Positions 1-64,000 of a stretch of 64,000 bases of DNA are shown here, piece after piece (within the stretch, counting starts at the first letter, position 1; every line of letters starts with the position of its first letter). A program made the translations under genes and the position numbers. The stretch is taken from assembly GCA_003024785.1 (NCBI GenBank), contig PUQB01000289.1, positions 145,480 through 209,479 of the forward strand, given 5' to 3'. The notes under the pieces are model-generated. The model was given only the letters and a program-made list of their open reading frames with translations. It was not told where the DNA came from and made no database searches. Source of the DNA: Selaginella tamariscina. Lineage: Eukaryota; Streptophyta; Lycopodiopsida; Selaginellales; Selaginellaceae.

Positions 1-1986
1 GTTTAGGGGAATGGGGAAGAACAGCTGGAAGAGCTTCTGGAGGCTAACGGCGGGCAAGCGGTGCTCGACGGCGGCTAGCGACGCAGCTTGAATACAATGG
101 GCCGATCTAAATGATCCTCTGTGGAGCGCCTTGTGTCTAATTACGTCCCCACATCTTATACAAAAGGTATGAATTTCCCTGATTAAAACAATGAAAAACT
201 TAATTTGATAATCTATAAATTTTCCAAATGTGTGTTATTTCAGTAAATTAAAGCATAAAATGCACAGTTTATCTGTGTATATGTATATAATAAATAATAT
301 ACAACATATGTATATATTAACATAATCTAAAGATGATGTAAAATATGGGTTAAAGAGATATGACACGCACACATGTATGTAATATGTTAGTGGAAGTTGT
401 CAACTTCTCGTTGAAAATATCTATTTTGTCTGTGTGTATACCATAAGCTTATAATATCTATTGTATATCTTAGTCTTATGTTTTTAAGTGCTATTTGCTT
501 GTGTGTTTCAGGTGCATTTGACTATCTCAAGGCAGGTGCGGACATTCTTGTTTCATCGTTCATATCAGGTATTTCCAATATTGACGCACACACGTATATG
601 TGTGTGTGGTGTGTGTGTGTGTGTGTGTGTGTGATACATTATTAAAATACAGATGTAAACTTGATATATTAACAATTAAGTAGTTGCTATCACAGTTGTA
701 AGGGTATAACGTGTTGCCTGTGTGCTATCGTGGCTTGCAATTGCAGGAACCAAGGTGCTGTATATATTTGTCGTGTGTATGGTGTGTTTGCATGTGTTTG
801 TGTACAAATGCGTACGCAGTATTGTATACCTACATCAATTTCTATGTATACATATGTAAGCTTGTGTATAAATATTCTGTGTGCTATTTATTTAATTATG
901 TATGTATTTATGCATAGTTAACCAGTGTAGTTTGTACAGGCAACAGTACAAGGTTTGTATCAAAGGGACTATCTGAGAAAGAAGGGAAGAAATGCTAAGG
1001 AAGATTTTCACTAGCTTGTGAGGCTCGTGATAAGTTCTGGACAGATCAAGCCTAAGACTTCGTCATCGGGTTTACGTTATAGCCGTGCCCTGGTTGCTGC
1101 TTCTATTGGAAGCTACGGACTTACCTTGCAGATGGTTCCGAATACAGGTGTGTGTAGTTATGTTCATCATAATTTGTGTACTTAATTCATACATAAACAA
1201 GATAAAAATAAATACATGTACACACACAGAACACATATATGTTCTAATGCTGGTTTTTAGTGGGCAATATGGACCAGAGATGACTGTGCAAAAGCTCAAG
1301 GATTTTCACCGTAGCGTCTACAGATACTTGCTTCCTCCGGAGCAGACTTACTAGCTATTGAAACAATTCCATGCAAGATCGAAGCTCAGGTTAGTCATTT
1401 AAATAATAACTAGACATCATATTGAGTATTGTTAGTTAATAATATAGAGGAGTTAAGATATATGGCATATGCAGACAGGCTTATCAAATGTGTATGCTAG
1501 TTTGTGTATCTTATTAACTCTATTTATAATGCAACATGTAGTTTATGCTCATAGTAACTGCTAAGGTGTACACACACACCACGGAAACGTACATAAATAT
1601 ACATGTATCAATACATAAATGACATGTATAAGCATGTGTATCGAACTTTGAGAGACATGCTGTATATACACATGATAGTAACAAATGATGCTTATATTCA
1701 ATCATGCGGCTGATTTGTAACACACGGGCACGCAATGTGTGCTATATAGATTTAATTATTAAATGTTTTACAGGCACTTATGGAACTTCTGGAGGAAGAA
1801 GACGTGCAAATTCCAAGCTGGTTGTCATTAACTCAAAAGATGGGGTAAATATTGTGAGCGGGATTCTTGACGTGAATGTGCAGCTTTGGCTGACAATTGC
1901 CCGAAAGTCGTGGCTGTCGGGATTAACTGTACTCCTCCACGGTTTATCCTTGGCCTCATATCCACGGCACGAGAGGTACTATATAT

Positions 1987-2058
<72 letters not shown>

Positions 2059-2518
2059 TAGTTGCCGAAACTTAGTACTTTACTTAAGGACAGAGGCCTC
2101 GCAGAACATGTATACGTTATACTATAAATGATCTTGTTTAATTTTTGATGCATGCGCAATCACATGTTGGTCTGCCTGTTCACACACACACATCCTTTGT
2201 CCGCTGCTTATGGTCTAATTGCCATGGTGTATCCCAACAGCGGAGAAACCTTTGATCCAGACTCAAAACAATGGATTGTAAGTAACACACACACACACAC
2301 ACAAATGACTTTCTTAGAACCTACACATACACATTGCTGACTGAGTTAGATATAAGATTATTTTTACCATTTTGCAGCCTTCAACCGGCGTTTCAGACTT
2401 GGATTTTGTTTCGTATGTCGGTGAATGGAGGAAAGCAGGGGCTTCTGTGATTGGTGGATGCTGTAGAACTACACCAGCCACTATTAAGGCCATTAAAACT
2501 GGCTGTTTACCTAAGTAA
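1..2518 (+). CDS. HMT: Homocysteine S-methyltransferase (HMT/SMT family), 5'-partial, with frameshifts
   Basis: Seven exon pieces are readable, most with clear GT/AG borders: about 1-166, 512-568, 940-1147, 1261-1389, 1774-1975, 2195-2277 (5' border unclear) and 2378-2518. In order they carry an LDGG..ATQLE loop (near 75), AGADIL (near 535), [14 protein letters not shown] (near 1350), [10 protein letters not shown] (near 1920), YPNSGETFD (near 2230) and [11 protein letters not shown] (2453-2485), then a stop at 2516. The GINC and GGCC cysteines are the zinc ligands of the family, which transfers methyl from S-methylmethionine (or AdoMet) to homocysteine to make methionine in the cytosol. Selenocysteine methyltransferase is an alternative within the family. 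Single-base indels break the frame in exons 1, 3 and 4 and possibly others, while splice sites and active-site residues are intact. The start is uncertain: the ATG at 11 is out of frame with the downstream EQLEELL reading. Family call strong; whether the gene is broken or mis-assembled is open. Confidence 0.85.
1990..2054. repeat. (GT)n-(GA)n compound microsatellite in HMT intron 5
   Basis: A run of about 14 GT units passes directly into about 18 GA units, just after the donor of exon 5. Similar GT/CA runs sit at 602-633, 2287-2303, 2632-2655 and 2739-2766. The same GT-next-to-GA style recurs in the NUP205 introns (17,267-17,365; 22,700-22,848; 56,545-56,647), so these arrays are typical of this genome rather than of one gene. 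Confidence 0.9.
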
Positions 2519-2630
2519 GTTCACTTTTGTTTTAATTTAAGTTCATAGTTAGGGCATCTTCTTTTCCGTTATTAAAGCTTACATTCTCACACTACATCTT
2601 GACATGTGTATTGTGTGAGAGAGAGATTTA

Positions 2631-2666
<36 letters not shown>

Positions 2667-4256
2667 CCTACTTTGAATAGGTTAATGTACCATTCTATCC
2701 AAAATAACAAAGGTATGTATGTGTTGTATATAAATACACACACACAGAGACACACACACATACACACGTATATATATTATATATATAATATAATATAAGT
2801 ACATGTGAATATTAAGGGGTGGTTTTTTGAAGTATGTATTCACATAAACTGCTTGATAAGTTCAAGTTTGAATACGAATTTCAATTTGAATCTGAATTTA
2901 AATACGTAGATTTTTTTTATGGAATGTTAATCAAAAAATATAATGTTAATAAAAATTTAATATTAAAAAAAGATATGTACCTACGATGACATGGGTTAAA
3001 AAATTTAAGAAATTAAGGATATGATTACATATTTATTAAAAAATTTAATTGTCAAGATATAATGATAAAAGATCAGGTTTAATAACATTGTTTTTGTTTC
3101 TAGAATGGAATAATTTAATAATGTTAATTTTGTATCCTATATTTTAATGAAAAACAAATATTATTTGCGATTTTGGATTTGTTGTGTTTTTTATTTCTAA
3201 ATTTATTATAAAAAGAAAAGTGTTCATTATTTGTTAAAAAGAGGAGTAAGTATTATTACTGTGTTGTAGGTAAACATATATTTCATCAAAAAGATTGTAT
3301 ATTTATATAAATATAAAAGATATATTTTTTCCATTAAAAACACCCTAAACATGCAAAAATATGTTTATATATTGTGTTTTTTTCCAATAGAAATTATGTA
3401 TTTGTGTAGAACATTATATTCTGGTTTATTATGCAAAAATTTAATTTTTATTATGTTTTAATACACACTATATAATTTACTATAATATATATAACTTTAG
3501 AGTATAATAAAATATATCATTGGTGTATAATTTTATATCATATTAAATACTTTTGTGTATTTTGTTGTACTCTACAACTATACTACTAATTTATTTAAAA
3601 TATATTATTATTTACATATATAAATATATATTAAAATGTATAGTTTTATTGTATATCAAAACATACACTAAAATCATTTTCTTAAAACTATAAATAAAAT
3701 CACACTTTTAATGTTATTTAGTGAAAGATACATACTTTTGATATTGAAAACATAATATAAAATATAAATACATATCTTTTGTGAAATAAAAAACAAATAT
3801 AAAAAATAAAACTTTTGAAATGTTTAAGATGTTTTTTAATTAAAAAAAAAAATGAAAAACATATCTTTATCTTATATAATATATAATTTTTTCATGTTTG
3901 TTGGCCATTTTACTTGTTTTACCCTTCTTTAAAAGTAAAATATTTTTCTTTATGACTTTTAATAATAAATTTAATGTTATAACGGCTAAAGAAATAATAA
4001 TTAAATAACACATAAACACATATATACATTAGCACATAAATATTAATCATATACAAACTTTTTACTTTTTTTTTCCATTTTACTCTTTTCAACATTTGCA
4101 TTTTAAAATTAAAAAATTCAATATCCATTTACATTATAAAAGAATATATGTAAAAATGTAAATACATATAGAATATACCTCACATATGTTATGAATATTC
4201 TTAATTTTAAAAATTATTAATTAAAATACAATCATTAATATTATTTATGTATATAA
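2519..4256. other. AT-rich intergenic DNA without recognisable genes
   Basis: The HMT 3' flank has CA/GT and TA microsatellites (2632-2795), followed by long A/T runs. Short reading frames here (for example 3919-4128 on the minus strand) have composition expected of AT-rich noncoding DNA and no recognisable motif. No element ends were seen. Confidence 0.6.
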
Positions 4257-4707
4257 TAGGGGGAAATTTTATATATATTCTTGAAATTTATCATATTTAC
4301 CCCTATAAATTTTAAATTTACATATATATTCTTGTGAAATATTTAAATTTACATTTTTATCTTTAAAAATTTCAATCTTCATATTTTAATTTTTAAATAA
4401 TAATACTTAATTAAAATATGTATTTAACTTACATATTTAGAATGAAATAAAATAAAGTTTATAATTGTTAAATGTGAAAAATAGTTTTTTAAATAGTTAT
4501 ATTATTTTGCAATATAATTGTTTAATTAATGACATTTTGAAAATAAATATAATAAAATATAAAATAATAATAAATTTTTCTTAATTTTTTAAAATTATAT
4601 TTTAATTTAATTTTAAAGTGTATATGTTAAAGTTTTTTAAATTGAAGTTTCATGGGTATAATTGTTAAATTTAAAATTTCAAGGGATATATATATAAAAT
4701 TTCCTAA
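4257..4707. mobile_element. AT-rich MITE-like foldback element (family 1, copy a)
   Basis: The left end GGGGGAAATTTTATATATAT plus TCTTGAAATTT is mirrored at the right end, where the sequence before 4707 reads in reverse complement as GGAAATTTTATATATATATC plus CCTTGAAATTT. Inside is AT-rich noncoding DNA. A related element with similar ends lies at 60,705-61,197. This is a non-autonomous inverted-repeat transposon by structure. No convincing target duplication was found, partly because the flanks are low complexity. Confidence 0.6.
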
Positions 4708-4884
4708 AATGAAACTATTTATAAAAAAAATCAAGAAACTTTATGTTTAATTTATATTTTTATTATTTTAATTTTAAAACACAATTAATTAAATATATAT
4801 ATTACAATCTAATATAATTATTTTTAAAAATCTACTATTTCTTAACATTGCTATTATGACATTTTTAACATTTAAATGAACATT

Positions 4885-5940
4885 TAGGTGAGTTTAGTAG
4901 GGATTTAAGGGTTTTGTTGTGTGTGTACGTGTTTTTGCCATGTTTTTGATTTTCTGAAATTGTTTTTTAGGCGCCACGATAGTTCATCCGTTATTGTAAA
5001 TGCTAAACAAGAATAGTTATTACTTCTCAACCATGCACCAATTGTATTTAAAATAACCTGTGTATTTGTATATATATTGTGCCAAAAAACATTTATATTT
5101 CATTTGTTGGGTTTTTTATTTTATTTAAAAGTGTAAACTTTATCTATAAAAAAACTTTTTGACCATGTGTCCATGGAGATTTATTGGTTTTTATTACTTT
5201 AAAAGTATAAACTTTATCCTCTTTTTTATGCTATAACTCATTATTCCACATAAAAAACTTGTTTTCCAATATAAGGTATATTATCCTATAATATAATAGT
5301 TGAGCAACCACTTTAAATTTGAACATTTTTCAAATTTTATTTTTTATGATACATTTATCATAAACCTTCTTATACTTAACTCCTTATCAAACATTAATGT
5401 TTAATAATTATTTAAATTAATAATAAAATATTATTTAATTATTACTTTAATAAAATAACCAATTTCACCATAGCCTTAGTCTTTAAAAAATTTATTTTTA
5501 ACCATTTGTAATAATGCATAATAAAATACTATATTTCACTTATAATGTTTAATAAAAAATTAATTTACACATTTCACATCATATAAAAGAACATGTTAAA
5601 CATTTACTTATTAAAAAGTATTACTCAAAATAAAAGATAATAAACTTTATGTTAAATTATATACTGGATTTAGATTGTATATATATACATACTATAATAA
5701 ACACAATACATATATGTTATATTATATAATAACCCACATAACACAACACATACAATTCTTACATGTTACTTATTAAATAACATTTAAAAAAATAAATCGA
5801 ACTTAATGTCTTCATTAATTTCTTTTTCACTTTTTAAAATTATGTTGTGTGTTTTGTCGTTTATATGATAAACCAAAGTTGGATAAACAGACTACCACCA
5901 TGACATCGTTAATATCTTTGGCTTTTTATGTGATATAAAA
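4885..5940 (+). pseudogene. Decayed SWEET-like gene copy (relic 1)
   Basis: The stretch 4,885-5,230 matches by eye the promoter and leader region of the better SWEET-like gene (14,460-14,810): GTTTTGTTGTGTGTG, then a GCCACGATAGTTCA block and AAAAGTGTAAACTTTATCTA. The stretch 5,700-5,925 matches that gene's intron 1 and exon 2 start, where the surviving words correspond to TTCTTACATGTT, TGTGTGTTTTGTC and GGATAAACAGACTACCACCATG. Between them sits the dispersed repeat at 5,280-5,600. The coding frame is lost by A/T drift and deletions, so it is not expected to make protein. Confidence 0.6.
5280..5600. repeat. Dispersed AT-rich repeat (R1), also at 11,440-11,710 and inverted at 6,840-7,130
   Basis: A block beginning TTGAGCAACCACTTTAAATT and containing ATGATACAT.TATCATAAACC, CATTAATGTTTAATAATTAT and CATAGCCTTAGTCTTTAA is repeated almost word for word at 11,440-11,700. 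In reverse complement it is recognisable across 6,840-7,130. No coding potential is visible. It is probably a non-autonomous transposon or parts of one, since direct and inverted copies share edges. Confidence 0.6.
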
Positions 5941-6108
5941 TTAAAGAATTAATAATTACTTTTTTAAAATTACGTAAACACACTTTAAATATTAAAAAAC
6001 ACACTTTTACAAGTCTTTAGACTGCACTTACAAAGATAAATTATTCATTAATATATGGGATTTGTGTGTGCATTTAAAATTTATAATGATAAGGTTGTAT
6101 TAAGAAGT
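5935..6108. repeat. Dispersed repeat (R2), second copy 6,600-6,770 and a third near 63,410-63,500
   Basis: The words AAATTAAAGAATTAA.AATTACTTTTT, ACACTTTTACAAGTCTTTA and AGATAAATTATTCATTAATATATGGG occur in the same order at both 5,935-6,108 and 6,600-6,770. A diverged copy with the sequence TTGCACTTGCAAAGATAAAC lies near 63,460. No open frame and no recognisable ends. Confidence 0.55.
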
Positions 6109-6770
6109 TCTCACTCATGTTACTGTTTGAAAAAAAAAAATAATCATTATTTTCAACTTTATTTAATTTGTATATATATCAATTAGATGGTTGATTAATG
6201 TGATAAGTAGTGGTTATCATTTGAAGCAATATATATCTTAATGATGTGTTTTTATTAGCACACTATACATGTTAATACAAAACAACATTTATGTATCAAA
6301 AATTTAAATTGAACTTAAGTTTTTTAAAAGATGAAATTTATAATGTTTCAGTCATATAATTCTAAGTATTGTTATACCAAACTTGAATTAAAAGAAACAC
6401 TTTTATGAAACAAGAAAAACACTTTTGTGATTTAATACATAATTTTAAAATAATTCTTAATAGATGAATAAAAATTTAAGGGTTTTACTTTGATAACAAC
6501 TTATGTCATTATTTTTTTTCTTTTGTTTTCTTATTAATATTTACTACACAAACACACATGCATAAACATTACTTTTTGGTTTTTTAAGTGAGTTCTACAT
6601 ACAAGATTAAAGAATTAACAATTACTTTTTAAAATTACATAAACACACTTTAAAAAAAAAAAACACTTTTACAAGTCTTTAAACTACACTTGCAAAGATA
6701 AATTATTCATTAATATATGGGAATTGTGTGTGTATTTATAATTACAATGATAAGGTTGTATTAAATATAC

Positions 6771-9240
6771 AAAAAATATATATAATAAGGAAGGAACTTT
6801 AAAAAGTTAATATTTATAAGTATTTTAATGTGAACTTTTTAATAAGTAAGATATGAAGTAGTGCAAATTATAAGATTTTAATAATTTAAAAGGCTTTTTA
6901 TTTATTATATAAAGTTTTTATAAGAGAATAAACATAAAATTTGGTTATATGTAGATCCTTAATAAGTACGAAATAATGTAAGATTAAAAATTTATTTCTT
7001 TATTAAATATTATAAGTGAAATATAATATTTTATCATGAATTATTATAAAAGTTAGATTAAGACTTTTCAAAATTGAGGTGATGATAAAATTAGTCATTT
7101 TATTAAAGTTAATAATTATGTTAATGTTATTTATTTAATTAATTAATAAACATTAAAGACTTGAATATAAAATGGTTCAGGATAAATTAACATTAGAAAT
7201 TGAAGTTTAAAATATGTTCAAAGTTAAAGTTAATAACTCACCTTTTTTGATATATTTTTATTAAAACATTGTAACTGTGAAAGTAAATTCATAAAAACAT
7301 TTAAGATGTTCTTAAAAAAAAATAATAATATTTCAATATATCATTATAATAACTTTAAATATGTGATAAAAAGAGTATTATTACCATATACATAAGTTGT
7401 CACTTATGAAGCATCTTATAATAAGCTTAGTAAGTAATTTCGTTGATATATATCACATGCATGCTTACACATGGTTACATACCAAAACAGACAAATTAAA
7501 TATGTGTTTATTTAATGTGCATATGTATAAGAGAAATAATTATTTAAAATGGAAGACCATAAAAATCTCATGAACAACTTCACATGACTTTTAAAAAATG
7601 TATTATATATATTCTCTTACTATACGTATTAACATATGTATGTGTGTAAACACACCTTGTGATGTATATTTACTAATAAATTATTGGAACTCATAAACTC
7701 ATACACACACATATATAGCTTATTAAAGAGATATAATAATTTTTGTGATAATTGACATTAATCTGCTTAAATAAACATTAGCACAAGTATCTAGAGAGCG
7801 CTTTATATATAAGGAATATCTCATATAGAACTTATATATAAAGTATTAAATACATTGTTATAATTTTTTAAAAGAAAAATTTAGATTAGAATTTAGATTA
7901 TTATTTTATAAATTTATGAATATGTTTATTGCTTATTGCTTATTTTATTTAAACATAGTCGGTATTGCTACTTGTCATAGTTTAAGCTTAATTAAGTGAA
8001 ACTCGTAAATTATACTTATAAAAAATATGTACATAATATTGAACATGCAATAAGTTAATTAAAAATAATAATGGTGTCTGTAAATTATAACATGTATATA
8101 CACACACTTATTATCTAACGATTTGGTCTATGTTATATATAGACACATATTACAAACTTTGTTATATGTGTGTTTTAGTAAGGTGTAAAACAACCTACTA
8201 ATAATAATTGCATCTATACATATTAAATTTTAGAATGGGAAAAACAATAAATACATCACATTTCTAAGATTAAAAATTAAGTATCTTATGTATTATTATT
8301 ATTAGTATAAACTTAAAACATATATTAATACTTAAATTAGTTAATTAATTACTTAATCATATATATATTTAATGTAATATTTTTCAAAATTATACAAACC
8401 CGTGAATAATTTATGATTTTAATGAATAACCAGCTGATGAATATATTTTCCTATAAAATTAAATATTTCTTAATAATCGTATATATTTAATATATATATA
8501 CATATATATTCCATTAGTTCTCTTCCATGTACAACTATATATAATGTCATATGTTATATTTAACTATATATATAACGAATTTATTACCACCGTAACAACT
8601 TTGAACATTTTATATATTCTTATGCCATACAAAAATCAGTTAATATGGTCCCATTTAAATTTGCTTAAATATAATTTAATTTCTATTTTGTCAAGATATT
8701 ACTATATTTTAAAAAAATATATATTAAAATATATATAAAGTGAATATCCACACTAAACAACATGTGATATATTCAAGTCGTTATTAATTTTAATTCAACA
8801 TTCTTTTTAAGTATTCTACATTGAATTATTTATGAAAAAGATAACATACACCCACCAACACATCATAATATACACATAGCATTAAACAACATTTTAAAGA
8901 AGAATGAGTGAATATATTTAATAATGAAATATATATGCTTATTATAACATACACAATTATATTTGTCTTCCACACACACCTATGAGAAAGAAAGAAAATT
9001 ACAGTATGTATATATACTCATTATTAAAGCATTTCACTCATTCTTTAAAATATTATTTAATGTATGTAAGTACCATATCTATTTTTTAACATACACACAT
9101 ACACACACACAAAGAATATATATATAATAGAGAGAGAGAGAGATTCCTACCATATTATATATATATTTTCATACAATTTTGTAAGAGAGAATATTCATAG
9201 AATATGCTGGATATTGAATTTGGGTATATTCTCTTACGTA
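6771..9240. other. AT-rich intergenic DNA
   Basis: This stretch contains the inverted copy of R1 (6,840-7,130), ATATAT and CACA microsatellites and a GAGAGA run at 9,129-9,142. Beyond these I see no gene, RNA or intact element. The frame at 8,544-8,738 encodes only low-complexity residues (Y, N, L, I, K) and is not supported as a gene. Confidence 0.5.
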
Positions 9241-9244
9241 TTTA

Positions 9245-10330
9245 CACATTTTAGTAGGGATTTGAGAGTTTTGTTGTGTGTACTAGGGAGCAAGATAGGG
9301 CATGTGGGGAGCATTCGTTAGGTAAGGGGCGTGTGCGTGTGTGCGTGTGTGCGTTTTTGTCATGTTTTTTTTTTTTTAAGGTGCCACGGTAGTTCACATG
9401 TTGCTAAACAAGAACGATTGTTGTTCCCGACTATGCACCGACGTTATTTTGTATACATTGCCAAAAACACTTTTATTTCATCTATTAGGTTTTTATTCAT
9501 TTAAAAAAGTATAAACTTTATCCATAAAAAAAAAAAATTCAAAGGATTTATTAAATTTTTAGTGTAAATTTTATTTCATTTTATATTAAAACTCATTATT
9601 CTACATAAAAAACTTATGTTCTGATATAAAGTATATTCTTCTATGTTAGCATTTGTATAATGAGAGCTTAGCATTTGTATAATGAAATTTTAATGGAATA
9701 TCTATCTTTTAAATTTAATATCAAAGAAGAGTGGATTCTGTATTATACACATCGACAATCGCATTTTTTAAAGAGATTCATGATGAATCAAGATTTAAGG
9801 AGTTGTGCTTTCTACAACAATATGTTCTATTTTCTTATTCATGTTTTCTTTGTAAGTTTTGCATATGCATACACATTAATATATATATATAATATATTAT
9901 AAACATAATACATATATGTTACACTGTATATATATATATATATACATACAACACACATATACAATTCTTACATGTTATTTATTAAATATAACATTTTGAA
10001 GAATGAGTCAAACTTAATTGTCTTTATTGTATTTTTTACAATTGGTTGTGTGGTTTGTCATTTGCACAATCAAGTTAGATTTGATATGTAAATAATTACC
10101 ATGGGAGTTGTTAATGTTGTTGGCTTATTATGTGAAGTTGTTCATTTGTACCATCTTGCCTATTAGGATTGAAATGGCATAGTTGTTGGGTTATTAATGA
10201 TTCTTCCATCTGTTTTGAATTGTTACCTTGTAGTGTCGTATTACCGAGTGTGGTGTTTTTGAAGATTTATCATACTTAAGCATCACCGTTACAACCTTTG
10301 CTAGTGTAAGTTCATTTTTTGCGATTGTAT
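9245..10330 (+). pseudogene. Decayed SWEET-like gene copy (relic 2)
   Basis: This is the most complete of three relics. The stretch 9,245-9,640 matches the leader of the 15-kb SWEET-like gene. The stretch 9,828-9,860 matches its exon 1 end and donor (TTCTTATTCATG.TTTCTTTG then TAAGT), and 9,985-10,310 matches its whole exon 2, starting CATTTTGAAGAATGAG and keeping TGGTTTGTCATTTGCA and GTTGTTAATGTTGTTGGCTT. Many C-to-T/G-to-A type differences and stops show true long-term decay rather than sequencing error. Exons 3 and 4 are not recognisable downstream. Confidence 0.7.
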
Positions 10331-10904
10331 TTTAAACATACACACACAATTTATATTTCCACACACAAAAACAAGAGAGAGAAATCTCCTTGTATTTAAA
10401 ACTTAGAAATATCATTACATGCACACACATCGAACTGGTAATATGCAAGAATATTTACACATACAAAATAATTCACTCATCACAACACACACTTGGATGG
10501 AGAAAAATCCGTGTAGAACCCACATCACAATGGTGCTTATGTTAAAAAGTGTGAGTCACATATTGAAGTGCAAAAGAATATTCAGTATTTAAAGATGTGT
10601 GTGTAAGATAGAGAACAAAGATACTGACCCTCATGTGCACACCTATGTACACTTGCATATATCTATTATGTGCACACTCACTACAGTGGAAGATGGACTT
10701 ACACCTACAAATAATCACCACATCACATTAATTATTTAATTAATTATATACAAATTAAATAAAATTAAAAATAATGATTAAAAGTTATTCTCAAACAATA
10801 ACATGAGTAAAAACCTTTTAATACAACTTCACTATTGTAAATTATAAACACAATACTTTTTATTTTTTTTATTATTTGACATTAATTTATCACATAAGAT
10901 TGTA
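10331..10904. other. AT-rich intergenic DNA
   Basis: CA-rich short runs and AT-rich DNA only. No coding exon or element end was recognised. Confidence 0.5.
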
Positions 10905-11240
10905 TTACACTGTATATGTATGCATATTATAATAAACACAACACATATGTTACATTGTATATATATATATATATATACAACACAACATACATATAATTCT
11001 TACATGATGTTTATTAAATATTATTTTGAAAAATAAGCTAAACTTGGTGTCTTTGTTATTTTCTTATTCATTATTTAAAACTGCGTTATGTGGTTTTATA
11101 CAAGTCCTACTTTATTTTATACTTAAATTTGTACTTGTGTGTTTATTTTGCTTAAAAACAAATTTACGTGATTTTACATTATTTTAATCTTGTATGTTGG
11201 AAGTAATGTGCATTATGTAGTAGATATTATTATTTAAAAA
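10905..11240 (+). pseudogene. Decayed, internally deleted SWEET-like copy (relic 3)
   Basis: The stretch 10,905-11,095 matches intron 1 and the start of exon 2 of the 15-kb gene (ACATATAATTCTTACATG, then TATTTTGAAAAATAAGC). The sequence then jumps to that gene's 3' flank (AAGTCCTACTTTATTTTATA, ACTTGTGTGTTTATTTTG, TACGTGATTTTACATT, then ATTATGTAGTAGATA), which is also the 3' flank of the membrane-protein genes at 40, 53 and 55 kb. Most of exon 2 and all of exons 3 and 4 are deleted. Confidence 0.6.
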
Positions 11241-12559
11241 AAATTTCATTTCTATTTAAGCAAAATAATTTTTTTTTTTGGTAAATGACTGTTCGATTAG
11301 TTTACTGAACATGTTTATTATCATAAGAGTAATATGATATGAAATTTTTGTTTTATCACAAACTTTTTCATAATCATATTTATTATTTCATTAATAAAAT
11401 GTTTTTTCTTATCACTCGTAAGATTATTTCAAAATATAAATTGAGCAACCACTTTAAATTTAAACATTTTTAAAATTTTATATTTTTATGATACATCCAT
11501 CATAAACCTTTTTATACTTAACTATTCAAACATTAATGTTTAATAATTATTTAAAATAATAATAAAATAATATTCAATTATTTACTTTAATAAAATAACA
11601 AATTCACTATAGCCTTAGTCTTTAATAATTATTTGTAATAATGCATAATAAAATACTATAAAAGACATTAATTCACACATTTCCATATTATATAAAAGAA
11701 CATGTGTAATCAAATTCTATGTGTTCCTTTATAAAAATTATATAATACATAAAAACTTTTAAACTATTAAAAATTTATAATTTGCACAATTACTTCATAT
11801 TTCACTTATTAAAAATTTATAAACATTAACTTGATAAAGTTTCTCCCTTAATAAGACATGTTTAAATATTATTTTCATTTAACTTAAACACCATAAATTT
11901 TATCTTTGAACATTCAATTTTAATTTAAATACTTAATAAATAAATATACTTTATATTACATGTTTTTAGTACAACCTATTCTTACAAATCATAAAACATA
12001 TGATACTCTTATCATTTCAATTATTTTTCATAGTTTATTACATAAGTTGTATTATATGCTTGTGTATATATGTTTATAATTTGTAAGTACTGTGTTAATT
12101 TTAATTAACTTTATTTCATGTCAATATTAGAGAGCTTTATATAAGGAATATTTTTAAAAAGTATAAGCTTTTTTAAAAAGCAATATGTATTGAGTTGAAA
12201 AGTACATATTGGATTTTATAACTATATACTTTGTAATGTATTTTTATGTGTTAATAACATTTTATTTAAATAGATTAACTCTAGAGTATAATAAAATATT
12301 CACTAGTGTATATTATTATATTATAGCATTCATATATATACACATGTATATATACATATTTAAATACTAATATATTCTATCTTATCTAAATTCACATTTG
12401 TGTTTTAGTTATGGATAAACAATACAATACCACATATTATAATACTTAAATTGTATTATATTGTTTAGTAATACATTATTTTATTAATATTTTATGATTA
12501 TGTGAAGCTTTTGAATAATATCTATATGTTAAGATCTCAAATAATATATAATGCATATA

Positions 12560-12591
<32 letters not shown>

Positions 12592-13277
12592 AAACAAATT
12601 ATTAAGACTTTGAAAAGTACTAAGAAATGAAATTATATGAATTTTAAATTATGTTGGTAAAACTAATTCCAAGTATTATTATACCAAATTTAAATTAAAA
12701 AACACACCTTAATTCTTGACACTTTTAATAATATTTTTAATAAATATTTTTACATCCTTTTAATATAACCTCACCATTATAAATTATAAACACTCAGTAC
12801 TTTTTCATTCATTATTTTGCATAGTTTATCACATAAGATTAATCATATCTTTCTAAAAATTTATCAAAATAAATAAAATTCAGTTTCTTCTCTATCGTCT
12901 CATTCATAAGTTTTTGATTAAATTATATGTTAAAACATCTACTTATTAAAAATTACTACTTGAGATAAAAGATAATAAACATGTGTTAAAATTATATGTT
13001 GGATTTGAATTTATATATAATGTACACTACATCTTTGTATTTACAATGCTTAAATTTATATACAATTATGCGTTATATATTTAAAATAATTTACTATGTA
13101 ATGACATTCAGAATTTATTTTTGTAATAGTTCTTTATATATTGAAAATTTAGACTCAAAACTATTATGTTCATGTAATATTAAATGTATTTTGATAATAC
13201 AAAATTAAGTCATAAATTTAATTGCAGTTTTGTTCTTTTGCAAATGCAACCTTTTAAATGGAATTAACATCATGAAG
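11241..13277. other. AT-rich intergenic DNA with R1 copy and CA repeat
   Basis: Holds the second copy of R1 (11,440-11,710), AT-rich filler and a (CA)n run at 12,570-12,590. The small frames (for example 12,996-13,208) are low complexity and show no family motif. Confidence 0.5.
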
Positions 13278-13317
13278 AACATATTTGTATAACATAATTA
13301 TGTTATACAAATATGTT
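13278..13317. repeat. Perfect 40-bp palindrome
   Basis: The sequence is an exact inverted repeat around 13,297/13,298, with the core TTGTATAACATAATTATGTT. It could extrude as a cruciform, or be a solo pair of element ends. No spacer and no obvious target duplication. Confidence 0.85.
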
Positions 13318-13446
13318 GTTGTATAAGTATTATCTTAATAAGGGCTTACATATTAAATAAAATGTATTAGATATTTTAATTATATATACATAAACATTTT
13401 AATACACAGACATAGTGTACATTATATAAAAAATTCAAATATGTAG

Positions 13447-13527
13447 CTGAGTAACGGAATATCCGTTATGGATAATCCGTTACTCAGATACCACGTTATA
13501 GGCATGATAGGATATTCCGTTACTCAG
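13447..13527. mobile_element. 81-bp miniature inverted-repeat element
   Basis: The 18-bp arms CTGAGTAACGGAATATCC (13,447-13,464) and GGATATTCCGTTACTCAG (13,510-13,527) are exact reverse complements. A third half-site, GATAATCCGTTACTCAGAT, lies inside. It is more GC-rich than the surrounding DNA. It is either a very short MITE or a hairpin-forming structured RNA locus; nothing distinguishes the two here. Confidence 0.6.
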
Positions 13528-13576
13528 ATCTACTTTTTTGTGTTGTATGTATCTTGGAACTGTGATGGAATTTCAT

Positions 13577-13750
13577 ACTGGAAGTGGTAAGAACCCCAAG
13601 AGGGGGGCACCAATGCCTTGCCATAGCCATGGCAAGCATTGGTGTCTATGTCCTAGTGATGATACTGGAAGTGGTAAGAACCCCAAGAGGGTGGCACCAA
13701 TGCCTTGCCATAGCCATGGCAAGCATTGGTGTCTATGCCCTACTGGTGCA
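13577..13750. repeat. 87-bp tandem duplication containing an internal hairpin
   Basis: Two units start at 13,577 and 13,664, each with AAGTGGTAAGAACCCCAAGA followed by CAATGCCTTGCCAT and ATGGCAAGCATTG. The latter two form a near-perfect stem with a 4-nt loop. The unit is a multiple of three, and long frames stay open through it on both strands, but the products resemble no family I know. The GC content is far above the flanks, suggesting a captured gene fragment or structured element. Confidence 0.75.
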
Positions 13751-13943
13751 AGTACTATTGCCACGGGGATACTCAACAAGCCACAGTGCGGATGCACAAG
13801 AACTTGGTACCGGTGGACTAGACCATCTGGAGCATAGAACAGGTATGGTATACATATCTTCTCAAGTTTTATTATGTGTGGAATACAAGTTTTATTAAAG
13901 CATGTCATGCTTGGTGTTCACACCTTCATTTGATAATTTATCT

Positions 13944-14137
13944 AATTATTGTATTTTGTATATATGCCTTGTTGTATTATCAAATGCTTATATCTCTGGT
14001 TTTCATGCAGCTTTACAACACATGATCTGTTATTAGTATGAATTATTGTATTTTGCATATATGCCTTGTCTTTCTGAAATATTGTTATTTTGTGTGTATT
14101 ATATCTCTGGTTTTCATGTAGCTCTACACACATGATG
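13944..14137. repeat. 97-bp direct tandem duplication
   Basis: The unit begins AATTATTGTATTTTG.ATATATGCCTTG and ends ATATCTCTGGTTTTCATG.AGCT; it occurs at 13,944 and again at 14,041 with small changes. It lies between the GC-rich 87-bp tandem and another GC-richer patch (14,140-14,280) with a short hydrophobic frame. No function recognised. Confidence 0.7.
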
Positions 14138-14389
14138 TATAACGATGCTGGGAGTGGGTAGAGCTCCCTTTTCATCGTTGTCTTCGCGTCCTGTTGGTTA
14201 GTTATGGTATTCGGGTTATCCTGAGATCCTGCTCTGGTATGCACCGTGAACGATACTGGGGAAATCCGGGCTGGTACAGTAAAATATTCATAGAGAGAGA
14301 GGTACAGTGTGTTAATATATATTATATATAATAATATATATATATATATATAAGTATATATATATATATTATAATACAGATTCGTAAGC

Positions 14390-15252
14390 CGAGAGTTTTG
14401 TAAGGGGAATATTCATAGAATGTGCCGGATATTGAATTTGGGTATATGTATTTAGCTTAAATGGGTGAGTTTAGTAGTAGGGTTTTGTTGTGTGTGTGTG
14501 TGTGCGTGCTGGGAGCGAGATGGAGCATGTGGGGAGTGCGATTAGGTATGGGACGTGTGCGTGGTGTGTGTTTTGCCCTTTTCTAATTCATTAAGCACCA
14601 TGCAGTTCACCCCAGGAGCAGCCATTGCTTCCCGACCTTGCTGCAGATGCTAATCAGGAGGAGCCATTGCTTCCCGACCGTGCACAGTCTGCATTTGAGG
14701 TAACATTCTGTATTTGTTATACATTGTGCTAAAACACTTCTATTTCATCTATTGGGTTTTGCTTCATTTAAAAGTATAAACTTTATTTATAAAATAAATT
14801 TCCTGATCATGTGGGTATTTATAAATACGTGCTTGTGTGTCAATCCATATGTATATAGAGACGTTTATATTTACATGTTTGATACGTGCACCTATACAAC
14901 ATTTGCATATCTGTACTTACTAAAATCGTGTGTATATGTAGATTGTGTTCGTCTATTTATCGTGTATATGTATCTGTCCTAACACCGTATATTTAGAGAG
15001 AATAACTAGTGTATAGATAAATAAATAGAACGTATTAATACATACAGCTATTTACATGTACGCTTTAGAATAATCTAGTTGGAGTAACTGTCATTGTTAT
15101 CTACGTTGTGCCAAAATTCATTTTTTATCCCTTTTTTTTATGTTAAAACTCCTTATTATTTGACATGTAAAACTTATGTTCCGGTACAACATATATTTCC
15201 TATTGTCGTCTCTATATGTCTCTATATACATATATAACGTCTCTCTTTTTAG
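14390..15252 (+). other. Leader/upstream region of the SWEET-like gene, shared with its relics
   Basis: This block corresponds to 4,885-5,230 and 9,245-9,640: GAATATTCATAGAATGTGCC, GGGTTTTGTTGTGTGTGTG, GGAGCGAGATGGAGCATGTG and ATTTAAAAGTATAAACTTTA. It also contains an internal short duplication, GAGCCATTGCTTCCCGACC, at about 14,616 and 14,659. Upstream exon(s) for the transporter's N-terminus may lie here but no clear start codon could be assigned. Confidence 0.5.
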
Positions 15253-16209
15253 ACTTGGTGCCGGGGAAGATGGAGTTGGTTCGGTACTACATGGATTGGT
15301 AATCATGGGTGCCATTTCTCAACGAGACTCAGTTGGGGAGTTGGATCAAGACCTGGGGAGTCGTACCTCTTGCAGCCGTGTGGTCGATCTTCTTATTCAT
15401 ATCTCCTTTGTAAGTATACACGCTGTATATATATACATACTATAATAAACACAACACACATATAGTTCTTACATGTTGCATATTAAACAGCATTTTGAAG
15501 AATGAGCCGAACCTCACTGTTTTTGTGGCCTTGTTCCTTACTCTTTGGAACTGTGTTGTATGGTTTGTCATTTGCATGGTGAAGCCGAAGCTAGATAAAC
15601 AAACTGGTATCATGGTAGTTGTCAACATCTTTGGCTTCTTATGTGAGGCTACTCATTTATACCGTCTTGCCTACTGGGAATGGGATGCCATAGTCATTGG
15701 GTTCCTGGTGGTCTTTCCCTCTGTTGTTTGGGCCGTCACCTTGTGGTGTCGTTCTACCACGCCTTCAGTTTTGTTCGAGGGTTTATCCAAATTGGGTATC
15801 GCCACTACGGCCTTTGCTGGTGTAGGTCCACTTCTCGCTGCAGCAAGTGTACACATATATAACGTGTGTCTTTGCTTTCTTACACACACACATGTTTGAT
15901 ATAATCATTTACTTATTTCCAGTCAAAGATTCCTTTGCACTTCAATCTGTGGCTCGCACTCTTCAGCATGGGCAACGCTGCTCTGTGGACCTTGCATGGA
16001 TTTTTTTTCCATTCAGGGGCTATTGCGGTAAGTAACTTGCTATATCCATAAGTGTGTGTATAGTAACTGTATTTTCTATTTCTGGTTGCCATCTCCACTT
16101 ATATCCATAAAAGTGTGTGTATATAGTAACTGTTATCTTCTTTTAGGCTGCTAATGCCATTTCCTGCGGCTGTTCTTGCATCACATTTATATGGGCGCTT
16201 TTCGTTTGA
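15253..16209 (+). CDS. SWEET/MtN3-like sugar transporter (partial 5')
   Basis: Four exons with GT/AG borders: 15,253-15,409, 15,491-15,848, 15,923-16,027 and 16,147-16,209 (stop TGA). Exons 2-4 join in frame without correction. The product is a string of hydrophobic helices: a TM1-like segment (GVVPLAAVWSIFLFISP), then ILKNEP and a helix after it, VVVNIFGFLCEATHLYRLAY, two more helices ending GVGPLLAAASV, then GNAALWTLHGFF and AIAAANAIS. Position and content match the two triple-helix bundles of SWEET uniporters, including the substrate-pocket Asn in TM3 (VNIFG) and TM7 (ANAIS, where VPNG is usual). Predicted length is near 225 residues, slightly short for the family. The first exon may be incomplete, because upstream in-frame sequence is ambiguous. 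Function would be facilitated sugar movement across a membrane. It is a divergent member, so the call rests on pattern rather than identity. Confidence 0.55.
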
Positions 16210-16479
16210 TTCCTCCGAGGTCCTCAGATGCCGCCCCTTTCTCACTCTCTTAACTGGTACCACACTCTCTTAACTTAACTACAGACATATATTAAAGTTA
16301 ATCTTTGCAGGTGAACACGTCCTACTTTCTTTTTTTATACTTAAGTGTGTTGGTTTTACTTTGTACTTGTGTGTTATTTTGAATTACGTGATTTTATATT
16401 GTTTTAAGAATTTTATTATAAACTTAATCAGAGTATAAACTATAATTGTGCTATTTCTTAATTACGGATAGCATATACA
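16210..16479 (+). other. 3' flank shared by SWEET-like and membrane-protein genes
   Basis: The words GTCCTACTTTCTTTT, CTTAAGTGTGTTGGTTTTAC and ACGTGATTTTATATTGTTTTAA also occur downstream of the genes ending near 39,990 and 55,520 and in relic 3. In this place and at 39.66-39.98, 52.52-52.79 and 55.52-55.82 kb it is followed by the same NUP205 exon. It is therefore the internal joint of the duplicated unit. Confidence 0.6.
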
Positions 16480-17266
16480 GCCATGTTCTCGCTTGTAATA
16501 TCTCTTATTTCCGATGCCCTCGGAGTAGGACATGAAATGGGTTTTGTTTTAAGCATTTCGTGGCGAGTTCCATAATCAGGTAATACACGCACACACAAAA
16601 CCCATCTCAGGTTATGAAGGGTTTTACGGACGTTGCAAGGCTTGCTTGGCAAGCTCGAAGCCGGACTGTGTCAATGCACGCTTGTGAGCAAGACGTGTTC
16701 AAGTTTCTACTTGATTGGATTTTACAAAACTGCAGCCTTGGAGGTATATATACATATTTGCGTTTGTAGTAGACATGGACACATGCATATAAAGATATTA
16801 CATGAACGTTGATTATTCAAACACGTGTAATATATATGTAGGAGACACACGCATACACAAACACAAACACAGAGTTGCAGTTAACAAACAGAGGGAGTAA
16901 GGACCGACTTATCAGTACACACGAACACACACACACACTGGAGAGAGAGAGATAGTCATTTTCTGGGATTTAAAATGCAGGCATGTCATGATAGCGATAC
17001 AAATCCAATCCATGGAAGAAGCTCAAACCAGCAGACATCCTTGGCCTCAAGATTGGCAAGGGGGGTGTATATATGTGTCTCTCTGTGTATATGTGTCCAC
17101 ACACACAATGTACATTTATGTATTATCGTTTTGCTAACTGAGTTTTTCTTGAAGGACGGCCTGAATCTAAATCACTCTTCCACTGTGTACAGTTCATCAG
17201 CTCAGGACATCCGTCTCTTAATCTTTTCCAATCCGAGGTTTGACAATATTGTATGTAAATAACTGT

Positions 17267-17301
17267 GTGTGTGTGTGTGTGTGTGTATCTCTCTCTCTCT
17301 G

Positions 17302-17365
<64 letters not shown>
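17267..17365. repeat. GT/CT/TA/GA compound microsatellite in a NUP205 intron
   Basis: Consecutive runs of GT, CT, TA and GA directly follow the exon ending near 17,238. Homologous introns in the other copies carry related but differently sized runs (19,083-19,103; 51,716-51,772; 56,545-56,647), so it evolves rapidly by repeat slippage. Confidence 0.9.
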
Positions 17366-18383
17366 TTATTCATGATCTTCTTGTCACCCATCTTAAGTGT
17401 GTCGTGTGTTTGTGTGTGTCTATTTATATATACATACGAAAATAATCTTCAATGATCTACATAGTCTAATTTCATTCATCTCATAGTCTAATTTCATTCA
17501 TCTTAAGGAGTTAAAGGAGTCAGCAGTGATTGCTGAATCTTATCCATCAGATGAGCCAATGGAAAATGACATTAGAACACCACGTCAGAGTTTACAATTC
17601 CTTTACTCAAGCTTTATTTCAGAAATATACTAGGTATTATACACAAATTATGTGTTTGAACGTTATTATAAATACAGTATTATACTTGTATAGCATGTAT
17701 AATATGCTATATGCATGTATACTAGTATTTACACACAGACACACACACGCACACACGTATTGAAAACGAGTATAGACTTAAAACAGAGCTTCAAGTTTTA
17801 ACAGAGGTGTTTTTATGTACATTATATATATATATATATATATATATTACTAAGATTGGTAGTATATAATATATACTAACACTAATGTTAAGAGTACATA
17901 GATTGTATAAAAACTATACGATAAAATGTATTTTAGTCACATATTACATCATTTGTATTAAGTGTTTAATCAGTATTTAACTAATTAATTTCTTAAGTTT
18001 TAGAAGCTGGTTCCCGCATATTGAACCTTTGTTCAAGCTTCTTCCGATTGCCAAACAGTGCCTGTCAAATTATTTTTTCCTCTATAGTGGTTTCCTCCAT
18101 CCTACGGCCAGAATCATCTGAAGGTTTACGTCGCAGTACAATATCATGTATATATTTGAATATATACGTATATATATGTATTATATGATCGTGTATAGAC
18201 ACTATATGTATTAAATATATATCTGGTGGTCGCAGGATTCTTGTGTGTGTGTAACTAGATTTGCACAGTAACTTAGGTAATGCATGTAAGTACTCTTTGC
18301 AATGGGTATCCTCATGCAAAGCTATTGATGTGCAACTTACGGTAATTTAATAAAAATGAGTGCGTGTGTAAACGTATATGTAC

Positions 18384-18388
<5 letters not shown>

Positions 18389-18466
<78 letters not shown>
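18389..18466. repeat. (AT)39 microsatellite
   Basis: About 78 bases of uninterrupted AT lie between two NUP205 late-exon pieces at the junction of fragments A and B. Such runs form cruciforms and are breakage-prone, which fits the rearrangement seen here. Confidence 0.9.
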
Positions 18467-18468
<2 letters not shown>

Positions 18469-18553
18469 CTGATTTGTTTATTAAACAGAAAGAAGGATCA
18501 ATCTGCTAAACTAGGGAGGACTTCCCTCACAACATGACAGGCACCATCATTTT

Positions 18554-21500
18554 ACAAACTGTAGCCTTGGAGGTATATATACATAGTTGCGTTTGTAGTA
18601 GACATGGACACATGCATATAAAGATATTATAAACGTTGATAATTCAAACACGTGTGATATATATGTAGGAGACACACACGCATACACAAACACAAACACA
18701 GTTGCAGTTAACAAACAGAGGGGGTAAGGACCGACACACACGAACACACGCACACACACTGGAGAGAGAGATGGTCATTTTCTGGGATTTAAAATGCAGG
18801 CATGTCATGATAGCGATATAAATCCAATCCATGGAAGAAGCTCAAACCAGCAGACATCCTTGGCCTCAAGATTGGCAAGGTGGGTGTAATGTGTGTCTCT
18901 CTGTGCATATGTGTCCACACACACAATGTACATGTTTATGTATTATCGTTTTGCTAACTGAGTTTTTCTTGAAGGACGCCGAATCTAAATCACCCTTCCA
19001 CTGTGTACAGTTCATCGGCTTAGGAGATCCGTCTCTTAATCTTTTCCGATCTGAGGTTTGACAATATTGCATGTAAATAACTGTGAGAGAGAGAGAGAGA
19101 GAGTTATTCATGATCTTCTTGTCACACCCTGTTGGAAGAGAAGGTGTATGTTCTTAAGTGTATCGTGTGTTTGTGTGTGTCTATATATCTAGACATACGA
19201 ATTGTATGTGTATAACTTATCCATGTTTTGACTGAGCTTTGTTCAATGTACTAGTAGTCTAAGTAAACTTCAATGATCTTCATACTTACTTTCATTCATC
19301 TTAAGGAGTTAAAGGAGTCAGCAGCGATCACTGAATCTTATCCATCAGATAAGCCAATGGAAAATGACATTAGAACACCACGTCAGTGTTTACAATCGCA
19401 GGCTGATCCTTTTATCTCTTTGCTCGAGCTTATGTCAGAAATATACCAGGTATTATACACAAATGATGTGTTTAAACGTTATTTAAGTACAGTATTATAC
19501 TTGTATAGCATGTATATTAGTATTTACACACAGAACTTCATAAGGTTCCTAATATTCCTTTGCTTCTGACAAACACTAGATCAGATGGGCTTCAAAAGAT
19601 GAAGGTGTGTGTGTGTGTGTGTACATCGACACACGGATCTGCATACATGTATGTTCGGTGAACTAAATAATAAATTCACTACTACGCTTTAAGCCTATAG
19701 GTCCTATAATATAGTATTTATAATATATGATATAAATATATGGTTTATTATTTGCAGGTTCTAGAGCTGCTTGATATGCTTCAGTTTCCATTAGCAGAGA
19801 CTCAACAGACTTCCCGCCTTCTTTAGAGGTGTACAAGGATGAGCTTAAGGTGTGGTGTGTACACATTTGTGTGCAGAGACCAAACTTATATATGTAATAT
19901 AAATATGATATATATACAGCTTTCGTTTTGCATATATCATGCTTAAGGGGGTGTGCCTGTGTTTGTACGTGCGTTATATATATATAATACATGACTATTT
20001 GTGTATATTATGCATACCATGTATTTATATCCATTTATATGCATCAGAGACACATGTAGTGCTGACATTTGTATATAGAAATATGCAGAACAATTTGTAA
20101 CTGTATCCGTATGTATGCATGTAATGTATGTATTGTGTGTGTGTAACATGTTGTATAAGTATGTATCTGCAGACACACGTGTTCTATTATTGTTAACTTC
20201 ATCTATATAGTACATACACGTACTATGTGTATATTTTTTAACCATCAGGGACATACAAGACTTGTCAACATAGTGATAATCTATTTCAGGTTGAGGAAAT
20301 TCTAAACAATCCAGCGACCGTCGATCTACTCTTTCAGAACGTGGGGATAGAAGCTTTGGATGGTATGTTTGATTATCTAGTTTTTATAGTTAAAGTATAT
20401 ATTTACATTTATGCATAAAGAACAGTATATGTTGTTCGTCTATGCCAATAGACATTCTTATGAGGATTGGTTTCCTCTATATATGTGAATATATTATATT
20501 TAATGTATATAAAGTGGTAGTCTATAAAAGATTGCTAGATAATATCCGAGTTTATGTATATCCCTGGTACTCATGAGTCATGAGTTATATATGTTGCAGC
20601 GGTTTTATCTATGTATATGTATTATGTAATGTCATATATGTTGTGGTTTATTTGTTTCTAACTCAATTCTTATAGGCAATTCGCTGCAGTGTTGAGCTAC
20701 TTCCATTATAGCCAAGGAATGTTAAACTCGGACCTCTCTGTATCTGCTTACCTTTCAAAGGCCGAGCAAGACACAGAAATTGAAAGGGTGCGGTTTATTT
20801 ATTTATTTATTTAATGTGTGTGTGTGTGTGTGTGTGTGTTTTCTCGATATGTACAGTATCTAATGTAAAATACCACAAATGATGCATTTATGTTATACAT
20901 AGTGTATTTATGTTACTATACATGTACGTTAATAATACAATAGCGTATGCATGGTATAATCATGTACATTAGATCGTATTCTGTTTTCAAGCAAGATTCT
21001 TCGGCTCTTCTCGATTTGGTACGTGTGTGTGTGTTGTGTGAGGGAGGGAGGGTATGCTGGTATATACTTGCGAGTGAACGGGTATAATACTCATATTGAG
21101 ACACAAGCATGCAATCTCAATTTAACTTTACATCTACCTATATTCAATTATGAAGGTTATTAAGCAAGTGATTATTACTAAAACTATAGTTGACTTCTTT
21201 TACAGGTAGTTCAGAATGCAGTTCATGGTAGTGAAGTCGGAAAGGCAATTGCGTTTTACGTATTGGAGGCATTACTGGCTTTGGACCATAATCAGCTTTT
21301 CTTCGGCCAGTTACAAAGCAGAGGTTGTTACTACACGGTTGTTTTAAGGATATAAGTACAAACTCTTACCAGGTCTGTATATTCCTAACACACAGACATA
21401 TTTGTTTATAACATATCGTGTGTGTGTGTGAGGAGAGAAGACACCGATTGTATTATGTACTTTGTAACATTAAATACGACGAGAGAAGAAGTATTGTATA

Positions 21501-22475
21501 TATATATATATATATATTAACAAATAGATTGCCAATTCCACCAGCTGATATTACTAAGACTCTGATACTCTGACTGACTCCTCTCTTTCTCTCTCTCATT
21601 CCATATAATAATGTATTAACCTTACTAATTGCAGGCATTAGTATTACCATCACGGGATGTTATACACACATGAGGCTGAGTTAGCGTTGCTTCTATGAAT
21701 ATGCTTTCAGAACAACAAGTGAGGAGGGCAAGCACTCTTTATAATGGCTGTAATTGAACACTTACCCTCATGCAAAGCTATTGATGTGGCCAACTTACGG
21801 TATCTAATAAAAAGGAGTGCGTGTGTAAACGTATATGTGTCTAAAGACATGCATGCTAATATATATACACATTTTCTAGTTTGTGTTTAACCAGGAGGAT
21901 GCGTGTGACGTATATGTGTGTGTCTAGAGACATGCATACTAAACATATTAATGTTTCTAGTTTGTGTGTTAACCAGGAGGATGCAAAGAAGGATCAATCT
22001 GCTAAAACTTCCCTCACAACATGACAGGCACCTTCAGATTGTTACACCCGTTTTACGCTTGGTTTTGTGTTTGATAACACTGATAGATGCAACAAAGGTA
22101 CAGATATAAATATTAATAAGGTTATTGTTTAACCTATACATATATTTATATACTTTATAATTATTGTTTTAAATATAGTATTGCATGGCTTATAATGTAT
22201 ATTCAAAAATACTGCTATAGTCATACATGTACAAATAATGTAATTCTTCCTACTTTACCAGTACGCACTCGCACTGTAGTTAAATCATAATATAGTACAC
22301 AAGTTAATACTTTCCCAAACTATAACAGGATAAAGATGGATATATATCAACTGGATTTAGAGGATGGAAATTTTGGAATTGTTAAACTTCAACACGGTTT
22401 TACTGACCATGTTCTGAGAGACGATGGTACAAAAGGCCATCTTGGTGAAGTCACAGCAATTCTATTAAAGGTATT
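18554..22475 (+). pseudogene. NUP205: NUP205 fragment B, the most complete copy
   Basis: Eleven exon-like pieces: 18,554-18,572 (tail of FKFLL exon), 18,800-18,879, 18,975-19,056, 19,303-19,448 (KELKESAAITESYPSDK, ADPFISLLELMSEIYQ), 19,758-19,850 (VLELLDMLQFP), 20,290-20,361 (VEEILNNPATVDLLFQNVG), 20,677-20,787 (FAAVLSYFHYSQGMLNSD), 21,206-21,325 (VGKAIAFYVLEALLALDHNQ then LFFGQLQSRG), 21,635-21,825 (YTHEAELALL), 21,976-22,100 (IVTPVLRLVLCLITLIDATK) and 22,330-22,470. These match the order of the Nup205/Nup192 scaffold family, including the LL.ALYTYE-type segment and the later ILLPALQLC-type helix known from animal Nup205. The protein would be an inner-ring component of the nuclear pore. The N-terminal third is absent and several frames are broken (for example a stop in the 21,635 exon), so this is probably a pseudogene, though indel errors could exaggerate the damage. 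Confidence 0.72.
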
Positions 22476-23330
22476 ATTATATAGAATAGTATTTTACATT
22501 GTATGTATATATGTTTGTGTGTTTGGAATATAGAGAAAACATAGACAAAGGCGAGAAGAGATACACATAGAACGCAGAGATGAAAATACATATAAACGCC
22601 ACATGGGCACATGTCCATATACAAATAGTAGACAGGTCATGGTACTGCTATATCTTCTCAACTATTTTCTTGCATGCGAATCTGTATGGCATTTACACAC
22701 ACACACACACATGTCTCTCTCTCTATATAGAGAGAGGGAGAGAGCGAGAGAGAGAGAGAGAGACATACACACACAGATATAAATTATATATATATATAGA
22801 TAGATAGATAGAGAGAGAGAGAGAGACACACACACACACACACACAATTATTTACATACAATATTGTCAGACGGACTAAGATCAACTGTGTATATATAAT
22901 GAGCAGTCAGTCACTAATACATCTTGGTAATCTATTGTTATAAATATATAAATACTTGTATAGATTGTGAACCTATAAAATTGTTACTACCTAGACAACT
23001 GCATATATCAAATAGATAAATTTATACATTTGTACGCTCTACATACACTTTGCTTATAGATGTATGTAATGTATGTTCTTTCGAAGTATTATGAGCATTG
23101 TAATGACAAGCAAGATCTCTGGTCCATTATTGGAGGAAGCTATACAGCTCTGTTCATCATTAATGCTATAATTTCCATATATATTATATTGTATATAATG
23201 CACTCTATGAATATATAGCCAGACATTATACTTAATTATAATTGCTATGCATCTACATGGTTATAAAGTAGTTACCTCAGAAGTGTCATATATGAATTAT
23301 AAGATATATAAATGTACATAAAAACACCTT
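22476..23330. other. Mosaic repeat junction between two NUP205 copies
   Basis: This stretch holds a fragment of the LINE-associated repeat (22,620-22,690: GACAGGTCATGG, TCTTCTCAAC, TTTTCTTGCATG), a GA/CA/TA microsatellite cluster (22,700-22,848) and a scrap of reversed NUP205 intron (ACAATATTGTCAGACGG near 22,860). A possible orphan exon at 23,060-23,150 reads YYEHCNDKQDLWSIIGG; I do not recognise it. Confidence 0.45.
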
Positions 23331-23658
23331 TTTTAAAACATGAAGCTCTGTTTTAAGTTTACACTCGTTTTCAATACGTGTGTGTGTGTGTCTGTCTGTG
23401 TGCGTACATGCATATAGCTATTATACATGCTATACAAGTATAATACTGTACTTGTAACACATAATTTGTGTATAATACCTGCTATATTTCTGAAGATTGT
23501 GAACTCTGACGTGGTGATTTTCCATTGGCTCATCAAGATTCAGTGATTACTGCTGACTCCTTTAATTACTTAAGATGAATGAAATTAGATCATTGAAGTT
23601 TAATTAGACTAGTAGTACATTGAACAAATCTATTATAAACAAGTCAGTCAAAACATGG
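23331..23658 (-). pseudogene. NUP205: NUP205 fragment C, 3' part, cut off by the MULE
   Basis: On the minus strand this holds the KELKESA..ITES exon (about 23,480-23,570) and its flanking introns. The 5' part of the same copy resumes at 39,213-39,660 beyond the 15.5-kb insertion. The intron sequence up to 23,658 is colinear with 51,540-51,585 (minus copy) and with the reverse complement of 19,205-19,260 (plus copy), which lack the insertion. Confidence 0.7.
23650..23658. repeat. 9-bp target-site duplication (left), AAAACATGG
   Basis: AAAACATGG sits just outside the left end of the large insertion and recurs exactly at 39,204-39,212. Uninterrupted paralogous copies have the site once (CCATGTTTTGA near 19,223-19,233 on the other strand; CATAACATGGATAAG near 51,575). 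Nine base pairs is the hallmark of Mutator-like elements. Confidence 0.9.
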
Positions 23659-23780
23659 GAGTCCCCACAAAAAGAGGGCTTCCGGGCTTGGACCCAAAAT
23701 ATTCTAAAGAATCTACAGAATATTCTTAGAATATTCCTAAAATTTTTAGAATTTAGATTTTGGCTCAGTCGGCAATTAAC
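23659..23780. repeat. MULE left terminal region
   Basis: Begins GAGTCCCCACAAAAAGAGGG followed by CTTCCGGGCTTGGACCC. Three GAATATTC/AATATTC words follow, then AGTCGGCAATT at about 23,768. The pairing with the right end is imperfect but preserves word order. AGTCGGC also occurs in the internal minisatellite and at the right end, making it a candidate transposase-binding site. Confidence 0.7.
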
Positions 23781-23927
23781 AAAAAAAAATATTTAAATCA
23801 TAGCCATGTTTATACTGTATTATTAAAGTTTTATTTCAACACCAAAGAGTACAATTCAACACTTGTCACTTCTTCTTACGATTGAGCAATGCTGCAATTC
23901 GTGAACCACCAGTCCTACTTGACGTCG

Positions 23928-26900
23928 CTATTGTTGGGTTGGGATTTCCTCTGGCTGGATGTTCTCTTTAATCCTGTTCATAGCAATTCTCCCGAGCTCA
24001 GGGTTCTTCTCAGTCCCAACAATGTTTCTCCCCAGCTCGATAGCTGCAAGCATTGAGGACCCCGTACCACTGCCTATATCCCAGATAAGATCACCTGGCC
24101 GGGTGAGTCGTTCTATCACGAGCTGCATCAATCGAGTGCTCTTCGGTTGGTAGTCCATCCTGCATGTGAAGATAATGGTAAATACTTAAATTGTTGAAAT
24201 GAAATGCCTACCATGGTTCTTGGAACCGCTCAGGATTATCAACAAGAATTGTTGATGACAAACGCAGTGGATTATCGCGCAATCCTCTAGATGCATCTTG
24301 GAAGACAAGGAGCAGGATGCTCTCCTGTTAAAACATCAAAATCATTAATGAACTTCATGAATAAAGAAAAAAGTACCTTCATCTTGTTGCGGTAGCCCCA
24401 ACCACGCCCTCTGTAGATGTAGTACGTTGCAGCAAGTTGAAGGTCCACCACACTTGCAGCTCGGACAACTTGATCCCAGGTGTTTGCTGCAGCAAACACA
24501 ACCAACCAACCATTTGCAGCCATATGCATACCTGCAAACTGGAGTGCTTCATCGAACTTCACTGGATCAAGGTAGAGGTATGGCGTATCACTCGTTGTAT
24601 TTCCTGGCAAGGTCCCATTTGGAAGGTCGAAGATCACCAAGTTGAAACCATATTCTCCCGCAATATGCTGGTAGCGAGTCTGGCTGTCAGCTGTATGGTA
24701 CCTGGCCACCTGTGTCTGAACTTTTCTATAAGGAACCAGTCTAGGTCAGGAACCTCCTCTTCCTTCTCATCCGTGAGCACGGCCTGTTGCATCTCCTCGA
24801 TGTCATCAATCGCCAAGAAATTATCACCTCGAGTTGTAGCAAGTGAAGGGACGAATGTGACCAAGTCATCCTTGATGTCCATGGTTCCCTGCGATGGTAG
24901 CACTTCAGATAAATTGAAGAAGGCAGCTGGATCGCGAGTAGTGGAGGTGCCAGCTACTGTATCTGAGTCTTCTTTGACTGCTGCACAGGCTGACGCCGCT
25001 TTGCCTTGGCCTTTGTCTTCTTAATGAAGTCGACCTCTGCCGGATCCCATGAGATGCATGGGAGATCTTTTGAGTGTTCATTGTAGAGATCCTTCTCCCA
25101 TGTTGGTGGTTGCCCAGGTGGATAATCAAGCCAGAACGGTACGTGTACACGCTCGAACTCTGTCAGGCCAGATCTTGTCTTCGACCACATGTGTGGTGCT
25201 TCCATGTAATCTGACCAGAATACCATAGTCTGTGTGTGAGGCACCTTTCTCGCTGCGACATACCTGTAATGAACATATAGTAGTGTCAGAATGTAACAAT
25301 GTCAAGAAGATCATCCTTACCTCCAAATCATCCTTCTTGCTGTCTCTTCGTGTTCGAGGAACTCTTTCGGCTCTATGGAGTAAGTGAACTTCACACACTC
25401 ATGGAATGGCTGGAACATCACGTTCTTGCATTTTACCCGCACTTCATCACCAAGTCGTGAAATCTGTAACCGGCCTGTCCACTCGCCATCCTCGATGAGT
25501 CCCGTGAGAATCTGTACTGCCTCCTCTCTGATTGCTCGCCAATACAAATCGATAGTAAACCACCTTATCCACTCCTTATCCTGAACACCCGGCAATCCAA
25601 GTGTCTCTTGCTCTCTCTTCAGATCGAGACGTACCAGTTTATTGAAGTACATGATTCTCGTCTCGTTTGGAATTCTCGCCCTTGAAAGCGCGTACAGCTT
25701 TTCCAACCCCATCCATCTGCATTGTTTCCATGTGATTTGGGTCACCTTGTCGAACCACTCTTCACCCAATGCAGGATCGATGATGGCTAAGATCTTCATC
25801 ATGCGCTTGTCATGCTTAATGTAGACCTGTTGTTGCTCCTGGTATTTGTTGCCTTTGGATGCCCTTGCAGCCTTCTCAAGATCATCCTCAATCTCACTCT
25901 GTAATTCACAGACGTAATCAACTAAGTAATATAAGTGTGAGACGTGGTACCTCAAAAAAATCTTTGCACAGATCAAATTCGGAAGTGGATGCCAAGCTTG
26001 TTGTCCAGTGCGCTTTCCTTCCACTTTCTTATGTCATCTCGTTCCTTGTCACTGGCCAAGATCTTCGTTGTGCCCTCCTCACTGGTGCAACATGTCTTCA
26101 CAGATAGCAGAAGATGTGGCAGTGTGGTTTGCACTGCCGTTGCGGAGGAACTGCATATTTGAAAATCTCGAAGTTAGTTAATCCTATGATCTAGAGGTCA
26201 CTATGTTTACCTATTAATTTGCTGAAACATTGTCACAAGCTGAAGATTATCCATGACCCCAGCACGGATGAAGCCTGAACGCACTCTCACTGCCCACTGA
26301 TTCTTATCTTCCGTGTCTTCTATGTACAGCTTCTGAAGCACCTTTAGCCTGTGATTACCATCCCAACAGATGAACTTCTTCATCGAAAGCATTGGTGCCC
26401 ATTGCCGGAACATGTCAGACTGAAGCTCCTCCTCAAAAGCCAAATGCTGAGCATACATCGCTTCATCGCTTCTCAATGCTGCCAGATCTGCATCTGTCAT
26501 GGGGTCCCCAACTTGAAGGATGAACTGAGTGGTGTTGACCAACTGCCTTCTTGAAACTCCTAGTCAAAGATTCCAGATCCGCTGGATTGACTCTCCGCAC
26601 CTGCTCATTTCCCAGAATTCGGCAAATAGGGACATCCGGTGCCTCTCCATATTCTCGGATTGTGATCTTCGCGAGAAGACGCACTGCACTCTCCGAATGC
26701 ATGCTGGCTGCAATGTTGTAAACTTCCTCATTATCTGGCACTTCTGCTTTACCCTTCTTCTTCTTCTTAGCAGCCTCTGAATCTCCAGCAGCTTTGCGTC
26801 GTCTCTTCTTGTTCTTGGGTTCATCCTCTTCGTCACTCGACAAAGTCACTGCGCATGAGGCTTGTGTGCCTTCTGTCTGCTCCTGTGTCTCCTGTGGTAA

Positions 26901-27154
26901 GACATCATCCTCAACTTCTTCAACAAAGTCTGATTGTTCTTGTTGGGGTTGAACTACATCCTCTTGCTCTCCTGACCAGTCCTGCTGGCTTGCCTGTTCA
27001 ACTGGAGCATCACTTGAAGGTTCCTGAACCACAGCCAGCTTCCTACTTCCTCTCCCACGACCCGACGCCCTCTCTGAATTGCAGCTCTAGCTTCTGCTTC
27101 TCTCTCAGTAGGCTCCTTCATCTTCTTTTCTTGTAAACGTTGTGAAGAGCGCAT
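23928..27154 (-). CDS. ParB-like domain fused to beta-class DNA amino-methyltransferase (MULE cargo)
   Basis: Six exons on the minus strand with GT/AG borders: 27,154-26,211, 26,150-25,951, 25,898-25,321, 25,263-24,377, 24,324-24,212 and 24,159-23,928 (stop TAG). The start ATG at 27,154 opens a basic/acidic, low-complexity region with a lysine-rich nuclear-localisation-like stretch (KKKKKGK, near 26,750). Then comes a ParB/Srx-like unit: NPADLESLTRSF and, 60 residues on, WDGNHRLKVLQKL (DGNHR at 26,362-26,348). A 250-residue linker of unknown fold follows (exons 2-3). The C-terminal part has motif IV as FDLPNG (24,628-24,611) and, further on, KSTRL..L then DIGSGTG (24,080-24,060) with GRNIVGTEKNPE. 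This IV-before-I order is the beta-class N6-adenine/N4-cytosine methyltransferase layout (CcrM type). A polyadenylation AATAAA follows near 23,835. At least four single-base frame slips occur (near 27,060, 26,560, 26,060-25,990 and 24,710). The product probably acts on DNA in the nucleus. Catalysis is doubtful because DLPN lacks the usual aromatic residue. Confidence 0.75.
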
Positions 27155-27239
27155 CTACAAAAGCAATAAGGTTTAACAAAAAACTGTAATAAATGTTCAA
27201 AGATGTTTAATAAAAATTAAAAAAACATACTAGCCCTCA

Positions 27240-27632
27240 CAGTGGCGTGCCGACTGAGAGAGCAGTTTGTAAGTCCCAGTCGGCATGCCGACTGGGAGCA
27301 GTTGCGTAAGTCCCAGTCGGCATGCCGACTGGGCCTGGCAACAAAGGGAGGCCCAGTCGGCATGCCGACTGGGACTGGCATCAAAGGGAGCCCAGTCGGC
27401 ATGTCGACTGGGACTGGCAACAAAGGGAGGCCCAGTCTGGGACTGGGAACGAAGCGAGGCCAGTCAAAATGCTAGGTGGACTAGAACAGTCAACCCTAGT
27501 CAAAATGCTGACTGGGGCTGGAACAGTCAACCCGGTCAAAATGTTGACTGGATCTGGAACAGTCCACCCCAGTGGCCTGCCGACTGGGACGGACAACGAA
27601 GTCAGTCCGAGTCGGCAGGCCGACTCGGATTT
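27240..27632. repeat. Minisatellite of palindromic GTCGGCATGCCGAC units in the MULE divergent promoter
   Basis: About ten irregular units of roughly 35-45 bp, each centred on CAGTCGGCATGCCGACTGGG or a decayed form (CAGTCAAAATGCTGACTGG; GAGTCGGCAGGCCGACTCGG), separated by CTGGCAACAAAGGGAGGCC. Each unit is a self-complementary site. It lies directly upstream of the ParB-methyltransferase start (27,154) and about 0.5 kb upstream of the transposase start (28,121). The half-site AGTCGGC recurs near both MULE ends (about 23,768; 39,013-39,060). Frames through it are open but encode only the repeat, so it is not a gene. Confidence 0.85.
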
Positions 27633-28120
27633 CTTGCAACTGTGAAGAGATGTAAAAAGATGAACAGATCATGAAGAGATCATGAGCAGATCATGAAGAA
27701 ATCAGAAAATACTCACCCCCTCAATGGAAGCCTATTGTGATTAATCCCTAGAGCCACACTTGCTCCACGCTATGCCCCAAATGAGCCCCTGCTCCATAAA
27801 AACCTAGCCGCCCTAGCTACCCTAGCCGCCCTAATTGCAAAACCCTAGCCGCCCTAAATCAATTAAAAACCAACCTAATTTCTGTAAACATATTGCATGC
27901 ATGATCGCCACTTGTACATAGTAAAACTTTTTAATTTACAAAAAACCTACCCAGACGCAGTAAATTAATTTCACTCTTCTACCCAGACGCACGCAATTAA
28001 TATTATTTTTAATATTTGTCAATGAAATGATTGCCTCACGACTAACAAACACATTAACCATCGTGTGTAATATGTTCATTGTCTTTGAATTTTAACTTTT
28101 GTTTGTTCCATTTTTGCTAC
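27633..28120. promoter_or_regulatory. Divergent promoter/leader region of the MULE
   Basis: Contains GATCATGAAGA repeats (27,665-27,700), a CCTAGCCGCCCTA triplicate (27,806-27,860) and AT-rich DNA up to the first transposase exon. It separates the two divergent genes, so it should hold the transposase promoter. No TATA element can be assigned with confidence. Confidence 0.4.
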
Positions 28121-28583
28121 ATGGCAAGAATCAGCTACAATGGTGTTGACAAGGACTTCCCTGCAGATGAAGATGGTATTGCATTTGTCTTTGAAACAGA
28201 TCTCAGGTCTGCATTTGACATTCCACCTTGGCAATCTTTTAAAGTGCTGCATTTGATGTCTGTTGTTGGTGGAGATGCTGCGAATGTTGAGGTAGAACCA
28301 GAAGGGGCAAGAGCTAGCATTTTGTGTATTACACACTTCTTCCTTCCAAAGGACCACTATTCCGGTTGGAGACAACAGATCGGGACAATTCTATGGTAAA
28401 ATACTTCGCAATAGTCAGAGATGTAGGACTGGGAAGCAACTGGTGGTCTCGTCATCGATTCAGCAAGTTGCTGAGGTCCCAGAAGATTGCAACGGAAATG
28501 TGATTTACGAGTTGCCAGCACACGAAACAATGAAGGACAAGTACAAAGGGATGAATAGGAAGGATGGGTGTGATTACTGGACT
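28121..28583 (+). CDS. MULE transposase, 5' part (split by gypsy insertion)
   Basis: The ATG at 28,121 opens an acidic N-terminal domain (ARISYNGVDKDFPADEDG), followed by a domain with FFLPKDHYSGW. One frame slip near 28,385 leads into IQQVAEVPEDCNGNVIYELP and KDGCDYW, where the sequence is cut by gypsy DNA at 28,581. The same 142 bp (28,439-28,583) is repeated at 36,194-36,335, after which the coding sequence continues. The start is chosen because the upstream frame is AT-rich leader; the alternative ATG at 28,079 would add 14 hydrophobic residues. Confidence 0.65.
28439..28583. repeat. 142-bp direct duplication flanking the nested gypsy DNA (left copy)
   Basis: Runs from ACTGGTGGTCTCGTCATCG to GTGATTACTGGACT; the partner is 36,194-36,335. 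It is transposase coding sequence, so it is host DNA duplicated on insertion. It is far longer than the 5-bp duplication made by retroviral-type integrase. Confidence 0.8.
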
Positions 28584-28837
28584 TTGCAGACGTGCAAAAG
28601 GTCTCCAAGTGACTTCTTGTCGCAGGTGGTGCCTCCAGCAGCTGAGTTGTCGCTCAGTGAACGACGGTTCTGAAGTACTTGGCTTCGCGAAATGCAAGGG
28701 GGGTAATAAAACTTGTGAACTTTTTGGCTGACTCCGCATAGAGTGATTAGTGTTAGTTTTCAGTTAATTTTTCCTAACCTAGTCTAGTCTTGGAGTTAGA
28801 CGTCAACGAGGACGTTGACATTTCCAAAGGCGGGGAG
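28581..28837 (+). mobile_element. Orphan gypsy 3'-UTR joined to the left LTR
   Basis: The stretch from ACTTTGCAGACGTGCAAAAG to CAAAGGCGGGGAG is a second copy of the internal 3' end of the element (34,979-35,229), including its polypurine tract. Its presence upstream of the left LTR means the inserted DNA began inside a preceding, tandem copy. Confidence 0.75.
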
Positions 28838-29818
28838 TGTGTCATAGTTTTTACTATGACTCGACCCTTTACTTTGGGGTTTGACTGTTGTTACCTACCG
28901 AGTTGTGTGGCGAACCCTAGTTGTAGTGAGAAACAGCCCCGCTTAGTGCACTTAGGTGTTTAGGGGTAGTCCGGCCGGCTGTCACTAGGTACCTCGAGAA
29001 ACTCTAGGCGAAGGTAGTACTTACCCTCTAGAAAACTCTCCCCCAGTTTGACGTTACAAAAGATAGGTTTTCCATTAAATATAGCTTGTCAAAAAGGGTT
29101 AGGGACACCCTAGGGTTGACCTAACCCTAGGGTTGCCCTAACCCCACGCCCTAATACCCCCCCCTAGGGGTTAGGTTTAGGGTTAGGTTAGGACAACCAT
29201 TTTCTCTAAGGGCTGGCATTTCCGTGCCAGCCCACTTACTCATTTAGGTAAACAGGGGGGGGGGGGTCCGTCACATAAATAAGGTAGAGTATATGTAGTG
29301 AGGCTTCCTGGGTTCAAAAGAGAGCTCGTTAACCTCCTACCGGTGCAAGCTAAGCTTGTGTCGTCAAGGTGCAACCCTCCGTTGTGCCGCCCAAACTTCC
29401 ACACGACAGGGGTACAACCCACCCTAGGGTTAGACTATCCTTATCGTTGGCAGGATCTTGCCTTTGAGATAGGGGCACGTCACTTCCAAGGAGTTAGTCA
29501 GATTCCTTGGTCCGAAAACCTGCCGCAAGCTCAAAGACATTGCCCGAGTTCACGTTCCGCAAAACTAGTGGTTGAGGCCTTGCTCCGGCCGCCTCAACCA
29601 CGCCAAGCTAGGAACGACACCTAAAGCTCGGCTAGTCCGTGTATCCTGATTCACAAGGTGAGTCTCGTTTGTGGACTTAGTCAGTTAGGGGTTTGAGTTC
29701 CTAAGGCTTGGGTTCCTAATACGGGTTACTTTACCAGTTCCGTGGGGTTTCCAGAGAGGGGATTCCAGGGTTGGCACCTGGCAAGCCGCCTTTGTGGCAC
29801 CAGGTAAAAACTCTGACA
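28838..29818 (+). repeat. Left LTR of Ty3/gypsy chromovirus
   Basis: About 981 bp, starting TGTGTCATAG right after a polypurine tract (AAAGGCGGGGAG) and ending CTCTGACA. It contains a short hairpin (GTCATAG-ttttta-CTATGAC), telomere-like CCCTAA/TTAGGG blocks at 29,095-29,195, a G11-12 run near 29,256 and a CATAAATAAGG TATA-like element near 29,274. The right LTR is 35,230-36,194. Differences between the two look to be mostly small indels. Confidence 0.85.
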
Positions 29819-29820
29819 AT

Positions 29821-29838
29821 TGGTATCGGAGCAAGTTC
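29821..29838 (+). promoter_or_regulatory. Primer-binding site (tRNA initiator-Met type)
   Basis: TGGTATCGGAGC, two bases after the LTR end, differs by one base from the TGGTATCAGAGC used by most plant LTR elements for priming with initiator-Met tRNA. Confidence 0.85.
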
Positions 29839-30145
29839 TCTGCGGTCAGTAGGACTGCCTTAAGTCGTAGGTGTTTCAATGTTTAGATAACTCTAAATTC
29901 TTGTTATACTCTATTGCTTTCGGTTGACATGTCTGTATTCTGCGCAGAGAGTTTGATCCTGTGAGTTGTCAAACTTCGGAGAACACTTGCTCAGTGAGTC
30001 GGCGTGAGATTCTAGGTATGTCCGAAAGTCTTATGCTAGTTTAAGCTGATGTGTGTGGGTGTACAACCTGTGCAGGGTGTTTCCAAGTTTCACATTGGGA
30101 ATATTCCAAGCATATTCTCCGAGTGTTGAACTAGGGTTCAATACG

Positions 30146-31762
30146 ATGAGCAAGAGAAAGCAACCAGAGCCTGAGGCAGAGAGGGCTGTCGCAGAGGCTC
30201 AAAATGAGGAGATGGATGAGGCTGATCCAGGTCGACCCCCTAGAGTTAGACAACGACCTGGTTGGCGAGAAATAATGATGGATGCCCTAAACGAACTTCG
30301 AGGGGTTTTGGGGTTGAACGACCGAATCGATAATGTTGCCGTTCGGATTCCAACGAATACTGCAGTGCCAGATGTTCCGCAACCAGACACACGGAAAAAG
30401 AAGAAGAAGCATGACTCAGAGTCAGGTTCCTCTGAATCAGATTCTTCGACGGAAGTAGGTGGTGGAGGTCCCAGTAAATTCAAACCGGTAAAGCCTTCGA
30501 ATTTCATGGGTTCAAAGGATTACAAGGTTTTGGATGACTGGTTGTATGATATGGAAAGCTATTTCGAGGCTGCTTCCGTGAGAAAGACAGAAAAGGTTGC
30601 ATGTGCCAAGCAGTTTCTTAAAGAAGAAGCTAAGACTTGGTGGCGAATTGTTGAAGGTGAACGTGGATACCGAAACAGCTGGAAGCACATGAAAAAGGAG
30701 ATCAAAAAGCAGTATATGCCGGATGATCTCGGTTTGCGATTGCGTGCTGACCTGGCACTTTGTCAACAGGGAGTTCGGGGAAGTCCAATGGACCACGTTT
30801 ATCGATTCGAAAGTGTACGGCGATTGGTGCCAAATATGAGCGATGATGAAGCTCGAAGTTGCTTCATGGCTAGCTTGAATGAGAAGACGAAGAAAATCTT
30901 AAGGTACAAGCCAACAAGCTATCGGGAATGTCAAGAGGCAGCTCAAAAGGTTGCTTATGGCATGTCGTTAGAAGACTTGTACAAAGGGGAGGAAGCAAAA
31001 CCTAAACCAAGGAAGTTTCCTCCAAAGTCTGGGTTCAGAAGGTTTGATAGGCGACCAGATCAATCGCCATCAATTCGAAGTGCAAGTCCCTTTGTCGGCA
31101 GTTCCAAGTTTTCGGACACATCAAGACCCACCGGATTTCGGAAACCATTGGCGTTACCACCTCCTCAGCAGGCCAAAGGATCGGCTCCAAAGTCTGCTCC
31201 CCCGCGTTCCGCAGGCGGGGTTGTGAAATGTTATAATTGTAACAAGCCTGGTCATTTTGCTAAAGAGTGTCAGGCACCCTCACAACAATCAGGACATTTC
31301 AAGGCGATGGTAGAAGAGGAAGTTGCTGAACCAGAAACGCTTGAAGATCCGGAAGATGAGTCAGAAGAGGTAATGTTGTGCCAGACACAACCTGCCTTAT
31401 TCGCTATTCAAGACAAAACTGACCCTTTGCTATATTTGACAGGAAGGATACGAGGGGACCGAGTCCGAATGATGATCGATACTGGAGCAACATACAACTT
31501 CATATCGACTAGTCTAGCTCGTCGATTGAATTTGGATGTAATAAAGATGTGTGAAATAAAGATCAATTTTGGCAAAGGTTCTCAAAATACTAATAATATA
31601 GCAAGGGCAGTTCCTGTCCAAATCAAAGATTGGAAGGCTAAGCTAGACTTAGTTGTCTTGAATATGACGGGGTTTGACTTTGTTTTGGGTATGGAATGGT
31701 TCCATAAACATGTAATCGAAATGAGGGGTTCGGAGACAATCGATCACGCTTGCAGCAGATAA
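30146..31762 (+). CDS. gag: Ty3/gypsy Gag-protease (chromovirus)
   Basis: Continuous frame from the ATG at 30,146 (the frame is open from 30,053). The N-terminal region is acidic, then basic and serine-rich; a capsid-like Retrotrans_gag domain contains the AKTWWR signature (30,632-30,649). A CCHC zinc knuckle (CYNCNKPGHFAKEC, 31,229-31,270) follows, then an aspartic protease with the DTGA active site at 31,478. The frame ends soon after FDFVLGMEW, so the protease-to-RT link is shifted. It packages and matures element particles. Being intact over 1.6 kb, it argues that the insertion is fairly young. Confidence 0.9.
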   Translation: MSKRKQPEPEAERAVAEAQNEEMDEADPGRPPRVRQRPGWREIMMDALNELRGVLGLNDRIDNVAVRIPTNTAVPDVPQPDTRKKKKKHDSESGSSESDSSTEVGGGGPSKFKPVKPSNFMGSKDYKVLDDWLYDMESYFEAASVRKTEKVACAKQFLKEEAKTWWRIVEGERGYRNSWKHMKKEIKKQYMPDDLGLRLRADLALCQQGVRGSPMDHVYRFESVRRLVPNMSDDEARSCFMASLNEKTKKILRYKPTSYRECQEAAQKVAYGMSLEDLYKGEEAKPKPRKFPPKSGFRRFDRRPDQSPSIRSASPFVGSSKFSDTSRPTGFRKPLALPPPQQAKGSAPKSAPPRSAGGVVKCYNCNKPGHFAKECQAPSQQSGHFKAMVEEEVAEPETLEDPEDESEEVMLCQTQPALFAIQDKTDPLLYLTGRIRGDRVRMMIDTGATYNFISTSLARRLNLDVIKMCEIKINFGKGSQNTNNIARAVPVQIKDWKAKLDLVVLNMTGFDFVLGMEWFHKHVIEMRGSETIDHACSR

Positions 31763-33331
31763 AGAAGACATTAAAAAGACCACGCTCAAAATGGAAACGC
31801 TAACTGATAAGGATTGGAATCCTATGTTCCTTACCTTAACTCAGTTGCGTAAGGCAGTTAGACATCGGGAACGTGTGTTTCTTGCAATGGTTTTGGATAC
31901 TGGTGAAGTCAAAATAGGAGATGGTCAAGAATCTGTTCCTAACCTATTTTGGAAGTCTTGAACATGTTTAAGGATGTGTTGCCAGAAGACTTGCCGCCCG
32001 AGTTACCTCCACGTCGAGTTGTGGACCACAGGATAGAGATTTTGCCAGGTTCGTCTCCACCGGCAAGAGCCCCATATCGGTTGAATCCTCAAGAGTTAGT
32101 AGAATTGAAGAGACAGCTGACAGAATTGATTGGTCGAGGACACATTCGACCTAGTCGATCGCCTATGGTGCACCTATCTTGTTGTAATGAAAAAGGATGG
32201 TACGATGCGAATGTGTGTGGACTATCGAGCGCTGAACGCGATAACTATCAAAAATAAGTATCCTCTTCCACGAGTGGACGACTTATTTGATAGGCTATCA
32301 AAAGCAAAGTATTTTTCAAGAATAGACTTGAGATCGGGGTACCATCAGATTCGGGTAGCAGAGAATGACATTGAGAAGACCGCTTTTCGAACGCGTTATG
32401 GATCATTTGAGTTTCTAGTCTTGCCATTCGGGTTGTGCAATGCTCCAGCAACTTTTTGCACAATGATGGATGATGTGTTTAGAGACTATCTAGACGAGTT
32501 CGTAGTGGTGTATATTGATGACATTCTGATTTTCAGTTCGACAATTGAGGAACATGTGGAACACTTAGAAAAAGTGTTTCAGAGGTTGAGAGAGAACCAG
32601 TTGTATGCTAAAGAAAGCAAGTGCGCATTTGGTCAAACCAAGATAGATTTCTTGGGACACTTGATCTCAGGTGGGGAGGTTGCCATGGACCCAAAGAAAA
32701 TTCAAGCTATTACGAGTGGATGACTTTAAAAGATGTGCATGAAGTTAGATCATTTCTTGGTCTGACAGGGTATTACCGAAGATTCATAAAGGGTTACTCG
32801 GAAATAGCGGCCCCATTGACAGATCTTACGAAAAACATTCCATGGCATTGGACTCCAGAGTGCCAACGTGCGTTCGTCAAACTCAAAGAGGCTATCTCTT
32901 CTGAGCCAGTTTTGCAGTTGCCCATCTTTGAAGATCCCTTTGAAGTAGAATGTGACGCTTCCGACTTTGCAATTGGTGGTGTATTGCAACAGAAAGGACA
33001 TCCAGTGTCCTTTTTCTCGAAGAAGTTAGATGCCGCGCAAACTCGATGGCCTACTCACGAAAAGGAGATGTATGCTATTGTTGCTTCCTTGGAGTATTGG
33101 CGTCATTATCTTCCAAGTCATGGCACTGTGGTTTGGACAGATAGTGTAACTCTAAGGTATTTTGAAACGCAGCCGAAGCTATCGCCGAAGTATGCTAGAT
33201 GGCAGCAGAAGTTGGCACGATTTCAGCCTGAAATCAAACATAAAGCGGGAAAGGACAATGTGGTAGCTGATGCACTCAGTAGAAGGGTCATTTCGAATTA
33301 TGTCAGCACCCATTTCAACTTTGGTGGATGA
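31763..33331 (+). pseudogene. pol: Gypsy pol: reverse transcriptase and RNase H, frameshifted
   Basis: RT signatures are present: [29 protein letters not shown] and the catalytic YIDD at 32,511-32,522, then FLGHLIS. After a shift near 32,720 comes the RNase H part (VECDASDFAIGGVL, DNVVADALSRR). At least three frame breaks lie between the protease and the RNase H. In the family this copies genomic RNA to DNA and removes the RNA strand. As read it is not one open frame, so this copy is non-autonomous or the breaks are assembly errors. Confidence 0.9.
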
Positions 33332-34864
33332 ATTTGTGACGGCGTATCCTCAGGAAGGACAAGTTTGCTAAAGGAGGCTTTGAGCCTGGTGGACAAAGAG
33401 GAAACAAAGTTTCATCATTACGAAGAGATGGTAATATTCCAGCAGGAATAGAAAGTCGAATGGATGCACTCAAACAGGCCATTTTGCGGTACGAGATGGA
33501 GTTCTTTATTATAAAGAAAAGAGACTCTATGTTCCAGAAGGGACATGGAGGGAGAGGCTGTTAAGAGAGCATCACGACGTTCCTTTGGCAGGACATGGTG
33601 GAAGGCATAAGACGTTGGCTTTGTTGAAACAGGGATTCTATTGGCCGGGTATGATAGATGATGTTGCCAAGTATGTCAAGACATGCCCCACATGTCAACA
33701 AGTAAAGAGCCGATCGCAAAAACGAGCTGGGAAGTTGCAGTGTATACCGATTCCAGAGCGGCCATTTCAAAGTGTTACTTTGGACTTTATCATGGGATTG
33801 CCAAAATCTTGTGGTTTTAATGCTCATGGTGGTAGTCGATCGTTTTCAAAGGTTGCTCATTTCATTCCAACTGTAGAGACAGTGAATGCAATTCAAGCAG
33901 CGAAGTTGTTCTTCCACGAAGTCATAAGAGTGCGCGGACTACCGGAAACCATGATCTCAGATCGGGATCCTCGGTTTACGGGGAAGTTTTGGGGACATTG
34001 TTTAAGCAGTTTGGTACGATGCTCAAGTTCAGTACAGCTTACCATCCGCAAACTGATGGTCAACGGAGAGGGTGAACCGACAAGTCGAGGACTATCTCAG
34101 ATGCTATGTTCAAGGTGATCAACTTGATTGGGCTGAACACTTAGATATGGCTGAGATATGTTACAATAACTCGATGCACACTGCAATCGGATGTAGCCCG
34201 ATGGAAGTGTTAACTGGGAATAAGGGTGGTATTCCTCAGAGTATGGTGTTACCGAAAGACGATAGCAATCGAGTTCCATCTGTAGCAGAGTTCACGGGAC
34301 AATTGTATCGAACATGGGAAGCTGCTCGTCAAGCGATGGCTGCAGCAGGAAAGGTATCGTCAGCAGTACGATAAACATCGCGGGATGTAGAGTATCAGGT
34401 TGGGGATATGGTATTGTTGAGTACCAAAAACCTGAAGGTTCCAACGACTCTTTCGAGGAAGTTTCTATCGCACTACATAGGTCCATACAAGGTGGTGAAG
34501 CAAGTAGGGAAAGTGGCTTATGAGTTAGATCTTCCTCCGGAGTTGGGAACAATACACAATGTGTTTCATGTCAATTTACTCGAGCCATTCCACAAGGATG
34601 AGAAACATCCGCAGAGATATGAAACTTACGTCCGCTTCCTGAGCTGGTCGGCGATAGAAGAGTTCGAAGTTGAGTCGATATTGGATGCAAAGGATATTAA
34701 ATCGAGGGACGCGAAAACGTAAACGTGAATATCTTGTTAAGTGGAAGGTTACCCGGCATGCGAGTCGACATGGGAACCATTGGATAATCTACAGAACGCG
34801 ATGGAGATAGTGAATGAGTTTGAGGCAAGGTCTCAAACTGTTAGTAATGATGATAAGAAATAAA
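33332..34864 (+). pseudogene. pol: Gypsy pol: integrase with C-terminal chromodomain, frameshifted
   Basis: HHCC zinc region at about 33,560-33,710 (GHGGRHKTL, then CPTCQQVK), catalytic core with LDFIMGLP and SDRDPRFTGKFW (33,957 on), a GPYKVVKQVGKVAYEL module (34,480), and at 34,725-34,840 a chromodomain signature (EYLVKWK, then ESTWEP after a frame slip). The chromodomain identifies a chromovirus and in the family guides insertion to particular chromatin. Four or more single-base breaks are seen. Confidence 0.88.
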
Positions 34865-35229
34865 GTGAACTTTATTTCTTATTAACCAAGGGGCCGGCAA
34901 CAACCTAACTAGAGGCCTCCAATATAAATTCTAGTTAACTTAAAGAAATTAACTAACTGTTGTGTGCGTCGGGTGACAGACTTTGCAGACGTGCAAAAGG
35001 TCTCCAATGACTTCATGTCGCAGGTGGTGCCTCCGGCAGCTGGTTTACGACTCAGTGAACGACGGTTCTGAAGTACTTGGCTTCGCGTAATGCAAGGGGG
35101 GTAATAAAACTTGTGAACTTTTGGCTGACTCCGCATAGAGTGATATGTTAGTTTTGGTTAATTTTTCCTAACTATCTAGTCTTGGAGTTAGACGTCAACG
35201 AGGACGTTGACATTTTCAAAGGCGGGGAG
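34865..35229 (+). other. Gypsy 3' UTR and polypurine tract
   Basis: Noncoding stretch between the pol stop (TAA 34,861) and the right LTR. It ends with the polypurine tract CAAAGGCGGGGAG immediately before TGTGTC. Its distal 250 bp are duplicated at 28,581-28,837. Confidence 0.75.
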
Positions 35230-36194
35230 TGTGTCATAGTTTTTACTATGACTCGACCCTTTACTTTGGGGTTTGACTGTTGTTACCTACCGAGTTGTGT
35301 GCGAACCCTAGTTGTAGTGAGAAACAGCCCGCTTAGTGCACTTGGTGTTTAGGGGATAGTCCGGCCGGTGTCACTAGGTAGAGAAACTCTAGGCGAAGTA
35401 GTACTTACCTCTAGAAAACTCTCCCCCAGTTTGACGTTACGTAGGTTTTCCGTTAAATATAGCTTGTCAAAAAGGGTTAGGGACACCCCTAGGGTTGACC
35501 TAACCCTAGGGTTGCCCTAACCCCACGCCCTAATACCCCCCCTAGGGGTTAGGTTTAGGGTTAGGTTAGGACAACCATTTTCTCTAAGGGCTGGCATTTC
35601 CGTGCCAGCCCACTTACTCATTTAGGTAAACAGGGGGGGGGGGTCCGTCACATAAATAAGGTAGAGTATATGTAGTGAGGCTTCCTGGGTTCAAAAGAGA
35701 GCTCGTTAACCTCCTACCGGTGCAAGCTAAGCTTGTGTCGTCAAGGTGCAACCCTCCGTTGTGCCGCCCAAACTTCCACACGACAGGGGTACAACCCACC
35801 CTAGGGTTAGACTATCCTTATCGTTGGCAGGATCTTGCCTTTGAGATAGGGCACGTCACTTCCAAGGAGTTAGTCAGATTCCTTGGTCCGAAAACCTGCT
35901 CGCAAGCTCAAAACATTGCCCGAGTTCACGTTCCGCAAAACTAGTGGTTGAGGCCTTGCTCCGGCCGCCTCAACCACGCCAAGCTAGGAACGACACCTAA
36001 AGCTCGGCTAGTCCGTGTATCCTGATTCACAAGGTGAGTCTCGTTTGTGGACTTAGTCAGTTAGGGTTTGAGTTCCTAAGGCTTGGGTTCCTAATACGGG
36101 TTACTTTACCAGTTCCGTGGGGTTTCCAGAGAGGGGATTCCAGGGTTGGCACCTGGCAAGCCGCCTTTGTGGCACCAGGTAAAAACTCTGAACA
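35230..36194 (+). repeat. Right LTR of Ty3/gypsy chromovirus
   Basis: Partner of 28,838-29,818. Telomere-like blocks lie at 35,480-35,575. It ends CTCTGAACA against CTCTGACA on the left, then runs straight into the 142-bp duplicated transposase sequence. Confidence 0.85.
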
Positions 36195-36335
36195 CTGGTG
36201 TTCGTCATCGATTCAGCAAGTTGTTGAGGTCCCAGAAGATTGCAACGGAAATGTGATTTACGAGTTGCCAGCACACGAAACAATGAAGAACAAGTACAAA
36301 GGGATGATAGGAAGGATGGGTGTGATTACTGGACT
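36194..36335. repeat. 142-bp direct duplication flanking the nested gypsy DNA (right copy)
   Basis: Starts ACTGGTGTTCGTCATCGATT and ends GTGATTACTGGACT, matching 28,439-28,583 with a few indels. The transposase frame continues from here into CTCAACGCTGCAC. Confidence 0.8.
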
Positions 36336-38978
36336 CAACGCTGCACAACACATTGGAATGTTCTAGCTCGTGTTAGTCGCAATTCATGTATTGGCCACAT
36401 GAAATGCATAAAGGAAACATGTCCGTTCATCAGCTTAAGTAAGAAAGCAAATGACTGCCAATTTAAGGGCACCATCGATAAAGTCCAGTTATCTTCAGAT
36501 GGTAGAGTGCTTGGATGAAGTGTGTGCATTGCAACAATGAGCCCCTTCTAGTGCAGACATGCTCCGTTGTTGCATATTACATAATTTCAGATGATATCAC
36601 ATGCACGAGGCTTTTTCATCCATCTTGAAGAACATCAACATCCACGTAGACCACCCGAATCCATGGTCTCTAAAGACAGAGCTAAGGAGACAATCAACAA
36701 AGCAGTCGCTGCAACCCCAAGAACTAATCAACGTGTCATAGAGTTTCAAGCAGCACGCAATATAATTTTGGAAAAACTGGTAACAGTTCTGGAGATGTAT
36801 CATACGACAAGGTTCTGTCAGATCTACTACCACTCACAAATCACCGCCGGTAAGCAAAAAATTATTATTTCCTTTTGGAGATGCTTAACCTTCCACTGTA
36901 GAACAAGAGATGGATATCTCAGGCTAGAACAAGAGACACTTCGTTTCAAAGAAGGTTACGAAGGACTTCTGCAGTTAAAGAAGAAGCTATCAATCCATTC
37001 ATACTGTATCCACATACCCGGAATGGACCTCCACGGAGCGCCTTTAATCTTCAAAATGACGGTTGCCGGCCCAGGATCCGGAATAGACTACATTAGAAGT
37101 GTCAATCTGGAGGTGATCTCGAACAGGTGGGTGGTGCTAGACCACACATATCGTATTGATGATTGGTGTACACTGGGAATACATCTCTATGATCCATTGT
37201 AAGTATTAACATATCTATGTTTTAAAATACTTACTAATATAATGCACTTATGTTTGTGTAGTTTAAGGTTGATAGTGACACTTGCTTATGGTGACATGAT
37301 CAAGGAGGATAGTGTGGTGGTGATCAAATTTTTGAACACTATGCTTCAAGTGTGCAGCAAGCAAGGACTTCATAATGTGAACTTTACGGGGTTCATGTCA
37401 GATGAGTCAGGTGCAATTTGGTTAGCATTGCGTCAAGTTTTCAAACAATGGGTCAAAGATGAAAGGAAGAGAAAGGAGTTGTGTTTCATTACATGCAGTC
37501 AGTGCGTCAAGTTACAAAGAAGTGGATACTTGAGGAACACAGGGAGGAGCACATGAACCTTGCACGCTCATGGCCTGCAGCACTAACCAACCAAGATAAG
37601 TTGGAACGACGAGTAATGTTGGAGTCATTTTGGGAAGGCAGGTCCAGTAACGTTAGCGCTTTGCAAACATGGCTATCATGGTGGGCAAGACATGAAGATT
37701 ATATTTCCATGACAGAGATAATTGACTTGACAGAAGATGGTGTTGCGAATGTGCCTACCACTAATAACTCCGAAGTTGTTCATGCAAGAGCACGAAGAGC
37801 AAGGCTGACGAAGCGTGTTCCTTTGTTGGAGGCAACAATGTTAGATTTAACAGATGCTGTTTTCCAAAGTGCAAAGGTCAAGGCATCATTTGAAGGGAGT
37901 ATTCAGGCACAGGTCCTTCCATGGAAACTCTTCTGAAACGTGCACAGCAGAAACTTTCAGCGGGAAAATCAGTGTCTCCAACAACTTTTGCAAATCTTGT
38001 TAGTGATGAAGAGCATCTTGCAAGTCTAGATTTGCCTCTACAACAAATATTCGTGTTCGAACCGTTCGTCAAACCGTCACTGGGGACCATAGGATTGATG
38101 CGCTTCGTACACATAGACATGACACACAATATGCAGAACAAGTCATCCCAAATGCACGCAGGAAAAACTCAAGTTTCAAGATGTCAATGTCACTGAAAGA
38201 GAGACGTTGATGACTCAGTGGGCCATCAGACGCATTGGGAGGCAAGTCAGGTGAAATGTCTAGGTCTCACTCAGGACGGTAACAGCAAGTGTGGCAGACC
38301 CATAGGATATCCACATCGTGTACCGACACAGGATTTCACGGTAGACGGCAATATACCTGCATTTGAGAACATTGAGTTCACTCATCAGATGTTATGGTTC
38401 TGCCCACGCGATTCTTGTTGCTTCAAACGACCATATGCAGGGATTCCTCCTGAGAGTATTCCGAAGTTCTAGAGGTTTGGCCAGTTCAAAAAGGAACAAA
38501 CTTGAATGCAAATGAGGTTGAAGCTCTTCTAAAAGCAGGATTCAAGTTGGAGGGATTTGAAGAAATGGTAGACGACAGTAGTAGCCGAATGGATCGAACA
38601 CCATCACCACCAAGAGGAGAGGGAGCACATAGAGTACCAACATACCATGGACGGAGTGTGCGAACACCAACAAGAATGTCTAAGGAACATGAGAAACATT
38701 ACAACCAAGCAAAGATTCTTCAAGGTTGAATCAACAACGTGGAGGTGATTCAAAGAGGGAAGACTGAGGCCTTCATTGTCTCTGCAGGCATGCAATCTGC
38801 TAAGGTAACAATTTCTACTGTTCCGTCATGCACTTGTGCAACTTTTCAGAAAGCCAAGAACTGGAGCCCCTGCCAACACATATATTTGTGTACACTCATG
38901 TTCTTGGATTGGACCCACGATTACTTACTTCTTACAGAGGCGGACCCTTACTCCAGCAGAAGTGCATCGGTTAATTGA
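36205..38978 (+). CDS. MULE transposase, 3' part (MURA-like DDE with SWIM zinc finger)
   Basis: The coding path has several frame slips. In order: a Cys/His cluster (about 36,315-36,470; WTQRC..HWNV, CIGHMKCIKETCPF) like the zinc fingers at the N-terminus of MULE transposases; a helical region; the DDE core with WVVLDHTYRID (Asp at 37,140), an intron at 37,199-37,259, then GFMSDESGAIWLAL (Asp at 37,401) and CVFHYMQSVRQV (37,476 on); a second Cys-rich domain (38,257-38,420; KCLGLT..SKCGRPIG, CPRDSCC); and a SWIM finger CTC..CQH (38,829-38,879). The stop is at 38,976. In the family it cuts the element at its ends and makes 9-bp duplications, agreeing with the flanks. The gypsy insertion and indels make this copy inactive as read. 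Confidence 0.8.
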
Positions 38979-39009
38979 TTACAAGCGCAATGTCGAACCT
39001 GCGACCTTT

Positions 39010-39203
39010 TAAGTCCAGTCGGTATAGTAAAGTCTAGTCGGCAAATTTTTCACTTGTTGGTCGGCATTTTATATTGAAAAGTTAAAGATAATCTACTTGG
39101 CAGAATATTCTAGAATATTCCCGTTTATTTGACAGAATATTCTTGGATATTCGGGAATATGCGAAAAAGCCCGTTGTACGAAGCCCGGTTTTTGCTAATC
39201 CTT
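39010..39203. repeat. MULE right terminal region
   Basis: Carries CCAGTCGGTATAG, CTAGTCGGCAAAT and TTGGTCGGCATTT (39,013-39,063), then CAGAATATTCTAGAATATTC (39,101-39,120), GACAGAATATTCTTGG and CGGGAATATGCG, and ends AAGCCCGGTTTTTGCTAATC plus CTT. Word order mirrors the left end. Confidence 0.7.
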
Positions 39204-39212
39204 AAAACATGG
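39204..39212. repeat. 9-bp target-site duplication (right), AAAACATGG
   Basis: Exact partner of 23,650-23,658; NUP205 intron sequence (ATAAGTTATACACATACA) resumes directly after it. Confidence 0.9.
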
Positions 39213-39254
39213 ATAAGTTATACACATACATACAATTTGTGTGTGTGTGTATAT

Positions 39255-39289
<35 letters not shown>

Positions 39290-39660
39290 TAATTTGAGCA
39301 CAACTTACCTTCTCTATGTGACAATAAGATCATGAACAGCTTATGCAAATAAGCATTGTACATGAACAAGGTCTGCATCGTTGTTCTGCAGCGTCATATG
39401 TATAATGGCGCAAATATGTATATATAACTGCAGTTTGTAAAATTCAATCAAATAGAAACTTGAACATGTCTTGCTCACAAGCGTGCATTGACACAGTCCC
39501 GCCTCGAGCTCGAATCGCTAAACATAACATAACACCCCCCTTTGTAGTACTTTCAAGGCCAGCCTCCATAACCTGAAGAAAATAAAGAATTATAGATATA
39601 TGTGTATAGAAACGTACATACCTTTGTGTGTGGGTTAACCTGATTATGGAACTCGCCACG
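39213..39660 (-). pseudogene. NUP205: NUP205 fragment C, 5' part beyond the MULE
   Basis: Minus strand: 39,657-39,560 reads EFHNQ then VMEAGLESTTKGG, and 39,530-39,440 reads CLAIRARGGTVSMHACEQDM followed by FKFLFD. The 39,213-39,440 stretch is intron with a TA/GA microsatellite (39,250-39,288). The next two exons seen in other copies (KPADILG, FHCVQF) are deleted here. Together with 23,331-23,658 it forms one truncated copy interrupted by the MULE. Confidence 0.7.
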
Positions 39661-39984
39661 AAATGCTGAACCAGGAGGTATATGCTATCTATAGTTAATA
39701 TTAATTCTATTAAATAGATAAGTTATCTTATAATGACCACCAGAATTATACATAAATAATCTATAAAGCATGGTATATATTTTTAGCTTGAAATGAGCTA
39801 ATATTAGATTAAATAGATTAAATAATCTATTAAAAGCCTTTTCCGAGGAGTCCTTTATCTACTACACAACGCACATTACTTCTAACATACCAGATTAAAA
39901 CAATGTAAATTCACAAAAGAACACACACAAAGTAAAACCAGCACACTTAATATGTGTATATAATTAAAACGAAAAATAATATTA

Positions 39985-40740
39985 AATATGAAATTAAACA
40001 TTCATTCTCCTTCTTCTACTGTGATCATAGTGAGATTCGGGAGGCAACCTGTTCCCTATCAAGTATCCAATATGCTTTAAAGTTGCAATTGCTTCTTCAT
40101 GCTTGCCATCCAATACTAATTGCTTGGGAGAGGTAACAATTGCTGGAAGACCGAATATAATGTACAAGAAGATTATAATTGCCAAAGTAGCCAGATCAGC
40201 TCTATATTTCTAGTTTTAAGCAAGGAAACAACTACACGGTTGAAATCAGAGCTGTAAAAAATAAAAGAAGAATGGAGCAACAATTTAATCGACGTATGTC
40301 GAGATACTCTCTGCACATACGGTATGGCACACATATAGCAAAGCATAAGGCTGATATAAGATGTAACACATCAAATACTGTAGAATTTGTAGCGTAAACT
40401 GACTGAAACAACTTACATAACCCCTCAACTGTAAGGGCGCACTTGAAGAGGGACTTCATTGGCAACCATTTAAATAATTTGTAAGAATCCCAAGACCTAC
40501 CAACAAACAAAATTGATATGAGAGAGAGAGAGAGAGAGAGAAAGGAGAGACATGATACATCGATCATTGCTGCAGCCCGAAGCAGATGCCTCACATCTAT
40601 TAATAAGACAATCAACGTGGCATACAAATGAAATTGAAGTATAAGTATAACAAGACAAAGAGCATAAAATTGACGCTGGTGAAAATATTCATAGTTTGGC
40701 CATGCTTTTTGAATCTCCTCTAGCGATATTCAGCCATACC
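39985..40740 (-). pseudogene. Small multi-pass membrane protein gene, copy M1 (unrecognised; possibly SWEET-derived)
   Basis: The minus strand starts at the ATG at 40,737 (MAEY; a one-base loss follows). Exon 1 ends near 40,555 with MIDVSC, followed by a short intron with a GA microsatellite. Exon 2 runs from about 40,500 to 39,994 through LFKWLPMKSLFKCALTVEGL, a VLHLISALCFAICVPY helix, a CCSILLLFFTALIST helix, IIIFLYIIFGLPAIV and GKHEEAIATLKHIGYL. Five hydrophobic helices are visible. The IIIFLYIIFGLPA helix sits where SWEET proteins have their NIIMYASPL helix, and the 3' flank is shared with the SWEET-like gene, so a diverged SWEET relative is possible but unproven. Four further copies lie at 49.2, 52.8-53.55, 54.8-55.5 and 59.06-59.8 kb. 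Confidence 0.55.
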
Positions 40741-40889
40741 ACCTAATTTTAATCCTAATTTTAAACAAAATTAAGTAGTAAATCAATTTTAGCCCCAACA
40801 AATATACAGGGAATAAGCAAAAATATTAACATACTAACACATTAAAATTAAGTAATTATTATAAATCATAAAATTTATTACTTTATCAC

Positions 40890-41430
40890 CTTTTCATATA
40901 AATATTTTATTTAAATATTAATATGACATTAATAACATTAACTTAAACACACAATAACATTAACTAAACACACATCATATATATCATGCAGGGCATATAC
41001 TTCTAAAAATAATACATCAACAATATCTAGGATTACACAGACAAGTTGGATATATTATTTCGTGACTGCGTGTATTGTGCAGAGTAAATCTATGCCAAGT
41101 TAAACATCCCTTGTTTAAAACCGAACTTCTGGGAATCCTCCATCGGCCCACACACACGTCTTACATATACAAACATAAATATGCATATATATATGTGTGT
41201 GTGCGTGCGTGTGCGTGTGCAAACGCCATACAGATTCACATGCAAGAAAATAAGTTGAGAAGATATAACAGTATGTACTCATGACCTGTCATATGCATTT
41301 GTGTTGCGTGTGAACTACAGGAAACAGAAAGACACTGCCTATGGGACTGTAGAAGGGCCAATGCAGTGTGATTCCGGACGATGTCGCTGGTTCAACGTTT
41401 GGGATACAATAGTCGGCTGGGAAGTAGCGT
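40890..41430 (+). repeat. Left arm of an inverted repeat around the copia/LINE block
   Basis: Reverse complement of 45,720-46,235, with shared words such as ATGCAGGGCATATACTTCTA, AGTTAAACATCCCTTGTTTA, ATCCTCCATCGGCCCACACA and CATGACCTGTCATATGCATT. A third, similar copy in the 45.7-46.2 orientation forms the palindrome spacer (54,060-54,560). It contains a GTGTGTGC microsatellite near 41,195. Confidence 0.75.
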
Positions 41431-41700
41431 GTCTGGGCGAGCACGCAAAACATGCAAAGGCATCGGCGGGAGTCTGGCGTGTCCCCGGACAGGCAGAACA
41501 GCAACAAGTATTTGAACTGGGAGGCCGCCTGGTGAACCGATGGAGCAACCCGGCCTATATGACAAGCAATGGTACTTCCTTTGGGGAATTACGCTCTGGA
41601 CAATCTGGAGGGCGAGGAATACAAGTTTCTTCCGAGGGCGTAGTTAGTCACTGCAAAGAGTCCTGGCATTTCTATCGGTCCAGTTAGTATCCCTGGTTGC
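41297..41700 (+). pseudogene. LINE (non-LTR retrotransposon) reverse transcriptase C-terminal fragment
   Basis: Plus-strand pieces ERHCLWDCRRANAV (41,330-41,372) and QWYFLWGITLWTIWRARNTS (41,565-41,625; frame-shifted) are typical of the zinc-binding zf-RVT tail that ends plant L1-type reverse transcriptases (C..C..H..C, then LW..W..RN). Only the 3' end of a LINE is present, as usual for 5'-truncated copies. The first part recurs in reverse at 45,720-45,870 and 54,060-54,220. Confidence 0.65.
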
Positions 41701-42195
41701 CACGGATTATTCTAGCTAAAGACACATGTGATAGGCAGTGTACGAGGAGTGGTGTTGGGCCGACTGGCCAGTTAAGAGCAAGGATTCTTTCGCGATGGCA
41801 GCCACCTCGGTGGTGGGGTGACGCACACCGTGTCCACGTCAGCATTGCCACGTCATCGCCATTACATCGCTGTCACTGTCCACGTCAGCGAAGCTGCGTC
41901 ACTGTCACGTCACCCACCACCGCCATCGCCAAAGAATCCTTGCTCTTAACTGGCCCAGGCTCCTCACCAGTCGGCCCAACACCAGTCCTAGTAGTACACT
42001 CCATATTCTACCATATCACATGTGTCTCTAGCTTGAATAAGTTGTGGCAACTAGAGATACTAACTGGACCCATAGGAATGCCAGAGCAACTGCGCCTTGG
42101 AAGAAACCTGTATTCCTCGTCCTCCAGATTGTCCAGAGTGTAACTCCCCAAATGAAGTACCATTGTTGGTCATATAGGCCGGGTTCACCACGCGT
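41540..42195. mobile_element. 650-bp foldback with CACGTCA-rich core
   Basis: Arms 41,550-41,795 and 41,935-42,190 are reverse complements, with the inner edges AGTTAAGAGCAAGGATTCTT and AAGAATCCTTGCTCTTAACT and the outer arms both carrying the LINE tail (TLWTIWR). The loop (about 41,800-41,930) is packed with CACGTCA/TGACGTG words: five or more CACGTCA or GCGTCAC sites. This is a foldback made by inverted duplication around the LINE 3' end, or a composite element. Confidence 0.7.
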
Positions 42196-42299
42196 GTTAT
42201 ATGGAGAAAGAGAGATTATATTCATAGCTAAACGTCTTAGTACAACACATATAATATATATCACTAGCCCCTATATCCCTGCTGACCTATTGTTCCACT

Positions 42300-45200
42300 T
42301 AACACTTCCCTTGAACGTGAGCAAAACAATTGCTTGTGTTCATCCTAGAAGAATCGTACTCCCCCTCAAACCAACGTCCCAAAAACAACATCTGAACAAC
42401 TGTTTTAATCTACACATCCCAAAAAGCTCCTTCTCCCCTCAGAAGTTTGGACATATAAGGCTAAGTTCTCCCCTAAGATGCACGAAGTCAGGCTCCATAT
42501 TTGCTTTGTGAGAACATCTGCAAGCAACAACTTGGATGGTTTATACTGTAGGTCTATGGCCCCTTCTTCAATCAGGTTTGTCAACCAAAAGCCATGTACT
42601 TCCATGTGTTTGGTGCGGTGTTGTTTCATAGGATTCTTTGCAATTTGTAAAGCACTTTGATATCATTAAAGAGAGGAAAGATAACCTAAGTGTTCAATCC
42701 AATATTGGCTAAGAGTTTGCAAATCCATATGGCTTCTTTTGTTGTAAAGAAAATAACTTGGAATTTTGCTTCTGCTGTGGAAGTAGCAAGGCATTCCTGT
42801 TTCTTGCATTTCCAACTAACTACACCACCAAACATAAGAAAACACCCAATTAGTTTTAGAAGTACCATTATCATTAGAAGCAAATCATCATCTATATATC
42901 TTACTAATAGAGAATGTGAAGAAGATGAATATTTTATACATGTTTTTTGTGTGCATGAGATAACAAAGTATATGTATGGCAGCAAACCAATGCCTACGAG
43001 TTGGATTTTGCATATGCTGACTAAGAAGTACTACAGTAGGAGCTATGTCGGGTCTACGAGTTGGATTTTGCATATGCTGACTAAGACGTACTACAGTAGG
43101 AGTTATGTCGGGTCTAGAGATAGTAGCTAGATACATGAGAGCACCTATAAGATTGGAATATGGAAATGTGTGTGTGTTTGGAGAGGAAGCAAGTGACATA
43201 TCTTGATTATCATGACAATGCACTAGTGTTTTAGAACTACGAGGTAAAGGAGCAGGAGTACTCATAGGTTTCTTATCAAATATTTATGAGTGAAATCTAG
43301 ATAGAATGGTGTCTATGTACTTAGATTGATGCAAATATATATCCCCAGAATGTGTATTACGAAAACCTGAAGTCCAAGGCAGTGAGTGAGCTTGCCCATA
43401 TCTGTCGTGTGAAATGAAGTTGAGAGTTGTTGCTTAACTCCAAAGATTAAATCCTCATGTGCCACAACAACAAGGTCATCTATATAAACACCAACAAGGA
43501 TAATTTGATTATCTATATATTTAACATATATATTAAAATCAGCTTCTGTCCTTTGGAAGCCATGTGCTATGAAATGTGTGTTTATTGTCTCATAACCATA
43601 TATGTGGGCTTTGTGTCAAGCCATATATTGGAACGAGACAACTTACACACCAAACCTGGTGGAGAGTTTATCTCAAACAATGGAGGTTGTTGCATATAAA
43701 GCTCTTGATCCATTGATCCATACAAAAAGCATTCTTAACATTTATTGGTGAACTTGAAGTTTCAAACTTGCAACTAAAGCTAAGAGAACTTGAATAGAAA
43801 TTAGCTTTATCATATGAGAGAATATCTTTGTATAATCCATACCTTCCTTCTGTGAACACCCTTTAGCGACTAACCTACTTTAAACCTTATTATCTCACCT
43901 TTAGAGCCATATTTGACTTTATAAAACCCATTTACACGGTATCAAATGAGCACCTGCAGGTAAAGGTTGAAGTGTCCATGTCCCATTCTTCAATTGTGCC
44001 TTGTACTCTTCTTGCATTGCTTGTAACACTTCTTCCAGTGAGGACTACTACGAGCTTGTTCAAGAGTCAATGGCTGACTGCAACATACTCAAGCCAATGC
44101 TTAGTAGGCTTGTGTGCTTGTTGAGAATGCCTCGGAACTTATGATTGTTACTGCAGAAAAGAATTATTATGATGTAGAATATGTTGAAGGGCCGTGGAGA
44201 TAAAGGGCGTGGACTTAAATGACGTGGAGATAAGGGTTGTGGAGATAACAGAGCGTGTGGAGATAAGGGTTGTGGAGAAATAGAGCGTGTAGAAATAGAA
44301 CATGAAGAATTAGGGTGTTGTGGAGAAACAGGGTCTATATCCAAGTTTGAATCTTCTGAGGATGAATACACAGTAGCCTCATATTTTGATGCCCAATCAA
44401 TATATCCTTCAGAGAGTTGGGCACAAGCACCCTCGTCAAGCCGCAAGGTCCTACGAGTAGTTACTTGCTGTCTTTGTGGAAGCCAAACACGATATCCATC
44501 CTTTGTATGTGAATCATAGTCCAACATAACACATGGTTCAACATGGTCTGAATCTTTATATTGACACTCATCAGGAGAAACAAAAAAAAAATAGAAGGAA
44601 TAGTGCCATACCAGAGTTAATAAGGAGTAGCATCCTGAAAGCTTAGTTGGAAGTAGATTCTGTAAATAAACAGAAGTGGCAATTGCTTTTGCCCAAAAAC
44701 CACACAACATATTCTTAGCTTTCATCATACTTAGCACACTCTTTCACAGTTCTCATTTTCCTTTCCACAACACCATTCTGACCTTTATCATATGACACAG
44801 ACTTCTCTCTAAGTACATCTCTCTTAGTAAGCTCTCAAACTCTTTGTTATTAAATTTAGAACCACAGTCACATTCAGTCTCTCTTTGAGCTAAATCAATC
44901 CAACTAAAAATGCAACAAATGTCTCAAACTCTTACTTATAAACTTAACTAACACAAAACGAGAATAATCATCAACCATTAACAGAAAGTACTTTCTATCA
45001 CCAATAAACACACATCTCATCTCACCTGATAAATCTACATGTATAGTTGTAAACACATAGTAGCTCTATGTGAAGCTTTCTTTGGTAGTGGTTTCTTACT
45101 CATTTTACCTAAAGCACATCCTGAACATAGAATACTAGTGAGAACAAACTTAGGCAGTTTAAGGTCTTTAACTAAATGGGCAATTTGCTTAACACGAGAA

Positions 45201-45640
45201 ATACTAGCATGTCCAAGTCTTAAATGCCATATTTTAAGAATATCTACATTTTGAACAGACACAGTACATGCTATAAACTTTTGAATGTACACAAAGTATA
45301 AGTCACCACTTCTAGAAGCTTTATACAAAACTTATCAAGCAAAGATACACATGCATAATCTCTCTCAAATGAAATATATACCAATATTAGATAACTTATT
45401 GACAAACAAAAGATTACGAGAAAGTTCTGGAACCAGCAATACTAGCAATGCCCACTTTCTATGAAATAGACAACGTGTTAGATTCGTAAGCCAAGAAGCA
45501 AACCGAGTCATGTGGTGTGTGGGCCCACTATCTAGCCACCACCCATTACAAGAAGAAACACCTGTGTGGCTAAGTGAGCAAAAACTCAAGAAAACGGGGA
45601 GAAATAGGTTCTTCTTTTGATTTTTGAACAGGATCTACAG
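42300..45640 (-). pseudogene. Ty1/copia retrotransposon, degraded
   Basis: Minus-strand domains in order from right to left: protease WWLDSGPTHHMT (about 45,545), the GAG-pre-integrase motif WHLRLGHASISRVKQIAHL (45,230), the integrase distal part NMLCGFWAKAIATSVYLQN (44,700) and YGYRVWLPQRQQ-like core (44,480), a SPRPLSP low-complexity segment (44,190-44,330), then RT/RNase H remnants with SRPDITPTVVRLSQHMQNPT (43,060-43,110) and CLATSTAEAKFQVIFFTTKE (42,730-42,800). The RT catalytic YVDD and the integrase D-D-E core are not readable. Long spacers of frame-broken sequence show it is dead. No clear LTR pair was identified. Confidence 0.8.
43000..43118. repeat. 60-bp tandem duplication inside copia RNase H region
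   Basis: The unit CTACGAGTTGGATTTTGCAT plus ATGCTGACTAAGA.GTACTAC occurs at about 42,997 and 43,057. Its length keeps the frame, doubling a 20-residue stretch around SRPDI..T (minus strand). Confidence 0.8.
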
Positions 45641-45719
45641 CAATAACACAATGACCACTTGGTCTAACACCACGAGTTGAGTTTCCACTAGAAGCATGAT
45701 CACCAGTAGCACGTCTCTT

Positions 45720-46235
45720 TGGTTCGCTACTTCCCAGCCGACTATTGTATCCTCACCCCATCCCAACGTTGAACCAGCAACATCGTCCGGAATCACACTG
45801 CGTTGGCCCCCTACAGTCCCATAGGCAGTGTCTTTTTGTTTCCTGTAGTTCACACACAACACAAATGCATATGACAGGTCATGAGTACATACTGTTATAT
45901 CTTCTCAACTTATTTTCTTGCATGTGAATCTGTATGGCGTTTGCACACACACACACCACACATTTATATGCATATTTATGTTTGTATATGTAAGACGTGT
46001 GTGTGGGCCGATGGAGGATTCCCAGAAGTTCGGTTTAAACAAGGGATGTTTAACTTGGCATAGATTTACTCTACACAATATACGCAGTCACGAAATAAAT
46101 ATATCCAACTTGTAAGAGGGCGCATCTGTGTAGTCCTAGATATTATTGATGTATTATTTTTAGAAGTATATGCCCTGCATGATATATATGATGTGTGTCT
46201 AGTTAATTATTGATGTCATATTAATATTTAAATAA
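45720..46235 (-). repeat. Right arm of the inverted repeat around the copia/LINE block
   Basis: Partner of 40,890-41,430. It includes the reversed LINE piece (ETERHCLWDC region), CATGACCTGTCATATGCATT reversed, the CACACACACC microsatellite at 45,945 and the segment ending near 46,235, where similarity to the other arm stops and new coding sequence starts. Confidence 0.75.
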
Positions 46236-46264
46236 AATATTTATATGAATTAACAACAGCAGCC

Positions 46265-47425
46265 CCACCTCTCTTTTTCATCTCAAGGCAATGGAGTTGA
46301 AGATGGTCAGGCACTTTAAGGAGTGGTTGGGAATACATTGCCACAAACTGGGTTGGACCTCGCTTCAACATACGAAGAGGTCAGTAAATATTTGCATGTG
46401 ACAAACGATGATATGCTTGTCGAATGGGTGAATCAATCGAAAGATCTGGGCAAAAATCTATTGCACGCCAACGCCAAGAAGAAGAACATTGCGATGACGC
46501 CTTCTCTTATGGTAGTCCTTTAGCAGCGGAGAACCGAGTTGAACCTTATAAAGGAGGATGCTATGAATCACGACAAGCCCTACAGATGTTTGTTGTTGGA
46601 TTCGAAGACTTTATGGGTACCATCATTGCTTGTAGAAAACCATTTCAATTGTTCGTGATGGATCGGTGGTGTCAAAAAATCCTTCGACAGACAAGACATT
46701 AGAGGATTTGGTGGAGAAACTTAGCCGTGCAAGCATGTATGTCACCAATACCTTTGCCTTCGCCTTTGCCAAGAGGAATAAACATCGTTGGACAGGATTT
46801 TATATGAATGATGCTGATCCGAAGTGCATTGATTCGGTTGTTCACTTGGTTGTTAGGAATGCGCCAAACAATTTCAAACTTCCAAATGACTGGCCAGGCA
46901 TCTGTTTGCACTCCAACGGCCCTGAACCTCCATCCGATACACCGATAGTGAGAGTGACGTATTCGGCAATGTACGTTATCCAAACATTACAAGTCAAGCG
47001 GCACGGAGCATCGTCAACTTGATCAGGGGTCCTCACAGTGATGCGTGGGTTTTTGACTACTGCACTAGGGGGTCCGTCTTGAAGGAGTGTTACCTTCGGA
47101 TACATGTGTGTTTGCCGTTGAAAAGGATAAGACCATGGTTGAGGACCTGAACAAGTGGATAGATAGGTTCTCAACTGATACCCCAACGAATCCATAAAGG
47201 AGTATTTGAGAAAGTTCCCTCCAGATAAGTGCGATAGCTCTGAAGACGAATCTGGTTCAATGTCGGAGTCTGAGACGAACTTCAATCAGATATTAGACCG
47301 GAAGTTATCTCGAGGAGTACAGAACATTCACACCATGGAAACATCAATAGAAGATGGAAGATCTTGAACCATCTCACAAGCGGCTTAGACCTTCTTCGCC
47401 TCACTCAGAAGGTAATAGCGAAGAA
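46265..47425 (+). pseudogene. Unrecognised coding sequence (TFAFAFAKRNKHRW protein)
   Basis: Plus-strand frames overlap and continue each other through single-base shifts: 46,280-46,520 (KEWLG, then TYEEVSKYLHVTNDDMLVEW), 46,424-46,690 (GGCYESRQALQMFVVGFEDF) and 46,666-47,022 (LEDLVEKLSRASMYVTNTFA, WTGFYMNDADPKCIDSVVHL). An acidic serine-rich tail lies near 47,200-47,340 (DSSEDESGSMSESE). Codon-like composition and the way frames link support a real protein of roughly 350 residues, now broken. I do not recognise the family. It sits next to a HAD domain gene on the same strand, in a block bounded by repeats, so it may be cargo of another element. Confidence 0.45.
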
Positions 47426-47799
47426 GAATTGTTAATGAGTTTAGAGTGACGAATAGTTGTAAATGAGTGTAACATAAGGCATTTTTGTATATTTCGTTTA
47501 TATTTGTACAGAAAATAAATTCTCAAGGATTAATGAAGCTTTTAGTTCAAACATGGGTCACACATTAACAAGGTAAATAATATACCTTGATAATTTTAAG
47601 GTCAGCTAATTATCATTTTGCAGATGTAATGAAACATTGAGAACATGGATTTTCAGCATTGCATGAGGTAAGAGAGGGGTTTGGCGACAATTTCTTGTGC
47701 CACATGTCAGAATGACAGAGTTCATGCAGGAAATGGATAATAATGCAGCTCAAAACATCGTTACCATGGGGGCCACTTCAGTTTTTTCATCATCATTTT

Positions 47800-48607
47800 A
47801 TTGGCTTCAGTTCCGAAATCAATTTCTTCAGCGCATGCAATATCTGAATCTTGTAAGGATGATGTACAATTAAATGATGAAGGGATAGGCAACGAGATAG
47901 TCAACGGATAAATGTGAAAGGGAGCAAACAAGTGATTTGCAAAGTATTCAAGAGGCAACGCTATCCATGTTACTCATGGCCATATTGTGTTGTTGGATGT
48001 CAATGGTGTTCTGCTTCATCGACAAAGGCCCGAGGATAGGAAAAAAGAAATCAAACAAGGAGATTTCATTCCTTGTCATGGTAAATTTCGATATGATATT
48101 ATTTTTCGTCCAGGGTTGGATCGTCTCTTTCAAAAGCTTAAGGAGATGGGTGCGCTTGTGGGGATTTGGTCATGCATGCAGATTCATAACTTAACACCGC
48201 TGTTGAATTTGCTTAAGAAACATTGTAGTGTTGCAGAAGAGGTGATTCGTAAAGATTGGATTTTTGACCAGCGAATGTTATAAACCTCTCGAATTTCACA
48301 ATATAAAAAGGAAAGCAAGCCATACTTCTTCAAGAATGAAAGAATAATTGGGACTCATGGGGAGATCAGTCGCTTAAGGATAATGAAGAACGCACAGATG
48401 TTAGTAGACGACTCTCCTCAGAAGGCTATGCTCAACCAAAACATTGCTTGTATTCATCCAATCACTTTCGATCCATATTCTGATACCGATATCATGGATG
48501 AGCTAGTGAACTACTTGGATACGTGCCTCAGAAAGAAGAATCTCGAAAATTTTTGTGAGCAGTATCCACCGTATCAAACATTTCCTGAAGCTTTTCTTTT
48601 CTCGTGA
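47800..48607 (+). pseudogene. FCP1/NIF-type HAD phosphatase-like protein, frameshifted
   Basis: The first part (about 47,957-48,280) has LLDVNGVLLHR at 47,987, then FRPGLDRLFQKLKEMGALVG and IWSCMQIHN. After a shift and stop near 48,280 the second part (48,383-48,607) has MLVDDSP (DDSP at 48,407) and NQNIACIHPITFDPYSDTD. These are motifs I, II and IV of the CTD small-phosphatase/TIM50-like HAD family. Motif I reads DVNG rather than DxDGT, as in plant-specific LDLNG-type members, so phosphatase activity is uncertain. A further frame (48,720-48,842; ATPNCIRESVKWWQQHQDID) may be its C-terminus. The start is unclear. It sits downstream of an unrecognised broken gene on the same strand. Confidence 0.65.
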
Positions 48608-48845
48608 TTTTGAATTTTATAAAATGAAGGATAGCAACCGGGCGCTTTATAATATTATTCTTAAGGAACGTCAGTTTTTTGCAGACCTTCTCTTATCACA
48701 TCTTATGTATTAACAAGGATGGCAACTCCCAATTGCATTCGTGAGAGTGTTAAGTGGTGGCAACAACATCAAGATATTGACCAAAATGATTTGATTAATC
48801 CGGAGAGTGATGATTTAGACAAAATGAGAGATTTCTCTGTATGAT

Positions 48846-49160
48846 AGAAGAAAGTATTTATAAAAAATTAACATGTTGATAAGAAAATGATTTCATTTGT
48901 AATTATGTTTGTAGTATTTCTTTCATTATTGTAAACTATTTTTAGAATAATATGAATATTCTAAGATATTTTAGGAATATTCCTTACTAAGTAAGGTTAT
49001 TGAAGGATTAATTAATTAATTAATTAATATTTAAGGCTTAATTACATATTAATTAAATGATTAATTAATAATTAAAACTTAAGTATTAATTAGTAATTTA
49101 TTTTATATTCCCATTTTCACGTATCATGCCCACTTTAGTTACAACGTGCATCATCTATTA
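48846..49160. other. Intergenic: MULE-like end words and a MITE end
   Basis: GAATATTCTAAGATATTTTA then GGAATATTCC (48,953-48,984) resembles the AGAATATTC clusters at both ends of the big MULE. At 49,125-49,160 CCCACTTTAGTTACAACG is the same terminal word as in the MITE at 60,233-60,470. In between is TTAATTAA-rich DNA. Confidence 0.4.
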
Positions 49161-49194
49161 AAAGACAAGTCCCAAGGCGTATAAATGACACTGA

Positions 49195-49315
49195 ACTATA
49201 ATCATAATCAAACAATAAGCATAAAATTGACGCTGATGAAAGTACTCATAGTTTGGCCATGCTTTCTTAATCTCCTCTAGCATATATTCAGCCATACCAC
49301 TTACCCATAAAGAAA
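49195..49315 (-). pseudogene. Membrane-protein exon 1 fragment, copy M3
   Basis: Minus-strand sequence from GGTATGGCTGAATATATGCT at about 49,300 down through LEEIKKAWPN and then ATTTTATGCTTATTGTTTG. It ends abruptly near 49,165, where MITE-like sequence begins. It corresponds to exon 1 of the copy at 59,058. Confidence 0.55.
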
Positions 49316-49835
49316 ATGAATGTACAAGGAATAAGTTGAAGTAATTAGAACTGAACTATAAATACAAGATATAAATTAAAACTTGTACAAATAAACATTA
49401 ATAATTAACATGATTTAACTACAAGCTTACATGCAAACCAATATCAATTTAACCGGGGAATAATGTATTGAAGTTTGTTTAATGTGTATTGAATAGTAAT
49501 AATGTGTAATCTCTTCCTACGTGTGAATATAAGAAATCAAATTAGCTCTTAAATGCAGCACTAGATATAACAAAGTGACAGAGTATAGATAACCATCAAT
49601 AACATTACTTAACACACACAATAATATAATATGTACAAAAATATACATCTTTATCCTGTTATACAGTATATAAGTATTAACTCGTGTACTATATTATTAT
49701 TTAACTACAGTGCGAGTGCGTACTGGTAAAGTAGGAAAACTTACATTATTTGTACATATATGAATATACATTATAAGCCATGCAATACTATATTTGAAAC
49801 AATAATTATAAAGTATATAAATCTATCAGTGTTAT
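49316..49835. other. Noncoding spacer, upstream region of M3 and downstream region of NUP205 D
   Basis: AT-rich DNA shared with 58,510-59,050 (reversed) and in part with 63,060-63,960. It includes CCAATATCAATTTAACCGGG and GTGCGAGTGCGTACTGGTAA. No gene seen. Confidence 0.5.
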
Positions 49836-50993
49836 CAAACACGGGAAGTTTTAGCAGATTGATCCTTCTTTGCATCCTCCTGGTTAACACACAAAATAGA
49901 AATATGTATGTGTATATGTATATTAGTATGCATGCCTCTAGACACATATACGTTTACACACGCACTCCTTTTTATTAGATTACCGTAAGTTGGCACATCA
50001 ATAGAGAATAAGTGTTGAATTACAGCCATTACAAAGAGTGCTTGCGTTCCTCGCTTGTTGTTCTGAAAGCATATTTGTAGAAGCAACGCTAACTCAGCCT
50101 CATGTGTGTATAACATCCCGTGAAATGCCTGCAATTAGTAAGGTTAATACATTATTATATAGAATGAGAGAAGAGAGAGAGAAGAGTCAGTCCGAGTATC
50201 AGAGTCTTAGTAATATCAGCTTGTAGAATTGGCAATCTATATTATATATGTATTGATTTATGATTTATTAATTTCATGTTTAATTAATATAGCAGTTCCA
50301 AATTATAAACATTTGGTATTTGTACAATATGCATAGAGACTGTTCTTTATGCATAAACATGTAAATATATACTTTTAACTATAAAAACTAGATAATCAAA
50401 CATACCATCCAGCTTGTCTCCGAAAGCTGATAAATCAATCACTTCTGAAAGAGTATATACTCCACCGGCATATATATAACCTGAAATAGATTATCACTAT
50501 GTTGACATGTCCCTGATGGTTAAGAAAATATACACATAGTACGTGTATGTACTATATTAGATGAAGTTAACAATAATAGAACACATATGTGTGTGCAATA
50601 CATACTTATACAACATGTTACACACACAAATACATACATACATGCATACATACAGATACAGCTACAAATTGTTCTGCATATTTCTATATACAAATGTCAG
50701 CACTACATGTCTCTTATAAATGGATATAAATACATGGTATGCATAATATACACAGATAGTCACGTATTATATATATATAACGCACGTACAAACACAGGCA
50801 CACCCCCTTAAGCATGATATATGCAAAACGAAAGCTGTATATATATCTTATTTAAATTATATATATAAGTTTGGTCTCTACACACAAACACCACACCTTA
50901 AGCTCATCCTTGTACATCTCAAAAAAGGCGGGAAGTCATGTTGAGTTTCTGATAATGGAAACTGAAGTATATCAAGAACCTGCAAATAATAAA

Positions 50994-51043
<50 letters not shown>

Positions 51044-52520
51044 ACTATATTGATAGGACAATAGGCTTAAAGCGTATTAGTGAATTTATTATTTAGTTCA
51101 CCGAACATACATGTATGCAGATCCGTGTGCCGATGTACCACACACACACACACACACACCCCTCATTTTTTGAAGCCCATCTGAGTAGTGTTTGTCAGAC
51201 GCAAAGGAATATTCGGAACCTTATGAAGTTCTGTGTATAAATACTAATATACATGCATATAGCATATTATACATGTTATACAAGTATAATGCTGTACTTA
51301 TAATAACGTTCAAACACATAATTTGTGTTAATACCTGCTATATTTCTGAAATAAGCTCGAGCAAAGAGATAAAAGGATCAGCCTGCGATTGTAAACTCTG
51401 ATGTGGTGTTCTAATGTCATTTTCCATTGGCTCATCTGATGGATAGATTCAGCGATCGCTGCTGACTCCTATAACTCCTTAACCTGGAACAATTAAGATG
51501 AATGAAATTAGACTATGTAGATCATTGAAGATTACTTACAGTGAGCAAGTCTATGACAAACAAGTCAGTCATAACATGGATAAGTTATACACATACAATT
51601 CGTATGTCTATATATATAGACACACACAAACACACGATACACTTAACATACACCTTCTCTCTTCCAACAGGATGTGACAAGAAGATCATGAATAACTCTC
51701 TCTCTCTCCAGTGTGTGTGTGTGTCTCTTCTCTATCTATCTATCTATCTAGAGAGAGACAGAGAGAGAGAGAGTTATTTACATACAATATTGTCAAACCT
51801 CGAATCGGAAAGATTAAGAGACGGATCTCCTGAGCCGATGAACTGTACTGTACACAGTGGAAGGGTGATTTAGATTCAGGCCAGTCAAGAAAAACTCAGT
51901 TAGCAAACGATAATACATAAACATGTACATTGTGTGTGTGCACAGAAAACACATATACACCCGGGTACCTTGCCAATCTAGAGGCCAAGGATGTCTGCTA
52001 GAAAATAACTATTTCTCTCTCTCTCTCCAGTGTGTGTGTGTCGGTGTGTACTGATAAGTCGGTCCTTACCCCTCTGTTTGTGTTTGTGTTTGTGTATGCG
52101 TGTGTGTCTCCTACATATATATTACACGCGTTTGAATGATCAACGTTCATGTAATATCTTTATATGGATGTGTCCATGTCCACTACAAACGCAAATATGT
52201 ATATATACCTCCAAGGCTGCAGTTTGTAAAATTCAATCAAGTAGAAACTTGAACACGTCGTGCATTGACACAGTCCGGCCTCGAGCTCGAATCGCTACCA
52301 AACATAACATACGCAAGCCTTACAACGTCCGTAAAACCCTTTGTTGTACTTTCAAGGCCAACTCCATAACCTGAAGAAAATATAGAGTTATAGATATATG
52401 TACACCTTTGTGTGTGTGGGTTAACCTGATTATGGAACTCGCCACGAAATGCTGGACCAGGAGGTAAAACAAAACCGAAATAAGAGATGTTACAAGCGAG
52501 AACATGGCTGTATATGCTAT
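49836..52520 (-). pseudogene. NUP205: NUP205 fragment D (left palindrome arm)
   Basis: Minus-strand exons: 52,520-52,437 (FSLVTSLISVLFY), 52,375-52,220 (VGLESTTKGF..), 51,890-51,810, 51,475-51,335 (SLLELISEIYQ-type end), 50,985-50,905, a decayed piece at 50,460-50,405, 50,131-49,960 (AFHGMLYTHEAELALLLQIC, QALFVMAVIQHL) and 49,880-49,836. The two exons seen in fragment B at 20,677 and 21,206 are missing, as they are in fragment E. It has a (TA)n run at 51,000-51,036. It includes an empty copy of the MULE target near 51,575. Confidence 0.7.
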
Positions 52521-52789
52521 CTATAGTTATATATAATTCTATTAAATAGATAAGTAGACTCACACATGTATCTTCAGAATATACATATATAATCTATAAA
52601 AGCATGGTATATATTTTTAGCTTAATATTAGATTATATAGATTAAATAGCTCCTTCGAGCAGTCCTTTATCTACTACACAACGCACATTATAAAAGAAAG
52701 TAGGACTTCTATCGGTAAATCTATCTACATAAACAAATAATCCTTAAGTCTGTATATAATTAGAAACGAAAATTAATATTAAATATGAA

Positions 52790-53552
52790 AATTAAACATT
52801 CATTCTCCTTCTTCTACTGTGATCATAGTGAGATCGGGAGGCAACCTGTTCCCTGTCAAGTATCCAATATGCTTTAAAGTTGCAATTGCTTCTTCATGCT
52901 TGCCATCCAATACTAATTGCTTGGGAGAGTAACAATTGCTGGAAGACCGAATATAATGTACAAGAAGATTATAATTGCCAAAGTAGCACAGATCAACTGT
53001 ATATTTCTAGTTTTAAGCAAGGAAACAACTACACCGGTTGAAATTAGAACTGTAAAAAATAAAAGAAGAATGGAGCAAACAACTTATTCGACGTATGTCG
53101 AGATACTCTCTCTGCACATACGGTATAGGCACACATATAGCAAGCATAAGGCTGATATAAGATGTAACACATTAAATACTGTAGAATTTGTAGCGTAAAC
53201 TGACTGAAAACAACCTACATAACCCTTCAACTGTAAGGGCGCACTTGAAGAGGGACTTCAATTGGCAACCGTTTAAATAATATTGTAAGAATCCCAAGAC
53301 CTACCAACAAATAAAATCGATATTAGAAAGAGAGAGAGAGAGAGAATATATGAAAATAATAACTACATCCACCTGATAAATCGATCATTGCTGCAGCCAA
53401 ATTCACATCTATTAATAAGAGAATCGACGAGGCATAAAAATGAAATTGAAGTATAAGTATAACAAGACAAAGAGCATAAATCTGACGCTGGTGAAAATAC
53501 TCATGTTTGGCCATGCTTTTTGAATCTCCTCTAGCGTATATTCAGCCATACC
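52790..53552 (-). pseudogene. Small multi-pass membrane protein gene, copy M2
   Basis: ATG at 53,549 (minus). Exon 1 to about 53,360, intron with a GA run at 53,331-53,346, then exon 2 to about 52,800. Nearly the same sequence as M1 (39,985-40,740) in the same orientation, including LFKCALTVEG and GKHEEAIATLKHIGYLTGNR, but with several single-base losses. Its 5' flank (53,555-53,880) also matches that of M1. Confidence 0.55.
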
Positions 53553-53879
53553 ACCTAATTTTAATCCTAATTTTAAACAAAGTAAATCAATTTTAGCCCT
53601 AACAAAGAAAATGAATATACAGGGAATAAGCTAAAAATATTTTAACATACCAACACATTAAAAATTAATTTATTACTTTATCACCTTAATTATAACAAGA
53701 AAATAATTTAAAAACTTGTATAAATAAAACATTGTCTTCATATAAATATTTTATTTAAATATTAATAACACATCAATAACATTAACTTAAACACACAATA
53801 ACATTAACTAAACACACATCATATATATCATGCAGGGCATATACTTCTGAAAATAATACATCAACAATATCGAGGACAC

Positions 53880-54480
53880 ACGCACTCATTTTTATTAAAA
53901 TTACCGTAAGTTGACACATCAATAGCTTTGCATAAGGATAAGTGTTGAATTACACCCATTGCAAGAGTACTCGCGCTCTCGCTTGTTGTTCTGAAAGCAT
54001 ATTCGTAGAAGCACCGCTAACTCAGCCTCAAGTGTATAACCTCCTCATCGTATCCAGTGACATATGACACGCCAGACTGCCTTTGCATGTTTTGCGTGCT
54101 CGCCCAGACACGCTACTTCCCAGCCGACTATTGTATCCTCACCCCATCCCAACGTTGAACCAGCGACATCGTGCGCCCTCCTACAGTCCCATAGGCAGCG
54201 TCTTTCTGTTTCTTGTAGTCCACACGCAACACAAATGCATATGACAGGTCATGAGTACATACTGTTATATCTTCTCAACTTATTTTTCTTGCATGTGAAT
54301 CTGTATGGAGTTTTGCACACACACACACACACACAGATATGCATATTTATGTTTGTATATGTAAGATGTGTGTGGCCGATGGAGGATTCCCAGAAGTTCG
54401 GTTTTAAACAAGGGATGTTAACTTGGCATAGATTTACTCTGCACAATATACGCAGTCACGAAATAAATATATTCAATTGT
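53880..54480. other. Palindrome spacer: NUP205 exon scrap plus LINE-associated repeat
   Basis: The stretch 53,880-54,050 is a minus-strand piece of the late NUP205 exon (reverse of THEAELAVLL..; CTAACTCAGCCTCAAGTGTA). The stretch 54,060-54,480 matches 45,720-46,100, including the reversed LINE zinc-finger region and the ATGGAGGATTCCCAGAAGTT block. It is the only part of the 10-kb structure without a mirror partner. Confidence 0.7.
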
Positions 54481-54794
54481 AAGAGGAGTCCTAGATATTA
54501 TTGATGTATTATTTTTAAAAGTGTATGCCCTGCATGATATATATGATGTGTGTTTAGTTAATGTTATTGTGTGTTTAAGTTAATGTTATTGATGTCATAT
54601 TAAATTTAAATAAATATTTATATAAAAGGTGATAAAGTAATAAATTTTATGATTTATAAATAATTACTTAATTTTTAATGTGTTGGTATGTTAATATTTT
54701 TAACTTATTCCCTGTATATTCATTTTCTTTGTTGGGGCTAAAATTGATTTACTACTTAATTTTGTTTAAAATTAGGGTTAAAATTAGGTGGTAT

Positions 54795-55520
54795 GGCTAA
54801 ATATACGCTAGAGGAGATTCAAAAAGCATGGCCAAACTATGAGTATTTTCACCAGCGTCAATTTTATGCTCTTTGCCTTGTATACTTATACTTCAATTTC
54901 ATTTGTATGCCTTCTTGATTGTCTCATTAATAGATATGAAGGATCTTCTTCGCGCTGCATCAATGATCGATGTATCATGTGGATGTAAAGTTATTATTTT
55001 CATACTCTCTCTCTCTCTTATCAATTTTGTTTGTTGGTAGGTTTTGGGATTCTTACAATATTATTTAAATGGTTGCCAATGAAGTCCCTGTTCAAGTGCG
55101 CCCTTACAGTTGAGGGGTTATGTAGGTTGTTTCAGTCAGTTTATGCTACAAATTCTACAGTATTTAATGTGTTACATCTTATATCAGCCTTATGCTTTGC
55201 TATATGTATACCTATACCGTATGGCAGAGAGAGTATTAAGTTGTTGCTCCATTCTTCTTATATTTTGTACAGTTCTGATTTCTTCCGGTGTAGTTTTGCC
55301 CTTGGTTATGACTAGAAATATAGAGCTGATCTGTGCTACTTTGGCAATTATAATCTTCTTGTACATTATATTCGGTCTTCCAGCAATTTTACCTCTCCCA
55401 GGCAATTAATATTGGATGGCAAGCATGAGAAGCAATTGCACTTTAAAGCTATTGGATACTGACAGGGAACAGGTTGCCTCCCGATCTCACTATGATTGAT
55501 CACAGTAGAAGGAGAATGAA
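54795..55520 (+). pseudogene. Small multi-pass membrane protein gene, copy M4
   Basis: ATG at 54,795 (MAKYTLEEIQKAWPNYEYFH). Exon 1 ends at about 54,986 (MIDVSCG) and the intron is 54,987-55,040 with a CT run. Exon 2 runs from FGILTILFKWLPMKSLFKCA through NSTVFNVLHLISALCFAICI, IELICATLAIIIFLYIIFGL and on to about 55,500. Frame slips lie near 54,905, 55,240 and 55,405. About five helices and a short polar C-terminus. Family unrecognised. Confidence 0.55.
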
Positions 55521-55814
55521 TGTTTAATTTTCATATTTAATATTAATTTTCGTTTCTAATTATATATAGACTTAAGGATTATTTGTTTATGTAGATAGAT
55601 TTAACGTAAAGACTCATAGAAGTCCTACTTTCTTTTATAATGTGGCGTTGTGTAGTAGATAAAGGACTGCTCGAAGGAGCTATATAATCTAATATTAAGC
55701 TAAAAATATATACCATTGCTTTTATAGATTATAATATGTATATTCTGTGTCATTATAAGATACATTGTGTGAGTCTACTTATCTATTTAATAGAATTCTA
55801 TATACTATAGATAG

Positions 55815-57538
55815 CATATACAGCCATGTTCTCGCTTGTAACATCTCTTATTTCGGATGAAATGGTTTTGTTTTACCTCCTGGTCCAGCAGAGTTCCATA
55901 ATCAGGTTAACCCACACACACAACATATATCTATAACTCTATATTTTCTTCAGGTTATGGAGGTTGGCCTTGAAAGTACAACAAAGGGTTTTACGGACGT
56001 TGTAAGGCTTGCGTATGTTTATGTTTTGGTAGCGATTCGAGCTCGAGGCCGGACTGTGTCAATGCACGACGTGTTCAAGTTTCTACTTGATTGAATTTTA
56101 CAAACTGCAGCCTTGGAGGTATATATACATATTTGCGTTTGTAGTGGACATGGACACATCCATATAAAGATATTACATGAACGTTGATCATTCAAACGCG
56201 TGTAATATATATGTAGGAGACACACACGCATACACAACACAAACGAGGGGGTAAGGACCGACTTATCAGTACACACCGACACACACACACTGGGAGAGAG
56301 AGAGAGAAATAGTTATTTTCTAGCAGACATCCTTGGCCTCTAGATTGGCAAGGTACCCGGGTGTATAGTGTCTTTCTGTGCACACACACAATGTACATGT
56401 TTATGTATTATCGTTTTGCTAACTGAGTTTTCTTGACTGGCCTGAATCTAAATCACCCTTCCACTGTGTACAGTACAGTTCATCGGCTCAGGAGATCCGT
56501 CTCTTAATCTTTTCCGATTCGAGGTTTGACAATATGTATGTAAATAACTCTCTCTCTCTCTCTCTCTCTCTCTAGATAGATAGATAGAAGAGAGAGAGAG
56601 AGAGAGACACACACACACACACACACACACTGGAGAGAGAGAGAGAGTTATTCATGATCTTCTTGTCACATCCTGTTGGAAGAGAGAAGGTGTATGTTAA
56701 GTGTATCGTGTTTTGTGTGTGTCTATATATATAGACATACGAATTATATGTGTACCATGTTATGACTGACTTGTTTGTCATAGACTTGCTCAATGTACTA
56801 GTACTGTAAGTAATCTTCAATGATCACATAGTCTAATCTTAATTGTTCCAGGTTAAGGAGTTATAAGAGTCAGCAGCGATCGCTGAATCTTATCCATCAG
56901 ATGAGCCAATGGAAAATGACATTAGAACACCACATCAGAGTTTCAATCGCAGGCTGATCCTTTTATCTCTTTTGCTCGAGCTTATTCAGAAATATACAAG
57001 TTATTATACAAAAATTATGTGTTGAACGTTATTATAAGTACAGCATTATACTTGTATAGCATGTATAATATGCTATATGCATGTATATTAGTATTTACAC
57101 ACAGAACTTCATAAGGTTCGGAATATTCCTTTGCTTCTGACAAACACTACATCAGATGGTTCAAAAAATGAGGTATGTGTGTGTGTGTACATCGGCACAC
57201 GGATCTGCATACATGTATGTTCGGTGAACTAATAATAAATTCACTAATACGCTTTAAGCTTATATGTCCTATCAATATAGTATTTATTACATATATATAT
57301 TATATATATATATATATATATGGTTTATTATTTGCAGGTTCTTGATATACTTATCAGAGACTCAACATGACTTCCCGCCTTTTTTAGAGATGTACAGGAT
57401 GAGCTTAAGGTGTGGTGTGTACACATGTTTGTGTGTAGAGACCAAACTTATATATATAATTTAAATATGATAATATATACAGCTTTCGTTTTGCATATAT
57501 CATGCTTAAGGGGGTGTGCCTGTGTTTGTACGTGCGTT

Positions 57539-57575
<37 letters not shown>

Positions 57576-58041
57576 AAATACGTGACTATCTGTGTATATT
57601 ATGCATACCATGTATTATATCCATTTATAAGAGACATGTAGTGCTGACATTTGTATATAGAAATATGCAGAACAATTTGTAGCTGTATCTGTATGTATGC
57701 ATGTATGTATGTATTTGTGTTGTAACATGTTGTATAAGTATGTATCTGCACACACACACTTAACCATCAGGGACATGTCAACATAGTGATAATCTATTTC
57801 AGGTTATATATATATGCCGGTGGAGTATATACTCTTCAGAAGTGATTGATTTATCAGCTTTCGGAGACAAGCTTTGGATGGTATGTTTGATTATCTAGTT
57901 TTTATAGTTAAAGTATATATCTACATGTTTATGCATAAAGAACAGTCTCTATGCATACTGTCCAAATACCAAATGTTTATAATTTGGAACTGCTATATTA
58001 GTTAAACATAAAATTAATAAAGTATTGTTATATATATAATA

Positions 58042-58085
<44 letters not shown>

Positions 58086-58505
58086 TAATAGATTGCCAAT
58101 TCCACAAGCTGATATTACTAAGACTCTGATACTCGGACTGACTCTCTCTCTCTCTCTCTCTCATTCTATATAATAATGTATTAACCTACTAATTGCAGGC
58201 ATTTCACGGGATGTTATACACACATGAGGCTGAGTTAGCGTTGCTTCTACAAATATGCTTTCAGAACAACAAGCGAGGAACGCAAGCACTCTTTGTAATG
58301 GCTGTAATTCAACACTTATCCTCGTGCAAAACTATTGATGTGCCAACTTACGGTAATGAGTGCGTGTGTAAACGTATATTTGTCTAGAGGCATGCATACT
58401 AATATATACATATTTCTATTTTGTGTGTTAACCAGGAGGATGCAAAGAAGGATCAATCTGCTAAAACTTCCGTGTTTGATAACACTGATAGATTTATATA
58501 CTTTA
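55815..58505 (+). pseudogene. NUP205: NUP205 fragment E (right palindrome arm)
   Basis: Exons at about 55,818-55,905, 55,953-56,118 (VMEVGLESTTKGFTDVVRLA), 56,325-56,352, 56,440-56,525, 56,852-56,998, 57,339-57,409, 57,820-57,880, 58,198-58,355 (AFHGMLYTHEAELALLLQIC, best preserved) and 58,436-58,500. Same missing exons as fragment D. The intron at 56,545-56,647 holds CT/GATA/GA/CA runs. The later exon (PVLRLVL region) is deleted after KKDQSAKTS, as in D. Confidence 0.7.
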
Positions 58506-59057
58506 TATAATTATTGTTTCAAATATAGTATTGCATGGCTTATAATGTATATTCATATATGTACAAATAATGTAAGTTTTCCTACTTTACCAGTACGCAC
58601 TCGCACTGTAGTTAATAATAATATAGTACACGAGTTAATACTTTTATACTGTATAACAGGATAAAGATGTATATTTTATGTACATATTATATTATTGTGT
58701 GTGTTTAAGTTAATGTTATTGATGGTTTATCTATACTACTATCACTTGTTTGTTTATATCTCGTGCTGCATTTAAGAGCTAATTTGTTTCTTATATTCAC
58801 ACGTAGATATGAGATTACACATTATTACTATTCAGCTACACATTAATAAACTTCAATACATTATTCCCCGGAAATTGATATTGGTTTGCATGTAAGCTTG
58901 TAGTTAAATCATGTTATTATTAATGTTTTATTTGTACAAGTTTTTAATTTATTATCTTGTTATTTATAGTTCAGTTCTAATTACTTCAACTTATTCCTTG
59001 TATATTCATTTTCTTTATTGGGGTTAAAATATAAAATTAGGGTTAAAATTAGGTGGT

Positions 59058-59785
59058 ATGGCTGAATATACGCTAGAGGAGATTAAGAAAGCATGGCCAA
59101 ACTCATCAGCGTCAATTTTATGCTTATTGTTTGATTATGATTATAGTTCAGTTTCATTTATACGCCTTGGCCTTGTCTTTTTAATAGATGTGAAGCTTCT
59201 TGCTACGGTTGACAAGGTTTTTCTTTTGGTTGCATCAGCGATAGATTTATCATTTGGATGTAAGTTATTATTTCCACACATATATAATATATATATATAT
59301 TAATTTTGCTTATTGGTAGGTTTTGGGATTCTTATAATATTATGGAAATGGTTACCAATCAAGACCTCGCTCAAGTGTGCCCTTATGGTTGAGGGTTATG
59401 TAGGTTGTTCAGTCAGTCAACGCTACAAATTCTACAGTGTTTAATGTGTTGCATCTTATGCTTTGCTACATAATATGCCTATATTGTATGTGCAAAGAGA
59501 GTACTTCGACAAACGACGAATAGGTTGTTTCTTTTAATTTTACAGCTTTGGTTCCTTACGGTGTATTTCTCTTCTTGTATACACCTAGAAATATAGAGCT
59601 GATCTGTGCTACTTTGGCAATTATAATCTTCTTGTACATTGTATTCGGTCTTCCGGCAACTGTTGCTTCTCCCAGGCAGTTAGTGTTAAATGGCAAGCAT
59701 GAAGAAGCAATTGCAACTTTAAAGCATATTGGATACTTGACAGGGAACAGGTGCCTCCTGATCTCACTATACTCACAATAGAAGA
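59058..59785 (+). pseudogene. Small multi-pass membrane protein gene, copy M5 (diverged)
   Basis: ATG at 59,058 (MAEYTLEEIKKAWPN). Exon 1 ends near 59,262 (SAIDLSFG) and exon 2 starts near 59,321. Later parts read FGLPATVASPRQLVLNGKHE and AIATLKHIGYLTGNR. It differs from M1, M2 and M4 at many substitutions, so it is the oldest copy. Immediately downstream (59,815-59,870) is sequence matching an intron of the SWEET-like gene, so this is a chimeric 3' end. Confidence 0.55.
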
Positions 59786-59814
59786 AGAAGAAGAATATTT
59801 TGTAATGTTGAAGA

Positions 59815-60010
59815 ATATTCCTGCCATCTCCACTTATATCCATACAAGTGTTGTATACAGTAACTGTTATTTTTATACACAAATTATGTGTTTGAACGTT
59901 ATTATAAGTACAGTATTATACTTGTAAATGCTATATGCACACAGACAGACACACACACAACATATAAACTTAAAACAGAGCTTCATGTTTAAAAAAGGTG
60001 TTTTTATGTA
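59815..60010 (+). repeat. Chimeric scrap: SWEET intron joined to NUP205 intron
   Basis: CCATCTCCACTTATATCCAT through AGTAACTGTTAT matches 16,089-16,137, within the SWEET-like gene. From 59,873 the sequence TTATACACAAATTATGTGTT onwards matches 17,637-17,810 after the NUP205 KELKESA exon. The two were joined by deletion. Confidence 0.65.
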
Positions 60011-60232
60011 CATTTATAATCTTATACACATTCACATTTAAATATATATAATCTATATTATATAATATACATGTGTTTATACGTTTTTACGTATCTTCTT
60101 AAACATTTTACCAAAAGTAATTATCATATATTTTTTTAATTTTTTATAATTTCAATGATAATTTCAAGTGTTTAATTAGTATTTAACTAATTAATTTCTT
60201 AAGTTTTTAGAAGCTGATAATGTTTACGAACG

Positions 60233-60470
60233 TTGTAACTAAAATGGGAATGTATATAGTCCCATTTTTTTAATAATTAGTAATTTTAATTATTTAATTA
60301 ACATTTCTAATATAAAAAATAATTTTTATAATAATATATATTTAAAAAAGAATATTCTTTAAAATGTATGTTTAAAATATTAATAATTAATACATAAGTA
60401 TTAATTAAATTTTTTTTATATTCTCATTTCTTTTATATCATTCCCATTTTAGTTACATCGTTTGTATTAA
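60233..60470. mobile_element. AT-rich MITE with TGTAACTAAAATGGGAATG ends
   Basis: The left end GTTGTAACTAAAATGGGAAT is mirrored by ATTCCCATTTTAGTTACATC at the right end (about 60,446-60,466). About 235 bp, no coding capacity. A single related end occurs at 49,130-49,160, exactly where the left palindrome arm stops. Confidence 0.65.
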
Positions 60471-60704
60471 TTTAATCTTCTTCCTTTTGAAAATGTACCA
60501 CCGTATTTAAAAATGAGATAATATTTATAATATATAAAGCATGAAATTAATATTAATTGTTTATTTTCAGGGTCTCTTAGTCCCTTCATCTCCGTTTATT
60601 GGACGCCTACGATTACAATATGACATTCGAATTACATGGAATATTCTTCAACATTCTCGTATCTTATAATAAGTATAATGTCTGGCTATATATACAATAT
60701 AATA

Positions 60705-61197
60705 TTGGGAAAATTACATTTATATTTTTGAAATTTATTATATTTACATATATATCCCTCTTTATAAATTTATTATATTTACATATATACCTCTTTAAAA
60801 GTTTTAAATTTACATATATATTTTTTGAAAAACTTCAATTGTAATATTTTGACTTTTAAACTAATAATATTAATTAAAATTATATTTTCAATTCATAAAT
60901 ATTGCAAATGAATTAATGGAGTTTTTAAGTGTTAAATGTTGAAAAATTGTCATAATAAAAAATAAATATTTTTAAAAAATAATTATATTGTATACGATAT
61001 ATATATTTAATAGGTTATATTTTGGACCTAAATATAATAAAATAAATTAATTATAAATTTATATTAATTTCTTAAAAATATTTTTTAATTTTATGAAGTT
61101 TTAATTTAAAGTTTAAGGGGTATATATGTATATAAACTTTTAAAGGTATATACGTAAATATGATCAACTTCAAGAATATAAATGTAAATTTTCCTAT
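60705..61197. mobile_element. AT-rich MITE-like foldback element (family 1, copy b)
   Basis: The left end GGGAAAATTACATTTATATT plus TTTGAAATTTATTATATTTA is mirrored at 61,150-61,197, whose reverse complement is GGAAAATTTACATTTATATT plus CTTGAAGTTGATCATATTTA. A TATAATAT word adjoins both sides and may be an 8-bp target duplication. Related to 4,257-4,707. Confidence 0.65.
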
Positions 61198-61869
61198 AAT
61201 ATATATGGAAATTATAGCATTTAATGATCAATAGAGTTGTATAGCTTCCTCCAATAATGATTCGAGCAAAGATGTCGTCGGGACAACATCAAAGCGTTTG
61301 TAGACTTCGCAGGTTTGGCTCACTTGCATACAAGTCGATCTTCAATTTGGACTTTGGCAAACTTAGACCATGTAGCCAACTCACATTCCTTGTTGGCTAT
61401 GAACTTGACGTGAAGGGCTATTGACTGCTAGATCCAAATATTATGAAGGTGACAGTAAACAACGATATAGTCTTCAATAAACCAAGGTCTACAGGGATGA
61501 ACAACCAAGGACCAAGCTGGGACTACAGGAGACACAAAGTAAACTTGGGAATCAAAGAACTGGACTTGGCTAATACAAGAATAGGAGGACACTCAATCAT
61601 TGGAGATGGAGAACATGTACACACAAGAAACATCTATAAGATCAATGGATGTTTAGGTACAAGAATGACCAAGGATGCAAAGAGCTCAATGCATCACTTC
61701 AACTTCCTAAAACAAATGGGTCCCACGAAGCTGAGTGTCTAATGCTGTTTGATCGAACTGGCCTTGAGAGGAATGCAGAAGGTTATCTAGCCCGACCTCA
61801 CAAGCCGCAATAGTTTTTTCATGTGGAGATTAGCTGAGAGCCAACTTCTTACGAACAAGCAATGAGTGG

Positions 61870-62052
61870 GAGTGAAAGAGAGCAATGGCTTAAAGCCATG
61901 AAAGATGCACTGGAGTCTCATAAGGAGGCAGGAGTGAAAGAGAGCAATGCTTAAAGCCATGCAAGATGCACTGGAGTCTCATAAGGAGGCGGGAGTGAAA
62001 GAGAGCAATGGCTTAAAGCCATGCAAGATGCACTGGATCTCATAAGGAGAAG
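61870..62052. repeat. About 60-bp unit triplicated inside copia RT
   Basis: Three units of GAGTGAAAGAGAGCAATGGC plus TTAAAGCCATG.AAGATGCAC and TGGA.TCTCATAAGGAGGC. In the family, this region (WLKAM..E) occurs once at the start of the RT domain, so two copies are extra. Confidence 0.85.
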
Positions 62053-62617
62053 GATACTTTCCGCTTGGTTTCGATGAGAGCCTAGTTACGAGGTAATCGG
62101 CATGAAATGGGTATTCAAGCTTGTTCCTAGTGCTGACGGCCAACCATCAAGTTACAAAGCATGGTACATAGCAAAAAGGTTTTTTACAAATACCAGGAGT
62201 TCACTTCACCGAGACGTTCTCACCCATCATCAAGGCTACAAGCATCATAACACTTCTGGCGTTTGCCACTCAGTTCAACCTGGAAGCACATCATCTTGAC
62301 ATAAAAACTGCATTCCTCAATGCACCATTGCATGAGAAACTATACATGCAACAGGCGCTAGGGTTTGAAGTCCATGGAGAAGGTGGTGAGGAATATACCT
62401 AGAAGCTATAAAAGGTTGTATATGGCCTTAAGTAGGTACAACTTGTTCTTTTGTTCATAGGGGTTTGTAAAGCTCAACTCCGATGGCAACATCTACCTCA
62501 AGGAACTAGATGGCCGCTTCATCATCACCATGGTGTACGTAGATGACTACCTCATGATAGGAAATGACACAAGATTGCTTAACGACTCCAAAAGCTTGCT
62601 CCACTCAACATGAAGGA

Positions 62618-62745
62618 CCTCAGCCCCGTATCCAAACTCCTTGGAATGGAAGTGAGTAGGGATAGATGTTGAGGAACAGTCAAGCTAACCAAACTCCTTG
62701 GAATGGAAGTGAGTAGAGATAGATGTTGAGGAACAGTCAAGCTAA
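62618..62745. repeat. About 60-bp tandem duplication at copia RT end
   Basis: The unit CCAAACTCCTTGGAATGGAA plus GTGAGTAG.GATAGATGTTGA and GGAACAGTCAAGCTAA occurs twice in tandem. It lies in the LLGMEV segment after the YVDD motif. Confidence 0.85.
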
Positions 62746-62860
62746 CGCAAGTTCACAAAAGCTGCTCAAAGAGTTTGGAATGCAACAATATAATTCTGCT
62801 CCAGTGATAGGTCGCAAACTCAAGGTCGAAATAAAGTTTCAAAATACTCGACTTAGTTTT

Positions 62861-64000
62861 TAACTAATTTTAACCCTAGTTTTTAATAAATATAAGAAAA
62901 TTATAATTAATTTATATTTTTTATTTAAGTCCAAAATACAACATTAAACATATATATCATAATATAATATAATATTTGAAAAAATATTTCATTTTTTTTA
63001 GATATTTTTAACATTTAACTTAATAAACTTTAATTATTTCATTTACAAGAATTAGTAAGCACCCTAAAATAAGAGAATGAAGGAATAAGTTGAAGATATT
63101 TTTAACACAACATTCACCAACACATTAAATATTGAGTAATTATTTATAAATCATAAAATTTTATTTCTTTATCACCTTTTAGTCATAATTAGAACTGAAC
63201 TATAAAGTTTATCAACTTATAACAAGATAATAAATTAAAAACTTGTACAAATAAAATATCAATAATTAACACGATTTAATAACGAATGTTAATTATCTAC
63301 ATGCAAACCAATATCAAATTTAACCGGGGAATAATAAATATTTCATCTAAAATACTAATATCTACTACACAAACGCACACACACGTGAACATTACTTCTG
63401 ATTTTCTAAGTGTATTACATATAAAATTAAAACATTATTAATCACTTTCTGTGAGTTTTAAATTGCACTTGCAAAGATAAACTATTCATTATTGTATGGC
63501 ATTTGTGCTGCACACTATGAAATGCATAACGTCTGGTATAGTTCAAATTTAAATTTTCAAAAAAGGAGTGACAATGTGTAGCTGAAAAGTAATAATGTGT
63601 AATCTCATTCCACGTGTGAAGATAAGAAATCAAATTAGCTTTTTAAATGTATCACGAGAAGCTCCATCTTCTTTGCATCCTATAAACAAACTAGTAGTAG
63701 TATAGAACAACATTAACTTAAACACACACAATAATACGCACCCATAATATAATATATATATATATAGGGCTACTTCTGAAATAATACATCAACAATATCT
63801 AGGACTGGGAACTTCTAACGAAATTAACACACACGCGCACCCTCTTACATTATTTCGTGACTGCGTATATTGTGCAAAGTAAATCTATGACAAGTTAAAC
63901 ATATAAAGCCATGCAATACTATATTGAAACAATAATTGTAAACTATTTAAATATATGTATAGGTTAAACAATAACCTTAGTCAGACTTATAATATTTATA
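62861..64000. other. AT-rich mosaic of palindrome-derived repeats
   Basis: Segments match the M-gene upstream region (63,060-63,345 against 49,300-49,460 and 58,850-59,010: AACCGGGGAATAAT, ACATGCAAACCAATATCAA), R2 (63,410-63,500) and the LINE-associated flank (63,790-63,900: TATTTCGTGACTGCGTATAT). Order differs from the source, so pieces were shuffled. No gene seen. Confidence 0.5.

Follow-up and report, generated by a model that had tools for sequence, protein, structure and literature searches.

Transposon-borne genes that pair a ParB-like domain with a methyltransferase are already known from algae. The accessory gene of Sola1-1_Ec32, a large DNA transposon (21.5 kb) of Ectocarpus, lies on the strand opposite the transposase and encodes a protein whose predicted 1104 aa include a ParB-like and an N4C/N6A methyltransferase domain; a role for this protein is offered as a possibility only (PMC12477816). 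Transposons of green and red algae are described as encoding similar ParB-methyltransferase proteins (Iyer 2011; Petroll 2025, as cited in PMC12477816), and red algae carry giant EnSpm elements with accessory genes (as cited in PMC12477816). The sections of PMC12477816 that treat ParB-methyltransferase transposons name no MULE example among them, and a literature search returned no work uniting Mutator-like, ParB and methyltransferase. In phages, ParB-N6_N4 methyltransferase fusions likewise unite the two domain types in a single protein encoded by a mobile element (PMC12704722).

The element described here lies in a window of 64,000 nucleotides from Selaginella tamariscina, the whole stretch of DNA that was analyzed. 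Its features are as follows.

23650..23658, no strand: left target-site duplication AAAACATGG, identical to the 9 bp at 39204-39212
23659..39203, no strand: whole family-1 MULE-like element, set by homology end points in 10 other copies and by the 9-bp duplications
23866..24159, minus strand: cargo exon 6, covering the SAM-binding motif X/I region, PF01555 4.5e-10
24212..24324, minus strand: cargo exon 5, from the gene model
24377..25263, minus strand: cargo exon 4, ending in the methyltransferase motif IV region FDLPNG
25321..25898, minus strand: cargo exon 3, middle region, aligned to family 2
25951..26150, minus strand: cargo exon 2, middle region, aligns to family 2
26211..27154, minus strand: cargo exon 1, which combines a charged N-terminus with the ParB/Srx-like motif WDGNHRL; modeled from 11 copies
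27240..27628, no strand: array between the two genes built on a perfect 22-bp palindrome, CCCAGTCGGCATGCCGACTGGG, with a 37-40 bp period
28121..39012, plus strand: MULE-like transposase gene, interrupted by a retrotransposon and divergent from the cargo
28580..36193, plus strand: LTR retrotransposon of the Ty3 type that interrupts the transposase gene
39204..39212, no strand: right target-site duplication AAAACATGG, identical to the left 9 bp

Likened by description to the relevant sections on Sola1-1_Ec32, this locus has a similar cargo size, a methyltransferase and the divergent layout, while its ParB part is weak. Sola1-1_Ec32 belongs to the Sola-1 superfamily of a brown alga, whereas the element here is MULE-like and about 8-9 kb long. 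The green and red algal proteins were compared through their cited descriptions, not by sequence. The phage fusions, as far as PMC12704722 details them, are prokaryotic, and the Selaginella cargo differs in that its gene is split by introns, its middle region is long and its motif IV is degenerate. What is new here is a second, distant family that keeps the gene pair, together with signs of selection.

The initial annotation placed the gene inside a MULE and divergent from its transposase. This placement is supported: the 9-bp duplication and the homology end points bound the MULE-like element around the gene, and the transposase gene runs the other way. A 9/9-bp target-site duplication flanks five of nine independent family-1 sites, one of them (cF) judged by eye with a shortened left end, and also the one family-2 site. 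Both ends were located in 8 of the 10 other family-1 copies, and these elements measure 7.3-8.0 kb. That the cargo is instead a host gene beside or between transposon pieces is extremely improbable: it lies inside the element ends in all 11 copies compared, and these boundaries, with the duplications, rule that candidate out. The gene is present in the other copies, so the cargo reading, which its absence from them would have overturned, is not refuted on this count. The LTRs of the inserted retrotransposon (about 28580-29816 and 34979-36191) are 96.8% identical.

The likeness to two-gene MuDR/MULE elements of plants lies in the 9-bp duplication, a SWIM-like finger, a weak PF10551 match and an accessory gene. 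The differences are that the genes here are divergent and that both transposases fall below Pfam cut-offs: PF10551 (MULE) matches the family-2 transposase at 0.0058 over nearly the full profile, and PF04434 matches the family-1 transposase at 0.019. A candidate DDE-type motif near 37131 and the SWIM-like finger near 38826-38880 were both placed by eye. The MuDR/MULE accessory gene mudrB is not known to be a methyltransferase.

The cargo gene, modeled from 11 copies, consists of six exons and five GT-AG introns (52-60 bp) on the minus strand from 27154 to 23866, and its spliced product is 1,011 aa in the intact copy. This single intron-containing gene holds every motif first reported, in the reported order: WDGNHRL in exon 1, FDLPNG in exon 4, and DIGSGTG and GRNIVGTE in exon 6. 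The span originally given, 23928..27154, was right at the 27154 end and slightly short at the other, where the gene extends to 23866. The gene is real and not a chance reading, because exon 6 scores above the PF01555 cut-off and has at least 151 listed genomic matches (150 of 1,245 candidates scored). In the predicted protein of ~1,000 aa, a region with the ParB/Srx-like motif is followed by a middle region and then by a permuted methyltransferase domain of the N6A/N4C type. A domain search with exon 3, in the middle region, returned no known domain.

The same genome harbors family 2, an 8.8 kb element with a 9-bp duplication and the same divergent cargo and transposase. The cargo proteins of the two families are 25% identical over 1,045 columns (E 4e-90), and pieces of their transposases are 29-55% identical (best tblastn E 1.9e-98). 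The comparison shows that the predicted divergent gene pair has been kept in two distantly related families of one genome. Among shared family-2 variants, 34 of 78 are nonsynonymous where 53.2 are expected, a depletion reached in 0 of 4000 simulations, while private variants are neutral (148/210 against 147.8 expected). The shared variants are thus depleted of protein changes and the private ones are not, which shows that the family-2 cargo was selected against such changes while its copies propagated. This test spans 694 codons of exons 1-5, upstream of the methyltransferase core, in 11 sequences plus the reference L046; L038 was left out, being the identical locus. Masking removed the stretches of L036, L039, L045, cB and cE that are unrelated and every 20-base window holding at least 8 mismatches, and codons were counted only where at least 4 sequences were present. 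Since cB and cE sit at one duplicated insertion site, variants common to them alone are no proof of transposition. Without cE or without cB the counts are 20/49 against 33.3 and 31/71 against 48.3, each with 0/4000. The ParB segment of family 2 taken alone gives P 0.06, and three stops occur among the shared variants.

Four loci of family 1 alone give no signal of selection, with 10 of 17 shared variants nonsynonymous against 12.6 expected (P 0.11) and 84 of 123 private ones against 87.4. A family-1 dN/dS below 1 over six loci, two of them partly homologous, was gone in the other four after the strong C-to-T/G-to-A bias was allowed for. Compared with other copies, the cargo in the window has several small insertions and deletions that break it, and the frame is uninterrupted in one (C69) of the 11 family-1 copies compared, the window and ten others. 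At one alignment column, 5 of these 11 keep the base that preserves the frame. Single-base indels of a long-read assembly could partly be artefact.

A functionless passenger, captured as in Pack-MULEs, would account for the ten broken frames and for the lack of detectable selection in family 1. It is nonetheless highly unlikely, for the gene does not travel alone but is accompanied by a transposase, two distant families have both conserved this pair, and family 2 is under selection. A role of the cargo for its element is supported, because family 2 has retained both genes and its cargo bears the mark of purifying selection. We consider it rather probable that the cargo belongs, as accessory gene, to an old MULE-like lineage of two-gene transposons and that its protein acts on element DNA. 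The pair in two distant families, with selection set against neutral decay of single copies, makes it testable that the element needs this protein.

The methyltransferase half is the firmer of the two. PF01555 (N6_N4_Mtase) matches exon 6 of the window at 4.5e-10 (40.3 bits) and the family-2 cargo at 2.8e-7 (31.2 bits), both above the cut-off of 26.7, and the aligned portion is the profile's motif X/I end. Motif IV precedes motif X/I, the permuted order of the beta class. PHROG DNA-methyltransferase profiles match at up to 1.1e-11, phrog_498 aligns with residues 2-183 of the 200-aa family-2 domain at 6.5e-5, and in single hhalign comparisons the two-family alignment matches two phage methyltransferases at 4.8e-7 and 5.3e-5. 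These results confirm, at the level of profile and motif, the beta-class amino-methyltransferase-like domain claimed for the gene. SAM motif I is conserved between the families. The beta-class motif IV consensus is [DNS]-P-P-[YFW], in which the aromatic is the stacking residue. The copies read depart from it: family 1 has DLPN in 14 of 15 and DLSN in one, the two family-2 copies have DPPT (L046) and DLPI (cB), and the aromatic residue is absent throughout. Catalysis is therefore only putative.

An active N6-adenine/N4-cytosine DNA methyltransferase could mark element DNA for protection, as a transposition licence or against silencing. Such an enzyme is favored by the permuted fold with its SAM motif I, present in both families, and by the D-P-P retained by L046; the altered motif IV and the missing stacking aromatic count against it, and so does the decay of the copies. 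They decay by C-to-T changes over-represented at CG and CHG sites, which suggests that the host methylates the cytosines of element copies anyway. An active enzyme is possible but doubtful.

The ParB identity of the N-terminal half is weaker. The initial annotation claimed a fusion of ParB with a methyltransferase, and profile searches bear out the latter, while on the ParB side none of the profiles for PF02195 or its relatives in Pfam, NCBIfam, PHROGs and PADLOC matched. The ParB/Srx-type G-x-x-R motif is present in the window gene as D-G-N-H-R and can be aligned with its flanking residues between families 1 and 2. A pattern search on this DGNHR-type motif gave 125 matches of other families, against 0 in the reversed control. 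Because families 2-4 were picked out with this motif, its invariance across them is by construction. The family-2 domain matches DndB below threshold (Pfam 6.8e-4, PADLOC 7.4e-4, NCBIfam 0.013), whereas the family-1 domain gives no DndB match. DndB is placed in the ParB superfamily in the portion of PMC10853773 that concerns it, and its match to the family-2 D-G-N-H-R stretch is one region of only 27-28 residues. An hhalign comparison with P1 ParB is in register and non-significant (probability 0.3%). Structure prediction, proposed as a check on the product, gave AlphaFold models of the ParB region too poor for a fold search, with pLDDT 51 for a 139-aa piece that was too short and 43 for a four-row alignment.

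In the searches run here, convincing matches to phage proteins are confined to the methyltransferase half, and the family-2 ParB region compared with phages gave nothing convincing. Protein-database searches returned no homologue of the family-1 cargo or the family-1 transposase at E<=0.001, nor of the family-1+2 cargo alignment at E<=10 (in the cargo searches, scoring was limited to the ~8,000 candidates with the most words in common). Eukaryotes may be sparse in the database, and missing homologues therefore say little about plants or algae. A scan of viral contigs found no relative. This genome presumably carries a receptor-kinase-like gene of plant type, the stretch on which the reading of the host as a land plant is based; a kinase fragment from L048, searched against the PDB, had no match at 1e-20.

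If element DNA is the cargo protein's target, recognizing it or loading onto it would fall to the ParB-like part, possibly together with the middle region, and the central palindromic array of family 1 is a candidate site. Units with an exact 20-bp core number 3 in the window and 3-8 across the 11 family-1 copies. Once at that site, the methyltransferase fold would bind both DNA and SAM and either place an amino-methyl mark or, with a motif IV of DLPN, serve as a non-catalytic binding module aiding transposition or element expression. A dead or weakened fold of this sort, acting as a transposase cofactor or as a regulator of the divergent promoter, is a plausible if tentative reading. Motif IV is degenerate in both families although the family-2 protein is selected, and the array occupies the common promoter region of all 11 family-1 copies compared; yet the SAM motif is conserved between families, and the central array was looked for in family 2 and not found. 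Some methyltransferases are active with motif IV variants other than DPPY, which also weighs against a non-catalytic module.

A bolder version of action on element DNA is unlikely: a plant MULE lineage with its own partition-like self-recognition, in which a ParB-like domain sits on a palindromic iteron array and the methyltransferase fold writes or reads a bacterial-type self-mark. If true, the domain would load at the array between the genes and then spread or bridge, and the self-mark would rival host cytosine methylation. The high-copy, near-identical elements suit direct reading of 6mA/4mC, and the families, their common end palindrome and the internal array offer concrete candidate sites for binding tests. 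Outside the array the half-site is weakly above chance in one copy (2 against 0.36 expected, P 0.046). Long terminal inverted repeats were looked for at the element ends, and short similar stretches only were seen by eye. The sequence GAATATTCTAGAATATTC is an end site of the element, and the end palindrome is common to the families.

Comparison of the window with ten copies from the same genome (together, family 1) defines the accessory gene, or cargo, and its neighbor within the transposon:

27154 to 23866, minus strand: cargo gene
28121 to 39012, plus strand: transposase gene, divergent from the cargo

In the alignment of the 11 copies, the cargo is modeled as six exons and five GT-AG introns of 52–60 bp. 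The spliced product of the copy on contig C69 has 1,011 aa and no internal stop, with WDGNHRL, FDLPNG and DIGSGTGSS starting at residues 265, 791 and 941. The initial annotation had placed these motifs in a single gene inside a transposon, divergent from its transposase, and the motif order and the opposite strands of the two genes within 23659–39203 bear this out. An uninterrupted frame is found in one of the 11 copies compared; the window copy is broken by several small deletions relative to the others. At one column the frame-preserving base is kept in 5 of the 11 copies, and assembly errors could account for some of the single-base indels.

The element bounds, 23659 and 39203, are the start and end of homology to other copies and are flanked by the 9-bp duplication AAAACATGG. 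Perfect 9-bp duplications occur at five of nine independent insertion sites (the window, cA/cG, cB/cE, cJ and cF, with cF read by eye at a shortened left end and cA/cG and cB/cE counted as duplicated sites); none was seen at cC, cD, cH and cI. We read the element as MULE-like because of this duplication and of weak profile scores: 0.019 for the family-1 transposase with the SWIM finger, and 0.0058 across nearly the whole of PF10551 for the transposase of family 2, a distant family in the same genome. A Ty3-type LTR retrotransposon (28580–36193), whose LTRs share 96.8% identity across 1,241 bp, lies inside the window transposase gene. Cargo exon 6 has at least 151 genome matches, a lower bound since 150 of 1,245 first-look candidates were scored, and at least 98 among the matches listed are identical over all 97 residues. 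The copy number looks like a recent burst. Copies cB/cE (loci L011/L012 and L016/L017; contigs C746 and C523) and cA/cG (L009/L010 and L020/L021; C981 and C147) share insertion sites and long flanks, and therefore lie in duplicated segments or unmerged assembly haplotypes.

The same gene pair is found in family 2. A degenerate WDGNHR pattern without the window-family codons has 125 genome matches and none in the reversed control. A 17-base sequence is common to 95 of the 100 matches listed, and all ten matches fetched align to the family-2 reference copy, L046. The two cargos are 25% identical over 1,045 columns (E 4e-90), and that of family 2 also matches PF01555. A complete family-2 element, 8.8 kb long and flanked by the 9-bp duplication ATTATTTTA, lies at about C746:140226-149005. 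The family-2 transposase is again divergent from the cargo, with tblastn pieces 29–55% identical to that of the window family (best E 1.9e-98, copy cE). One copy per family was tested for the palindrome GAATATTCTAGAATATTC, and in both it stands at the transposase-side end. The pair is thus an old, diversified partnership and not a single recent capture.

Family 2 is older than family 1, and its variants carry a selection signal. Its private variants, seen in one copy, include 17 stops and are neutral (148/210 nonsynonymous, 147.8 expected). Nonsynonymous changes are depleted among variants found in at least two copies (34/78, 53.2 expected), with 0 of 4,000 simulations as low and 0 of 5,000 in a second run; those in at least three copies agree (14/32, 21.7 expected, P 0.003). 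The depletion persists on omitting any one of cE, L036, L039, cB and L043. By region, the shared counts are 10/25 in the N-terminal region (17.5 expected, P 0.0025), 8/18 in the ParB-like region (11.6, P 0.06) and 16/35 in the middle region (24.2, P 0.002); the test spans these three regions, the methyltransferase half being present in too few copies. Three shared variants are stops, each common to two copies, and may reflect recurrent C-to-T changes, segmental-duplication descent or copied dead lineages. Young family 1 has no detectable constraint once its strong C-to-T/G-to-A bias is allowed for: 84/123 private (87.4 expected) and 10/17 shared variants (12.6 expected) are nonsynonymous.

The proposed permuted methyltransferase fold is well supported by profile, PDB and phage comparisons. 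In the METHYLTRANSFERASE part, window exon 6 matches PF01555 at 4.5e-10, over the cut-off, and the combined domain matches PHROG DNA-methyltransferase profiles at up to 1.1e-11. Its PDB matches, which cover the motif I end, are MboIIA (3.6e-4), DpnA (1.7e-3), ribosomal L11 methyltransferases (2.2e-3) and CcrM (2.8e-3). Compared singly with the two-family alignment, one phage methyltransferase matches over 165 columns (4.8e-7) and another over 171 (5.3e-5). The first aligns motif IV in register (phage TDPPYG, family 2 IDPPTG, family 1 FDLPNG), and the second shows TDPAY and then a gap. Motif IV reads DLPN in 14 of 15 family-1 copies and DLSN in the other, DPPT and DLPI in the two family-2 copies read, and GDFPTG at this position in a third, decayed family (L047). 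With the motif IV aromatic residue absent from every copy read, methyltransferase activity cannot be assumed.

The initial assignment of a ParB-like domain fares less well: Pfam, NCBIfam, PHROGs and PADLOC searches gave no significant ParB profile match. In its favor, the D-G-N-H-R motif and flanking residues align between families 1 and 2, and the family-2 domain has sub-threshold matches, spanning 27–28 residues, to DndB (Pfam 6.8e-4, PADLOC 7.4e-4, NCBIfam 0.013), a ParB-superfamily protein according to PMC10853773. Alignment to P1 ParB is not significant, though its register is as expected, and two AlphaFold models were both too poor for use. Since families 2–4 were retrieved with the WDGNHR pattern, the invariance of the motif among them is by construction. 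We call the region ParB/Srx-like, as an unproven identity. Two further decayed families, L047 and L048 (C450, C627), bear WDGNHR; L048 includes a stretch that we take to be receptor-kinase-like, and judging by it the host is probably a land plant.

A candidate binding site lies between the divergent genes. At 27240–27628, the perfect 22-bp palindrome CCCAGTCGGCATGCCGACTGGG forms an array with steps of 37–40 bp, in which 3 to 8 units match the 20-bp core among the 11 family-1 copies compared; shuffles of the window contain none. One AGTCGGC half-site lies near each element end. Such arrays resemble iterons or parS sites. The array was looked for in family 2 and not found, which leaves its link with the ParB-like part hypothetical.

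C-to-T changes dominate decay, accounting with G-to-A for 61 of 79 counted substitutions on contig C650. On C650, C562 and C561, CG and CHG sites carry more of these changes than their numbers would predict, the pattern expected from cytosine-5 methylation and deamination. Protection of these copies from cytosine methylation by the cargo thus seems not to have occurred. The C-to-T/G-to-A bias is found in both families, and in older family-1 copies the substitutions are enriched at CG and CHG.

An accessory protein of the Ectocarpus transposon Sola1-1_Ec32 is predicted to combine ParB-like and N4C/N6A methyltransferase domains (PMC12477816), and that paper cites similar proteins from green and red algal transposons. 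PMC12704722 lists comparable ParB-methyltransferase fusions in phages. Added here are carriage by a MULE-like element, the presence of two distant families within a single genome, the selection signal and a degenerate motif IV; in the literature searched, no paper combined Mutator-like, ParB and methyltransferase. The original observation is confirmed and its interpretation partly supported: the methyltransferase fold and transposon location stand, and the ParB part is weak. Elsewhere in the window, 42400–45300 holds decayed pieces that we take to be Copia-like polyprotein, and frames at 47901–48600 presumably resemble a CTD/NIF-type phosphatase gene.
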